A DNA stretch of 64,000 bases from [Phialemoniopsis] sp. UDSM-2020. Taxonomy: Eukaryota; Ascomycota; Sordariomycetes; Thyridiales; Thyridiaceae. A model generated the notes under the pieces. That model searched no databases and was not told the origin of the DNA. It saw nothing but the letters and a program-made list of their open reading frames with translations. Of the stretch, positions 1-64,000 are shown one piece after another; position 1 is the stretch's first letter; every line of letters begins with the position of its first letter. The translations under genes were made by a program, and so were the position numbers. The stretch spans positions 124,001-188,000 of the forward strand of contig JAEILZ010000004.1 in the NCBI GenBank assembly GCA_018873225.1, read 5' to 3'.

Positions 1-639
1 CAGGCATGTTTGGAAGATAGAGCACAATTGCTAGAGTTTCATGCAGTGAAAATTCGCCCTGTGGATCTTCTGGACAGGTGTACAACTTTAGTGATTTTAT
101 TCATGTTGTGATTTTCGGACACCCAACTTCGAATCATGACCCGAATAACAGGAATGCCGGCTGCCGAAAGCCGTGCTCACATTCAGGGACCCCGGATTCA
201 TCTTGTCCAGCCCAGAGGCCCCGGCGGGTCTATTCCCGGCGCCAACGGTGATCATCTGCCCTGTTTGAAAGCGGCCTAGAGGCCAGACCGGGCATATTGC
301 GGGGTATCAATGTCTTTGCGAATAACCACGCAGTCCCACAAGAGCGCTAGCAAAAGTAGTGTCGGATTTTGAGTGTCCGGACAAGGGGCTTCCCCAGAGA
401 GAACCCCAGAAAAGAACTCATGCGCGGGGGTTGATTGGCGATGGCCAGAGCCTCGAGTGAGCAACTTTAGCGAGCGAGCGCGCAGGAGTGCGATACAGAA
501 AGGATCAGCCACATAAGCCGCCCCCCTGGGTAACCATTTATAAGACCTCGTGGATACACCTTGCAGAACAAGTCCCTTCTCTTGCAACCTGCCCCTCGGA
601 CACCATCTTGCAGCCCGATCTTATCCATCACTTCTCGAT

Positions 640-2488
640 ATGGCAAATCGCATTGACGACAAAACGGCCGAGATGTTGAACGACGACTGCAAAGCTATCG
701 AGGTGGAAAACATGAAGCCTGGCGCGGACCCCGAGGCGAATCATGGCGATTCGCATCAGTCCATCATCGTTGATCCTAAGAGGGAGAAGGCGCTCGTGTG
801 AGTTGACCTGGTTACTGCCTTCAACTGTGTGGGCAAATGCTGACCAAGGTTGAAGCCGCAAAATCGACTTCCGACTTCTTCCCATCCTCTCCGTGATCTA
901 CGCCATGTGTTTCATCGACAGATCTAGCATGGGCGCCGCAAGAATCTCTGGGATTGACGCGGCTCTCGATCTCACTGTCGGAAGCCGTGTATCGATCGCA
1001 CGTAAGTGGTGCTTGAGTGATCTTGGAGATACTTTCGTGCATCATACTGAACTCCAGTAGTACTCGTCTTCTACATCGGCTACGTAATCGTGGAACTCCC
1101 GAGCAACATCATCATCCGCAAGTTAGGCCCAGCCGCATGGCTCTCGTTTCTGGCCGTGGCTTGGGGCCTTGTTACACTGGCTGTTGGTTTCATCAAGAAC
1201 TGGTACTCCCTTGTTATACTGCGTGTTCTGCTTGGCGTCTTTGAAGGAGTAAGTCTGTTACGAACTTGAGCTCGTGGTTTTGATATTGATCATGGCAATG
1301 CAGGGTGTCTTTCCTGGATGCGTATACCTGGTCTCTTCCTGGTACAAGTCATCCGAGGTCCAGAAGAGGTGCGGCTAGCCCCTGTTTATTCCCCCGTGTC
1401 TGGGCCATATGACTAACGGCTAAAGCTAGAATCGCCATCTTCTTCCTTTCTGGCTCCTTCCTGTCCTCCTTCTCCAACATTCTCGCCTACGGTCTGATCT
1501 ATATCTCCAGCGATCCATTTGTCCATGGATGGAAATGGATCTTCATCGTGGAAGGCGCCGTGACAATTGCAGTCGGTATCGGGGCATACTTCATCATGAT
1601 TGATTTCCCAACTTCAAAGCGGAACAAGTTCCTTACTCCGGAGGAGGCCGCACTCACTCAGGCGCGGTTGATCCAAGAGAGAGGAGAGGATAGAAAGGCC
1701 GCCGTCTCGTTGGCAGTTATTTGGGACTGTCTCAAGGATTGGAAAATCTGGCTTCTGTTCGTTGAGTCCCCATCTCTACTACTACGCATGAAGGTACTAA
1801 TGAAGTCTACAGAGCCTTCCAATATCAATCAGGTTCCACTGGAGTCTACGCCTTCCTCTTCTTCCTGCCCATCATTCTAAAGAACAGCCTGGGATTTAGC
1901 CAGCAAAACTCTTTCTTGCTGAGCACTCCTCCAGCTGCCTTTGCAGTCATTGTTGCCTTCACCACATCTTGGTTTGCCGACCGGTACAAGATGCGTGCGC
2001 CGTTCATGTTCGGAGCAGCATGCATGGGGATCGTCGGACTGGCCATGATTGGGTTCATAAAGAATCCTATCCCGAGATATATTGGTGCCTTCCTTGGTCA
2101 GGCAGCCTCCAACACCATTGTTGTCACTGGTATCGCATGGGGCCAGAACAATGTCAGAGAGGATCACAAGCGAGCCGTGGTCACGGCCGTCCAGATCACC
2201 CTATCCGCTATTGGAGGTATCTACTCGTCTACGGTCTTCCGACAACAGGTATGAAAAGCGCCCTTTATCCAACCCTGATATGATCCGAATATGCCGCCAA
2301 GAACTCGCACTGACAGAGTATAGGATGCTCCCAACTACCTGCCTGGAGTCATTGCGATGGGACTCTTGTTCATCCTCAATGCAATCCTGGCCCCCATCAC
2401 CATCTTGATCCTGCGCCGGGCGAACAGACGAGCTGATCAAGGATTGGAGCGTATCGAGGGCGCAGACTGGTTCCGGTACACAGTGTAG
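640..2488 (+). CDS. MFS transporter, ACS (allantoate/nicotinate-type) family
   Basis: Spliced gene of seven exons giving about 495 residues. I place introns at 798-855, 1002-1057, 1249-1303, 1369-1429, about 1757-1812 and 2249-2323; reading frame stays open across all of them. The donor of the fifth intron is uncertain (GTTCGT or GTCCCC, both keep frame). The protein has a polar N-terminus of about 50 residues, then MFS helices with the ACS-family signatures FIDRSSMGAA (loop after helix 1), the GVFPGC stretch near helix 4 and a basic loop before the C-terminal half; it ends in a short cytoplasmic tail. Members of this family in the plasma membrane import carboxylates such as allantoate, nicotinate, pantothenate or biotin precursors with protons; the substrate cannot be read here. 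Its neighbours downstream are a secreted hydrolase and a dehydratase, so uptake of a hydrolysis product is possible but inferred. Confidence 0.9.
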
Positions 2489-3272
2489 ACACTTCATGTC
2501 GCCTAGTGATCTAGGTCTGTCTGCGATTCCAACAGGGGATTTCAACCATTTCGTGAACAGCAATACGCGTGCCTGGCAGATAGATATCTACAAGAATAGG
2601 CATGTCTCAGATAGCTAGGTCAGCCCTACCAAAGACAATAAATTGTTCTACACATAGAAAAAACGACTGCAGTGTCGAGAATGATGAGGTTGTGTGCGGA
2701 AGTGTAAAACAGAACATCAGGGTGATGTCAAGTTTCTCACGGTGTCTTAGCAGTTCGATTCTCATTGCGCCGATTGCATGCATGCTCATTGAAACACTAA
2801 ATCAATAACCATCGAAACCAAATGTACCATATCCTCTGAGCCCCTCAATAGTCAGCCGCAGTACTCGAAACCTTACCCGTGCTTTCCAACCCGCAGATCC
2901 TTACTCTAGAAGGCAAGATGGCTATTACGTTGGAGGACCGGCCCTGCTGTCTCCATCGGAGAGGAAAGCTCCGGAGTGTCAGAGCAACGGCGGACCATGT
3001 TCGCGACCACCTTCTACCAACTAGCCCAGCAAGGATCTCCATCTTGATGACTAGTCAGATAAGGGGTATGATATTCCGACAAGCCCGTCATCATGGGAAC
3101 TCTTTGTGTGGGGCTCCGCATGAGTGTCCGAGAATCTGGGGTGCCGCTTGCGGGGAAGTTGGCTGGGCTGGGTTGAGTTAACCGTACGAATTCACATATA
3201 ACTCTCTGTTCTGGAATGTGGAACATGTGAGTAGTTTTCTCAATGGAAGCTTGTAGATTTTCATTAACTCCC
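2489..3272. other. Intergenic, no gene seen
   Basis: This interval separates the transporter from the secreted hydrolase gene, both on the plus strand. It should hold the terminator of the first and the promoter of the second. Open frames here are short and show no recognisable protein. Confidence 0.6.
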
Positions 3273-4536
3273 ATGATGGCTATTCTCTCACGTTTGTTAT
3301 GCGTTGCCGCTGTGGCTGCGGCATGCCAGCCGGCATTTGACGTGCCTCCGGGCGACACCGCTCGTGTCAGCATTATCGACTCTACTCTGAGGTTCAGCCA
3401 CATGAAGGCTTCCTACCTTTTCTCTCCAAACGTCACGGGCTTCGACGAGCTCCCAACGCTTGGATCCTGGTCGTTTTTGATCGAGAGCTCCAAGGGCGAG
3501 AAAGTCCTCTTCGATCTGGGCGGACCGAAAGACCGCAACCGGTATTCTCCGGCCATTGTTCACAAACTTGATACGTCAGGGTGGACTGTTGGTGCTGAGA
3601 AGAACGTAGCCGATATTCTCGTTGAGAATGGTCTCAGCCCTGGCGACATCCAGTCTGTGATCTGGAGGTAAGGATCTGGCGAGGTCCTCATCCCAAATTT
3701 AATATATGCTCACTTTCGACGACCTTAGTCACTGGCATTGGGATCACATTGGTGACATCACCACATTCCCAAACTCTACCGAGTTGGTAGTCGGGCCTGG
3801 CTTCAAGGAGGAATTCCTACCTGCTTGGCCGACGGTCCCGGACTCTCCTTTACGGGACGACTATTTCGCGTGAGTATTCAATGTGTCACATTACGATTTG
3901 CGTTGCCGTGACTCATCTTTGGCTAATTTGAATCGACTGTATAGAGGGAGGAACCTTCGAGAGATCGATTTCAGCAACCGCAGCACCACTTCCATGGCTG
4001 GAACATTCCGAGCCCACGACTTCTTTGGTGACGGGTCTTTCTTCCTATTGGACACTCCCGGTCATGCCGTAGGCCATTTGGGAGGATTGGTCCGTACTAC
4101 TACGAACCCCGATACCTTCATGTTCCTGGCTGGAGATTTGTGCCATCATGGAGCCGAGATCAGGCCTTCCCAGTTCCTGCCCTACCCTAAGCAGCTGCCA
4201 CCCACCGTCGTGGAGAAGCTGCGCCAGTTCACATCATGCCCCGGCAGCCAGCTCTTTGAGGACCTCAACAAAAAATCAGGAAGGGCGACCAACCAGGCCT
4301 TGGTTGACCCTACTCTTGGTGAGGTCACACTGGCATTGAAGACAATCAGAGAAGCCCAGCCGGCCGACGCGTTGGACCACATCTATTTCATCCCTGCTCA
4401 CGATGTATTCCTCGAGGGCATCGTCGACACTTTCCCTCTTCCGGCCAATGACTGGATGAAGAAGGGCTGGAAAAAGCAGACAGAGTGGCTGTATCTTGAT
4501 AACCTGGTACCAGCTATCATGAATGCCACAATGTAA
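3273..4536 (+). CDS. Secreted metallo-beta-lactamase-fold hydrolase
   Basis: Three exons (introns 3668-3728 and 3870-3944) encode 375 residues. The start at 3273 gives a clean signal peptide (MMAILSRLLCVAAVAAA); an in-frame ATG at 3243 would add ten residues. The metal site is split by the first intron and reads SHWHWDHIGD, the HxHxDH motif of the metallo-beta-lactamase superfamily; a further zinc-ligand region DTPGHAVGHLGG and a late PAHDVF supply the remaining His/Asp ligands. N-glycosylation sequons (NVT, NST, NRS, NAT) agree with secretion. The overall pattern resembles fungal proteins annotated as lactonases, including N-acyl-homoserine-lactone lactonase-like enzymes. Substrate is unknown; ester, lactone or beta-lactam hydrolysis are all possible. 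It is followed in the same direction by a dehydroshikimate-dehydratase-like gene. Confidence 0.88.
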
Positions 4537-4929
4537 TAGACATCGCTCTCTATTCCTCACGACGGGCGGGATCAAACAACGATAGGCCCGGGCTATGTAG
4601 CGGTCTTTAATTAGAACAGGATTCAGTGCCTGGTACGGCCCCAGCCGAACGAGCGTCATGTTTACGTGTCTAGCCGCTGAATGGATGGGCTGCTATAGCA
4701 CTGGACCGCTCTAGTTGGCACACACTGGCTAGATTGACATCATTGGTCTCCACACTCTGTCCGGACAGTTTGATGCGTCGCGTTAGATTGCAGCAGCCGT
4801 GAAGCTCACAAGTTAAATCAAACCTCTAGCATTCTCATTCAAGATAATTCTAAGCTAAGCGTTCTCGAAGACATCTCTTTGCAGACCCTGATAAAGCAAT
4901 TCTTTTGATTCTGTGCGCGTTTGTTGACC
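4537..4929. promoter_or_regulatory. Intergenic, promoter of the dehydratase gene
   Basis: A 393-base gap between two plus-strand genes. No conserved element is recognised; the sequence before the start (GTTGACC then ATG) gives an acceptable fungal initiation context. Confidence 0.4.
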
Positions 4930-5964
4930 ATGGCCGACGTCGCCACCTTGAAAGTCCCCACATCATTCGCCTCGTGCTCCATCGGCCTCCCACGGCACAC
5001 TCTACCGCAAAAGCTCGAGGCCATCGCTTCAGCAGGGTTCGAGGCCATCGAGCTGTCATTCCCCGATCTTCAGTCCTTTTCGAAGCAACATCTTGGGAGG
5101 GATGTGCCCGAGGATGACTACCCCTCCCTGTGCGAGGCGGGCAAAGAGGTCAAGAATCTCTGCGAGCAGCACAAGCTAAAAGTCCTCATGCTGCAGCCCT
5201 TTGCCAACTTTGAAGGCTGGCCTGAAGGTAGCAAAGAGCGAGAGGGTGCCTTCGCCCGGGCGCGCGGCTGGATGGACATCATGTCGGCTGTCGGCACAGA
5301 CATGCTGCAGGTCGGGGCCTCCGACTCGCCCGGCATCGCCACGTCCGTCGCAGAGCTGGCGCTCGATCTAGCCCTGCTCGCAGACCTGCTGGCTACGCGC
5401 AACTTCCGCATCGCCTACGAGAACTGGTGCTGGGCGACGCGGTCGCCGAACTGGAAGGACGTCTTCACCGTCGTGCAGATGGCGAACCGCCCAAACCTCG
5501 GGCTCTGCCTGGACACGTTCCAGTCCGCCGGCGGAGAGTGGGGAGACCCGACCACAAAGTCCGGGAGGATCGAGACTGCCAGCATCAGCGAGCAAGACCT
5601 GACTATGAGTTACCAGATTAGTCTCGACGAGCTGGTCCAGCTGGTGCCTCCGGACAAGATCTTCCTCTTGCAGATCAGCGATGCGTATCATGTGACGCCG
5701 CCCTTGTCTCCGGAACCAGACGAGACTGGATTGCGCCCCAGGGGTCGATGGAGCCACGATCATCGGCCTTTGCCATACGACGGTGGGTATCTGCCTATCA
5801 GTCCTTTCGTCAGGGCTGTCTTGGAAACGGGATTCCGGGGTTGGTTCAGCATGGAGGTCTTCGATGGCAAATTTGAAGAGAAGTATGGTAATGACTTGAA
5901 AGAATACGCAAAGAAAGCCATGGAGTCGCACAACAAACTTCTGGGTGAATCCGTGGACAAATGA
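4930..5964 (+). CDS. TIM-barrel 3-dehydroshikimate dehydratase-like enzyme
   Basis: Single exon, 344 residues, starting at the ATG at 4930. It belongs to the xylose-isomerase-like TIM-barrel superfamily (AP endonuclease 2 fold). Visible signatures are the early strand FASCSIGLPRHTLPQKLEAI, FEAIELSF, the acidic metal ligand in YENWCW, GLCLDTFQSAGG, the substrate-site segment LLQISDAY and the late strand SMEVFDG. These are the divalent-metal ligands (Glu, Asp, His/Gln, Glu) of 3-dehydroshikimate dehydratases of the qa-4/qutC type, which turn 3-dehydroshikimate into protocatechuate in quinate catabolism. Length fits that family. It could instead be a sugar-phosphate or inosose isomerase of the same fold. 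No other quinate-pathway gene is in the window, so the gene is either a stand-alone catabolic enzyme or part of the unit with the transporter and hydrolase upstream. Confidence 0.8.
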   Translation: MADVATLKVPTSFASCSIGLPRHTLPQKLEAIASAGFEAIELSFPDLQSFSKQHLGRDVPEDDYPSLCEAGKEVKNLCEQHKLKVLMLQPFANFEGWPEGSKEREGAFARARGWMDIMSAVGTDMLQVGASDSPGIATSVAELALDLALLADLLATRNFRIAYENWCWATRSPNWKDVFTVVQMANRPNLGLCLDTFQSAGGEWGDPTTKSGRIETASISEQDLTMSYQISLDELVQLVPPDKIFLLQISDAYHVTPPLSPEPDETGLRPRGRWSHDHRPLPYDGGYLPISPFVRAVLETGFRGWFSMEVFDGKFEEKYGNDLKEYAKKAMESHNKLLGESVDK

Positions 5965-6276
5965 TCACATCTGAGAAGGCTGGGTAGCCATGGACACATA
6001 GGTAGTAGGAACCACGTCATCCGGGGAGGCTAGGTACAAAGGCCAATAGCAAACTACTTCCGGAAATATATCCAATGGGCACAACATATCCGTAAACCTC
6101 GTTCAGTCCCTTTCATTCATTGACGGTCAACTAAGGATTAAGGTTTAAGTTAATGGAGCGCACTAATGTGTTGGAAGATTAAGTATAGTAGCGCGACAGT
6201 CGAGATAGTGTCACTTCAGCTGACATGTCCAGGGCTTTCCGTTGGGTGCTTCAGCTTCAGTATCACGTTCACCAAC

Positions 6277-7813
6277 TCAAGCAATCAACACCTGCTTCTC
6301 CCTGTTGAGCTTCTCGACAAACTCGATGGGTACTTTCAGAGTCTGCGCAACCAGATCTGGAGGAGTAAGCGCCAGCCACTGGGTCAGCGAGATATCGGCG
6401 ACACGGTCAGACTTGTAGATCTCCACCCAGACGAGATCTTCAGTCTTGGAAGTGTTTTCAATGTAATGCCTGGTCCTTTGTTAACAGTGTCCTCTAATGA
6501 GTCAGATTATCTTGCTTTCAGACATACCCAGAATTATCAGGGAATGCAGCGGTATCGCCGGCACTAAAGTCAAAGGTCCGAGCAGCTGCGTTGCCGATGA
6601 ACACAGTAGCTCTAGCCTGGCCCTTGTGGAAATAGAGCCATTCCTCCGCCTGCATGGCACAATTCGGTTAGTCTCTAGTATATGGGAATTCTCTGACCTG
6701 GCACGACTCACATTAGGATGCCAATGCAGCTCCCTGAGGCCACCAGGCTTGAGCGTCACAAAGGTTGCCGCAATGGTCTTGCTGACGGGGAAGTTGGTCG
6801 AGTCGATCTTGTGGAAGACACCGCCTGCGCCGGGGACCTTCTCAGGGGCGTGCTGCAGAGTTCGATACACAAAGGAACTGTCGCCGGTCAAGGTGCTGGC
6901 TGGGGCGCCCGTGATGTTGTGAGAGCTGACAGTCGCGTTCAGGATGTACGGATTTGGGCTCGGGATGTTGTTGAACACGGACTCATTGACGCCAAAGTTC
7001 TTGGCGAGCACACTCTTGGGGGTATGTGACAGCCAGTCGTCAAGGTTGAAGGTGGTTCTTCAAACAGTAAGCACAGATAATCAAAGACCAGTGAAGTGCA
7101 CAATACTTACCCGACCTTGTCAAAGTCGGCCTCGTCAAATACCAGCAGAAACTCGTTCTCCTCATCCAGACCCTGGACGGTATGCGCAACACCCTTGGGG
7201 AAGTACCAGATATCGCCGTAATTGAGGATCGAGGTCTCATATTTGCCGTTTTCATCCACAGCACCAAGGAGGATGCTCCCCGCGTAGACAATGCCCCATT
7301 CAGCCTGTGTCACTGTTAGATTGAATCCCATGTAATCGTTCCAGGTCAAGCGAGTCTCATCACGTACCACGCGATGCCAGTGGAGCTCTCGGATGGCGCC
7401 CTTCTTCAGATGCTGCTGAGCGGCAGCAATGTCATGACTCTGGGGCAGGTCTTGGATGACCTGCTCTCGAACCCAGCCTCCCTTCAAGATGCGCGTCTTG
7501 GAGTCGGAGAAGCTCCACTTCAGGTTCGGGACGACACCATTGTCAGTGGACTGTTGACCGAGGTTGTCGGGGTTCTGCAGATCCAAAGCTTTGTTCGTGC
7601 CGCCTAGGTACACACATCTCATGTTAGCCACTGACACATGGATGATAGGCAGAGAATTGCCGTACCGAGAATGGGTCCGCCCTTGCCGCTGTCATCGGTC
7701 GGCTGGCCTTGGCTAAAGCCGCTGCGCTTCTCGAGTTCCGCGCCTGGGGGAGCAGCCACAACGCCGCGCAATGCGCCAATGGCGAGCAAGAGTGCGGAGA
7801 GGTTGCGGAGCAT
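6277..7813 (-). CDS. Secreted bicupin, oxalate decarboxylase family
   Basis: Six exons encode 412 residues: 7813-7666, 7603-7368, 7304-7111, 7057-6712, 6649-6528 and 6469-6277. The second intron (7305-7367) is 63 nt long and has no stop, so it can be mistaken for coding sequence; removing it restores the exact cupin motif RELHWHRVAEWGIVYAG. The N-terminus is a signal peptide (MLRNLSALLLAIGALRGVVAA) followed by a possible Lys-Arg processing site. Cupin 1 carries HWH...E plus FPKGVAHTV; cupin 2 carries HWHPNAEEW plus FPDNSGHYI, so both manganese sites look complete. Oxalate decarboxylases split oxalate to formate and CO2, relieving acid stress; an oxalate oxidase activity cannot be excluded. 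It lies beside, and is probably not part of, the mycosporine cluster. Confidence 0.92.
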
Positions 7814-8756
7814 TGCGTCTCGGATCAGATCCTGATGAGAGGTAAACGTGGAGCTTGTCTACGGCACACGCTTGTCGAAACCCTTGACATTCCATCCATC
7901 GTGTCAAGGGGTGTCAGTCTCCTTAAGTACACCCATCAGACGCGTCGCGGGAGGTCATTAGCAATCAATTGGATCGGCTGTTGTCACATGGACGGGATGA
8001 CGAGATTGCCGCTTGTCTGATATCACAGAACGACTTCGCAGGCGGGAGCAGGTGCAGCTGAGATGTTGACCGAGCGCATCTTGTGAAAAAGCATGCATGC
8101 CCGCGAAGAAAACTTCTTGGCGTGTGCTGATCGTCATCATTGGACATGGCCAAAGTGCTGGTGGTGGTGATGGCCAATATGCCGCCACGATGGCGACTTA
8201 TGCACTCTCTACGCTTTTTGGCAGCTTATATATCCGCTTTGGGTCGCTCGACAGCCCAGCACCTCACACCCCACGGCCAAGGCCAATCTCGGTGCTTCTA
8301 TTCATTGGGGAAACGTCATTTCGACCGGCGCACAGCTGACAGGACGAAGAGACGCACTATTGGGGATCTTCCGTTGCGGTTGCCGGTCTGGGATTGGGTT
8401 CTGCCAGGCACGGGCACTGTCGAAAGATCCGGGGTTGATGTCGTGATCGCCGTGCCCCCACGGCTGGTGCCCATCCCAACCACAAGGAGAGGCCCCAGTC
8501 CCAGTCCCACACGAGCTCAATTGGTGCCGGCATCTGTTGGGCTTAACTTCTTGTCAAATCACGTTTTCCCAGTCCCGTCGGTCCGTTCCATTCTCAATGC
8601 TTAAATGACTCGGCGGTGACGGCTGCCCTCGGCACTGGAGCCTGGCACCCCTGCCACTTGGACATGTTATCCGCTAGTCGTCACTCACGGCAAGAGATAA
8701 AAGGCCAAATTCATGAATGAAAGCTTGAATGCTTAAATGCGATCGGACTGTCTACA
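7814..8756. promoter_or_regulatory. Intergenic, bicupin promoter and methyltransferase 3' end
   Basis: The interval contains the promoter of the bicupin gene (reading leftwards) and the 3' end of the methyltransferase gene. A TATA-like stretch (TTATATAT near 8225) is present. No further gene or repeat is evident. Confidence 0.4.
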
Positions 8757-9723
8757 TTACTTCTCAACACCGACGCATCTTGTGATCTCGACTGCATCAG
8801 GGACCCCGGACGGCTCCCAACCCTCGACAAACTTGCTCTCGTAGATGAGATTGGGGTTGCCATGCACGTCTTTCTCCAGAATCTCATCGCCTTCCCGAGA
8901 CTTATACTGGTATTTGGTCCCGTCGCCAAAATGGTCTGGATCGGCGCCGGTCGCGTTCTTGAACTTTTCTCTCTTTTCTTTCACTGTAGATCTGACGTAT
9001 TCGAGATACGGAGGGTTTCCGGGCTTGACGACTGGCATGATTTCGCGTCAGTATTGGTTCGTCATGTAGTCAAGCGCATGCCACGTACCATTGTCGGCCG
9101 CATATACAGATCCAGGTCCGACGATGCTTAATTCCTCACAGAGCTTTAGGTCTGTCGTATAGGCCGGCTTCCAGTGATCCAGAAACAACAGGTCAATGTG
9201 CTGCAAGGTACCGTTGCGATGGAGACGCCTGATTGAGTCGGAACTGCCGCCAATCTCGACCTTGACGATGTCGGACAGTCCCGCGAGGTTGACAAGGCTT
9301 GCTATTACCGCGCCGAATTCGGGGTTCCTCTCAAGACTGTAGTAATGCTTGCCGCCGCCGGCTCTGAGAGCTTCGCCAAAGGCAATGGCCGAGTAGCCAA
9401 CGTAGCCGCCCAGCTCGACCATGACCCTCGGCTTCTCCTTCCGAATCAGCTCCGTGACAGTCTTGGCTTTGTACTCGCCAATGTTCATGAGGTACTTTTT
9501 CGTCCGGCCAAATTCGTCGATTGCCTCAAGAACCTTCTGCGGATTTCCGCGCATCTGCTCGAGCTCTGCATGTCCGTAGATGAAATGTAGCAACTCGATC
9601 TCGCGGCCATCATCGAACTGGATTGATACGTTAACGGCTGTCAGGGATTATTCTTCAGAGCATACCAACATAAACATCCTCCTGCGGCTGATAGGCCACG
9701 CCTTGGAAAGAATCTTCGCCCAT
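8757..9723 (-). CDS. mysB: Class I SAM-dependent O-methyltransferase of the mycosporine cluster
   Basis: Three exons: 9723-about 9670, 9617-9089 and 9031-8757, about 285 residues. The first splice donor is weak (GTTGGT) and the N-terminal 18 residues are therefore uncertain; the second intron is clear, joining AADN to VVKPGNPPYLEYVR. The SAM site is VELGGYVGYSA, followed by the acidic ribose-binding YSLERNPEF and the metal-binding LLFLDHWK and AADN, all typical of catechol O-methyltransferase-type enzymes that use Mg2+. In mycosporine biosynthesis a methyltransferase converts desmethyl-4-deoxygadusol to 4-deoxygadusol. It is transcribed divergently from the cyclase gene across 1.1 kb. The name mysB follows the cyanobacterial pathway and implies role, not proven orthology. 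On its own it could be a general catechol methyltransferase; the neighbours decide the call. Confidence 0.82.
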
Positions 9724-10845
9724 GATCGGTCTGCCTCGTGGACGTGCAGTTCTCTTAGCGAAGGAGTAAAAGCTCACAGGTTTCCGGTTGACTGTTCTTC
9801 AATGAGGTCGAAAACGATCGCGCAAGCCCAGAGTATGAATCACGCTTCGTGATGTGACTCCTCATAGCATTCTCATGTACCGAGTCAACTTTTCGTGTGG
9901 GCTGATACGATGATTCATCACTGTTACGCGATGCTGAAGTCATACACTTCGCGCCTCACCGCCAAGCTGCATCTCTCTCCTCTGCTGCGCGCCAATCGCG
10001 AAAGCACCTGACATTCGCCATTGATCTTTAGCTCGCTTTACTCCCCTCCTCGGTCTGCCGCCGTCCTGTCCGGAGGGCAGTCCGCTCGAACAGCACCGCT
10101 AGTGTCTCGCACCATCGAAGTCTACTGGGGGCTTAGAGGGCCCCTAATGTCTCGTCTGTCTCAGATCTCTCCCGCAGTGGATCTGCCTGCCCTGAATGTA
10201 GATCCGAGCTCCAGCCATAGCTTATTCACCCCATATTTGCAGCTAGATGTACATCCAGACATGTTCCTGGATCACATAGCCCATTCCGTGTAGTGGAGAT
10301 GTACTGTGAGGGGTAGCTCCTTGCAGCTTGAGCTACCCCAAGCTACCTCGCCAGCGCCTCGAGGGATTGGGCAGACTCAATGACAGCTACTTGTTGCTGT
10401 AGACTTTGAGCGAGTAATTGAGACGGCTGGGTTCTTCATGATCAGTAGAACAGGGGTCCTGTGGGACGAAAGCGGGCGTATGCAGGTCCTGACCAATTGG
10501 CATGGCACCCTCCAGCTCCGGATGTACTCTGCTCGAGACAAATTTTACTCCGGCCGGCTTGCGAGAATGGCGAATTCGAGACGGATTCCTTAGCGGCAGT
10601 AGTAGAGAGAGGAACAGGCATCGCAATTCGACGAGCGAAGAAGGCAGTACTTGTCTTTTGAGTTCCCATTTCACAATGAGAAAGTCGTGACGACATGACT
10701 TGCTCGAGACTGCTTCCGCCAGCTGTCGGTAGCTGACTTATAAGGCACGGGCTCACGATGTATGCTCCAGGTAGTGGCCTCAGACTCTGTTCAACAATCC
10801 TCCTTGCAAAACCTTGCATTTCATACTGCATTCTTCATCCCCACC
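9724..10845. promoter_or_regulatory. Divergent promoter region between O-methyltransferase and cyclase
   Basis: A 1.1 kb shared upstream region. It contains a perfect 10-base inverted repeat (10310-10319 and 10330-10339) and stress-element-like pentamers: CCCCT near 10141 and AGGGG at about 10309. No protein gene is evident inside. A joint promoter would allow balanced expression of the first two pathway steps. Confidence 0.5.
10310..10339. repeat. Perfect inverted repeat in the cyclase/methyltransferase promoter
   Basis: Arms GGGGTAGCTC and GAGCTACCCC pair perfectly around a 10-base centre. A related half (AAGCTACCTC) follows directly. It may be a dimeric factor site or a hairpin; the left arm overlaps the sequence TGAGGGG. 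Confidence 0.6.
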
Positions 10846-12404
10846 ATGTCGGACCTCAAGGCAACGGTCAGTGAGACCAAGGGCGGCTTCCACGTCGAAG
10901 GGTACGAGAAGATTGAGTACGATTTCACCTTTATCGACGGCGTCTTCAACCTCAACAACCGCCAGCTTGCCGACTGCTACACCCGCTGGGGTCGTGTCCT
11001 GGCTATTACAGACAAGAATGTCTTCTCCCTGTACGGCAAGCAGATGGAGAAGTACTTCCAGCACTACGGCCTGACTCTGAAGGTGCATCAGACCGCCATT
11101 GGAGAGAAGGCCAAGACCATTGAGACGCTCTTGAGCATCTGCGACTCCATGACCGAGTTTGGCATCATCCGGAAGGTAAACATGCTCGCAAACCGCGCAA
11201 GTTTGCCCACGCCCAGACTAATTTGCGCGCCAGGAACCTGTTCTGGTCGTCGGCGGTGGACTTGTCACTGATGTTGCAGGGTAAGTATTTCCCTTCCTAG
11301 CCACGAGAGCGCATTGATTGACACCACGATCCAGCTTTGCTTGCGCCGCCTACAGGCGCAATACCAACTTCATTCGCGTCCCGACGACCGTCATTGGTCT
11401 CATCGACGCCAGTGTCAGCATCAAGGTTGCCGTCAACTACGGCAACTACAAGAACCGCCTCGGCGCCTACCATGCGCCCATGCACACCTTTCTTGACTTT
11501 ACCTTCCTCCGGACGCTTCCCCTTGCGCAGGTCCGGAATGGCTTCGCCGAGCTGATCAAGATTTCGTCTTGCTCACACCTCGAGGTCTTCAACCTCCTTG
11601 ACAAGCACTGCGAAGACCTCATTGAGAAGAAGTTTGGTCGCGCCGATGGTTCAACCGACGAATTGCGACAGGCGGCGGATGTGGTACGTACTACGAGAGT
11701 CCGGACCAAACTTCCATCTCGTTGCTAACCCATGGTACCAGATCAATCGCGAGGGTATCTACGAGATGCTGCGACTCGAGTCGCCAAACCTGCATGAGAT
11801 CGGTCTAGACCGTGTCATCGCATACGGCCACACATGGTCGCCCATGCACGAGCTCGTCCCTAAGACACCTCTGCGCCACGGACACGCCATCTCGATTGAC
11901 ATGGCATACTCTGCGACACTAGCCAACCAGCGCGGGTTCCTGTCCGACGCTGAGCACCAGCGCCTCCTCACCCTCTTCTCGCGCGCGGGCCTGTCCATCG
12001 ACCACCCGCAGTTCGACGACGACATTCTCGACAAGGGCACGGCTGCCATTCTAAAGACCCGCGACGGCATGCTGCGTCTTGCCCTGCCCAACCCATTGGG
12101 CAAGTGCACGTTCCTGAACGACTACACTCTTCAGGAGCTCCAGTCCGCACTTCACAAGCACAAGGAGATCTGCCGAAAGTACCCTCGTGAGGGTGCAGGT
12201 CTCGAGGCCTACGTGGATGCCAGTGACACTGGCTACACGGACAACGAGACGTCCAAGACGACAGTGGAAGAGGCAGCCAAGGAGGTGGGGATCATCTCCA
12301 ACAAGCAGACAGTCAGCGAGGGTCTCAATGGTGCGACCAAGCTGTCCGAGCGGGTCAAGGTACAAGTTAACGGAGTCAACGGGATCACCAACGGCGTACA
12401 TTGA
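10846..12404 (+). CDS. mysA: Sedoheptulose-7-phosphate cyclase, desmethyl-4-deoxygadusol synthase type
   Basis: Four exons (10846-11175, 11234-11280, 11335-11683, 11742-12404) encode 462 residues with all phases consistent. It is a dehydroquinate-synthase-fold protein: NAD site GGGLVTDVAG near residue 117, the segment RVPTTVIGLIDASV at 140-153, KNRLGAYHAP at 165-174 and probable zinc ligands Glu198, His272 and His288. The RRNTNFIRVPTT and NRLG motifs place it with sedoheptulose-7-phosphate cyclases rather than with true dehydroquinate synthases. Such enzymes make desmethyl-4-deoxygadusol (mycosporines) or 2-epi-5-epi-valiolone. The adjacent O-methyltransferase and ATP-grasp ligase favour the former. 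The C-terminus carries about 60 extra low-complexity residues ending VNGVNGITNGVH. Cytosolic; sedoheptulose-7-phosphate comes from the pentose phosphate pathway. Confidence 0.93.
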
Positions 12405-13316
12405 TGTGCCTTGATCACTTTGTTCGGTACACATGGGTCTAGTATTGGCTTTCTTATTAGGGTTTTCCATAGAATTACAATAAAAAATGTTTAGGTTTCC
12501 CTAAATCTAGACTGATCTCTGGTGCACATTCCCTGTGAACAAGTAGTGGGAGAGACGAGGACCCTGAAATCTCCTGATTTCAAAGTCAAAGTAAGTACGG
12601 GCCTAGCTTGACAGGTACATGATTTCGAAAATATTGCATGTATGGTAATGTTGCTGGCATCGGGACTCGTTCAGGGCTACCCGGCTCTGGTGTAGCGGTA
12701 CCTGAAGTGGGCAAGAGAACCGTGGGAAAGCCATCTGTGAACCAGCAGTTCTTTATCACATTTACCTTTTTGCAGGACACTGGGGACGGTCTGTCGTAAA
12801 GGTTACGTAGAAATGGGGGAAGTGGACGCTCCCAAGTCGGGGCGCAAGTTGCTTTTTGAGTGGTGTCGTAATAGACTCGAGATACATTCCACTCCGATTT
12901 CGACACTAACTCTAAACTTAGGTGCTGGCCCTAAACAAGCCGCTGCAGCTAAGGAAGCGGCCTGGCCCTGGTTCTCTAGCATGCTCCACACGCGCAAAGC
13001 AGATGAATCATGTCAGGTAAGACGGAAACACGTCCGTCGTCTGTCAATGCCACAGCTCAGCGTGGCCTCCGGGTGTCGGGACCTGATCCAGAGGATGTCC
13101 TTCCAAGTTTTAGCTGCCCTCGGTTGCGCTCGATGTTCCTTGCGCGCGTTTCGAATAGAGGTACAATCATAAACCGGGGGCTGAATTTGCTTTGCTTTGC
13201 TGATCTAATATCGGTAAAGCCCTTCAATAGCAGAGGGCTGAGAACCACTCCAAGGTCTACGCCTTGCCTCTCATCGTCTCTTCTCAGCAGCTCGAATCCT
13301 CACGACCAAGGGCAAC
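12405..13316. promoter_or_regulatory. Intergenic, promoter of the ATP-grasp ligase
   Basis: Contains the 3' end of the cyclase gene (AATAAA-like ACAATAAAAAA near 12478) and the promoter of the ligase. Open frames present are short and unrecognised. Nothing else is seen. Confidence 0.45.
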
Positions 13317-14870
13317 ATGGACGCCTTGCCGGATTCGTTGGCCCACAAGACCTTCCTTCTCCTCGCGCTGGAGGTTGTGTTGTTGCCCATTGTAGCCCTT
13401 GTCTTCATTCCACTCGTTACCTTGGTAGTCCATATCCTCCCGGACAAATGGACTGTGTATCAACGGTGGCACGCCCGCAGACAGCCCGGGTTCCGCGAGT
13501 ACACCGTACTCGTCACTGGCGTGGGTATGGCCAAGGGCCTCACTCTCGCTCGTGCCTTTCATCTGTGCGGCCACCGAGTGATCGGAGCTGATTTCGTCGA
13601 GGACGGCGTTTCGTCCTCCGGCAAATTCTCACGGGCCTTGACGAAATTTTATACTCTAGGCAGCTCGAGAGGAGGAGAATTGAGCTACAGAGAGAATCTG
13701 CGTGACATCGTCCAACGAGATGGTGTCCATCTTTGGGTGTCGTGCTCTGGGGTGTCCAGCGCTCTTGAAGATGCACTCGCGATGGAGCTCATAAAGAAGG
13801 CGACAACCTGTCGGTGTATCCAGTTCGATAAGCTCGTAACCACCATGTTGCACGAGAAAGACCTATTCATGCGCCAATGCCGACGGATAGAGCTGCAGAT
13901 CCCAGAAACATTTGATGTCGAATCCAACGACCAAGCATTGTCCATCCTCAAGGATGTCGCAGCGAAGTATCCGGATCAACGCTTCATTCTCAAGACCGTC
14001 GCAGTCGACGATGCCCACAGGGGCGATATGACTCTCCTCCCCCTTGCAAGTCAGGCCCAGACAGCACACCACGTCGGCAAACTTCCGATCTCCAGAGAAA
14101 ATCCATGGATTCTCCAACAGTACATTGTCGGGAACGAGGAGTACTGCACTCACGCCCTCGTTGTGAAAGGGCAGGTCAAGGTCTTCGTCGCCTGCCCGTC
14201 GGCCGAGCTCCTGATGCACTACCGAGCACTGCCAGCTGATCATGAGGTGACACGAGCAATGTTCCGCTTCACACAAGACTTCCTCAAGCGTTCAGAGGGT
14301 GCCAAGGACTGGACCGGGCATCTTAGCTTCGACTTCATGGCCGAGAAGCAGACGGCAGATAAAGGCAAACCCATGGCCGAGCGGCTGTACGCCATCGAGT
14401 GCAATCCGCGAGCTCACACGGCCGTGGTGCTCTTCGCACAGCAAGGCCGCCAGATGCGCGACATGGTCCAGGCGTATCTGTCTACGCTCAACGGCGAGAC
14501 TTTCCCCAAAACCAACGGCTCTAGCCAGCGGTATGATCTCGAGCAAGACAAGGTGCTTCCTGCAGTGTATCCGCCCGCCGACGCATTGCCGCGGTACTGG
14601 CTGGGACACGACCTTGTGACCCTCTGTGCGCATCCTGTCTATAAGTTCTTGTTTGGTGGATTGCGAGCCGGTGCATGCCTGAGTGCACTATTTGAATTCT
14701 TGGAGCACATCTTGTTCTGGAAGGACGGCACCTTTGAATGCTGGGACCCCGCGCCGTTTCTAAATCTCTACTATACTTATTGGTTTGGGACGCTTTGGAA
14801 TGCATGGTCGAATGGCACAAACTGGTCTCGTCTCAATGTCAGCACGACCAAGATGTTCCTTAGCAAATAG
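13317..14870 (+). CDS. mysC: ATP-grasp ligase (mycosporine amino-acid ligase), probably membrane-associated
   Basis: Single exon, 517 residues. The order is: N-terminal hydrophobic stretch at about residues 13-41, a Rossmann-like pre-ATP-grasp domain starting TVLVTGVGMAKGLTLARAFH, and an ATP-grasp domain with the nucleotide-lysine strand RFILKTVAVDD, the hinge-side WILQQYIVGNEEY and the metal-site IECNPRAHTA. This is the pattern of the enzyme that phosphorylates 4-deoxygadusol and couples an amino acid (glycine in cyanobacteria) to give a mycosporine. Which amino acid this fungal version uses is not readable. The C-terminal 90 residues are rich in Phe/Trp/Leu and may dock to a membrane. It is the third gene in the cluster, same direction as the cyclase and tail-to-tail with the NRPS-like gene only 82 bases away. 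Confidence 0.9.
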   Translation: MDALPDSLAHKTFLLLALEVVLLPIVALVFIPLVTLVVHILPDKWTVYQRWHARRQPGFREYTVLVTGVGMAKGLTLARAFHLCGHRVIGADFVEDGVSSSGKFSRALTKFYTLGSSRGGELSYRENLRDIVQRDGVHLWVSCSGVSSALEDALAMELIKKATTCRCIQFDKLVTTMLHEKDLFMRQCRRIELQIPETFDVESNDQALSILKDVAAKYPDQRFILKTVAVDDAHRGDMTLLPLASQAQTAHHVGKLPISRENPWILQQYIVGNEEYCTHALVVKGQVKVFVACPSAELLMHYRALPADHEVTRAMFRFTQDFLKRSEGAKDWTGHLSFDFMAEKQTADKGKPMAERLYAIECNPRAHTAVVLFAQQGRQMRDMVQAYLSTLNGETFPKTNGSSQRYDLEQDKVLPAVYPPADALPRYWLGHDLVTLCAHPVYKFLFGGLRAGACLSALFEFLEHILFWKDGTFECWDPAPFLNLYYTYWFGTLWNAWSNGTNWSRLNVSTTKMFLSK

Positions 14871-14952
14871 TTATCTTTGTTTCTGGAGAATAATCTCAGA
14901 TATCGTCAGTTGTGGCCAGCCTAGATTGATCAGTGTTGATTCAGACTATCTT

Positions 14953-17900
14953 TTACTCTAAATTTGTCTTGATCCACTGCCACATCGTATCAATTTGTTC
15001 ACATGTCAACGGCTTCACGGTTCTCATAGTTGATGAGACCGCCGACGCTCGTTTCGCAGAAAAGGCAGTGGCTTTGTCTTCAGCATCTGCTGCCGATCTT
15101 GCCTCATGATTCATCTCGGAACGTTGTCCAAAACTACGTCGCCATAGAGGAATCAACGCTGATGCTGATCGGTGAGTGCTCCCTTTTGGGTCAGCTGCGA
15201 TTGCTTGCTCGAGTTTATCTAGCCAATCCTGAGGCGAGATGGCAGTGATAGAGGTGGAGCCACCAAGGTCTTTCTTCTCCGACTCTATAATCCATCGAAG
15301 CATGTGCCCCCATGTTACCTCCTTGTGCCAGTTTAGCACGTGGTAGACGGGTGTGGCTTCGGGCTCTGACAAGCAGACTTCCACATCTTTTCCAGTGTTT
15401 GCCAAGATCTCCAAGACCACACTTGCTGCCTGATCGACCGGAAGCCAGTCGATGGCTTCAGTGGAGAGATCTGGTAGACAATCCAATGACTTGCTTGTCG
15501 ACAGCATCAAGGGATATGCCTCACTCATATTCCAAACCCCAGATGCATTGCCGCAGAGCTGACCGACTCGGACAACACAGACTGAGCCCTGCCCTTGTTC
15601 TTTGACGTGATTTGGGCTTGGATTGCCTGACGCAGTGCTCACCTCGCTGAGAGACTTGGAAATGTGTTCAAAAGCTTTTGCACATATGCCCTCGGCAACC
15701 CACTTCGAGCGGGAGTACCCCAATGGTGAAGCGTCTTCAGGTCGCCTCGAGATCCTTTCAGGTATGTCTCCATATTCAGCATACAGCACAGCTGCTGTCG
15801 AAGAAATGAAGACGAATCGGGACCCCGTCTCCATGGCCAGGGCGGCTAGAGCCTGCGTGCCTTGGAGGTGGTCGGTGAAGGAGCGTAAGTGAATATTGAA
15901 GTTGACCGCCCACGCCGAGTGTATGATTGCGGTAGCTTCTTTCATCAGACTGTCCCAATTTGCTTGCGACAGCCCGAGCCGAACTTCAGAGAGGTTGCAT
16001 TGCAAACAGGTAACCTCGACCTGAGCATCAGCGTGCAGGTTCTGGGCACCAAGGCCAGGAAGATTCCGAGATTGAAGAGAAGCGTCAACTCGCTCGTATG
16101 CTACCTCGTCGGTCTTCGCACGGACTAGGCAGTACACCTTTGCCACATTTTTGTCTCGTCGCAAAAGGTCAAGCATGTGAGCTCCCAGGGCTCCGGTCGC
16201 TCCGGTCAGTACCACGACTTGATCTGACCTCCGACTACTTCCCTGCTTGACTTTCACATGGCCAAAGTCAGAGTACTTGGCTACAAGATCTTTCATGAGC
16301 TTGGATGCTTCGTCTGTACCATCCTCGTCCCGCATTGAAGAATTTGACTTTGACCGTAGAAACTTGAGTCGCTCGACAAGACTTCGGACATTGCAATAGT
16401 CGTACACCGCATTAGGTCCCAACTCAGCATTTGTCTCTTGCAAGAACGTGGTGTTGATTAAACTTCGAATCTGTGTGGCGGCTAGGGAGTCGATCCCCTG
16501 ATGGAAGGCGTCCTTGTCGATGTCGATGTCAATGCCGGACACTTGACGGTATATGTCTGCGACTGCTGGAAGAAGCTCTTCGTCTGTAAATGAGCACTGT
16601 ACACCAGGTACATGACCCTGATAGGCGTTCTTGATTTGTTCAGCATAGGCCTCTTCTGCCTGCCTTCTCAAAATAGTCCCCTTGCTGCTCTTCGACAGCG
16701 GCGCGCCATCGGCTTTCGGTACAATCATCATGGATTTCGGAATCTTTGCATGACTTTGTGTCCCCTTGTTGAGTTCCTCGACAGCTCCCCAAACTTTCTC
16801 AATGATGGCGTCTGGTGAAAGGGCATCTCGAGTTATTTTTGTCGGAAATAGAAGTACGCCGGGGTATTCTCTCCCGGTGCCGAAAACCAGGACGTCTTGC
16901 AACACACCACTCATAGTCAGTATTGATGCTTCAATCGGAGCAGGGTCAAACTTCTTCCCGTTGATGAGGGTGATCTGGGCGTCTGCACGGCTGTGGTACC
17001 GCCACAAGTCTGGGACAGTCGGGTGCGGCTCGAAGAGGTCTGAAGTTGCGTAGGAACCGTCTTTCCTGTTGACCTTCCCCAAGCACGGCCAAGTCGGCCT
17101 GACTACCAACTCATGAAGTGGATTATCTCGCGGCTCCAAGGCCAGGTGCTCAAACCCGTCCGTCGTTCGAAGATACTGCCATTCCGGGTCACCCGCATGG
17201 TCTCGATGGGACGACAGTAGGAAGCCGCACTCTGCGCTTCCATACCGAGAGACAAGTCTCACGCCCTCGTTGACAAGCTTGTCTCCCACTGTGGGGGGCA
17301 GAGCCGCACCGCCGACACCTACGAGGCTCATGCGGCGCAGCAACTTTAGGCCGACCGGATCGTCGGCTAGCATCTGGAGTATATACGGCACTGAAGAGAA
17401 GTATTGAACCGAACGGCCGCCAACCGCGTCAGCTACATTGATGCAGGCGCACACGTTCTTTGCGGTGATGGGAGCTTGGCCTTCAGGGAATAGCCAGATC
17501 ATTGCTCCACTCGACCAGGCCCGGAAACAGTCCGCGATGCCACCGTGGTAGAGTGGTGTGGTTGAAAAAGTCAGACACTCACTGCCGTTCGGCAGTCTTG
17601 GTAGCACTCCGACAGCGGCGTGATGACTCTGCGGGATCGGCTTGGGCAGACCTGACGATGTACCCGACGTATGGAACAGGTGTGCGGTGTCTTCGGGTTT
17701 GCAGGCGTTCCAAGTGAGTCTTTCTGGTGTTGCAGATCCAACATGTGCCAATATGCCGTCGATAGTTATTGTCTTGATCCCATCGACAGACAGGACCTTG
17801 GAATGATGAGCTTGGTCAACGAGAATTGTATTGACTTGACTCGTGGTGCATAGATGTTGTATTGCAGGTGTTTCTAGTTGTGGTCTAGAAATGGTTCAGT

Positions 17901-18369
17901 TCACCAGAAGCATTGATATCAAGCAGGTCAGAGTTTAATCCTTACGCCAGCAGAAGCACGGAAAAGCCTAACCGCAAAAGTCCGAGCCAGGCTCCGAGGA
18001 ATTCGGGAGTACTTCTACTGAGCAGTCCTACTGTTAATCCTTGCACCTTGTCATAATCACTGCCAGCAATGCTCCCCTGAAGGTGTAGTGCTACTGCTAA
18101 GGAGTAGTTTCGCAGCTCTGAAAAAGTGAATTTCACAGGATAAATCCCTATAAGAAAAGTTCAGCACGAGCTTTGCTAGGGAGTCTGGATTACTGACCGT
18201 CTCCTGTTCGCTCTATATGAGAAAAGCCAACCGCCAGGCTATCCGGTTGAGATTCTGCTTGCTCATCAATGAGGTGATTGACAGTCTTGTACGAATGTGG
18301 ATGGCGTTTGTTCCACTCGGCCGCCTGGCCCAGTGTGCAAGTGAAGTAGGTAAGCCCTATGTCTGCCAT
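14953..18369 (-). CDS. NRPS-like A-T-R enzyme (adenylate-forming reductase)
   Basis: Three exons (18369-18198, 18147-17946, 17884-14953) give 1101 residues with consistent phases. The adenylation domain has core A3 HTSGTSSGLPKP at 196-207, A5 YGSAECG near 339, an atypical A7/A8 (ATSDLF, then YHSRADAQITLINGKKFDP) and A10 SKSSKGTILRR near 522. The carrier domain has its phosphopantetheine serine in FHQGIDSLAA (Ser591). The reductase domain has the NADPH site GATGALG (686-692), the catalytic FISST (817-821) and Tyr848-x3-Lys852. Such enzymes activate a carboxylate as adenylate and thioester, then release it by reduction to an aldehyde or alcohol. No condensation domain is present. Placed between the mycosporine ligase and an aldo-keto reductase, it may reduce the amino-acid carboxyl of a mycosporine. 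Substrate is inferred; an aryl or alpha-keto acid reductase is the alternative. Confidence 0.92.
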
Positions 18370-18797
18370 GATGCCCTCGGAACGCTCCTAAGGTAAACGC
18401 ACACTGACAAAGACATTCGTGGTCGGACACGAGATTTGTGATCTCGTAAGAAAGATACCACCGACACCGGCTGCCGGCCGTGGTACGGCGCGCTCTCCGG
18501 GTCGGAGTGGAGATGACATCGATGATCCGTCGACTTTGCCGGGACGGCTCACTAGATCAGGCTAGTTACACACACCCCCGCTCCTGGAAAGCACGCATTC
18601 ACGCGTGCGCTGATGAAGTCATGAGGGGCTACTTCTGCTAGTGTCAACCTGTCAGTCAGTACTTGCGTGATTCTGATTCCAGTCTGTTCACAAGCAAACA
18701 AATCTTCACTCACCAGTTACCATCACATACTGAATTGACTCAGTCTTACACAATCTCATCCTCTCTGTAGCTCTTCGGTATTTACAAAGCATCAAAA
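18370..18797. promoter_or_regulatory. Bidirectional promoter of the NRPS-like and aldo-keto reductase genes
   Basis: The 428 bases separate two divergent starts. They contain a perfect 7-base inverted repeat (ACGAGAT, five-base centre, ATCTCGT, 18429-18447), the GC-rich palindrome CCGGCTGCCGG near 18465-18480, and TGAGGGG at 18622. The last also occurs at 10307 in the other divergent promoter of the cluster. Shared control of the two genes is inferred from layout. Confidence 0.55.
18429..18447. repeat. Inverted repeat in bidirectional promoter
   Basis: Perfect 7-base arms ACGAGAT and ATCTCGT around the centre TTGTG. It has the size of a dimeric factor site. No matching copy was found by eye elsewhere in the cluster. 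Confidence 0.5.
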
Positions 18798-19664
18798 ATG
18801 GCACCCAGCTCACTCAAAGACACCCTTCCGCTCCCCAACTCGTCGCTGAGGATCCCCCAGCTCGGCTTCGGCGTCTGGCAGTCCCCACGAGACGTCTGCG
18901 AGAAGTCCTGCACCACGGCGCTGAAGCTCGGCTACCGCCACATTGACACGGCGCAGGGCTACTCCAACGAGGCCGAGGTCGGCCGCGCGGTCGCCCACTC
19001 GGGCGTGCCCCGCTCCGACGTCTTCGTCACCACCAAGATCGCCGAGCCCGCCGGGTCCGTCGACGCCAGCTACGACAAGTGCATCGAGAGCGTGCGCAAG
19101 CTGAACCCGTCGTCGGGCGCTGCGGACAAGGACGTCTACGTCGACCTTTTCCTCGTGCACACGCCCAAGAAGGGCGCCGATGCCCGCAAGGAAAAGTGGC
19201 TGGCCCTCGAGCGCCTGCACAAGGAGGGCAAGGCCCGCGCGATCGGCGTGTCCAACTACGGCGTCAAGCACATCGAGGAGATGAAGGCGTACGCGACGAC
19301 GTGGCCGCCCGCCGTGAACCAGATCGAGCTGCACCCGTGGCACCAGCAGCGCGAGATCGTCGAGTACTGCCGCAAGAACGGCATCGTGGTCGAGGCGTAC
19401 TGCCCCATCGTGCGGAACCAAAAGGCCGAGGACGAGACGCTCGTGGGCGTGGCGGAGCGGTGTGGCAAGACGCCGAACCAGGTGCTCATTCGGTACTGCC
19501 TGCAGAAGGGCTGGGTGCCGCTGCCCAAGAGCGATAACCCGGAGAGGATCAAGCTGAATGCGGACCTGTATGACTTTGAGATATCAGAGGCCGATATGAA
19601 GAAGTTGGACGATCTGGACCAGGGAGCCAAGGGATCAATCTGCATGACGGTGGAGAACCACTAA
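18798..19664 (+). CDS. Aldo-keto reductase of the mycosporine cluster
   Basis: Single exon, 288 residues, a normal length for the family. The catalytic tetrad is complete: Asp50 and Tyr55 in HIDTAQGYSNE, Lys80 in VFVTTKIAEP and His121 in LFLVHTPK. The NADPH-binding C-terminal half shows GVSNYG, QIELHPW, YCPI and PLPKSDNPERIKLN. It is a soluble NADPH-dependent carbonyl reductase that turns aldehydes into primary alcohols. It shares a 428-base promoter with the A-T-R enzyme, which suggests that it reduces the aldehyde released by that enzyme. A general detoxification reductase is the alternative, but the divergent pairing makes a pathway role more likely. Confidence 0.88.
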   Translation: MAPSSLKDTLPLPNSSLRIPQLGFGVWQSPRDVCEKSCTTALKLGYRHIDTAQGYSNEAEVGRAVAHSGVPRSDVFVTTKIAEPAGSVDASYDKCIESVRKLNPSSGAADKDVYVDLFLVHTPKKGADARKEKWLALERLHKEGKARAIGVSNYGVKHIEEMKAYATTWPPAVNQIELHPWHQQREIVEYCRKNGIVVEAYCPIVRNQKAEDETLVGVAERCGKTPNQVLIRYCLQKGWVPLPKSDNPERIKLNADLYDFEISEADMKKLDDLDQGAKGSICMTVENH

Positions 19665-19953
19665 CTGGAATGGTCAATTCCAGTCACATCATGTTGACAG
19701 TCATGGTCAGATGAAGTATACATTTAATCGATGTTCATCAATAAAAAGCAGGCATGAATAGTAGTAGACATCATCAATTCTGAATGATTGTATCTTATGA
19801 AACAAACAAGTAACTCTCGACACGGGGATATCATTCTCCATCACTCGTTCCTCATTAACATCCTGCCCTGAAAGGCCACTGTGACTGGCTTTTCCTCCAA
19901 GCCACTTCGACGAATCCAACTATTCGACAATCAAGCGAACAGGTACCCCTTTT

Positions 19954-22270
19954 TTAACACTCCAGGTTGGGGCATCCCAGGCCAGTGCCGAGGATGTCGC
20001 CAGAGACACCAGTAAGCTGCAGGATGGCGCCGATGACACCGCCCATGCCCTCGCCGGCGATGAGGCCGGCGGCGATGGCGTAGGCGTAGATCTCCCAGCT
20101 CTTGAACTTCCACGTCTTCCAGATTTTAGAAATGATGGCGCCGATGAGCGCAGCATTCGTAAAGACCGGGTTGGGCAGGACAAAGGAGAGGGCGATGGCG
20201 CCCCAGTTGGGCAGCCACTGGCGGTACTTCTCGCGGGAGCCGACGAGGTAGTAGTGGCGGAAGATGACCTGGGCGACCGAGACGGCGCCCATGACGATGG
20301 CGAAGGCGCCGGCGGACCAGGGGATCTTGACGCTCGGGTCGGTGACGGCCTGGGCGACGGCCTTCCAGGCAGCGACCGAGGGGGCGGCGAAGGCGCAGTG
20401 CTCAGCTTCGTCATCGATGATGCAGGGGTAGGCGGACGTGAACAGCACAAACATGGCCGGGGCCAGCCAGACGGCGCAGAAGGTGCCAATAGCCTGGGCG
20501 ATCCACTGCTGGATGGGGGAGGTACCGATAAGGAAACCGGTGCGGAAGTCGGCGGTGAGGGCGGTGGCAACGTCAGCAGCGCCAGAGGCAAGACCACCGG
20601 CGATCAAGTTGATGGTCTGCGCGTGCTGCATGGGGTAGTGCGAGCCCTGAGTGACACCGCCGAACACGAGCTGGGAAGCCTTGGAGGCGGCGGTCAGAGG
20701 GGTCTGGTCGGTGACGGCGCCGATCTGGATGGCCAGGAAGGAGAAGATGAAGGCGAGGAAGATGGCCAGGATGGTCAATCCGCCGTTGACCTCCCACTGG
20801 AAGTGGAAGACAAGAATGGCAAGGACGGTGGAGGCAATCAGACCGACGATCCAGATCCAGTCCTTGACCTGCTGCTCAGGAGGAGCGGGGTCCTCGACAA
20901 TATGTTCGTTCTTAACTTCGTCTTCAGCGTGCCTGGCGAAGTACGGAGAAACCTTGTTGCGCTTGACGAGGATGTTATTGATGCCGACGCAAAGCTGATG
21001 CCAGACCGACTTGAAACCAATCCAGATCACCTTGTACTGGATGAAAAGCTCGGCCATGGAAGAGCAGACCATGATCATGACACCGGGCCAGAGCAGCCAG
21101 TAACGAGGAGAGGGCGTTTGCTTGCCGAGCTTGGAAAGACTGGCAAAGGTGTAGTAGCTGTCCCAGTGCGGGTCATCAGGGTATTGCTGGATGCCAATAC
21201 ACTCGCCGTAGTGCACCAGAAGGGGGCCGATGAGACCCCAGGCCAGGAAGGAACCGCCAAACATGGAGAGTGCCGAGTTCATACCGATCAAGATACCCGA
21301 GCCGATGAAGGCGGGGGTCAGCTCGATGTACCAGCCCCAGGACTCGATGTTCATGGCCCACGAGGTGTAGCCGGACCAGATGTGGATCCAGGTGAAGACG
21401 TGCCAGTCATACAGGATGCCGACGGCATAGTAGGAAGCGACACGGTGACAGATGGCGGCGGCAAAGGCGATACCAAGGGCTTTGAGCTTCTTCATGGCCT
21501 CGATACCACCAGCGACTCCGGCGTGCATGGAGCGGATGGTGAGCCCAGTGGCGGTGGCAGTCGGGAACATGAGCCTGAGCTCGCGGGCAACGCGGATGAC
21601 GAAGAACTTTCGGAGTGGGGTAACGAAGAACAGACCGACGAAAGAGCAGACAATGGTCAGGGTGTAGATGCGGCCAAGATCATTCTTGGGGTCGTCGCTA
21701 AGCAGGTGCAAACGATACATGGCAGGAATACCAGCGACAAAGATACCACCGATACCACCGGCACCGGTGGCAGCGGCCTGGACGATCGAGTTCTCCTGGG
21801 GTCCAAAAGGGCCACCGATAATAGGAAGGTTACCGGCGCTCTTGGAGATCATCTTGACGATACCGTAGCCGAAAATGGCACCAAACATGTTGGCGGTGAA
21901 GGTGAAGCCAGTCTTGAGACCTGAAATGGATAGCATGTCAGTATGAGCCTTACTACAGCTCATACAAGAAAATCAACTTACCGAGATACAAGTTGGAAGC
22001 GTTGACTAGACATCCGAGGACCACGCCAGTGACGACAGCACGCAGCGACAGCGCGGCGTGCTCAACAGGCAGGTTCGGGTCCATTGGAAGGGGCACGTAG
22101 AGATCGAGCTCATGGTGCTCGTCCTCCTCAACGTCGACCTTGAGGTCATCCTTGAAGTCTGCTACTGGGACGGGGTTGACGGGGTTCTCCACAGGAGGAT
22201 TGCCCTCGGCGAAGGGCTGCGCGGCAGCGCCATGGGGCACTGGCTTCTCGCCGATGATTGGCGTCGCCAT
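19954..22270 (-). CDS. OPT-family oligopeptide/metal-chelate transporter
   Basis: Two exons (22270-21982 and 21920-19954) encode 751 residues. After a cytoplasmic acidic N-terminus of about 70 residues come about 14-16 membrane segments. The first includes the family hallmark [15 protein letters not shown], followed by the glycine-rich [13 protein letters not shown], and a second half with [18 protein letters not shown]. This matches the OPT superfamily, closer to the yellow-stripe-like branch than to peptide-specific ISP4 by my reading. It would act in the plasma or vacuolar membrane with proton coupling. It follows the mycosporine cluster tail-to-tail with the reductase (289 bases), so it could mark the cluster edge; export of a mycosporine is conceivable but unsupported. 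The opposite strand has a long open frame that is only a codon-bias shadow. Confidence 0.93.
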
Positions 22271-25200
22271 GGTGTCTGGTGTGTTGCGATGTGTGTGCAC
22301 TGGGTCAAGTGTCCCGACAAGACAAAGCGAGGCACAGCAGCTCACACAAAAGAGTTGGATGAAAGAAGGGGCAGAGATGCCACGAGCCTGGGACGAACGA
22401 TCCAGCTGGACGGGATGAGGGCGGGACGCTGGCTTTTTGAAGGCAAGCATGGGCTCTCGCAGATCCCTGAGCTTAACTTAAATGAAGCACCGCGGGTGGC
22501 CGTCGAGGAGGACGTGCAGATTGGGGGGCAAGGGCTGGTCTGCTTCATGCATGTCCCCGCCCAGCGCGGAACGAAACACGGTCACCATGGCTCGTGCTCT
22601 GCTCCTCTCTCCACCGCGATATGGTGCCGAGAGAGGATCCCTACGGCCACGCTTCCCCAGGTCGAGAAGCTCGAGGGCCAAGGCGCGGTTGTCGCCACAC
22701 CCTAGGTCGACCGAAAAGATAAGCAGATGGAACGTTGGACCAGGGGTCGACGCTTTTTTGCCTCGTCTGGGGGTATCAATCGGCGCCCCAGAACAGCAGC
22801 CAGACGGGCCACACCATTCGTGGAGGGTCCAATATCCCGTGTTGCGTCGGGCCACGGCCACGGCCAACGCCCAGCAAATGGTGGGACGAATGATAGAAGC
22901 TGGACCGAATCGGGCAGGTGAAGCATCCATATCGAACTGGACGAGCTAGTATCGTAATCCGGCCCCTGCGAGCGTCTGCTTGGTACCAATGGTACCCTTG
23001 TTGCCCTAAAACGAACGGTGATCCTGCCCAAGACGCACTGATCTCCGGCGTCTAGATCTGATGGGCAACAGTCGAGCATGCCACGAGTGCCAATGCCCGT
23101 CCTAAACATCTCCGTCCGTACCATCTTCACATCATTTTGCCCCCTCCTCACACTCATCCCACGGAGCACCCGTCTTCGATGTTGGTTGGGTCCCAAGCGA
23201 GTGGCAGCCAGTTGAGAGAAAAAACCGGCTTTGATCAGCATAACCCGGCCCTAACTCAATTTATGGCTTGATTAAAGCCAGACCAATCAGTGGTAGGTGG
23301 GCGAGACCTGGGACGTTTTCTGCTTGACATGGCTTGCATGGCGACGTCGCTCTTTGCCGAGTCCAGTCCACTTTAGCTCACGGCACACACCCCTTTTTGC
23401 CGCCTTGGCGGGGAATGCCAGATGCGGAACAACCGTTTGCCCTGTGCTCATGCGAGTGAATGTGCGCGCGCTCTGCACCGGCTACGTACAAGATGGTGAG
23501 GGGCTTGTGGGATGGTCAGGCCCGCTTGATTGTGCACCGTGGCGCGTGCTGCATTTTCAGTCGACAGATAGTCGCTTGGTCTGGTCGTTCGCGCGATGAG
23601 AAGTCGTATGGACCGAGGCAGATTGAGCCAGGCATCGTCTTGCCGTGCCCCAGAAGACCCTGGAGGGGACCTGGTCACGCGGCCGCCGGTGATTAACCAG
23701 GGAGCCGTTGCTTGTCGGTGGCTTGCCAGAGAGTGTGTGCCATTCGCCTGGCTCCCCAATCCTTCGATGGAGCTTATCTCAGAAGGGACTAGCAGCCGAG
23801 AAGGGGCCGTTACCTCTGATCCTCTTTAGTGCCAGCCACCCCGTTCGAAGCGGGCTTCTAGCGCTGTTGTTTGGCCCCCAAGTGGCCCCTAACCGACTTG
23901 CGATACGCACTCCGCTCTTCAGAGGAATGGTGTCCCGGAGCATTTCATTGCTTGTGACAGGCACAATTTCCAAGCCAACTCTGCTCCGAATCTGCTGTCG
24001 TTCGTGACCTAGCGAACTCTTTACCAGAAAGGGCAGGTTCTTGGCTGTGGCTTGACCGCTAAGACGGCACTGTCAGCTTGGTGGGACACGAGGGCACTGA
24101 TTTGAGCGCCGAGTCTTGCTGAGTACAGTCTCGCGAAACTCTGTCAATGTCGATGATACATTACTCCTGCCCAATCTAGGTTCGCTTTCCTCGCCTGTCA
24201 ATGAACTTTCCCCATGTGATACAGTGTGAATGATAGCTCTCATTGTTTGATGATACGTGCATGGTCCGCTCCGATAATTATAGAAAAGCAGTGTGCAAGA
24301 CCGGTTTGCTATGCAGCATTTGAGTCGACGAAGTATCTGCCAACGGCTCGTCTTGCGACAGTGGTGCGCACATCGACTGTGCGACACACCCTTCCTCCAG
24401 AGGTGGTAGGAAGTCAGCAACGCACGGAAACCGGCACACACTCATGTACATAGGTAGTCGGGATCTGAAGATGACATGCCAGCCAACAGAATTCTTATGA
24501 CCACCTCAAGAAAGAGCAGGGGAAACGGAGAAATATGGCAGGATGCCCTCAGAATCCTTGTCAGCTCAAGGTTCTGACGGACAGCTACACCCACTGCGGT
24601 AAGATCCTTCTGCAACCACTAGTGACGCTGTGTTCCATCCTAAGCTTTTTTCCCAGGCCCCACCGGCCCTGCTAACGAAGATAGGCAGGCGGACAGTTCA
24701 GCCTCTTCCCGCATTGCCGTCACTAGTGGCTGGCCAGCAGCTGGGCCTGCCCTTTGCCCCAGGGCAGCCTACTTTAGACAGAACAGACCAGGCAGGTGAA
24801 AGAAAAGGCCATAAGCATTTTCTCCCTTGGGTTTGGTGAAAGTCTGCTAGTGGGACTTGAACACGCCTAGTCCTCAATTTAACCCCAGACTAAACCCAGT
24901 GCCTCTTATCTCACACTCCCCATCCGTCGGTCCCCGTCGGGGACTGATACGTGCCCCTCCAATCAATTATTCGCTAAGGATGATGACAGGCAGGGAGACA
25001 GGCAAAATGTTTGGCAAGGATCGTCACCGTCGAAACGCAGAGAGTCTGTGCCGAAACATAAAGAATGTCAGACACTGCCCATCCTCCTAGATAACGCCCG
25101 TCTTGATAATGCATGACAATTGGGGGATTAATTCTGATCCAAAAATAAATGATGCAAGAGGTCCCTTAATCACAGATGACTGATACCGCGATAGCATACC

Positions 25201-26570
25201 GAGGGAGTGGTATCGGCAGGAGACGAGGCAAGATAACATGCAGAGGCAAACACCGTATGTGGCTGCCAAGCCTTCCCCGGCTTGGCGCTACGCCTCCATA
25301 GGAAGTCTGCCCCGTCGAGTGTAGCTTCGTCGACAAGGTCAAGTTCCCATCCTCGACCTCTATTCGACAGCGAGCGCCACCAACCGAGCACCCTCTTACG
25401 TTTCGATCTGCTGTTCGTAACGGCGCAAAAAGCGACCTATTCAGGTATGCGTCTGCCCATCGAGATGTGAGAAGTGGGGGACGCGCCGCTGCTCGGGTGT
25501 GGTAAGGTTCAATATCAGCAACGCCTCGAAAGGCGGCAGGATCAGCATCACGGACGTTGGCCCTCCTTCTAGAAGCTTGATTGGAGAACCCATTGGCGTG
25601 ATGCTTCCAAATGCTACCTCGCTTGCAGTGCTGATCCGTTCTCTTGGGGGCTATTGCTGCAAAATATGCCTGTCCATGTTGCCACGCATGCGGTCGAAAA
25701 GCTTGTCACGGCGAACTTTTGCTTGGCCACCCGGACCTGTCCGACTGGCTAGACGCATCTTCTCAAGGCTCTTATCCTAGTAGCCTTAGCCGTACAGCCC
25801 TAGATCAGATTCAGCTCGGATCAGCCCAATGACCGTTGTGTGGCAAGACGATGAATCCGGGGAAGAAATCGTGGCGTCTGGTGCTGCAAAGCAGTATCTC
25901 ACATGCTCTTAGCTTCAACCTCGGAGCTCGCCACTGGAATACTTTGGTCTGGCTAGGTAGTTGGCTGTTACAAAGCCGTGACAACGTCTGATACTTGACG
26001 ATATGATCTGAGCACCTTCACCACACACCACGCTATCCAGAAAGTCTAAGCGGCCTGGGTTTGCATAAGCCCCAACCTTCTATCAGCCTCAGCTGCCTCA
26101 TGCGGCTACAATGCCATGGTCGAGACGAGGGTTGTAGCGGAATAAGATACGCACATCTAATGCCCCTGGAAACCGTCCATACCCGCTTCATTCCGCAAGA
26201 CCTCAGCTCCTCCTGACGAGGCACCCTGAAGACTATGGTTCATCTCAACCGTTTCCAATAATGGTCTTGATCGGGCAGGTATTTATTGGTCTATCTGGAA
26301 TCCCCGCAAGCTTGGAGTGTAATTAGGTAATAGTCCCCTGCACGATTCACCAGCACATTGGCGAGCTAAGTCACACGCGGTTCAGAGCCTGGTCTCGAGG
26401 CATACAGGAGCAACTTGATTTGAACTAGATTTGAAATGTTGGACAGAATTTGCTCCAACTTTGTGTTCAAGTGCGTGATTCTCTTAGATTCCGTCTGTCT
26501 TAAGCTGATAACATATAGTAATGTGCCTGTGTACTAATCTGCGTTTGGGTCTGAGCCAGCCCCTGAGCAC
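22271..26570. other. 4.3 kb interval without a visible gene
   Basis: Between two minus-strand transporters. Open frames are all under about 215 codons, none has a recognisable motif, and I find no multi-exon gene, transposon, tandem array or structured RNA by eye. It includes the promoter of the OPT gene near 22271-22500. GC content looks ordinary, so it is not an AT-rich repeat-mutated block. Confidence 0.5.
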
Positions 26571-28549
26571 CTAAGCAGAGCCCCCTGCGTGTTTCGCTCG
26601 AGCTGGAAGTCGCTCCACGACCAGGATCTCCGCCTTGAGTACCAGCTCGCCATTCTCTCCGTCTCTCTCAATAAACGGCTTTCTCTCCACATGCAGGTAC
26701 TCTCTACTTCTACGCAAGTCAAACTTGAGCCACAGCCACCACCCAACAGACCCGACGGCGACGATCCAAGCGGCTAGGAGCCCCGTGAAGTACGGTATAT
26801 GTTCTCCGAGGGATACGCTCGGGCGTGCAAAGGGCCCGATGACGATCAGCGCGAAGCCGGCGACTGCTATCAGCACCGGCAGTGGGTCCAGCCAGGGCAG
26901 GAACTTGACAATGCTGTACCAGTGTCTCCCACGCGAGCCCCGTACCCACGAGTCGATCTTGAGGTGGAGCAGGCCGCCGGCGGTAAGGACCCCTAAGATG
27001 CCGACGACGGTGAAGACCTTCAGAGATGTAAGGAGTCTATAGGCGTCAAGTGGTTGGAGAGACAACCCTATGGCCAGGATGAGGATGACTTCGCAGCCCA
27101 GATGGAGAAGTGTTGCTGCCATGGGAACTTGCTCTGCGTGATGATCGATCTCATCCACCGATGCTCCTCCTCCTCCTCCTCCTCCTCCTCTGGGCTTTGG
27201 TCGCCACAGCTTTGTGACGAGCGTATTACTGCCGGTGGCAAACATGAGAGAATATGGAAGGATGCCTTCTTTTGCGATCTCTTGTTTCACTCGGGACCCG
27301 GTGAATGTCTGGGCCATGATGTTTGCAAAGGCGAAGAGGGCAAGAACCGCATTCACAGCTCTTGTAGAGGCATCGTCCGTCTCGTTACCTTTCTTTCCAG
27401 CAAGTTTCGAGAACATTGCCACCACCATGTCCTTGTTGGGCGCGTCTGCGGCTGTGTATGGTGACATGCAGAGATAGCCGACGTTTGCGAGCGGGTAAAA
27501 CACCAGTGCGAACCCCAATGCACATATGGCAGCTCTGGGAAATGTTCGCCTGGGATTTCGTACTTCGGCTAGAACGTAGAATGGCTGCTCGAACCCTGAA
27601 TAAGGGAATATAGCAAAGACGAGGGCTAGCACAATGTCGCCGAATTGTCCACCGTCGGGCGTCTGCTTGGCCCATGTGATCCGTCGACAGGTATCACCGT
27701 GCGTGGTACCGTAGATGATACCAATCAGGCTGACAGCGACTACGAAGAGAGCCTTTGCAACAGCAAACAAATTGTTGAGGCCGATGGCAAGCTGTCTCGT
27801 GGAGATGTTTATCAAGGCACATAGGGTCACTACCCCTAATGCCCAGCCTACCACGGCCCCTTTGTTGCATGTCTGGCCTTCTTTACAACCTGGATCCACG
27901 ATTGTCGCCATGGATATGCCGAATTGTATGGCGTTGCCCGCCAGATGACCGAACACGATGAAGATGACGCCAAACACGCAAGTAGCCAAGAATCTGGGTC
28001 TGTGAAAGATGTACTCGAGCTGGATGGCACGTTATTAGTCTTTGAATAATGGACATCGACTCGTTCAATGTCTTACAAAATTCTTGTCTCCTCCGCTCCT
28101 TGGCGTTGATACAACAACCTGCGTCCCGTCCTCGTCGACATGGTTGAACAGGGGTACGGTCATGCCCAGCTCCAGCCAGCAGAGAAGCAGAGACATGACG
28201 ATGATGCCAGCGACCACCCATAGTGTGATAGCAACACCTGAGCTACCAGTCAAGGCCAGGATCTGTGCGGGCAGTGAAAAGATGCCCGTTCCAATGGTGC
28301 GATTGAGAATGAGTGCTGCGACAGTGAAGGAACCCAGTCGCTGAGCCGACGTCGGTGAGAGGTCGAGACCCTTGAAGGCCAACTTGTGAGCAAGAGTCCC
28401 TAAATAGCCTTGTGAAATGATGGACGAAGACTCACCTCTTTTCGAGCATCAAGCGCTGCAAGTCGGCGCCTCAAGTCGTCCCTGTCCCTTAACGACACGC
28501 CGACCTCTGCCCCCCGGGGCTCTTCAACTGCATTATCTCTCAGAACCAT
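26571..28549 (-). CDS. APC-superfamily amino-acid permease
   Basis: Three exons (28549-28436, 28382-28077, 28019-26571) give 622 residues in frame. A charged N-terminus precedes the first membrane helix, which bears the substrate-loop motif TIGTGIFSLPAQIL. The second region has the conserved IFPYSGFEQPFYVLAEVRNPRRTFPRA of LAT/MUP1-like fungal permeases. Around 12 helices follow, then a C-terminal cytoplasmic tail. These proteins import amino acids; the fungal MUP-like branch often favours methionine or other neutral amino acids. A loop in the second half carries a run of eight or more glycines encoded by a GGA repeat. No functional neighbour is evident. Confidence 0.92.
27163..27191. repeat. 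(CTC)n trinucleotide repeat inside the permease gene
   Basis: About nine CTC units on the plus strand, read as GGA/GAG on the coding strand and translated as a polyglycine loop. The repeat stays in frame, so length changes alter only the loop. Confidence 0.85.
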
Positions 28550-29175
28550 TGTGTTTAATTATTGCTCAAGTCAGGTAGGTTTTCCAGATCGCTAGATCTT
28601 CAGCAACTTCATTTTCGTGCCTTGAAAATGTTCGGCACATGGCACCCTATTAATGAGGCATTTGGGCAGCTGGCCAATGCTTCGGTGAGCCTGGACCGGT
28701 CTCACATGCTGGACATTGGTGTGTCACGGTGGCGTACTGGCAGTGCATGCACGTTTGCTTCTTGTCAACACAGTCTGCCCTATGGCCCAACAAGCGGCCC
28801 GGGAGGTAGCGTCTCAGCTGGTGGCGCTGGCACATCTCATTGGGCACTTCGAAGCGAAGAGAACAGCCCTCCAATCAAGGAATCTCGAGACGCGGCGTCT
28901 AGCATCGGGCGTAGATGCAGTGATTGGAAACAACCACTCGCGGCATATGTAAAGCAGCATGCCAAGCAGCTGGCTTTGATGCAAGGCAGATTTTCGAGCC
29001 TTATTCTAGGTCGCCACGCTGGTTGACCAGAGTGTGAGCAGGCCGCCCTCCGAACTTCATTCATCTTACTTTCATTTCCCCAGTTTCCCCAGGCTCCTCC
29101 CAGGCTCTCCTATCAAGTGCATCGAACTCCGCCTCCGTTCGTTCCCACCACCAAAAGATATTGCTCCTTAGCGTG
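28550..29175. other. Intergenic, divergent promoters
   Basis: Separates the permease start (reading left) from the hypothetical gene (reading right). A 154-codon open frame begins near 28562 but has random-looking composition and no motif. Pyrimidine-rich sequence near 29070-29110 fits a transcription start region. Confidence 0.45.
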
Positions 29176-30484
29176 ATGCAGAGAGTCCCCACGTTCGACA
29201 TCTCGCATAATTACAATCTCAAAGCACCCGACGCAACATTCGACTTGACTCCCGTCGATGGGAAGGCCCATCGAATCATAGTATGGCGAGCATGCGGCGT
29301 CAGAGATCGGCTGCGAATTAGCGAGTCGTTTCAGAGGCCAGGAGAGCCCGAATTCCCGTCGGGAGACATCAGGTATCTCTATATTGCCAGAGATGCCGTG
29401 TTGCCTATGTATGCAGTAACAGAGTACCGGGCTGCAGAATGGAACGTTGAAGTCCGGTATGACTGTGGAGGCGAGTCGGTAGTCTACTCGTTTCAGAGTA
29501 GGGATCAGGCCCTTTCCTTTCAGAGCATGGTGACAGGTTACGAGGTCGCGTCGTACTGCGAGAATACTTCCGTGTATATCACCCATCGACGACACTCTCA
29601 TGGACTCGTCAATGCATTCCGACTCAGGCCCGATCTGGAATTAAGTGGGATTGGCGAGGTTCAGCTCTGGAGACGGAAAACGCTGCCAGGTGAACCGCAG
29701 CCGTCCCTGTCCCCCGAACTCCCGGGCAATGAACCAGCTTTAGCATCGGGGACCGGTCCGACGCAGAGGCACAAGTTAAGCGACAGTGTGAGCGTCTTCA
29801 CCGACTCCGTGACGGGACAGAAGTTCCACATCTTCGATACCGTCTTCAAGCCATTGTTGGTCACATTTGTGAAAGATGAAAACGGTTCCTACAGCATGAG
29901 CAAGACAGAACGTAAGTTATATCCTATGACACGTCGTCTCGGTGCGATCATGGACTGAATCCAGGTGCACAGTAACCTCTCTGTCTTCTATTGTCAGGGA
30001 GAATAGTCTCATCCTGCAGCCCAAATCCGACGAAGGATATCATAGCTTCATCTCCCAGAAGCTCACTGTGCCAAAGAATGGCCTGGCTCGCTGGAACGTC
30101 TGCGCCCTTGGATCCCTAACCAAGGTTTCATCACTGGAGGCACTGAAATGCACCTCACTAGTGTTGGAGCCCCGGGACGGTGACGTAGGGTCGATCGAAT
30201 ATGACATCTTGCAACTTCAGCTTGATTACGGTGAAGCTTGCTTGGCCATTCGCCGTATCCGCCAAGCTATCCAGGAAGGCCGTATTCCCCCAACAGCCGA
30301 GCTGCCAAGGAGATTGTCCGGATCTACCGGTTCGTCATCGTCCTCTGGAGCGATATCTCGTCTGCCGGTGCTTCCTAGCTTCGCGCCCTTGGACGGGATG
30401 TTTGAGGTGGAGCTAGATGGAGAGACCAGGCCAAGGGGAGCACAAGAACTACCTTGCTCTGACGAGTATTCTGACGAGGACTGA
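29176..30484 (+). CDS. Conserved-looking hypothetical protein
   Basis: Two exons (29176-29911 and 29973-30484; intron GTAAGT to GCACAG) encode 415 residues. I chose the ATG at 29176 because the frame has no earlier ATG. The protein is soluble, without signal peptide or membrane segment. The first half has alternating beta-like segments (IIVWRACG, IRYLYIARDAV, MYAVTEYRA, WNVEVRYDC), perhaps a PH-like or beta-sandwich domain. The middle is Pro/Ser/Gly-rich, and the C-terminus ends with a serine cluster and an acidic tail (SDEYSDED). The layout resembles large families of uncharacterised ascomycete proteins. I do not recognise a function. Confidence 0.75.
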
Positions 30485-31688
30485 TATTCTTATTCGTTGT
30501 ACGTTCTCATCGTTGTATAAAGTACACAAAATTAGGTTAATGCACACAATACCACATGTGAAGATTCAAGGTCTCTATTCAGGAGAAAAAAGACCTTCTG
30601 GACGAATCAATAGCAGGTTCAACCAGAGCATACTCGACTTGGTCAGCATTAGAGCTTCTTGATTGGATCCCTTCGAAGCACCAAGATTGGTGAGTCACAA
30701 ACCTTGGTCTCGTTGACCCCTGGTCATCAACTAGGCTTCCACGACCCAAAGCATATAGCACAAATAACATGACAGGTCTTTTGCCTGCGGGCACATGGTC
30801 AATTTGAAACATTACAGAGAAGATTAGCATGGTCCCTGCACTAAGGTTGACACGCTTTCAAACATCGAGAGTTGCAATGTTTTTTTTTTTGTTTTTCCTT
30901 TTTGTCTCTCTCTTTTTGCTCCTTTCCATGCTTTGACCTTGGCCATTTATGATAATGACCGTCCGGAGCACGCTCGATCGCAAAGTCAGCATAATCTTTC
31001 AGACAAGCTTAATTTTTAGTATCACTAATCGAAAAATGAATATTGGGAAGAAATGAAGCACAAATGGTTAGCTATCAAGCAGGAAGCCGTGGGATGGATC
31101 GGGCTCGGTCGTAAAGTTCGGCCTCGGTCGTGAATATGATTGGTGATGGTTTGTGGTTGTCAAATGACAAAGCACAGAGGCCGAGAAAAGTTCGGTCTAT
31201 CTGGGCTATTCGGCCATTCCTGCGGGCAGGCAGCCATCCTTGAGCGCTGTAGCGTTGCCTAAAAGCTGACACCCTTCAGCGGGTGGTCCATTCAACGGTG
31301 GGCACTTCAGTGTACGTCTCCACTGAAGACTTGGCTTCCTTTAGCGCCCTAAATGGCTGTCCCTGCAGATCACAGAAAGCTTGTTTCCTGAATGGCAGCT
31401 CGGCGATGACGAAGACGCACCCGGACATTTCGCTATATCCCGGCGTGGATAGCCTCGCGGGTACCCGTCAATCGGGCTGTCCCGGTGCTTTGAAATAGCT
31501 TCACACTAGCCATTCTTCCCTTCTCGACGGATCGGGAACGTGACAGCAAGCAGATATAAGAAGACACGACCTCCCCGAGCCAGGTATATCGACCAAGCAT
31601 TTCAAACGCCAACATCATCACAGCTGCTTCCTCTGCAATCATTACAATAGCACCCGACAAAAATACTGAAGCAAGAACTGTATCTATC
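30485..31688. other. Intergenic with T-rich tract
   Basis: Holds the 3' end of the hypothetical gene and the promoter of the flavoprotein gene. A T-rich stretch with a run of at least twelve T lies at about 30880-30930. No gene is seen. Confidence 0.45.
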
Positions 31689-32354
31689 ATGGGATCCACA
31701 GGCATCTCACGGACCTTCAAGGTCGGCATCATCTGCGGCTCGCAGCGCATCGTCCGCGCCGGCCCCCAGATCGCCACGTTCGTCCAGCAGACCATCGCCA
31801 CACGCCTGGCCGCCGGCCCCGCTCACCCCTCAGGCGCCTCCTTCACCCTAGAGCCCATCGACATCGCGGCCCTGAACCTGCCGCTGTCGGACGAGTCCGG
31901 CGTTCCCTCCAAGATCCACTCGGCCGAAGGCTACGACCACGAGCACACGCGCTCCTGGTCGCGGCGCGTCGCGTCCCTCGACGCCTTCGTCTTCGTCACG
32001 CCGCAGTACAACTGGAGCATCCCCGCAGGCCTCAAGAACGCCATCGACCACCTCTTCCACGAGTGGCGCGGGAAACCCGCGGCTATCGTGGCGTACGGCG
32101 GGCACGGTGGGGGCAAGTGCGCCGCGGCACTGACGACGGTGCTCGGCGGCGGGATCGGCATGCGCGTCGTCGAGCCGCCCGTCTGCATGAGCTTTCCGGA
32201 CCGAGATTTCTTGATCAAGGCGGCGACGGGCCAGGAGCTGGGGCTGGACGGGACGGCGGAGGAGGGCCCGTGGAGCGACCAGAAGGCCGAGGTGCTCACG
32301 GCGTGGGAGAGCCTGGTCGGGATGCTGGTTGAGGAGAAGGCCGATGCTGCCTGA
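31689..32354 (+). CDS. NADPH-dependent FMN reductase-like flavoprotein
   Basis: Single exon, 221 residues. The N-terminus VGIICGSQRIVRAGPQIA is the phosphate-binding loop of the flavodoxin-like NADPH-dependent FMN reductase family. The FMN-contact segment FVFVTPQYNWSIPAGLKNAIDHLFHEW is almost canonical for this family, as is the following AYGGHGGGK. Members reduce free FMN, quinones or azo compounds in the cytosol with NAD(P)H. The N-terminal region is slightly extended and the C-terminus is Ala/Glu-rich. Neighbours give no pathway context, so a general quinone or chromate reductase role is the cautious reading. Confidence 0.88.
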   Translation: MGSTGISRTFKVGIICGSQRIVRAGPQIATFVQQTIATRLAAGPAHPSGASFTLEPIDIAALNLPLSDESGVPSKIHSAEGYDHEHTRSWSRRVASLDAFVFVTPQYNWSIPAGLKNAIDHLFHEWRGKPAAIVAYGGHGGGKCAAALTTVLGGGIGMRVVEPPVCMSFPDRDFLIKAATGQELGLDGTAEEGPWSDQKAEVLTAWESLVGMLVEEKADAA

Positions 32355-34222
32355 GGGAAATTTTTGAATAGTGACGATTAGAGATCACTTATGATTAATA
32401 TTTGGATATTGGATAGACTGCGTGTAGCTACTTTTTGTCAGTTGCTCACTTATCCGCATTAATTATGATAATTAATTAACGAATTATTTATTTAAATGCT
32501 TTAGTACTGAATTAAAATGTTCATGTCTGCGACATCGATCTCCAGACCAATACTTGAACAGAGCAATGTAAACAGAAAGAGCAACAGCGAAAAGAAGTAG
32601 CAGGCTTCTGTCGTGGACCTCGGTCGAGAGAAGAGAGCGCCACCGCGGGCCCCGCGACCTCCGGAGCTGGTTTCGGCCTGCCAAGCCTCTCCACCCCGTG
32701 CCGGTCCCGGCCCGGACGGTGCACTGCCCGTCAAGTTGGGTTAACAGCTTGTCATTGATGTGCGCCTCTCTATTCCTTAAGACTCAAATTCCCTCGTCTA
32801 CTATCGGATCTAAGCAAGCCCAGACATCCACTTGACCCAACAAGGGACCAATTCACTGATCAGACACATTGAAACGACTGTGTGCCGGGACGATAATGCC
32901 AGTTGGTGAGATGGTCGGCGAGCGACTGCATGAGCGCAGGTATGGTTTATTTTTGGTTGACTACACATCTAGCGACCCGTGGGAAGGGAAGACATCGTCA
33001 TCTTATCAGACGAACACACAGATGTCCACTCCTACGGGCGCAAATCAGGTGGGTGACTGGATGCTGCTTGAGATTGCACGCCGCGTTTACCTGAGCGCAT
33101 CACATCTTCATCCCGTCACCCGCACATGATACTTCGAGCTTGTCATCTGCAGTAAACGAGCTGAGCTATTACCGCATGGCATTACAGTCCAATGATTCCA
33201 TCCGATCCTCAACCCCCCCACCAAGTGTCCGGTCCAAGCGCAACAGCACCCGCGGCACAACTCGCCTGGTCAGGCAATTAATCTCAAAGATGGCCTGGAA
33301 ACCAACCCCTCGAAACCTAGCTTATACAGTGGAGAATTGTCCGTCGTTTGGGAGAGGGGAGAGAGCGGCGAGCACGTTTCGTTTCTCCAACTTCTTTTTC
33401 GACCTGCAAGCGAGCTCAGACGCAGAGAGAGCGATATTGCGGCGGTTTGAGCAAGTTTCCGGGTCCCGCCAAGGCCAGCCACCCCACACCCCTTCCAGGG
33501 GTTCTCGGGCTGCTCATTGGGTCCCGGGCTTCTCAGCTAAGCTCGGTTCAGCTTAAGCTGTTCTGGATGACAGGGCTGCTGCTGGCTGTCAAAGAAGGCC
33601 CAGGCGGCAGAGCGGCGGGCTAGTTCTAGGCCTTTTCAGATGAATTGGTTCAAGCTTCTCTTGGAGATTGCCATCCCATGTGAAGTCCGTAGCGGGCAGA
33701 GTTGAGACGGCAGGAAACAGCGTCCAAACTCATTAGCTAGTCACATTGAATAGATTCTCAAAGAGAACGATGCATCTCACAGAGCATTGGTACACAGCGA
33801 ATACTGAGCAGGAATTGACCTGGACTTGAATTTCCATTGTTGGAGAATGATGTCGTGATGGTGTGCATGTGGGGTAAGCAAGGCCGTGCTCTTGCATGTT
33901 CACCGCGAGCTTTCCTAGCTCCCCACCCGCCAAGACTCTCTCGCAAGAAAGGGCAACACATCAAAACTCGCTCATCGCGGGACGGTCCCAACGCCCTGGA
34001 GCAGGGGTTTCCCTAGTCCCACCACACGAGAGCTTGTTCCTCCTTGTTGATCGAGACTTGCGCGGGCACTACATATAAGCTTGCTGCCGTGATCTCACCA
34101 CCTGCAGGTCACCCTCTTGTCTCTTCATCATTCTCTCTACGACTCTCCAATACCACTCACCCACTCCTCCCTCTTGACTCCAAGACAAGCTGCACACCCA
34201 CGACAAGATCGCAATCCCCAAG
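32355..34222. other. 1.9 kb interval without a visible gene
   Basis: Begins with an AT-rich stretch (32360-32520) after the flavoprotein gene. The remainder contains only short frames without motifs. The 3' part (33900-34222) is pyrimidine-rich and is the likely promoter and leader of the GPI-protein gene. Confidence 0.45.
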
Positions 34223-35005
34223 ATGAAGTCCTTCGCCCTCCTCGCCGTCGCCGGCGCCCAATTGGCCTCCGCCCACTTCGGCCTCGTCTACCCCCCATGG
34301 CGGACAGACTCCCTCAAGACCGAGGACCCTTCCATCTCCCAGTGGACCTACCCATGTAAGTCCCTATCTTCGCCCTCCCCTGCGCCCCGGCCCAGTTGGA
34401 ACCCCGTGCTAACTACTTTCCCACCCAAAGGCGCCGGCGTCCCCTCCAACATCACGGGCAACAACGTCACCGACTGGCCCCTCGAGGGCGGCAGCCTCAA
34501 GCTCGACGTCCACCACGCCTGGGAGTACATCTTTGTCAACCTCGGCCTGGGAACCGGCGACGTCACCAACTTCAACATCTCGCTGACCCCCGAGTTCCTC
34601 AACTCGTCGGGCAAGGGCGACCTGTGCATCCCCCAGCTGAAACTTCCGGACTCCTTCAAGCCCGCCGACGGCACGCGCGCCTCGCTGCAGGTCGTCACCG
34701 TCGGCCCCGAGGGCAGCGCGCTGTACAACTGCGCCGACATCCGCTTCAGCGTCAACGCCAAGGTCCTGAGCGGCGACGACTGCCCTGCCAATCCCAACAT
34801 CACGTACTACCCCGTCAAGCAGCAGAGCGCAAACGGCACTGTCGCGGGCGGCTCCGGCTCCGGTGGTAGCGGCAACAGCACCAGCGGTAGCGGCAGCGGT
34901 AGCGCCGGTGGCACGAATGCCGGCTCGCTCGCGGGCGTCGACAAGACTGCCCTGGCGTCTGTCGTCGGTCTGACGGTGGCGCTGGTCTATGGTCTGGGTT
35001 TTTAA
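34223..35005 (+). CDS. BIM1/X325-type copper-binding GPI-anchored protein
   Basis: Two exons (34223-34355, 34431-35005) encode 235 residues. The signal peptide MKSFALLAVAGAQLASA is followed directly by HFGLVYPPWR, so the mature protein starts with histidine, as in lytic polysaccharide monooxygenases and the related X325 proteins. The central domain has paired cysteines (YPC, DLCIP, YNCAD, DDCP), a second candidate copper histidine pair DVHHAWEY and several N-glycosylation sites. A Gly/Ser-rich spacer and a C-terminal hydrophobic tail (TALASVVGLTVALVYGLGF) give a GPI-anchor signal. X325/BIM1 proteins bind copper at the cell surface and have been linked to copper acquisition rather than polysaccharide cleavage. 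A true polysaccharide oxidase activity is less likely. Confidence 0.9.
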   Translation: MKSFALLAVAGAQLASAHFGLVYPPWRTDSLKTEDPSISQWTYPCKSLSSPSPAPRPSWNPVLTTFPPKGAGVPSNITGNNVTDWPLEGGSLKLDVHHAWEYIFVNLGLGTGDVTNFNISLTPEFLNSSGKGDLCIPQLKLPDSFKPADGTRASLQVVTVGPEGSALYNCADIRFSVNAKVLSGDDCPANPNITYYPVKQQSANGTVAGGSGSGGSGNSTSGSGSGSAGGTNAGSLAGVDKTALASVVGLTVALVYGLGF

Positions 35006-35389
35006 AGAGTTCTATCGTCATGATTTCTTGCTTTTTGGCCGACGTTCATCGTGACGACGGACGGAGAGCGCGTGCGTTCGTGTACAAAAATGACCGAGCC
35101 GATGAGGACTCGACGAAAAGAAACCGCGCATCTAATGCTTCATGACAGTTTTTAGAAATAGCGCAATATACCACTTGATGACGTTGATCAAATAATGGCG
35201 CATGTCTACCTAGAGTTTGGTCAATACAACCTAAAACCACACTGACTGCAGTGCCTCTGTAATGTAGAACTCACATTCATTCTGTTTGTACTGACTTGAT
35301 CACACGTCAATGTGAACCTCATGAGACACTTCGATCGCATGAGCAAGTTAATTAGTGTTTGTGTTTCAGGAAGATTCGTTATTCTCGTT

Positions 35390-37258
35390 TCAATCGGCAA
35401 ACAGCTCGTTGACGACGCGCTTCATGGTCGCCCTGTGCGCCGGGTTGGGTATCAGCATCTCGGCCACAAGCCGCTCGACCTTGTCCTGCATGTTGAGCCG
35501 CTCCTTGGCCTCGTTGATCTCGGACAGCCAGATCTGCATCTGCGACACGGCCGACGGTGCCGTCGCGGGGCCCCGGTTGTGCGCGGGTGCGGCCCCTCCC
35601 CGGTTCAGGTCGGCGATCATCCAGTACAGGGGCCGCGGGTGGTGCTGCCGCCCGCGCGAGTCCGGGAACGAGATCTTGCGCAGCACGTACAGCATCGTGA
35701 TGCCCAGCGCCCACACGTCGCTCGGCGGGCCGCGCAGCTTGCGCCCGACGAACTCGGGCGGGACGTAGTAAGGGGTGCCGCCGAGGCTGGCCGGGTTGTT
35801 GGAGTGCGTCGACAGGCCAAAGTCGCAGAGGACGGCGCCGCGCTTGGGCGAGTAGAGCACGTTGGCGGGCTTGATGTCGTTGTGCACGAGGTTGCGCCCG
35901 TGGATGTAGTGCAGCGCGCCGGCGATGTCGCGCAGGATGCGCACGGCGTCGTCGCGGGTGCCGATGAAGAAGTCGGAGCTCGTGCCTCGCCACTTGCCCC
36001 TGGCGCTCAGGTCGTGCGCGTCGATGTGCTCCATGTAGAGCGACAGGTGGCGGGCATCGCCACCATACAGCCTCACGATGCTGTCGTGCTGCAGGTACTC
36101 GTGCGACTGGTACTCTCGCAGCCAGGTGTCTGCCTGCCGGATCACATTCGCCTCGGCCTGCTGCGGTCTGACGACGGCGCCGTTGGGCGCGGGCGGAGTA
36201 CGCGTCTTGAGCACCTTGACGGTGATGATGCCGTCTTCGGGGACGTTGACATGGTCAGAGGTCGCAGTGAAGACGGTGGACAAGGTCGTCGAAGCGATAG
36301 GCTCGCGCTTCTTCAACTCGTAAGAGTCTAGTTCGCATCCTCCGGGTACCTGCACGGTATCATCCTTCTCCAGATCCAGGAGCGCATGACCGTTGGTAGT
36401 GATGACATCCTTGCCTGAAGCTGTGGGTAGCGGAAAGACCAACGGATCTGCCTTTGCACGCAGGAACATGACGACGCCATCTTCCCCTCGTCCTGTGGTC
36501 TCGGCCGACCTTAACTTCCTCAACTCTGGACCGAGCTCGGCGTTTTCATCGGCTACAAACGATCGTTTCCCCGACGAGTTGACGACATCGCTGACTGTCG
36601 AGCTAGACACGTCAGATGACGACTTGGAGGGTGTCCTGAGCACCGCCAGCCGCTTCTCTAGGATGCGGAAGTCGAGCACCTCGGTATCGTTGACCTTGAT
36701 CTTCCAGGTGCCCGGCGTGAGTGCTTTGCTCATGTACGGGTTGACAATGTACTCATACGTCGGGCTCGCCAAGGCATGCTGAGGCACGCGCGAGAGGGCG
36801 ATGGGCACCTCGGACTTGTTGACGAGGATCTGGTTGTCGCTAGCCGGGTCATAGTAGAGCTCACACCACAAGGGTGGCTTGGGTGAGTCTTCGTCAAAGC
36901 CGCCACCGGGAATGCGAACCACAAACTTGATATCCTTGGACGTCTGAGTCACAGCCAGGACCTTGTGCTGGGGCTGGTCCGCATCGGCGACTTCGGCACG
37001 CAGAGCTATCCATTCGCAGTTTTCCCGACTGCCAGGACTGACAGAACGACTCCTCAGAGGTCGTACCAAGATGCGGATGTCCTTGTCTGGTGGGACGACG
37101 AGCTCGTCCAGGTGCACGGCGGGCTCGGCTTGGCTGGGATGGCCGGAGCTCGGCTGGACGCGGATGCTCTGCAACCGCGCATTGAACTCGGTTTGGGAAA
37201 AGGGCTCCGTCCTCTCCTCAGACTCATACTCCACGGGCTCGACTCGGGCCTCGGGCAT
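35390..37258 (-). CDS. Serine/threonine protein kinase with non-canonical catalytic loop
   Basis: Single exon of 622 residues from the ATG at 37258. The same frame stays open for about 110 bases upstream to a TGA and reads as plausible protein, so an upstream exon is possible. Residues about 1-300 are a non-catalytic region with beta-rich segments and Ser/Thr-rich linkers. The kinase domain occupies roughly the last 310 residues: beta-3 lysine in IITVKVLK, catalytic loop LVHNDIKPANVLY, DFG as CDFGLS, then GTPYYVPPEF and DVWALG. The usual HRD is HND: the catalytic Asp is kept, the Arg is replaced. The glycine-rich loop is also poorly conserved. It may be active but not dependent on activation-loop phosphorylation. 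Substrates unknown. Confidence 0.88.
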   Translation of the reverse strand: MPEARVEPVEYESEERTEPFSQTEFNARLQSIRVQPSSGHPSQAEPAVHLDELVVPPDKDIRILVRPLRSRSVSPGSRENCEWIALRAEVADADQPQHKVLAVTQTSKDIKFVVRIPGGGFDEDSPKPPLWCELYYDPASDNQILVNKSEVPIALSRVPQHALASPTYEYIVNPYMSKALTPGTWKIKVNDTEVLDFRILEKRLAVLRTPSKSSSDVSSSTVSDVVNSSGKRSFVADENAELGPELRKLRSAETTGRGEDGVVMFLRAKADPLVFPLPTASGKDVITTNGHALLDLEKDDTVQVPGGCELDSYELKKREPIASTTLSTVFTATSDHVNVPEDGIITVKVLKTRTPPAPNGAVVRPQQAEANVIRQADTWLREYQSHEYLQHDSIVRLYGGDARHLSLYMEHIDAHDLSARGKWRGTSSDFFIGTRDDAVRILRDIAGALHYIHGRNLVHNDIKPANVLYSPKRGAVLCDFGLSTHSNNPASLGGTPYYVPPEFVGRKLRGPPSDVWALGITMLYVLRKISFPDSRGRQHHPRPLYWMIADLNRGGAAPAHNRGPATAPSAVSQMQIWLSEINEAKERLNMQDKVERLVAEMLIPNPAHRATMKRVVNELFAD

Positions 37259-40082
37259 GGTCCTGACGAGAGACGGCAACGATATCAAAGAGCTGACCTT
37301 GTCTTGGAGGGACCCGAAGCTGACCCACACAATGACGTGCCGCGGAGCTTCCTTTTCACGCTTGCTGAAGAGTCACAGTGGCCAAAAGAGAGAAATAAGA
37401 TCTTGTTCAGAAATATCAACGCCAGGCACGAATGCACACCACAAAAGTGATGGCGAAGAGAGAGAGAATGAGAAAAGGACTATGCAGAAATGACAACGCT
37501 ATGCTGCCTGCCTGTTCAGACGCAGGATACGCCCTCTTGATGTGGGCGATGAGTCGAGAGATATGCTGGGGGTCGATCGCCCAAAAATTCGGCGGCCAGT
37601 GGGCGGCGGTAAAGCACAGAAACAAAAGTGAGCAGGCGTCCTCAGCACGCGGAGAAGACTGAACACGGCGGACAGGCGAGGACGCCTTGTCCCGAGGGCG
37701 CTCAATGAGACATGACTGTTTGTCTGTTTGACCGAGGACTTGTTCAGATCGCTGTTGTTTGTACGGAGAGAGGATCAAGGTCAAGATGGCAAGAGAGCAC
37801 GCTGGGACGTCAGATGGGCTAAAAGAGCGAGAGGGACTCGTCGTGTGGGCGGGCGCAACGAGAAAAACGGAGTCACCCTGGCAGCGTCAGTGCCAGTGTG
37901 GCCCTGCTGATGGGCAATATGGGTCCCCCCGGCGCAGTCTCAGCCTCAACGCGCGCGATCGATGGCCGAACCAGACCGGACCAGACGCCAGACAGACCAG
38001 GGAACGAGGGCACAGACAGAGAGACAGACAAACGGGCGGGTGGACGGACAGTCATGAAAAGAGTCAGAAGAGGGGAGATGCGAAATGTGAAGAGAAGAAG
38101 AAACGGCCGAAAGTGTAGTAGGTATGTGTGGGGGAGGGGTGGATGATTCCCAAGGATGATGAATCAATCTCACACCCGTCAACTTGGGAATCACTCAATC
38201 AAGCCTCGATGACATTGGCATTGACATTGACAGACAGTGGCTGCCTGGCCGAGCGTAGTGCTCTAGCATCTCTACACCATCTTGCAGTGTGAGATGGTTA
38301 GTTCGTGATCACTCCTCCAGATGTTTGGCCTGGGCGGTAGGGCGAGCGGGAGCAGCCAGCCAGTGAGTGGGTTGGGGGAACGGGTAGTGGATGGTTAGTG
38401 GACAGCGGCAGCGCTTGCGGGAGCCAAGAACAACGTGTGAGCGGTTGGTTGTGGGCGCCCGGGTGGGTAGGAAACGCTTCGCCCACCTGGTTGTGGTGCC
38501 CTGGTTTTCCTTTTGTCCTTTTCATCTGATTTCTCTGTGGTGGCCTCACTTTCTCTTCTTGATTGTTCATTCATCATCTCGCCGACTTGGCCGTACGGCC
38601 AGCGGCGACAGTCGCTAGGGCTGAGCTGCTTGTCAGTTCCTGTCGTCCAAAGCTGTCTAGCCACCGAGTACAATTACCTGGCTTCACAGCCACGGCATCG
38701 TCGTCTGGTTCAATGTTCTTTGCTAGCCGACCGACATGGTGCGCTGTCTCACCTCTCAAGAATGAGATGGTGCTCCTTTCCTTCGAGGGCCAGCAAGCAT
38801 TACTCGAACCCTCGAGTCCGTATTGTATTTTGACGACGTGATCGATGACGAACAAGGAGTCGCGTGGCCTCTAGGCAGGCGCTCGTCGCTGCTGACCCTG
38901 TGATGCCTGCGATAACTGATGGGGGGAGGCGCGTGATCTGAGTGGCGACAAAGCGCTCCTCCAGCTGCACCTCTCCCGACGGCACGCACAATGATCACAA
39001 GTCCGTGGAAGCCTGTCGCTGGGCAGCTGGCAGAAAAGGCAATGACAGGCTGGCACCTACTCGATGCTCGCAGCTGCTGCCGGCTGTCGCACCTGACTAA
39101 GCAGTGTGCTATTTTTGATTGGCGGCTTCAGCCTGTCGGGCTGGCAGTGGCTGGCTGGCTGGACATGACGCCCATGACGAGAAGGGTCCGAAATCTGACG
39201 CACCATGAGCCATCGGATTTGCGCGACCGGCGGTGGAAAGGACGCAGGTGGTGGGGTGATGATTACCTCGTACGGGAACAACATGCATGAGGGCACGACT
39301 TGCAACAACGGGACTGCCACCTTGGGCATCGAATGAGAGCAAAGTTCTGTGCGCCTTCTGTGGATCCTCGTTTGTGTTCCTGCGGCTGATTGGATCTCAG
39401 CCTGCCGCACTAAAACTCTTGCAGGCGCAGCTCTGCATGAATGCGCACTAGTGGTGTGGGACGCTGTGGAACAGGACATGAGCCGGGGCTCGCCCATTGG
39501 CTATAGGCCTGGCTTAGTGCAGCACTAGCGGAATTTGGTGCCACCTGATTGTCAGGCCGCAAAGGCCGGGCCAAGTTTGGGAGGGAAGGGGGCGTTTTTT
39601 TGGGTGTTGACCGCATCGCCAGCCAACTTTGTTCCTCAGGGACTCGCACCCAAGGAATGGATGGCCCCTGCGGTGGTCGTGTCCGTGTCAGTGTCAGTGT
39701 CTCGCCATGGCCCGCCCTCTCAATCTCGCCCACTCACTCTCTCACTCTCACTCTCCGCGCACTCCCCAGCGATTCTTCGACTCAGCATCGCCGTTTTCCC
39801 TCCTACAACCCACAGAGACAGAGACCGACCGCCAGACCAAAGAACCCCCCGATATCACCAAGTTATCGCCTGTTGGCATCGTACGCACTATCTCCGAAAG
39901 GACAACCAGTAGACACAGTATACACAAAGAACTGCAAGCAAAAACAGCACGCTTTGTCACTACACACAGCCTTTCGGAGACCACTCTCGCCCTCTCCTCC
40001 TCCTTAAATAACACGGCCAAGCCAAAAACAACACCACCGACACTAACAACACAATCAATCAACCACCCAACACTACGACAAG
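37259..40082. other. 2.8 kb interval without a confirmed gene
   Basis: Lies between divergent genes. It has simple-sequence patches: GACAGACAGACA-like units near 38010-38035 and CACTCTCTCACTCTCACTCTC near 39728-39755. Frames reach about 165 codons but have no motif and reflect base composition. The last 300 bases are A/C-rich like a fungal 5' leader. Confidence 0.45.
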
Positions 40083-41425
40083 ATGGATCTATCCACTGGT
40101 CGCGTTTAGACGGCTTCTCTTCCAAATGAGCCCTGTACATCTACGATACCCAGCAAGCATACTCTCTCAACGGTCTTCTCTCTACGGTCCAGCATTATCT
40201 TGATGTTTTTGATACCCCGGACACCCGTGTCCAAGCAGCGTTCCACCTAGTTTCAACTGTTTCTCGACTTTCTCTCGCCAACCTTTTTCTCCCCGGACAC
40301 AGCATGGACGAGCCTGGTTTAGCATGGCCCTCCTGGAAGTTTGGAATGAAGAGGGATGACCTCTTCACCACCCTCCAAGACCAGTACAATACCATCCCTT
40401 CCTCCATCCAAGACCCCGAGGCTTTCCACCACGACGTATTCGAGATCTCCCACGAGGCTTCCTCCGCCGATGAGTTCCACCGTCTGATGGCTGAGCGCAA
40501 AGCGCAGCGCATCCGCGAGCTCAACGACTCCCTCGAATCCGCCGCCCTCGAGATCATCGCCAACCCCTCCCTCATCGGCACCGAGCAATGGCAACATGCC
40601 GTCCAGCTCTTCCGCACGAAATCTCTCGACTCCCTCGTCCGCTACTTCTCCTCCTACCTACCGCTGGATCACCCCTGGCACCGATCAGATGAGCCTTCCT
40701 TCTTTGATGATAGCGAAAAGCTCCTAACCCGCGAACCCATCTCCATCTCCACCTGCGTCTCGTCACATCTTCCTCCCTCTCCCCGCTCCATGACCATGTG
40801 CTCTGACTCGTCGGTTCCTTCCCCGATCGAGCCTGAGGCTGGTGATGATCACCCTTACCACATGTCTCCCGCGAGGAGCCTGTCATTCTCCGAGTCGGAA
40901 CCCGAACCTTTCCACCCCGCCGACATCTACCATCTTCGTGACGATGAGGAATTCTCTCAGCCTGCAGATGCTGAGACTCCCGACTCGTCCATCTCCGACG
41001 CATCAGAGACGCACCAGAAGGAGTTTTTGGCGTATGTCGACGATGATCATACTGTGGACGATGCATCACAGCAAGAATCATCCAACGACCCAGCCGAAAG
41101 CATGGAGTCGGACACACCCACACCCAAGCCAGAGTTTTCTGCCTTGTCCTTTTTCGAGGCGAAGCTATCGCCACTATCATCATCTCTGCGACACAGGAGC
41201 TTGTCGCCATCGAGGCTACATCCTCTCTCCTCACAACCCATCGCCGACTGCCGAAGGTCACGATCGCCGCGCGTGTCGCGCCGGGACTACAGCCCTGTGG
41301 GCAGAGGTAGGAGGAGGATACCCGGACAGACGTCCAACCGCATACAGAAGCCAGCACCCGATGCTGTCCCCCCAAGGACGAGGGGACGCCAGCGCGTCGG
41401 TCGCGATGAGACATCGCGAAGCTAG
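40083..41425 (+). CDS. Conserved-looking hypothetical protein, disordered C-terminus, unusual 5' end
   Basis: The first in-frame ATG at 40304 would give 373 residues. However the frame is convincingly coding for about 57 codons before it, back to a TGA at 40127-40129 (ALYIYDTQQAYSLNGLL..., then helical segments and LANLFLPGHS). A well-placed ATG at 40083 opens MDLST and stops after eight codons; removing 40099-40130 would join it in frame to that segment, but a 32-nt intron is very short. A CTG start at 40133 or an intron ending at 40153 are alternatives. Residues up to about 200 of the joined protein are helical and globular; the rest is Ser/Pro/Glu-rich and ends Arg-rich (RGRRRIPGQ, RTRGRQRVGRDE), suggesting nucleic-acid binding. 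I do not recognise the family. Confidence 0.7.
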
Positions 41426-42083
41426 GCATGGTGGAGTTGGTGGAGGTGGTGGTGCTGCTACCAGCGAGCTCTCTGTGGATATGGATACCCCCTTGTACAT
41501 ATGCCTCCATACCATTGTACATACCGTAATGCTCATGAAACTAATATGTTCAAGCTTTTCTTGTTTCTTTTGTCGTGTGTGTGATTGCTGACACTGCTAG
41601 TGCGATTCTCGCGATCAAGGTTTCGGTGTTTTGCTGCTCCAACACCAAATTTTGTGTCCCGACTTAATCTGGGTTGCCATCAACAACCATGTTCTCGACG
41701 CCGACCCACGACCACTTTGTTTCATCAATGCTTAGACTTTTAATGACTTTCGCTAATATCCAGTCAAGAGGTAATAGGTATCGTTCCGTCTTCTTTGTCT
41801 CCCCTTTGCGAGGGGATCGATGCGCCCCATGTCATGATGCAGCCGCGTTCACGCCGTTCAAGTGTACGCCCGATATTGCGATGGATTAATCTTCACTTCT
41901 TCACAGCACTCGATAGTATGAGACTTGTCCTTTGAGTATCTTATGTATATCATTACCGTTATTACCATTAATATCGTCCATTAAGACTGGGTTACTCTGC
42001 TCCCTCCGTGCCTCAACTTCGTCCAATTCCCGATTGTTGCTCCAACATGCTTTCATCATAACCTAAGATTGACCGCCGTCTCC
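41426..42083. other. Intergenic, convergent 3' ends
   Basis: Sits between two genes that point at each other, so it should hold two terminators. AT-rich stretches occur near 41930-41990. No gene is seen. Confidence 0.45.
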
Positions 42084-43181
42084 TCACGAGTACTTTGGCG
42101 GCGGCACTGCATGGTCAACATCAGCAGCCGCAACCTCATGGCCCACAGGAACGATCCTCGTGCTCGTGTCCCCATACGCAGGAGGCGGCCGCGCCGGACC
42201 TTCCCCATCCAGCACAGCCAACTCCTCCGCCTCCGCCTCCGCCTCCCGTGCCCGCCGCGCAGCCTCGTTTCCTCCCCTCCGTGCGCCGCCCGCGACCTGC
42301 CTCCCGCCGACAACCTTCCTCTCCCGCGCCCTCGCGTAGCAGCACCACCCGCAGCACCCGCAGATGAGCAAGAACGCAATGACCGGCGCGCCCACAACGC
42401 CGAAATACAGCCATCCGACTCCCTGGTACCCGTCGCTCGGCTGCGGCCTCCCGCACTCCTCGAGCGGCGTCTTGTCACCTGGCTTCCACGTGCGCACGGC
42501 GCGCGTGCACGACGCTAGATCGGGGGGTCGCGGATTGAGCGAAGAGACGTCGGCGGCGCGCCACAGGACGCGGTACGGCGTGTGCAGCTTGTATCCCGTC
42601 GCGGGCGTGATGGTCGGCGAGGTGCTGGGCCGGGTGTACGCGCTCGTGATGGCCGAGGCGCAGGCCGGGTCCGGAAGCGCGAGGTCGGCGGCGGCGCCGA
42701 GGTCCCGGTCTAGGCCGTAGCTCAGGGTGTACCCGCTCGCGCAGCAGTACGCGCCGCTGATGGCCGGGGAGCCGCTGTCGGACAGCGTGGCGACGGCGTG
42801 CGCGGTCCAGCCCGCGGGGCAGACGGCCGGGCTGTAGGTGTAGTTTGCATCGGCGTACCCGGGCGGCTGGCAGGTTGCATAGCGCGGGTCCGCGGCGTCG
42901 GAGAGGATGACGACGCGGCTGTAGGTGGCTGTGTAGGAGCGCTGTGTGAAGGTGTTTGTGACTGTGGTTGTGGTGAGGACGTGGTCGCACCCGCGGTTCT
43001 GGCTGAAGGCTGTGGTGAGGGGGTGGTAGGGGAAGGTGATGGGGGGCGGGGATGTGGTGTTTGATGAGGAGAAGCGTGAGGGGATGCGCGATGATGGCGA
43101 GGAGAAGGAGGAGTTGGAGGGGATAGTGGGTGAATCTGGAGGAGGGGGCGGCGATTCAGATGTTGATGGTGATGTCGACAT
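42084..43181 (-). CDS. Cys-rich single-pass membrane protein with proline-tyrosine tail (paralogue A)
   Basis: Single exon, 365 residues. The N-terminal 50 residues are Ser/Pro-rich. An extracellular Cys-rich domain follows with the order RGCDHV, YATCQPPGYAD, VCPAGWTAH, AYCCASGYTL, DPACAS, then SCTRAVRTWKPGDKTPLEECG. One membrane helix (GWLYFGVVGAPVIAFLLICGCCGWCCY) is rich in cysteines likely to be palmitoylated. The cytoplasmic tail is Arg/Ala/Glu-rich with PPAYG and a terminal PPPKYS, possible WW-domain or ubiquitin-ligase-adaptor docking sites. The protein on the plus strand at 44054 has the same layout. No signal peptide is obvious. Function unknown; a surface receptor or wall sensor is a guess. 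Confidence 0.8.
   Translation of the reverse strand: MSTSPSTSESPPPPPDSPTIPSNSSFSSPSSRIPSRFSSSNTTSPPPITFPYHPLTTAFSQNRGCDHVLTTTTVTNTFTQRSYTATYSRVVILSDAADPRYATCQPPGYADANYTYSPAVCPAGWTAHAVATLSDSGSPAISGAYCCASGYTLSYGLDRDLGAAADLALPDPACASAITSAYTRPSTSPTITPATGYKLHTPYRVLWRAADVSSLNPRPPDLASCTRAVRTWKPGDKTPLEECGRPQPSDGYQGVGWLYFGVVGAPVIAFLLICGCCGWCCYARARERKVVGGRQVAGGARRGGNEAARRAREAEAEAEELAVLDGEGPARPPPAYGDTSTRIVPVGHEVAAADVDHAVPPPKYS
42228..42247. repeat. (CTCCGC)n hexanucleotide repeat
   Basis: About three to four units of CTCCGC inside the paralogue A gene. On the coding strand they encode the alternating Glu-Ala run in REAEAEAEEL. Confidence 0.75.
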
Positions 43182-44053
43182 GGTGAGTGGAGGCTTCTGG
43201 TGGCATCGTCAGGGCATCACTTTTGGTATTGTCTTGCGTCCATTGAAGCCATAATAATCTTAAGACAGGCAACGTAGGAATTTCATATCAATCGAATCGG
43301 GCGAGACTTGATATTCTTATGCCAGAGATAACTTGGTTGCGATCTGATTGGAAGCTCGTGGACGTGATATCTTGCTGCCTCTGCCAGTGCTGCGCCTCTT
43401 GATCAAAACGTCGTATCTATCTACCCATTTCGTCAAAGCGCTTACGCCCGTAACGCACAACACGAGAAGCCCCTGTACCACGTGCTCGATCAATTCATTC
43501 ATGTTTCTTTTGAACAGCGCGTTACGTTTGGGACAAGCTTTGATGCAAGACCAAAAAAGTAGCAGGTAAACATCTAACACGTTTAGGTTCTAAAGCGTTG
43601 AGCAGTCATTCAAATGCTCCAAGGCCATGATCTGCGAACCATGAGGAAGTTCCTGTAACAACACTTTGCTCCAGGATGTGTTCGTTGACTGCAATGAGCC
43701 CATCGGCCAGAATTGACGTGTCTCGCTTCGTGTATCTGTGTCTGATATCATACAGGTTCGCCCTCTCATATCAGGCTAAACTTAACACCTCACGGAAGCC
43801 TAACCAACAGCACAAGACGAAATTGCTAAGTCCTGCGAGCGTGATTACTCCCATGGCAGTGCCACTCTCTAGGATCCCAGCATCGTCATAAAATGCAAAC
43901 CCCCTGTTGTCATGATCTGCAGCGCTTTCATGACCTCAAGGAGCAATGCTCAACCACTTGCTGCTCTCTTTGATGCAATAGAGAGCACGTTCCAGGACCT
44001 CGTTGGATATACGAAAGCACATCTGTATCCGCCTGTGAACCATCCGAACAAGA
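43182..44053. promoter_or_regulatory. Divergent promoter between the two paralogues
   Basis: 872 bases between two head-to-head paralogous genes. Short frames only; no repeat recognised by eye. It presumably drives both genes. Confidence 0.45.
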
Positions 44054-45047
44054 ATGTCTTTCACCAGTAGCATTCAGGCAATGGCTACCCCCGCGCCCAC
44101 GCTACAAGCAGCCACAGCCATGACAACACCCTTCGTACAGCCTTCTGATTGCACCGACATCTTCTCTTCCACATCTGTATCTATGACCTCCGCCTTTGGT
44201 TCAGGAGTGTCGATAATCCTACCAGTTGCCGTCTCTGATATGAACGACCAGCGGTTCTCCGCGTGCCAGCCGTCAGGGTGGGATTCCGGAAGCGGTCGCC
44301 TTGCTTTCGGCCTAGCTGTATGTCCCAGCGGCTGGGCGGCATGGGATATGAACATTCACGCAAAGCATGCACCACCCCGCGATCGGTTCAGCACGGCCTT
44401 TTGTTGTGCAGGGTGAGGGCATCCGTTGTGCGGCTTATATACCATACGCATGAGTTAACACCCGCACTAGTGATTTCCGTTACGACCGCCTTACTTTTTA
44501 CCAGGAAGGACTCTACACAGTCAACGATCCCGAGCCGTCAGCGCTGGGAAGCATCGCGTGTTTCAAAACGATATATGAAACAGAAACCACCGTGGAAACC
44601 CTGCGGGCTTGCACCTCGACATGGGTAACCTCAAGCCTCATTCAGATACAATTCCACAGACCATATGAGATTAGTTGGAGTGCACAAGACACTCCGACGT
44701 TGCAACCACAGCCGCCGAACCTCGATTCTTGTGATTATCCAATCCATAACTGGACTGAAGGTGACACCGATAAATGCAGACAGCGGGATAGGGGCGGGCC
44801 CGGCCTCGACATGATTGCAATCTATTGCATTCCACTTTTTGTACTGGCAGTAGTGGGCTTGTGCTGTTGCTGCTGTTGGTATAACAACAAGAAGAAGAAG
44901 GAAGGTCGGGAGAGGAGGGCAAGGGCTCTGAGGGAGCAGCTGCAACATCCAGTGGCATACTCGATGGAGGTTGTCGGAGGGAGACTTTCGCCACCACCTC
45001 CACCATCATATGATTCTACAGTAGCTGAATATGGGAAAGATAGGTAG
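44054..45047 (+). CDS. Cys-rich single-pass membrane protein with proline-tyrosine tail (paralogue B)
   Basis: Two exons (44054-44412, 44471-45047) encode 311 residues; the acceptor at 44470 is the one that keeps frame and gives CCAGGDFRYDRLTFYQEGLYTV. The same blocks as paralogue A appear in the same order: SDCTDIF, FSACQPSGWD, VCPSGWAAWD, TAFCCAGG, ACFKTIY, ACTSTW, the HRPYEISW block (A has YRVLWRAAD) and SCDYPIHNWTEGDTDKC. The helix AIYCIPLFVLAVVGLCCCCCW has five consecutive cysteines; a KKKK stop-transfer follows, then PPPPPSYDS near the end. Sequence identity to A looks low outside the cysteines, so the duplication is old. Function unknown. Confidence 0.82.
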
Positions 45048-45377
45048 TTTTGAACCAGTTAGAAGCGTAGGATGTCCGGAGGCCTGGAGGACTGCTTCAG
45101 CATCATACCTGTCGACCAATACCACAAATGGTCCCACGAGAAAATCACAAGATTGACTGTCAATAATTTGTGGAGGGAGGCATATGCGGTTGCATTTTTC
45201 TAACTTATTTCTTTCTCTCAAGCAAGAACCAGTAGCAGAGTGTATGCCGTGACTGGTATTGCTTGATTCGCCATGCGGACAGGTGAGCTCCAGCATGTGG
45301 CATAGAAAGCTCTGTCTTGACTTGTGCTTTGAAGGACCTCTGATACCTCAGGGTCTAAGTCGTGAGAGTTTCGGCAC
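45048..45377. other. Intergenic, convergent 3' ends
   Basis: 330 bases between converging genes. No gene or repeat seen. Confidence 0.4.
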
Positions 45378-47361
45378 TCATTTGACCTCCACAGTGGCGA
45401 CTCGAGCCTCGACGCCGGCTTCCACGCCCTTCTCCAGCCTGTCACCATTGTCAAGCCGAGTGAGCATGGAGCCCAGACCTGATGACTTCCATTCTAAGCG
45501 AAAAGATGATTTGTCAGTACGCTTTTACGGAACCATGTTTAAAGCATTTGCTTACCTCTGGTCCTCCAGGCCGGTACCTTTGCCTCCATCATCTCGTCAA
45601 CTTCTTCTAGGGACCTTTGGATATGTCAGCATGCTTCACCCAAACGAAGGAATGTAATGACTGTACCTGTTGGTCATCTCGGGCATGAAGAAGAACAGGA
45701 GGATGATAAAGACAGCCGAGATGCTCCCATAAATCAGACCGACCCGGGCGCCCAGGTTGGCGTACGGGGCTTTAAGAAGGTACGGAAGGGTGAATGTGAT
45801 GACGAAGTTGCACACGTTCGCAACGCTCCAGTGCAACATGACCGACTTGTCACGAAGGCTGGTGTGGGGGATCTCAGACTTGACAACTTGCATGCTACAT
45901 GCTGTGGTTAGAAGGAAAGCAATTAAAAGCGGTATGTGAAGGGGACTTACTTGGAGCCGAAACCAACAGTGTAGAAGGCCGGGAACATGATGGTCATGGC
46001 CAGGATCGTGTTCGACAGGTTCTTGTTGGGCGACTTGATCGTTCCGAGTCCACCCATGATCATCAAGCACACAGCCGAGATGGAGCCGGCAGTGAGGGAC
46101 AAACGTCTTCGGCCAGTGTACTCGACAAAAAAGATGACAAACAGACAGGCGATGACGAGAAGGGACCGTTTGATCATAGTTCCAGTGAAGGGATCCATGA
46201 TGTTGAGTTGCTTGAGAAAGACGGCACCACTGTGAAGAAGGATCAAGGTCAGAAACGTTTTGTGCTGTGTTATAGTTGTTGCGGATTGTGACTTACTAGT
46301 TGCTAGCGAAAGTTTGACCGGTCAACTGCGTAGCGGCCGCACACATAAGACCGATCCATGTCCGGCGCTGTATGATAGTCAGTATCAGGGTGGACTCGTG
46401 GTGTATGCGTATGCCATCTTACGTTGTTGCTGCCTTTGAAGAGCTCCTTCCACTGGCCCTGTGTGGTAGCAGTGCGGATAGTCTCCATGATAAGGTTGGC
46501 TTCCTCCTCGCCATTGTAGTCTGGTCGGGCGCCGTGGAGATAGTACAGGCTGTCCACGGCCTTCTGGTATTGCTCCTGGCGTAGCAACCAACGGGGCGAC
46601 TCGGGGAGCAGGGTGATGGTTAGCAGCACCAAGACCGGGAAGATTAGAACCAGAGCGATGGGCAGCTGCCAGCTGACGTTGCTGTCGATCTTGCTTGTGA
46701 AGTTGGTGACGATGGAAGCGATGAATGCGGCAAACATGTGGCTGAAGGCGTAGGTGGCGACCACTGTCCAAGTGATTAGCTAAATGATGGAGGAAGAAGT
46801 CAGATAGTAACGTGGCGCGTACCAGAGCCTCGCACAGCGGCCGGAACAATCTCAGCGAGATACATTGGTACGAGGGCAGCCTCCATTCCCACGTGGATGT
46901 ACAGAATGAGACGCCCTCCCAGTGCCTGGCCGTAGTTGAGTGCGAAGAAGCTCAATAGCACGCCTGCGATGCAGATCACATTCATGATGCCGACCACGAT
47001 GCGACGCCCCCAGCGTTCACTGATCATCGAGGCCGCAACCACTCCGATTCCGTAGGTGATGAGGGGGAAAGAGTTGAGGTATGCCAGGCGACCGGCGGAC
47101 ATTTCCCATGTCTTGGTCTTCGAGTTGAATTCGCCGAACTGCTTGTCATAGTCTGCCAATTTGAACCAGTCAGAAAGGAGAGCCCTGCATGAAGGTGCTG
47201 CTGCTTGATAACTCACAATCCATGGCTTGCACCGTGGCAATGACCGATGTCTCGAAGCCATAGGTGAAGACACTGGTGCCGAGAAGGATAACACACATCA
47301 GCACATTAGAAGTCAGGTGCTTCGAAAGCTTGTAGTTGTGGTTCCCTAGGAACTTCCACAT
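45378..47361 (-). CDS. MFS sugar transporter A
   Basis: A gene of about eight short exons from the ATG at 47361 (MWKFLGNHNYKL) to the TGA at 45378. Clear exon joins are MD-YYDKQFGEF, TNR-SLEEVDEMMEAKVPAWRTR and R-EWKSSGLGSM. Sugar-porter signatures are visible: GYGFETS-like first helix (VFTYGFETSVIA), ISERWGRRI between helices 2 and 3, PESPRWLL after helix 6, VEYTGRRRLS between helices 8 and 9, and PEMTNRSLEEVDEM after helix 12. It belongs to the fungal sugar porter family in the plasma membrane; the substrate may be a sugar, polyol or sugar acid. Its upstream region carries three CGG-N4-CGG repeats 650-820 bases from the start. It lies next to a P450 and a Zn2Cys6 regulator. Confidence 0.9.
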
Positions 47362-48447
47362 GGTGACGTCTGGAATGGGTGCAAACCGCCGTACTTTGGT
47401 GATATGAGGTGGGTTGAAAAGAGGTTGTCTAGAGATCGCCAGGGACCTGGATAGGGATTGACTGATATAAATATTCTGTTGGGGCCCCTGTAGCTTTAGC
47501 TTGGCTCGAAAGACACGCCAAGAATTGCGACATCTACTTGTAGAACGAAGACAGGTACAAGGAAATGCCACCGAAGAGGGTGCATTCTTGCATGTCCTGG
47601 ATCGTATTCTCGGGGAGGCAAACTTCAGGGAGGGGGAGAATTGTCTTGGCCCCCGAGTTCACCGTTGACTACGAAAGGATCGAAGTTAGAGAAAGCATTC
47701 ACAAACGCGAGATTCGGGGGGCAAAAGAGACCAGAGGAATCTAGGCTTCCCATGACTTGACATGATCTTGAAAAGTCAAACCGCGCCAACTCCCAATTCT
47801 CTCCGCATTATGCTTGGCTTCTTTCCCCATTTCCCCCATAACCCCAAGTTCTCACCATAATGCTACACCTGATTGGCAATCATCTTGCTCTCAAGACCCA
47901 TTACGGGGATGCCATGGGGATCGTAGGTAGAATTCCCGGTGCTCCTCGAGTCTTGGCTGCAAGCAGTGTGATCGATGCTTAGCGGCACTAGCCGCGAGAT
48001 GTGCATTTTGCCAAGCCGGGAGTCGGTGGGTTAGCCAAAAGGAGCAGACCTTAAAGCTTGGCAATACCAAGACTTCCCTGCCAAGCCGGTACTCGGAATT
48101 CTTACTACAAACAACACAGAAATCGATGGCGAGCTCGCGTCGCAAATACCAGCCTGGAGGCACTGCCAAGTCGGTAGTCGGACGACAGTCATGATAGAGT
48201 TAGAAAAGTTTCGCTTATTGTATTGAACACCGACCACTAACGAGCACCCCATTCTTCTCCGAGGTTGAATGAATTACTGGCCCTGGATCACCTCAGGGGA
48301 ATCAAGCAGCACACTCAGCTCAGCAGCCCCATATCGACCGGAGCCGTTACCCTGGATAACTCAGCTCTGAACAGCAGTCGATTGACCTCTGCACCATGAC
48401 TAGACCTGAATTTCCTTGGCTATTCCATGTCTCGAAATGCTTGTGCA
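47362..48447. promoter_or_regulatory. Promoter region of sugar transporter A
   Basis: Contains the promoter of transporter A and the 3' end of the P450 gene. The only notable structure is a set of three 18-base direct repeats at 48008-48181, described separately. No gene is seen. Confidence 0.5.
48008..48181. promoter_or_regulatory. Three direct repeats with CGG-N4-CGG cores
   Basis: Copies at 48008-48025, 48079-48096 and 48164-48181 share TGCCAAG, Y, CGG, four bases, CGG. The spacers are GAGT, TACT and TAGT; starts are 71 and 85 bases apart. Directly repeated CGG triplets are the type of site bound by Zn2Cys6 dimers, and such a regulator is encoded at 50564. The link is inferred. Confidence 0.6.
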
Positions 48448-49971
48448 TCAAGCTCTCCTTGATACCTTGACGGGTAGAGGCTTGGTGTGAGCACTGAAGT
48501 TCTCCTCGATACCCAGATCCCAGTCCTCCGACGGCAATGCAAAGTCATACCGCGAAAATAGCAATGCGATGATCAGCGCCATCTCGAAATAGGCGATGTT
48601 GCGCCCGATGCACGCCCGGCCGCCCTGTGAAAAGGCCAGGAATCCGCGCTGCATCGCACTGGCATCCTCTCGGAGCCAACGTTCCGGCACGTACTCCTCC
48701 GGCCTCTCGTGGAAGATCTCCGCATCTCGGTGAACAGTGTGCGTCGACACCGACACCGTGACGCCACTCGGTAGCCACTCGCCGTCGACGCGCATGCCCT
48801 CGCGCGGCGTGAGGCGCGGCAGCCCACCCTCGATCGAAGGGCGCAGGCGCATCGCCTCGTCGATGCACGCGCGTAGATATGGTAGGTCCTTGACGTCGTC
48901 GTACCGCGGCACGGGGCCGGCCGTCTTGTCGAACAACCCGGCAGCATCCAGCTCGGCACGCAGCTTGGCGGCGCAGGCCGGGTACCGCGCCAGCAGCCAA
49001 ATGGTGTTGGTCAGAGCGATCTCGGTGTTCTCGCCCGCCGCGTTGAACATGTTGGCCGACTCGGTGACGAGCTCGCCGAGCTCGAGGGCGAGGGCGTCGC
49101 CTTGCCTGTCGTATAGCATCGTCGTCATCAGGTCGTCGAGGGGCCCCTGCCCTGCCCGTAGACGCTGCGTATCCATACGTAGACGGTTGCGCACAAAGTG
49201 CAGCGTGACGTCGCGCAGGCCCTGACCAGTGCTCCAACCGGGATGCCACTGCGTGAGATACTTGATCAGTCGCAGGGACCGTGGCGCCCAGGCGCCCGCT
49301 GTGCCGACACGGCCCGAGTCGATCATGCTCTGGTACATGTCTGCCTCGTACAGGCGGCCGTCGGGGGTCTCGGCGCCAGTGACGGTGGACTCGCGCTCGA
49401 GGAAGTTGGGGTCCTGCGCGTAGAGGAGGACACTAGCAATCTCGTAGGTCGTGTGAAGCATCATGCGCTTCATGTCGACCACGCATCCCTCCTTGGCGTC
49501 CAAGACCTTGACGAGGCGTCTCAAGTGCGTGCCAGCGAGCTCTTCCAGCTGGACAACATTCTTTTGTGCCAGTGCAGCGGCGAATCGGCGTCGCTTAACG
49601 CTGTGCACGGCCTTCTCTTGTGCGTCCGAGATGTTGGCGTGTGTCGAGACCAGCGTGCCGTAGAAGTGGTCCTTGATCGTTGGTGTGCCGTGTCCGTATA
49701 TGTCTTTTATTGCCTGCAGTGATGCGAACGAGACATGGCTTGGTCCTACTCGAACAATCGGGCCGTATTTTTTGTGCGCTGCGTGAACGGCGATGGTTCG
49801 AGTGTGGAAGTACTGGTGGAGGACGCCCCAGGCATTCGTTAACGCCGCGCAAGACACGCTCGGAAATCGGCGTAGTTTCTGACCATCTACCACGTACAGG
49901 TAAAGAGGGTAGATGAAGGCATAGAGGGTGAGCAGGCAAAGAGCAGCCTGAGCGATCAAAATCCCGTACAT
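48448..49971 (-). CDS. Cytochrome P450 monooxygenase
   Basis: Single exon, 507 residues, a full-length microsomal class II P450. The N-terminus has a membrane anchor (ILIAQAALCLLTLYAFIYPLYLYVV). The I-helix oxygen-binding motif is AGENTEIA, the K-helix ExxR is EAMRLRPS, the PERW motif is VPERWLRE, and the haem loop is FSQGGRACIGRN with its cysteine about 55 residues from the end. The general pattern recalls the benzoate-4-monooxygenase-like (CYP53-related) fungal P450s, but I cannot assign a family by eye. A separate NADPH-P450 reductase gene lies 5 kb away. Together with transporters and a Zn2Cys6 factor this suggests inducible oxidation of an imported compound; a biosynthetic role is not excluded. 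Confidence 0.93.
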   Translation of the reverse strand: MYGILIAQAALCLLTLYAFIYPLYLYVVDGQKLRRFPSVSCAALTNAWGVLHQYFHTRTIAVHAAHKKYGPIVRVGPSHVSFASLQAIKDIYGHGTPTIKDHFYGTLVSTHANISDAQEKAVHSVKRRRFAAALAQKNVVQLEELAGTHLRRLVKVLDAKEGCVVDMKRMMLHTTYEIASVLLYAQDPNFLERESTVTGAETPDGRLYEADMYQSMIDSGRVGTAGAWAPRSLRLIKYLTQWHPGWSTGQGLRDVTLHFVRNRLRMDTQRLRAGQGPLDDLMTTMLYDRQGDALALELGELVTESANMFNAAGENTEIALTNTIWLLARYPACAAKLRAELDAAGLFDKTAGPVPRYDDVKDLPYLRACIDEAMRLRPSIEGGLPRLTPREGMRVDGEWLPSGVTVSVSTHTVHRDAEIFHERPEEYVPERWLREDASAMQRGFLAFSQGGRACIGRNIAYFEMALIIALLFSRYDFALPSEDWDLGIEENFSAHTKPLPVKVSRRA

Positions 49972-50563
49972 AGGTGAATATCGTGCTGAGATGAGACAGA
50001 CGTGGATTTGACGGAGATGCTAAGAGCTTCTCGCGCTGAGAATGAATGAAGGAAAGATGGCCAATATCAATGCAATTATGATTGTCCACGGGAAAAGTAA
50101 GAGACTTGGTTTACATGTATGGTGGTCGTCAGTCGAGCAAGAGAACGTAGGTCTTTATCGCCAACTCTCTAACGCCTGCTTGACTCCGCTGAAGAGCCCG
50201 TGATGGAAATGGCTAGCACTTTGGCAATCCCGTTTCGATTTTCAGATCTCGTCCAAACACCTCTTGCATGCCTGATACGTCCAGCATGCTCCAAGGCCCG
50301 GAAATAACTGGAGCATGAACCTATCTCGGTCGACAATCTCCACCTTGGGCCATCTGGAGAACATCACTAGCGTTGGCGATCGGCAAGCCCGGTTCATTAT
50401 TACCGAAAGAGGCTTTTTCAGACCGCGAGCTTTTTTAGTCCGTCATCGAACCGATCTCTCTGCAACGACGCCACGACTCGATCTCGAGCCATACGATATT
50501 TACCTCTTCTTTGGACCAGTCCCCTTTGTTCCGATTCGAATGAGGATTCCATCTTAGGAAAAA
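49972..50563. promoter_or_regulatory. Divergent promoter of P450 and regulator genes
   Basis: 592 bases between head-to-head genes. Several CGG/CCG triplets occur (for example near 50330 and 50382) but none forms the CGG-N4-CGG pattern found at 48.0-48.2 kb. No gene is seen. Confidence 0.45.
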
Positions 50564-52704
50564 ATGACCGAGCCAGAGAAAACCCCGGGGCGTCGTCGGT
50601 CTCGGAACAAGATTACATGGTAAGTAAATCTCCTGCTCGCTTTAGCTTACCCTAGAGCACTACATAGAGTTCGTTCGAGACGCATCTGACACGGGCTGGG
50701 CCATTTCTAGTAAGACTTGCCGGTCTCGCAAGATACGATGTATGTAACTCCGATCACTGGGCCACTGTGTCCACCCAATGACATGTTGTGCAGGTGACGG
50801 AAACAGTCCATCATGCAAGCGGTGTTTACAGTCCGGAAGACGATGTTCGTATACGGAGACACGTGGATTTACTTTCCGATATAGCAAATTGTCCTCGGTG
50901 GCCGACCCATCGTCAAATGAGACCCACACGAGTCCAGACCAGGCCGATGCTTTGGACGTTGAGCAGCCTGTGGACTTCACCCACCCTGACACTTCTACTC
51001 CTGCGATTGGGGCATCGTCTGCCGCAACTGTTGACGCCTCAGCTGTATTCCCGATACTAGACTCCGGGCCATCCCCGTTCTCCGGACATACCTTTCCGGT
51101 CCATACACCGATCCATGTTGGGGCCAGTCCGCAGTACACTGTCTCGCCGCACGAGGCTGCTCATCTAAACTACTCAACGCCTGCCCCCTTGGTCCCTCCA
51201 GGGCCTGTCACGTTTCGAGAGTCTCATGGTAGTACTGTTACCCATCTTTCGACCAATTAGCTAAGACTGACACAATCGACCACTGGACAGACTATGCAGT
51301 TACACAGGCAACACAATCACCTCCGAATCAACCGAACCGATCTCTATCACCCCTTGAGGGTGAGTTGCTACACTTCTATGTCTCCAATATTGGCCCCTGG
51401 GTGAGATAATTATCATTGGTACCATAAACTTTCATGATCGGCGTGTCTCACTAGTATCTAGCTTGACGTGACAAGCCCCGAGAGGCATTACACATACACT
51501 GTGCCCCCGTACGCTCGTTCCTCATCTTGTGACTAAGTTTACTATTAACACGGCTAACAGGCTCGCTTTGAAATGGCCCCTGCTTTTCTATGCTGTCATG
51601 GCTTGCGCTGCCCATGTCATTCGGCTCACGTCCGAAGGTCGCAGCGACTTGGCCGACGATGAAGACCACTATCAGCACAACTGTTTACGTCTGCTCATCC
51701 CTGTCCTGGATGATGTCGTGGCGGCGGTACGCGACGAGGTTGTTCTGGCTACGATAGTCATCTTGCGGATGAGTGAACAGTACGACGAATTCCACGTCGA
51801 CCGCCAGTTCCACCTCGTGCCCGAAGCGTTCAGTCACTATGCTGCCAGCGGACCCTCTTCTACTACCCGGGGCGGGCTGAGAGAAGCAACGTTCTACAGC
51901 TACGTCAAGAGTGACATCCGCATGGCCATTCTGGGGCGCTGTGGTACGCGTATAAGACTCGACTCGTGGCCGTTGGATACCAGCGCACCGGTAAACGATG
52001 CCGACTGGGCCAACCGGATAACCTGGCTGCTTGTTCAGACGATTAACCTTTGTTACGGGCACAATCTTCCTGGCGTGTTGTCAAGAGGGGACATAAGCCA
52101 AATGGTTGATGACTGGAAGACCAATCTCCCTGCAACTTTTGAGCCGTACTATTTCAACGAGCGCACTGACAAAGCCTTCCCTGTTATTCGTTTGCTCTGT
52201 CCGTGGCATGGTACGTTCTTCGAGACATCCGACTTGATCATAGCTGATTGTCAACGGAATAGCTGTCGGTCTGCAATTCTATCATGCGTGCAAGATTCTG
52301 CTCGCAGTACACTCTTCGGATTTTGTGCCGTTCACAGACATGATACAGTTTAACAAGCATATCAATGTGAGTGAGCTCAGTGTACTGACATTAGGCGCCA
52401 TAGCTGACAATCCTATCAGACTCAAGTTTTGACTCATGCGCGCATGTTGTGTGCTATTTCATTCTCCAATGAGCATTACGGGTGCAGGATCAACTCATCC
52501 CATTTGTTGGCTATGGGCAAGGCATCATGATAACCTCGATTCTATCGTCAAATCCGGCTAATGTCTCCTCTAGGTGCCCAATTCTTTACCGGCAAACAAG
52601 AACAGCAAACGGTATTAGATTACTTCAAGGTTCTCCAGGATGAGAATGCATGGCCTAGTTCGGCTTGTCGCGAGATGTTGGAAAGGGCATATAGCGAGGT
52701 GTAG
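50564..52704 (+). CDS. Zn2Cys6 transcription factor
   Basis: At least eight exons. Exon 1 gives MTEPEKTPGRRRSRNKIT; splicing then builds the binuclear zinc cluster CKTCRSRKIRCDGNSPSCKRC with a last Cys in GRRC, all six cysteines present. A Ser/Thr/Pro-rich linker follows, then the fungal-specific regulatory domain: LLHFYVSNIGPWLDVTSPERHY, joined to LALKWPLLFYAVMACAAHVIRL by an intron at 51509-51560, and VILRMSEQYDEF. The last intron (52517-52573) appears to have a GC donor, since only that join gives LAMGAQFFTGKQEQQ and the stop at 52704. It is nuclear and probably controls the neighbouring P450 and transporters. Exon borders near 51240-51290 and 52205-52430 are approximate. Confidence 0.85.
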
Positions 52705-52898
52705 TCTTCATTGATAAAAACTTGGAAAGTAGCAGATAGAGTTCAGGTCGCTTGACAAGATCTCTATAGAGATAGCCTATGAAAAACTATTGAATGACCA
52801 ACCTCAAGCTAATGGGCTTGTACTAGACGCTGTCGAAGATTCCTCTGATTAGGAGAGTTCCGAAGCACTTTGTGATGATGTCCCTGAACATGCATCTC

Positions 52899-54638
52899 TT
52901 AGGATGTACTGCTCTTGCTCTCCATGTGGTTCGAGGTCATGTCGACCTTCTCCGTGACAGCCTTCATGCCCGCAACAGAGACTTCGACATCACCGCCGCC
53001 CTGCTTGCGAGCAAGTCTACGCTCTTCCTTGGCCTTCCTGACCGCGACCTTCGACTTTGCGATGATGCTCCACTGGATGTTTCTCCACCAGGGCCTGCTA
53101 GCCTTGATCTCGTCGTCTCCTTCTTGTTTGGTGAACAGTGTATCAATCGCCTCGAGGGAGAGACCTGCAGTCTCGGGGTAGAAGAGCCAACAGACCGTGG
53201 CCGTGACAATGTTGAGTACAGCGAAGATGATGTACGTCTTGTATCCGATATTCTCCAGAGCCGGGGGCGTGATCTCGACCACAATGAAGTTGCCCAGGAA
53301 GTCGGCAGCTGCAGCAAGGCCTGTTCCCTTGGCTCTGAGCTTGAGAGGTAAAATCTCGGACGGATAAACCCACGACGTGCCCATCCAGCCCCAGGTGAAG
53401 CAGCCCTCGAAGAGGAAGATAAAGGCAACCGCACCGATGCCCGCGCTGTACGAGCCGTTCTCGACGCAGATGGCCTCCGCGACGAGCACGAGAGTCATAC
53501 CGATGGCCATGGAGACAAAGAGCCGTCTACGGCCGACAGCTTCGATAAGATACCACTAAGAGAAGGAACGTTAGTTTGAACAGTCAAAGCGGCTTGGTGA
53601 TGAAAAGGCTTACCGTCAGAAACGAGGCTAGGAGGTACCAAATCTGAAGGAAACCGCCCACAAACAAGGCTCGCTCCTGTGTCATACCCAGCACCGATTG
53701 GAAGATAGTTGGAGCGTAATACGAGACGATATTGATCCCGCTTGTCTGTTGCATGAACTGGATCCCCAAGGCCAAGAAGAAGCGTTTGTTTCCTTGGCAG
53801 CCGCCGTCACGGAGCAGATCTTTCCAGGAACCCTCGGCTTCGCCCTCAATTTGGATGGCGTACATGATCTCGTTCTTCTCCTGCTGCACGATCGGGTCGT
53901 CGATGGACCGATCGCGCAGCTTGGAAAGCACGAGTAGCCCTCGATCGGGAGTCTTTTCGTGAAACATGAGCCATCTGGGGGTGTCTGGCAAGAAAGCTGT
54001 GACAACAATAATGTAGATGGCAAAGACGATCTGGAATAAAAGAGGGAAGCGCCACTGCATCCCGCCCGGGTGGAAGTAGAAGGCGTAGTTGATCCAGTAC
54101 GCTAGAAGGAGGCCGAAGAGCAGAGTCGTAAGCTGACAGCATAGCAACCAGCCGCGTTGAGTGGGAAGGCAGACTTCAGACTGGTAGACTGGGCTGACAG
54201 ATGTGATGTATCCAATACCTGGAAAACCATTGGTTAGTGCCATAGGAAGAGAGTCATTTTAGCGATATGCTTACCAATCCCGGTGAATATGCGGCCAAAG
54301 ATCATCATGATGCGCTCCATCGCAGCACCCATGAGCACGGATCCAACGATCAGGAGCACAGAGCCGAAGATGAGGGCGCGCTTGCGGCCCAGGGGCTCGG
54401 CGGTAATGGCGGCGAGAATCGCACCTAGAACCGCTCCGATGTCGTACAAAGCGGTAATGGTCCCGACCATGACGGTACTGGGATGGCCCATCTGCGCGAG
54501 CCAGTACTCGGAGATGACCACGCCTGACATGACGCCTTGGTCGTACCCAAATAACAAGAATGCGGCGGAGCACACCGAGGTGATCGCAGCCACCAAGGGC
54601 GTGCCCTTGAGCCACGGAAGCCCAGCTCTATCAGCCAT
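52899..54638 (-). CDS. MFS sugar transporter B
   Basis: Three exons (start at 54638, stop at 52899), about 540 residues. The sugar-porter signatures are all present: LLFGYDQGVMSG in helix 1, EPLGRKRALIFG between helices 2 and 3, GRIFTGIGIGYITSV in helix 4 (formed across the first intron), PDTPRWLMFHEK after helix 6, QFMQQTSGINIVSYY in helix 7, VGRRRLFV, and PETAGLSLEAIDTLF after helix 12. These resemble fungal hexose or quinate/polyol transporters; the QQxSGINxVxYY motif is typical of the sugar porter family. The cytoplasmic C-terminal tail of about 80 residues is basic. It converges on the regulator gene (194 bases) and shares a promoter region with the P450 reductase gene. Confidence 0.92.
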
Positions 54639-55349
54639 TGGGGGCAGGTGAACACGATAGACGACAGAAGAAAGAGAGTGAGGGTTGGGAGATCCAATGA
54701 GAATTCGTGCGCTGCTTGAACTTGCAGGATGATGTAGTGCTTGAGAGAACGAGCGGCCTCACATCGCTGAGGCACGAGTCGATCCTTATATTCCTACCCC
54801 GGATGGTGACATCCTACCCCAGATTCATGTGAACCATGTGAACAATTGCAAAAAATGCACCCCAGGTCGCGAGAACACCCGGGTCTCCGCCCCATGGACG
54901 AGTTTTAGCGCATGAGGTCAAGATCTTCAAACCTCCGCCTTCGGCCCTAGTTGCAAGTTCCGATTTTAGCGGAGACGCAAAAATCCACTTATTCGGTCAG
55001 AAAATGCCGCTTTGGGAAGATTCTTGCCGCTGAGTTACGGTCGATGGTTTCCCGGCCTAGTGTCCGGTCGTTTCGGTTGAAGGAATTCTTTGAAGCACCG
55101 AAGCTCGGTGCACTTTACATTGAAATGAGTAAGAATGACCGAAGTAAATTATTGAACTCCGAGAAGAGAAGGAGGGGACGAGGATGGAGTGACTGACATG
55201 AGCACCCGGGCATGATGGGTCAAACGGACGACCATGAGTCCCAGTGTGAAGTCGTGGACTTCATAAAGTCGAACATCGTTGATGCCCTGGCCTGGATCAC
55301 AAATCATGATTATGGAAAAGGCATTCATCTGTCTAATTGCTAGATCGCA
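54639..55349. promoter_or_regulatory. Divergent promoter of transporter B and P450 reductase
   Basis: 711 bases between head-to-head genes. CGG triplets six bases apart (near 55066-55078) are present but no array. Nothing else recognised. Confidence 0.4.
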
Positions 55350-57561
55350 ATGGAGTTTACAGATGACGGAGGGATGTCCCTCAAGGCAGAGCTTCTGAGA
55401 AATTGGGATGATTTGCTGGCTTTCCTTGTACTGACACCTTTGATATATTCATTCATACAATTCTTCTGGCTCCCGGCGAAACAGGAAGCAGGATATGAAC
55501 AGTTTTTCATCTCGCCACAAGAGACAGATGGCTTGGTTCGGAAGAAGAACTCTCAAGACCAAACCACAAGGAACATTAGCGACCGCCTTAAGAATGTGGT
55601 TAGTCTCTCTGATTGCTTGATATTGATATGGATTTGACTGACTTTCGTAGAACAAGAAGGTGGTGATATTCTGGGGCTCGCAGAGTGGCCGAGCTGCTCG
55701 CCTAGCCAAACAGTTCGCTCGCGAGCTGGAGACCATCCACGGTATCCCGGCCATAGCAGAAGAATTGGACTCTTATGATCACGAGCATCTGGCGGCGTTG
55801 GACAAAGACGTCGTTGTCGGTTTCATAGTGTCGACATTTGGAGAGGGTGACCCGCCGGACAATGCTGCGGGCTGGTTCGATGTCTTGTCGCAGTGGCAAG
55901 CATGCGCTGAGCAAACCACAGCGCCCTTGTGCAACCTGCGGTACTTTGCCTTTGGCCTCGGCAGTACTAAGTATCAGCACTATAATGGTTTCGCCAAGAC
56001 AATGGACCGTTACTTGGAAGCTGCGGGAGCAAGCAGAATCGGAGTCGTCGGCATGCAGGATGAGATCGAGAGGTCCGACACGAGTTGGAACGAGTGGAAG
56101 AATGCCATCGCACATGAGCTGGAACCTATGGCGCAGACGGACATCACTGCGCCGAGAAAGTCCATGTTCGAGCCCGACATCCAGATCATTCAGGCACAGC
56201 ACATCCGGGGTGTCAAGAATCGGGTTCTTCATGCTGGCGAGCACTTTGCGCATCAGTCTCGTGGAAAGACGACCCTGTCCGCCTCTCCCTTGTCGGCATC
56301 ACGCGTTCTCACTAGCGACAGGTCTGCTCGCACCTATCTGCATCTTGAGTTTGACATCAGCGGTGCCGGACCCGACTTCAAGTACGAGACGGGCGACCAT
56401 GTTGCTGTCTGGCCTATGAACAGCGATCAAGAAGTTCAGCGGCTAGCGAAGGCGTTCGGTTGGAGTGATGAAGACCTTGACGCAGCCATTGAGATCCGAG
56501 AAGCTCCGGGGAGTGCGTTTGACGCTACCAGCCTGCCCCCTTCGCCGACTTGCCGCGATGCACTGCTCCGATATTATCTCGACATCGCGGGCATGATCAC
56601 TTGCGAAGGTTTGAATCTGCTGGCACACTACGCACCCACAGAGGCTACAAGGGACTACCTTGAAAGCTTGGGGGCCGACGAAGTAAAGCTCAGAGAATCT
56701 GCTGCTTCCCTGCATCTTACCTACGGCAAAATCATGGAGATGGCAGAGGGAGCTGTATGGCCAAAAGTTCTTTTCACTATGCTGGTACAGACGATACCGC
56801 CGCTACAGCCGCGATACTTTTCTATTGCGTCAAGCTCTTTGTCTTCGCTGGGGACAGTTGCGATTACTGCTGGGGTTGTTGTCACACCTTGTGGGGACGT
56901 CGAGGAGCCATTCTATGGCCTCGCCACGAACTACCTCCGGGGCTTACACGGAAGCACTTCGACTGCTCAAGCAAGCGTGGCGCAAGTCGACAGCACGGTT
57001 GACGCTTGCCCACGTTACGAGCTAGATGGGCCACGGAATGCACTGACAGGAGGGAAGGCTCTGCTGCAAATCAGATCGTCGAACTTCAAGCTCCCGACTG
57101 ACAGCTCACGACCCATCGTACTTGTCGCAGCCGGGAGTGGCATTGCCCCATTTCTTGCCTTTGCGCAGGAGCGCGAAGCCCAACACAAAGCGGGGCAAGC
57201 CGTGGGGCAGGTAGTGGTCTTCTTCGGATGTCGGTCTCCGGAGCATGACTACCTTTACGAGGATAGATGGCGTCAGCTGGAGAAGAGTTCTTTCTTTTCG
57301 ATGGACACGGCATACTCGAGGTTTGGAATCAAGAAACAGTACGTGCAAGACAAGGTTCATGATCGGCGACAGGAGGTCTGCCGCTTGTTACTCGAGCAAG
57401 ACGGTTCACTGTACATTTGTGGCAGCGTCGACATGGCAAAGGGGGTTGAGGACGTTCTAGTCGAAGCATGTCAAGGAGATGGCCGGTCTGAAGAGGAAGC
57501 AAGGAGATGTCTCGACGAACTCAAAGCCTCAAGAAGGCTTCAGAAAGATGTATGGGCCTGA
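55350..57561 (+). CDS. NADPH-cytochrome P450 reductase (additional, cluster-type)
   Basis: Two exons (55350-55598, 55651-57561), 719 residues, the usual length. A membrane anchor lies at about 22-42 (LLAFLVLTPLIYSFIQFFWL). The flavodoxin-like FMN domain begins VVIFWGSQSGRAARLA, with STFGEGDPPDNA and FGLGSTKYQHYN. The FAD-binding motif is RYFSIASSSL; the NADPH-binding part has VAAGSGIAPFLAF, FFGCRSPEHDYLYEDRW and YICGSVDMAKGV, ending DVWA with the conserved C-terminal tryptophan. It passes electrons from NADPH to microsomal P450s. Several motifs differ from the housekeeping form (AAGSGIAPF for the usual GPGTGVAPF), so this is likely a second copy serving the P450 at 48448. Confidence 0.93.
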
Positions 57562-57651
57562 TGTAGACATTCTATTTTATCATACAGCGTCATGAAACCA
57601 GATCTGTTGACACCCAGTGACCAGTCCCCGAAGCGTAATTTCACCAGAGTC

Positions 57652-59271
57652 CTAGTGAATGTACCGGAATTGGGGATGCATATTTCCCAAAGTAGCCACT
57701 TGCTCAGGAGGTACTTGCAGGCGATAGTCGCGACCTCCAGCAGCTCGTTTCTTGTTCTCCCACTTCTGATACAGGACAAGGCTCAGAGTAGCGACAATGG
57801 CAGAGGCTGCAGTGGCTGTGTTCAAACTGTTTCCGATGCGGTAGTTGTTCTTGGCGTCGGTGTTGATGTAGCTCCACGTGGCAGTGATTGACCCTAAATG
57901 GTTCGTTAGGCACTAGATCGGAGTAGCGAGTGGGACAAACTTACCGATATTGGCCAACATGGAAACACCAGCATTGGCAACATTACGGATGGTATCGGGT
58001 GCGGCGTTCGCCAGCGTCCAACCAACTGTGAGAGAACCGAAGCTGTATCCGCCCATCGTGTTGAGGAAGATGGCGGCGTAGCGAGCCTGGACATTGGTCG
58101 AGCCCAGCCAGATGCTGTAGCCGATGACGCAGAGCATAGCCGACGAGGCGATGGCGTAACCGTGAGTGCGAGTCTTCATACTGAGGTAGGCGACGCCTAG
58201 CGCATAGATCATGGCCACAATCGGAGGCGGGACCGACAAAAGCTGGATCTGAACGGTGGAGCGCCCGGGATAATTGAGCTTCAAGATCGTCGGAGTGAAG
58301 ATGGACAGGCCCTGCACAGTGATTTGGTTGCAGATGTAGAGCCACGAGCCGACCATGACATTGACGTTGAAGATGCCCCTCTTGATAAGTCTCCACGTAA
58401 TGCGCTCCTTGTGCTCGACAATGGCAGGCTGGTCGTGGAAGATACGAGCCATGGCCAGCTCACGCTCCTCCTCGTTGAAGATGCGGGTTTTCGAGGGATC
58501 CGCTGGGAACAGCCACAATGCAATGATGCCGACACCGATAGTGATGATGCTGCACACGAAGATGAGATTAGAAAGAATTCGACTTCCATAGTTTTGCGAT
58601 CGGTGAGATGATCTTTACCCTTCAACGAGAAAGATGTTTCTCCACCCGTGGACCGATCCGATGCTACCCAGAGAGAGGAAGCCGGAGGCCAACAGACCGC
58701 CGAAACCACTAGCCAGGCCTGCAGAGAGCACCATGAAGAATGTGATGCGCGTGGTGACCTCGCTCCGGCGGTAGTATCGCGAGACGACGTAGCTCAGTCC
58801 AGGAAATTGAAAAGACTCTGTGATGCCGAGCAGAATGCGGATGACATAGAAGCTGGCCTCGTTGTGGATGAAGGCAGTAGCCAGCGTGACAACACCGAAC
58901 GCAATGCAGCTCAAAGGCAGAACAATGAAGCCAAACTTCTTGACACTCAGCGAGGCCGGAATGTCGGTGAAGAAGTAAATGGCATAGTAGAGGCAGGCGC
59001 CGATGTTGAAGCCGTAGGTGCCGAGGCCCAAGTCGGCCTCCAAGCCAGCGACGCGCGCGTTGCCCAGGTTCGTACGGTCGAGAAATGTGAAGAAGTACAT
59101 CAAGAAGACCATGGGGACGACGCGCAGATCTTGCTTGCGCACCAGCTTGGCCTCGGCCACGGGATCGATGACATATTCATGGGCATACTCTGCGACCGCG
59201 ACGGCCTCCTGGGCGGCTTCCGCATCGTCGTCGGGCAGCTTCTCGACGGGGATGTGGCGAGCTTCCGTCAT
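57652..59271 (-). CDS. MFS transporter, ACS (allantoate/nicotinate-type) family
   Basis: Three exons: 59271 to about 58622, about 58555 to 57945, and about 57893 to 57652; about 490 residues. The N-terminal cytoplasmic segment is Ala/Glu-rich. Helix 1 and the next loop read VFLMYFFTFLDRTNLGNARVAGLEADLGL, the ACS-family hallmark. FPGLSYVVSRYYRRSEVTTR lies after helix 4, and a central loop with FNEEERELAMAR and the late NTMGGYSFGSLTVGWTLANAAPDTIRN are typical. The decamer GGGGTAGCTC 515 bases upstream also forms the arm of the inverted repeat at 10310, perhaps by chance. It probably imports an organic anion; its closeness to the P450 reductase (convergent, 90 bases) fits a catabolic island. Confidence 0.9.
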
Positions 59272-61005
59272 GATTTTGATGATAGTAGAAACGTCTGAGG
59301 ATGAAAAAGATGCAGGGCGGATGATCCTGGGGCGAGGTTTCAATTGCAATTCTCGCCGTGGGGGACGAGGTGACATTTATCTTGGTGCCAAGACGTACCA
59401 GACCGACCCATATCCGACATATACCACCAGAGGCCAATATCGTTAGCGTATGCCGAGCATTTGGACCGCCTAAGCCAGATAGCCTTTTACGCCAACTGGG
59501 CCACTTGTGCTCTTTTGCGGGGAAGCACAAGGGATATCAAGCTTGCATACCAGTCAGTAAGCCGCCATGCATGGCACCGCAGTATCTTGTCTGACAAAGA
59601 TCATGGGCATCAATCACATCGCCGGGCTCCCAAGGTTGTCGTCTTGGCGTCAGCAATCGCGAATTCGTGTAAATAGCATGCAGGAGATCTTTCGACGAGC
59701 AAAGAGCACTCCCGTGCTTGACAGCTGCAAACGCAAACGGCCAGACAGACGCACGCAGGTACCAGCCAGGGCGGAGTCAAGCTTAGGGGTAGCTCGAGAC
59801 TAGATTCCCCAAGAGCCTCTTATCTGGATTGTATCAGACATTCAAGATAGCATGCTAGGGCGCTAAGGAACCATTTCCGGTATCTGGGTCGGAAGTTCCG
59901 AAGATAAGGCCAGGGCCATGTTGTGGGGTTGGCGATGATAACGAAAAGGCAAGATATGCAATTGAACACTTCAACTCGTCCCAGAAGAATCACTTGATGA
60001 TAGAAGCCAATTGAGCGGAGAGGATACAGCATACTCGCTTTGGATCGCAAAGCAGCACAATTTGTGCCATGAACTTGGCGACGTCTGAGTAAGGCCAGAG
60101 CGTCAACAACGCCAAGCTTAGTCTGGCGTTAGGGCGGATCTGGGGGCGGGGCGGATCTGGGGCGGATATGCGGGGAAGATGGCAGGGGGCAAAGCCGCTA
60201 ACAGGGCACAGGATAGATAAAAGGGGAAGAGTGGCTAGTTGACATGATAAGGAGGCAGTATTTGGAATGTCGTCTGGACTCCTAACTTCACATACTCGGA
60301 TCTAGCCAGACTAGCTGCTGGCTAACGCCACCGTGAGGCTGGCGTCCTGGGCAACCGGAGGCCAAGTCTATTGAGAAGTCAAAGACGCCATGCTTTAGAA
60401 GAGCTATGAGCAAGGCAGGATCACTTAAGCATAGTATTGAGAATTCGTCTGAATAATATTGGATACTATGGGTGGGATGTCCATCGTAATTGAATGATTC
60501 ACTTTGCCGATGTACTTCATGTACTCGTTTTGGGAGGGAGGCCACGCTCTACAGACCCCGGATTACATCTCGGATTCTTGAAGTGAACCACCTACAAGCA
60601 CGAGATCTACCCCAGAGAAGGCAATGGTAGTAATTCCAAAGACTTGCACATCTTTCCATGGGTCCTGATTGGGCAGTAAGATATATGGGGGGTTAGCCCT
60701 GGTCGTTCTGACAAATAGTTGTCGCGCGGAAGTTCCGGGCATTCTTCCGAATGACTTCTCTATCAGGCAGCTCGCTATTCTCCACTAAACAACTCTTCAC
60801 CACAATGTCTGAAGCTTATTAGGTGAAGAGTCGGTCGGGTAATGCCCCTTGAGCAGATAAGTCCATCTCCGACGACTTCGTCGTTATCATACGGCTAGAC
60901 CTCGTGAACAGAAAGATCATGTACGGCGCGGCAAGTCTATTCATTGAGAGATAAACAACTATTGCTTTTCACTAACATCTAGCTCACATATCGGCGTAGA
61001 TAGCC
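59272..61005. other. 1.7 kb interval without a visible gene
   Basis: Separates the ACS transporter start from the dehydrogenase 3' end. A GC-rich patch at 60131-60170 repeats GGGCGGAT-C/A-TG three times. Frames are short and motif-free. Confidence 0.5.
60131..60172. repeat. Three GGGCGGAT repeats
   Basis: Direct copies begin near 60132, 60149 and 60160 (GGGCGGATCTGG twice, then GGGCGGATATG). They may be factor sites or simple drift. Confidence 0.5.
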
Positions 61006-62615
61006 TCAAACCATGTTCACGTGCTTGTCGGCTGTCGAGACGTCGCTAGAGTTCCAGAAGCTCGTCACCGTCTTCCACTGGGTGTAGAATCGCAGCCCAT
61101 CGTTTCCGTAAAAGTTGGCAAGCCCCGTGCCAGAGACACTGGACTTGTTTCCAGTGAAAGAGAACATGGGCAATGGAACGGGGATGGGGACGTTGACTCC
61201 GACCTGGCCGGCCTGCACGGTCTTCTGGAAGGTGCTTGCGGCGGCTCCGGACCGGGTGAAGACCACGGCGCCGTTGCCATAGGGGTTAGCATTGATGAGA
61301 TCGACCGCTTCTTTCGTGCTGTCCACTTCCAGACAGACCAAGACGGGAGCAAAGATCTCCTCCTTGTAACACCTCATATGGGGCTTTACGCCGGTGATGA
61401 TGGTGGGCGCAACCTACGACGCGTGTTAGCCTTGGCGTCGCGCGACACGACGATTAACCACGGAAAGTCTCAACATACCCAGTTGCCATTGGGATAACCC
61501 TCTGGCGTTTTGCCTCGTCCATCCAGGACGATCTTGGCACTCTCAGCCTCGGCGCTAGCGATGATCTCTTCGCACCTCTTCCGACTTTGCGGACTGATAA
61601 GGGGTCCGACATCGGAATCCTTCGCGAAACCCGGTCCCACCTTGAAGGTCTGAGCTATCTGCGCCAGTTCGTCAATCCATTCCTTGGCAGGGCCGACCGT
61701 GACAAGGGCGCTCAGTGCCATGCAGCGCTGTCCTGCTGCGCCGAAAGCCGCTCCTGCGATGGCCTTCAGTGCGTGGGTTCGATCGGCGTCGGGCAAGAGC
61801 GCGGCATGGTTTTTGGCCCCCAGGTTGGCCTGGACTCTCTTGCCGTTGGCGGACGCGCGGTTGTGGATGTAGTCGCCCGCCTTGTTTGATCCGACGAACG
61901 AGATGGCCTTGATCTCAGGCTCATCCAGGAGGAAGTTCACGGTATCGTGCGCGCCGTGGACGACGTTGACAACTCCTGGCGGCACACCGGCTATTTTGCA
62001 TAGCTCAGCAATGACCATTGCCGCACCTGGTACGCGTTCGGACGGCTTCAGAATGAAGCAATTGCCGGTCACGATCGCAATCGGTAGACTCCACAAGGGA
62101 ATCATGGCTGGGAAATTGAACGGGCATATCGCGGCCACAATACCCAGAGGTTCGCGATAGGAGCGTGTCTCCATATCCTTCGCCACCTCCAAGACCTGTC
62201 CCGGGATCTGCGTAGTGATGCCACAGGCCGTCTCGCAGACCTGGAGACCACGTAGAACGTCACCCTTCGCATCGGCAAAAGTCTTGCCCTGTTCCTTTGT
62301 GATGGCGACGGCGAGGTCGTCCATGTGGTCTCGGATCAGGCTCGTGAGCTTGAAAACGACCTGCTGCCGCTTCATGATGCTGGTCTGCTGCCATTTCGGA
62401 AACGCTTCTCGAGCAGAGGCGACGGCGGCTTCGAGCTCTTGACGGGTCGATTGCGGGACAAGTGTCACCAGGTCATTCGTCGCGGGGTCGTGAACCTCGA
62501 GCCAGTCGGTCGTGGAAGAAGCGACAAACTCGTTGTCGAGGAAGTTGTCCGTCTTGTGCGGCGTCTGCACCTTCTCATGGTTGTCATGATAGCGTAGTGA
62601 GGCGAGACCTGCCAT
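61006..62615 (-). CDS. Methylmalonate-semialdehyde dehydrogenase-like aldehyde dehydrogenase
   Basis: Two exons (62615-61479, 61413-61006) give 514 residues. The NAD domain carries [18 protein letters not shown] and [12 protein letters not shown]; the catalytic cysteine sits in [11 protein letters not shown], and the usual catalytic glutamate region reads NLGAKNHA, which is the form found in CoA-acylating methylmalonate/malonate-semialdehyde dehydrogenases. The C-terminal catalytic part has [21 protein letters not shown] and [21 protein letters not shown], all typical. These enzymes oxidise methylmalonate or malonate semialdehyde to propionyl- or acetyl-CoA in valine, pyrimidine and inositol breakdown. 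The N-terminus [17 protein letters not shown] lacks a clear mitochondrial presequence, so a cytosolic form is possible. It is divergent from the transporter at 63524. Confidence 0.93.
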
Positions 62616-63523
62616 CTTGAAAGCAAAGCAGCACAGCACGTGAGCGACTAGTAAGGTTGGGTTGATAAGTTCAGCGTGACTGTCTGTCCCCTTTGCTGTT
62701 TTGGGCTCTTCGCTTTGCTTTATGGCGGGGTAACATCGGGGGTTGATATGTCTGCCGCTCGGGCCAATAGGAAACATCCGGTGTGCACCATTCCCGAAGC
62801 CTCCATTCCCGAAACCTCCATGCCCGAAATTTGGTATTCCGGGGATCGGTGTGTGTGTGGGCAGATCCACGTCGGACTAATTTATCCGGTCTTGGCGGCT
62901 TCCCCGCAACATGACATAGGGGACTCTGCCTCGTGCGGAATAGATATCTTGCCTGTCTAGGTAAGTAAGCTATCGCAGGCTCATCACACAAAATAGAATT
63001 CTTGCCTATCTAGGTCGTCAAAATAGTTTACTTGCCTATCTAGGTAAGTCATCATACCGATACACACACATTCAACAAACCTAAGATAGGGGATATTGGC
63101 TTCTCGCCCCAGAAAGTGTGAGTCGATCGATATCTTCTCCCTGGAATCTTTTAAGTCTCAACTATGTCGATGCGCTGATAACTAAACAACACCAGCAGCG
63201 GCAGTCATTGGTCACCCCGCAAACAAAGTGAAGCCAATCTGTGTCCCATGGAGCACTCCGCAACCCCCAGCTGCCACTAGTACCTTACCTGACTCGATCT
63301 CCTTATCACCGCGCCAAGGGTCCAGACTAGCAACAAGAGCGCCGTCGTGGATGCTTCACTCGGCTATGGCTACGGCGAAGGCCTTGAAGTTGGCCACATC
63401 CATGCGACCGAATAGATATATCTCGACCTGTCGACCCTCGAGGCTGTCGACTTCTCAACAACACAAATCATATCAGATCTTCGATAGCTATTCGGGCGCC
63501 CGCCGTCTACTTCTTTACACAAG
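62616..63523. promoter_or_regulatory. Divergent promoter of dehydrogenase and ACS transporter
   Basis: 908 bases between head-to-head genes. It contains the three CTTGCCTATCTAGGT elements listed separately. The minus-strand frame continues upstream of 62615 with a Gly-Phe repeat, but this looks non-coding. Confidence 0.55.
62948..63049. promoter_or_regulatory. Three near-palindromic CTTGCCTATCTAGGTAAG elements
   Basis: Copies lie at 62948-62966, 63001-63015 (right half missing) and 63030-63049. The full element reads ACTTGCCTA, TC, TAGGTAAGT and is a palindrome with one mismatch. Copies two and three sit in a 27-base direct repeat (62989-63015 and 63019-63045, each starting CAAAATAG). CCTAGGTA-rich sequence is common in sordariomycete genomes, so caution is needed. 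Confidence 0.6.
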
Positions 63524-64000
63524 ATGTCCCATGAACTCGAGAAGGGGAGCGAAATCCCGCAGGTCCCGGACAGCAAAGACGACGTCGAAATGACCGGCAT
63601 CACTACCACCATTACCACTGGCGACAACAAACTCAGGCGCAGGATCGACCTGTACCTGATGCCTCTTCTGACGATCTCATTCCTGCTACAATTCCTCGAC
63701 AAACAAACCCTCAGTCTTGCGTCTGTGATGGGAATGATTCAAGAACTGGACCTCAAAGGCACGCAATACAACTGGTCCGGATCAATCTTCTATTTCGGAT
63801 ACCTTACGCTCTCGTATCCGGCGGCATATCTCATGGTCAGACTCCCTCTGGCGAAGTTTCTGGCTGTCTGTTGCATCCTCTGGGCCACAGTGTTGGCCTG
63901 CCATGCAGCAGCGAGAAGCTTTTCAAGTCTGGCAGCCATACGCTTCTTGCTAGGTGCTGCTGAGAGCAGTCTGGCGCCGGGCTTTGGTCTCATCATCTCC
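63524..64000 (+). CDS. MFS transporter, ACS family (partial, cut by window end)
   Basis: The first 159 residues are visible without an intron; the gene continues past the window. The start MSHELEKGSEIPQVPD leads to a polar N-terminus of about 35 residues, then RRRIDLYLMPLLTISFLLQFLDKQTLSLASVMGMIQ, where DKQ replaces the more usual DRTN, a variant seen in part of the family. Two or three further helices and RFLLGAAESSLAPGFGLIIS (helix 4 region) follow. It belongs with the allantoate/tartrate/nicotinate-type carriers. It is divergent from the dehydrogenase gene across a promoter with three palindromic elements, which suggests co-regulation of uptake and oxidation; the substrate is unknown. Confidence 0.88.
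   Translation, partial: MSHELEKGSEIPQVPDSKDDVEMTGITTTITTGDNKLRRRIDLYLMPLLTISFLLQFLDKQTLSLASVMGMIQELDLKGTQYNWSGSIFYFGYLTLSYPAAYLMVRLPLAKFLAVCCILWATVLACHAAARSFSSLAAIRFLLGAAESSLAPGFGLIIS

What the first reader, a model, noticed from the sequence alone, without database searches (positions are those of the whole stretch)
8757..19664. Fungal mycosporine cluster extended by an A-T-R reductase and an aldo-keto reductase
Seen: cyclase, O-methyltransferase and ATP-grasp genes adjacent to an NRPS-like A-T-R gene that is divergent from a complete aldo-keto reductase. Known: the first three families convert sedoheptulose-7-phosphate to 4-deoxygadusol and then a mycosporine amino acid; A-T-R enzymes reduce carboxylates via a thioester; fungi make mycosporines with amino-alcohol side groups (serinol, glutaminol) whose reduction step I do not know to be assigned to a gene. 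Inference: the A-T-R enzyme loads the carboxyl of a mycosporine amino acid, or of the free amino acid, and releases an aldehyde that the reductase turns into the alcohol. Cyanobacterial clusters use NRPS-like or Ala-Ala-ligase-like enzymes for a second amino-acid attachment instead.
Basis: partly seen in the sequence, partly recalled or inferred. Interest (0 to 1): 0.93.

Follow-up and report, generated by a model that had tools for sequence, protein, structure and literature searches.

The report
Fungal sunscreen cluster with reducing enzymes
A fungus carries the three standard genes for a natural sunscreen next to two enzymes that could turn the sunscreen's acid end into an alcohol, a step found in fungal sunscreens whose gene I could not find assigned in the papers I searched.

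Summary
Observation confirmed. The window, from a 44.2-Mb, 11-contig genome, holds O-methyltransferase, DDGS-type cyclase, MysC-like ATP-grasp ligase, a complete 1,101-aa A-T-R carboxylate reductase and a complete aldo-keto reductase (AKR) at 8757-19664. The core is a sound mycosporine core. The A-T-R link is not chance: of 23 named fungi in both top-120 lists, 22 have A-T-R and ATP-grasp on a contig of equal length; 4 of 4 comparable tag pairs lie within two genes. A-T-R and AKR form a second conserved pair (7 of 7 comparable tags adjacent, all Fusarium or Neonectria).

Interpretation partly supported: late reduction of a mycosporine carboxyl to an amino alcohol fits best, but no substrate is shown. 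Against it: yeast with only the three Phaffia core genes is reported to make mycosporine-glutaminol; at least 60 of 120 A-T-R rows are Hypocreales but none of the 66 named ATP-grasp rows, with a near-identical A domain; the AKR is unlinked in three Hypoxylon and unseen for Thyridium. NRPS-like genes in fungal mycosporine-like clusters were in print in 2021.

The parts
8757..9723 (-). O-methyltransferase (MysB-like role): exons 9723-9666, 9637-9089 (with the alternative intron: 9723-9676, 9617-9089), 9031-8757; about 293 aa; single copy in the genome
   Evidence: Pfam Methyltransf_3 4.5e-10; models; all three genome matches are exons of this gene; match in 61 of 66 bacterial DDGS loci
10846..12404 (+). 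2-desmethyl-4-deoxygadusol synthase (DDGS-type sugar phosphate cyclase), exons 10846-11175, 11234-11280, 11335-11683, 11742-12404; 462 aa
   Evidence: best PDB chain 5tpr 507 bits against 246 for 4p53; 56% identity to 5tpr; only other DHQ_synthase match in the genome lies in a 1,695-aa open frame
13317..14870 (+). ATP-grasp ligase (MysC-like), single exon, 517 aa, long N-terminal helix (8-40) of hydrophobic make-up; single copy
   Evidence: tblastn match in 66 of 66 bacterial DDGS loci, up to 30% identity; ATP-grasp fold; one match in the genome
14953..18369 (-). A-T-R NRPS-like carboxylate reductase, exons 18369-18198, 18147-17946, 17884-14953; 1,101 aa
18798..19664 (+). aldo-keto reductase, 288 aa, divergent from A-T-R
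   Evidence: Pfam Aldo_ket_red 8.3e-45; tetrad D50 Y55 K80 H121; A-T-R-linked relatives

Best explanation
A mycosporine cluster with a reductive tailoring pair. DDGS and OMT make 4-deoxygadusol from sedoheptulose 7-phosphate, and the ATP-grasp enzyme joins it to an amino acid (well-supported family inference). The A-T-R enzyme then adenylates the free carboxyl of that mycosporine amino acid, holds it as a carrier thioester and releases an aldehyde with NAD(P)H; the divergent AKR reduces the aldehyde to the amino-alcohol side chain (serinol or glutaminol type). Shown: gene identities, completeness, conserved linkage. Inferred: substrate, order of steps, identity of the product.
For: Core identity. 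A-T-R and ATP-grasp on a contig of the same length in 22 of 23 named organisms found in both top-120 lists, plus one unnamed 49-kb contig; about 1.4 such cases are expected for those 22 contigs if genes were placed at random in 40-Mb genomes (size assumed, relatives not independent). 4 of 4 comparable tag pairs differ by 1 or 2. In Whalleya microplaca one gene model fuses an ATP-grasp stretch (51% over 304 aa) to the A-T-R. A domain lacks the Asp for a free alpha-amino group (weak). Fungal mycosporines occur as acid and alcohol forms, e.g. mycosporine-glutamine and -glutaminol, -serine and -serinol (table in PMC10384724, passages); a 1983 title reports reduced mycosporine-glutamines in several fungi (title only, in a reference list).
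Against: Phaffia DDGS+OMT+ATP-grasp alone are reported to give mycosporine-glutaminol in S. cerevisiae, by HPLC co-migration (in the passages found for 'mass' the word means protein mass). Hypocreales: at least 60 of 120 A-T-R rows, but none of the 66 named among 120 ATP-grasp rows, although five named lichen-forming fungi are there; two Fusarium gene models run from A-T-R into a Pyr_redox_2 protein, one of them through a Zn2Cys6 domain, so the pair may work without a mycosporine there. Only 2 A-domain columns separate core-linked from Hypocreales rows, which suggests one shared substrate. AKR is on another contig than A-T-R in 3 named Hypoxylon, and on another contig than ATP-grasp in 4 of 6 named organisms. 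No Thyridium in the AKR listing (by eye), though Thyridium is the nearest named relative. Diaporthe australafricana rows for A-T-R and ATP-grasp are on different contigs, perhaps of different assemblies.
Confidence: 0.45

Rival explanations
1. A-T-R reduces the free amino acid (for example glutamine or serine) first; the AKR makes the amino alcohol, and the ATP-grasp enzyme couples the amino alcohol to 4-deoxygadusol.
For: The Phaffia authors state that their ATP-grasp enzyme incorporates glutaminol. The same linkage data apply. An invariant Asp (D243) lies four residues after the expected place and might serve instead.
Against: The A domain has Gly239 (6o6e alignment) or Phe244 (7wew alignment) where those amino-acid A domains have Asp (both weak); bacterial relatives of the ligase use amino acids (recalled).
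Confidence: 0.13
2. The A-T-R/AKR pair is an older, separate module that reduces an acid unrelated to mycosporines, as it may do in Fusarium (NRPS11), and lies beside the mycosporine core through cluster merging.
For: Hypocreales have the pair but are absent among the 66 named ATP-grasp rows of the top 120; Fusarium neighbours include a Zn2Cys6 domain and a Pyr_redox_2 protein; pocket motif H-G-G-x-x-D-x-x-R-x-W is invariant in the 53-row alignment and nearly the same in all groups; FgNRPS11 (FGSG_03245) has no product in the table read.
Against: Core linkage in 22 of 23 named fungi, spread over several branches of the A-T-R tree; chance merging would have to be kept in all of them.
Confidence: 0.27
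3. A-T-R acts on a mycosporine but stops at the aldehyde, which cyclises or reacts on; the AKR is an ordinary reductase that happens to be next to it.
For: Three named Hypoxylon have the AKR relative on another contig and Thyridium is not in the AKR listing; AKR relatives at 57-67% identity fill most of that listing, many from fungi with no A-T-R row in the top 120; the genome has a second AKR of 57-59% identity.
Against: AKR next to A-T-R in 7 of 7 comparable tag pairs; all 18 A-T-R- or core-linked AKR rows and the query fall in one 56-row part of the tree (local support 87, midpoint root for drawing only).
Confidence: 0.15

Closest known systems
Phaffia rhodozyma DDGS-OMT-ATPG mycosporine cluster (PMC10057719)
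   Same: Three core families in a fungus, tested by deletion and yeast expression
   Different: The cluster is described as three genes, with no A-T-R and no AKR; amino alcohol reported without them
NRPS-like mycosporine-like clusters of Hypoxylaceae (PMC8403587, passages)
   Same: NRPS-like gene in a mycosporine-like gene cluster; A-T-R relatives of Hypoxylon and kin are in the tree with the window's gene, apart from the host's other A-T-R genes
   Different: The passages assign no reducing role and no product; AKR on another contig in 3 named Hypoxylon
Fusarium NRPS11 (FGSG_03245)
   Same: Fusarium rows, one named nrps11 (P0024), lie in the same A-T-R tree; AKR neighbour in several Fusarium
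   Different: No Hypocreales among the 66 named ATP-grasp rows of the top 120; neighbours include Zn2Cys6 and Pyr_redox_2 domains; no product in the passages read
Cyanobacterial MAA cluster with MysE NRPS-like enzyme
   Same: DDGS, OMT and ATP-grasp genes side by side (L038)
   Different: The MysE-type enzyme attaches a second amino acid and ends in a thioesterase (recalled); here a reductase ends the protein
Neurospora crassa carboxylate reductase (8aep)
   Different: A distant relative; its genomic setting was not looked at

Membership tests
Mycosporine/MAA core cluster (DDGS, OMT, ATP-grasp) | Cyclase closer to DDGS than to valiolone or dehydroquinate synthases | tested here: met
   5tpr 507 bits, 4p53 246, the rest 127 or less; 56% identity to 5tpr. 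That 5tpr is the Anabaena DDGS and 4p53 a valiolone synthase is recalled; the depositors call them 3-dehydroquinate synthase and cyclase
Mycosporine/MAA core cluster (DDGS, OMT, ATP-grasp) | Adjacent O-methyltransferase and MysC-like ATP-grasp ligase | tested here: met
   (ATP-grasp match in 66 of 66 and OMT match in 61 of 66 bacterial DDGS loci)
Mycosporine/MAA core cluster (DDGS, OMT, ATP-grasp) | Product absorbing near 310 nm | not testable with these tools
   No metabolite data
A-T-R adenylate-forming (carboxylate) reductase | A, T and R domains in one chain with key residues | tested here: met
   K526, S591, Y848, K852; fold of the Thyridium orthologue
A-T-R adenylate-forming (carboxylate) reductase | Reduces a carboxylic acid via a thioester | not testable with these tools
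   No assay
Lys2 aminoadipate reductase | Scores above the curated cut-off of TIGR03443 | tested here: not met
   80.6 bits against 1030.1
MysE-type NRPS-like (A-T-TE) | C-terminal thioesterase | tested here: not met
   C-terminus is NAD_binding_4; no thioesterase family among the five listed
Aldo-keto reductase | AKR family match and Asp-Tyr-Lys-His tetrad | tested here: met
A-T-R group that holds Fusarium NRPS11 | One group apart from the host's other A-T-R genes | tested here: met
   (FastTree, 121 rows against 5 host A-T-R pieces; those pieces are 27-32% identical)

The most novel reading that the evidence does not exclude
The A-T-R enzyme with its divergent AKR is the unassigned carboxyl-reducing system of fungal mycosporines: a two-enzyme, carrier-bound reduction that works on a finished mycosporine amino acid and explains serinol and glutaminol side chains in Sordariomycetes.
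Probability: 0.42. Interest if true: 0.75.

Novelty: new variant of a known kind. Interest (0 to 1): 0.6.

Why it matters
Fungal mycosporines are known as acids and as amino alcohols, and I found no paper, in ten searches of the held library, that names a gene for the reduction. A complete five-gene locus, and a list of fungi with linked pairs, makes this directly testable by co-expression and one mass shift (COOH to CH2OH, minus 13.979 Da). It would also add carboxylate reduction to the tailoring steps of this sunscreen family, and would suggest a substrate class for the uncharacterised Fusarium NRPS11 group.

Tried and rejected
MysE-type attachment of a second amino acid by the A-T-R: rejected, the protein ends in a reductase domain. 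Lys2: rejected. Chance neighbourhood: rejected for A-T-R/ATP-grasp. Bacterial MAA clusters as source of the pair: AKR hit in 0 of 66 loci, A-T-R-like hit in 3 of 66, all Rhodococcoides and only 24-26% identical. Specificity positions between core-linked and Hypocreales A domains: only 2 columns met my thresholds, so little sign of a different pocket. Sigma-70-type promoter scan between A-T-R and AKR: not meaningful in a fungus. PDB sequence search with the ATP-grasp protein: no match. First bacterial scan with the DDGS sequence alone: nothing; repeated with a two-row alignment. A domain by fold: acyl or aryl ligases and amino-acid A domains score alike, so it does not settle the substrate class. 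Whether Fusarium has DDGS or ATP-grasp genes could not be decided: protein listings stop at 120 rows and no fungal genome but the host's could be searched here.

Limits of the co-occurrence test: contig identity is read from equal contig length in the listings. Stachybotrys chartarum, counted as on different contigs for A-T-R and AKR, comes from two strains and says nothing; I do not use it. The lists are the best 120 of 874 (A-T-R), of 1,392 (ATP-grasp) and of 7,993 (AKR). Genus-to-order assignments are recalled.

Full report
What is there. The window lies in a 44.2-Mb, 11-contig genome, at contig 6, 124001-188000. Five complete genes lie at 8757-19664 in the order OMT (-), DDGS (+), ATP-grasp (+), A-T-R (-), AKR (+). 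Pfam identifies four of them. The exon structures follow GT-AG introns of 50-61 bp, except for the first OMT intron, which is 28 bp, or 58 bp with a shorter N-terminus.

The core. The cyclase is 56% identical to chain 5tpr and scores 507 bits to it, 246 to 4p53 and 127 or less to the other chains listed. I recall that 5tpr is the Anabaena DDGS and 4p53 a valiolone synthase; the depositors' names do not say so. A scan of bacterial and archaeal genomes with the two-row alignment found 66 loci with a DDGS relative. Of these 66 fetched stretches, 66 hold a match to the window's ATP-grasp protein, 61 an OMT match, none an AKR match, and 3 an A-T-R-like match of 24-26% identity. The window's ATP-grasp protein has no Pfam or PDB sequence match, but its model (mean pLDDT 83) matches ATP-grasp enzymes. 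ATP-grasp and OMT genes are single copy in the genome, and the only other cyclase-family match sits in a 1,695-aa open frame on another contig, probably the AROM protein.

Linkage. I compared the best 120 rows for A-T-R, ATP-grasp and AKR by organism, contig length and locus tag. For those 22 contigs random placement in 40-Mb genomes would give about 1.4, although the species are related. All 4 comparable tag pairs differ by 1 or 2 (Thyridium curvatum, Pestalotiopsis fici, Pyricularia pennisetigena, Apiospora marii). A Whalleya microplaca model fuses an ATP-grasp stretch to the A-T-R. 7 of 7 comparable tag pairs are adjacent, all in Fusarium or Neonectria. Thyridium does not appear in the AKR listing (by eye).

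What speaks against a mycosporine substrate. Two Fusarium gene models run from A-T-R into a Pyr_redox_2 protein, one of them through a Zn2Cys6 domain, so in them the core is not next to A-T-R on that side. The A-domain motif H-G-G-x-x-D-x-x-R-x-W is invariant in a 53-row alignment and in all core-linked (24) and Diaporthales (6) rows and the 54 of 60 Hypocreales rows printed; only 2 columns of the A domain separate core-linked from Hypocreales rows at my thresholds. Either Hypocreales keep the core elsewhere or in diverged form, or the family has another substrate; the tools here cannot decide. In Phaffia, three genes suffice for a product called mycosporine-glutaminol in S. cerevisiae, by co-migration (PMC10057719, section 7 read); in the passages found for 'mass' in that text the word means protein mass.

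Which acid. In the alignment to the prolyl A domain 6o6e, the Asp of its FD motif falls on Gly239 of the window's protein; in that to the lysine-polymer synthetase 7wew it falls on Phe244 (both weak). The role of that Asp in holding the alpha-amino group is recalled. An invariant Asp (D243) lies close by and could take its place. A mycosporine amino acid has no free amino group, so the lack of the usual Asp fits reduction after coupling better than reduction of a free amino acid, but it fits any aryl or alkyl acid too. By fold, acyl, aryl and amino-acid activating enzymes score alike.

Literature. Ten searches of the held open library showed no assignment of a reductase gene to fungal mycosporine amino alcohols. 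The library lacks most subscription papers; Balskus and Walsh 2010 is not held. The association itself is in print: PMC8403587 (passages) reports NRPS-like mycosporine-like clusters in most Hypoxylaceae, product unidentified. PMC4974774 (passages) found no such cluster in the Colletotrichum genomes it studied. PMC3360786 (passages) speculates on a mycosporine-like NRPS product as a sporulation signal in Fusarium fujikuroi. FgNRPS11 is FGSG_03245, with no product in the table of PMC3814326 (passage). PMC10384724 (passages) lists acid and alcohol mycosporines of fungi.

Verdict. The reading that A-T-R and AKR reduce a mycosporine carboxyl is the best available at about 0.45; it is a testable gene assignment for a known chemical step, in a variant of a known cluster type.

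Noticed in passing
L078, L079, L080 (Rhodococcoides MAA loci), roughly 1.6-5.1 kb, DDGS at 8001: A 1,170-1,178-aa open frame with a weak match to the A-T-R (24-26%) lies about 3 kb upstream of DDGS on the same strand in 3 of 66 bacterial DDGS loci; its length suggests a carboxylic acid reductase. It may be chance or an independent pairing of carboxylate reduction with an MAA cluster.
   Followed up: partly
window 4909-5964: Xylose isomerase-like TIM barrel gene whose only PDB sequence match is 5hmq (named 4-hydroxyphenylpyruvate dioxygenase); possibly a 3-dehydroshikimate dehydratase (recalled), a few kb from a dehydroquinate-synthase-like cyclase.
   Followed up: partly
window 19885-21972: The OPT transporter gene (- strand, 672-aa open frame) has a 679-aa frame open on the opposite strand over almost its whole length.
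   Followed up: no
window 9618-9675: First OMT intron: a 28-bp GT-AG intron gives the longer N-terminus but is unusually short; a 58-bp alternative shortens the protein.
   Followed up: partly
window 48448-50019 and 55651-57561: Open frames that look like a cytochrome P450 and a P450-reductase-like flavoprotein (judged by eye from the frames, no family search).
   Followed up: no
P0066, P0076, P0078, P0103 (Fusarium A-T-R gene models): P0066 and P0076 run on into a Pyr_redox_2 protein, P0066 through a Zn2Cys6 domain; P0078 and P0103 end in tails that by eye resemble that of P0066. This hints at the makeup of the uncharacterised NRPS11 locus.
   Followed up: partly
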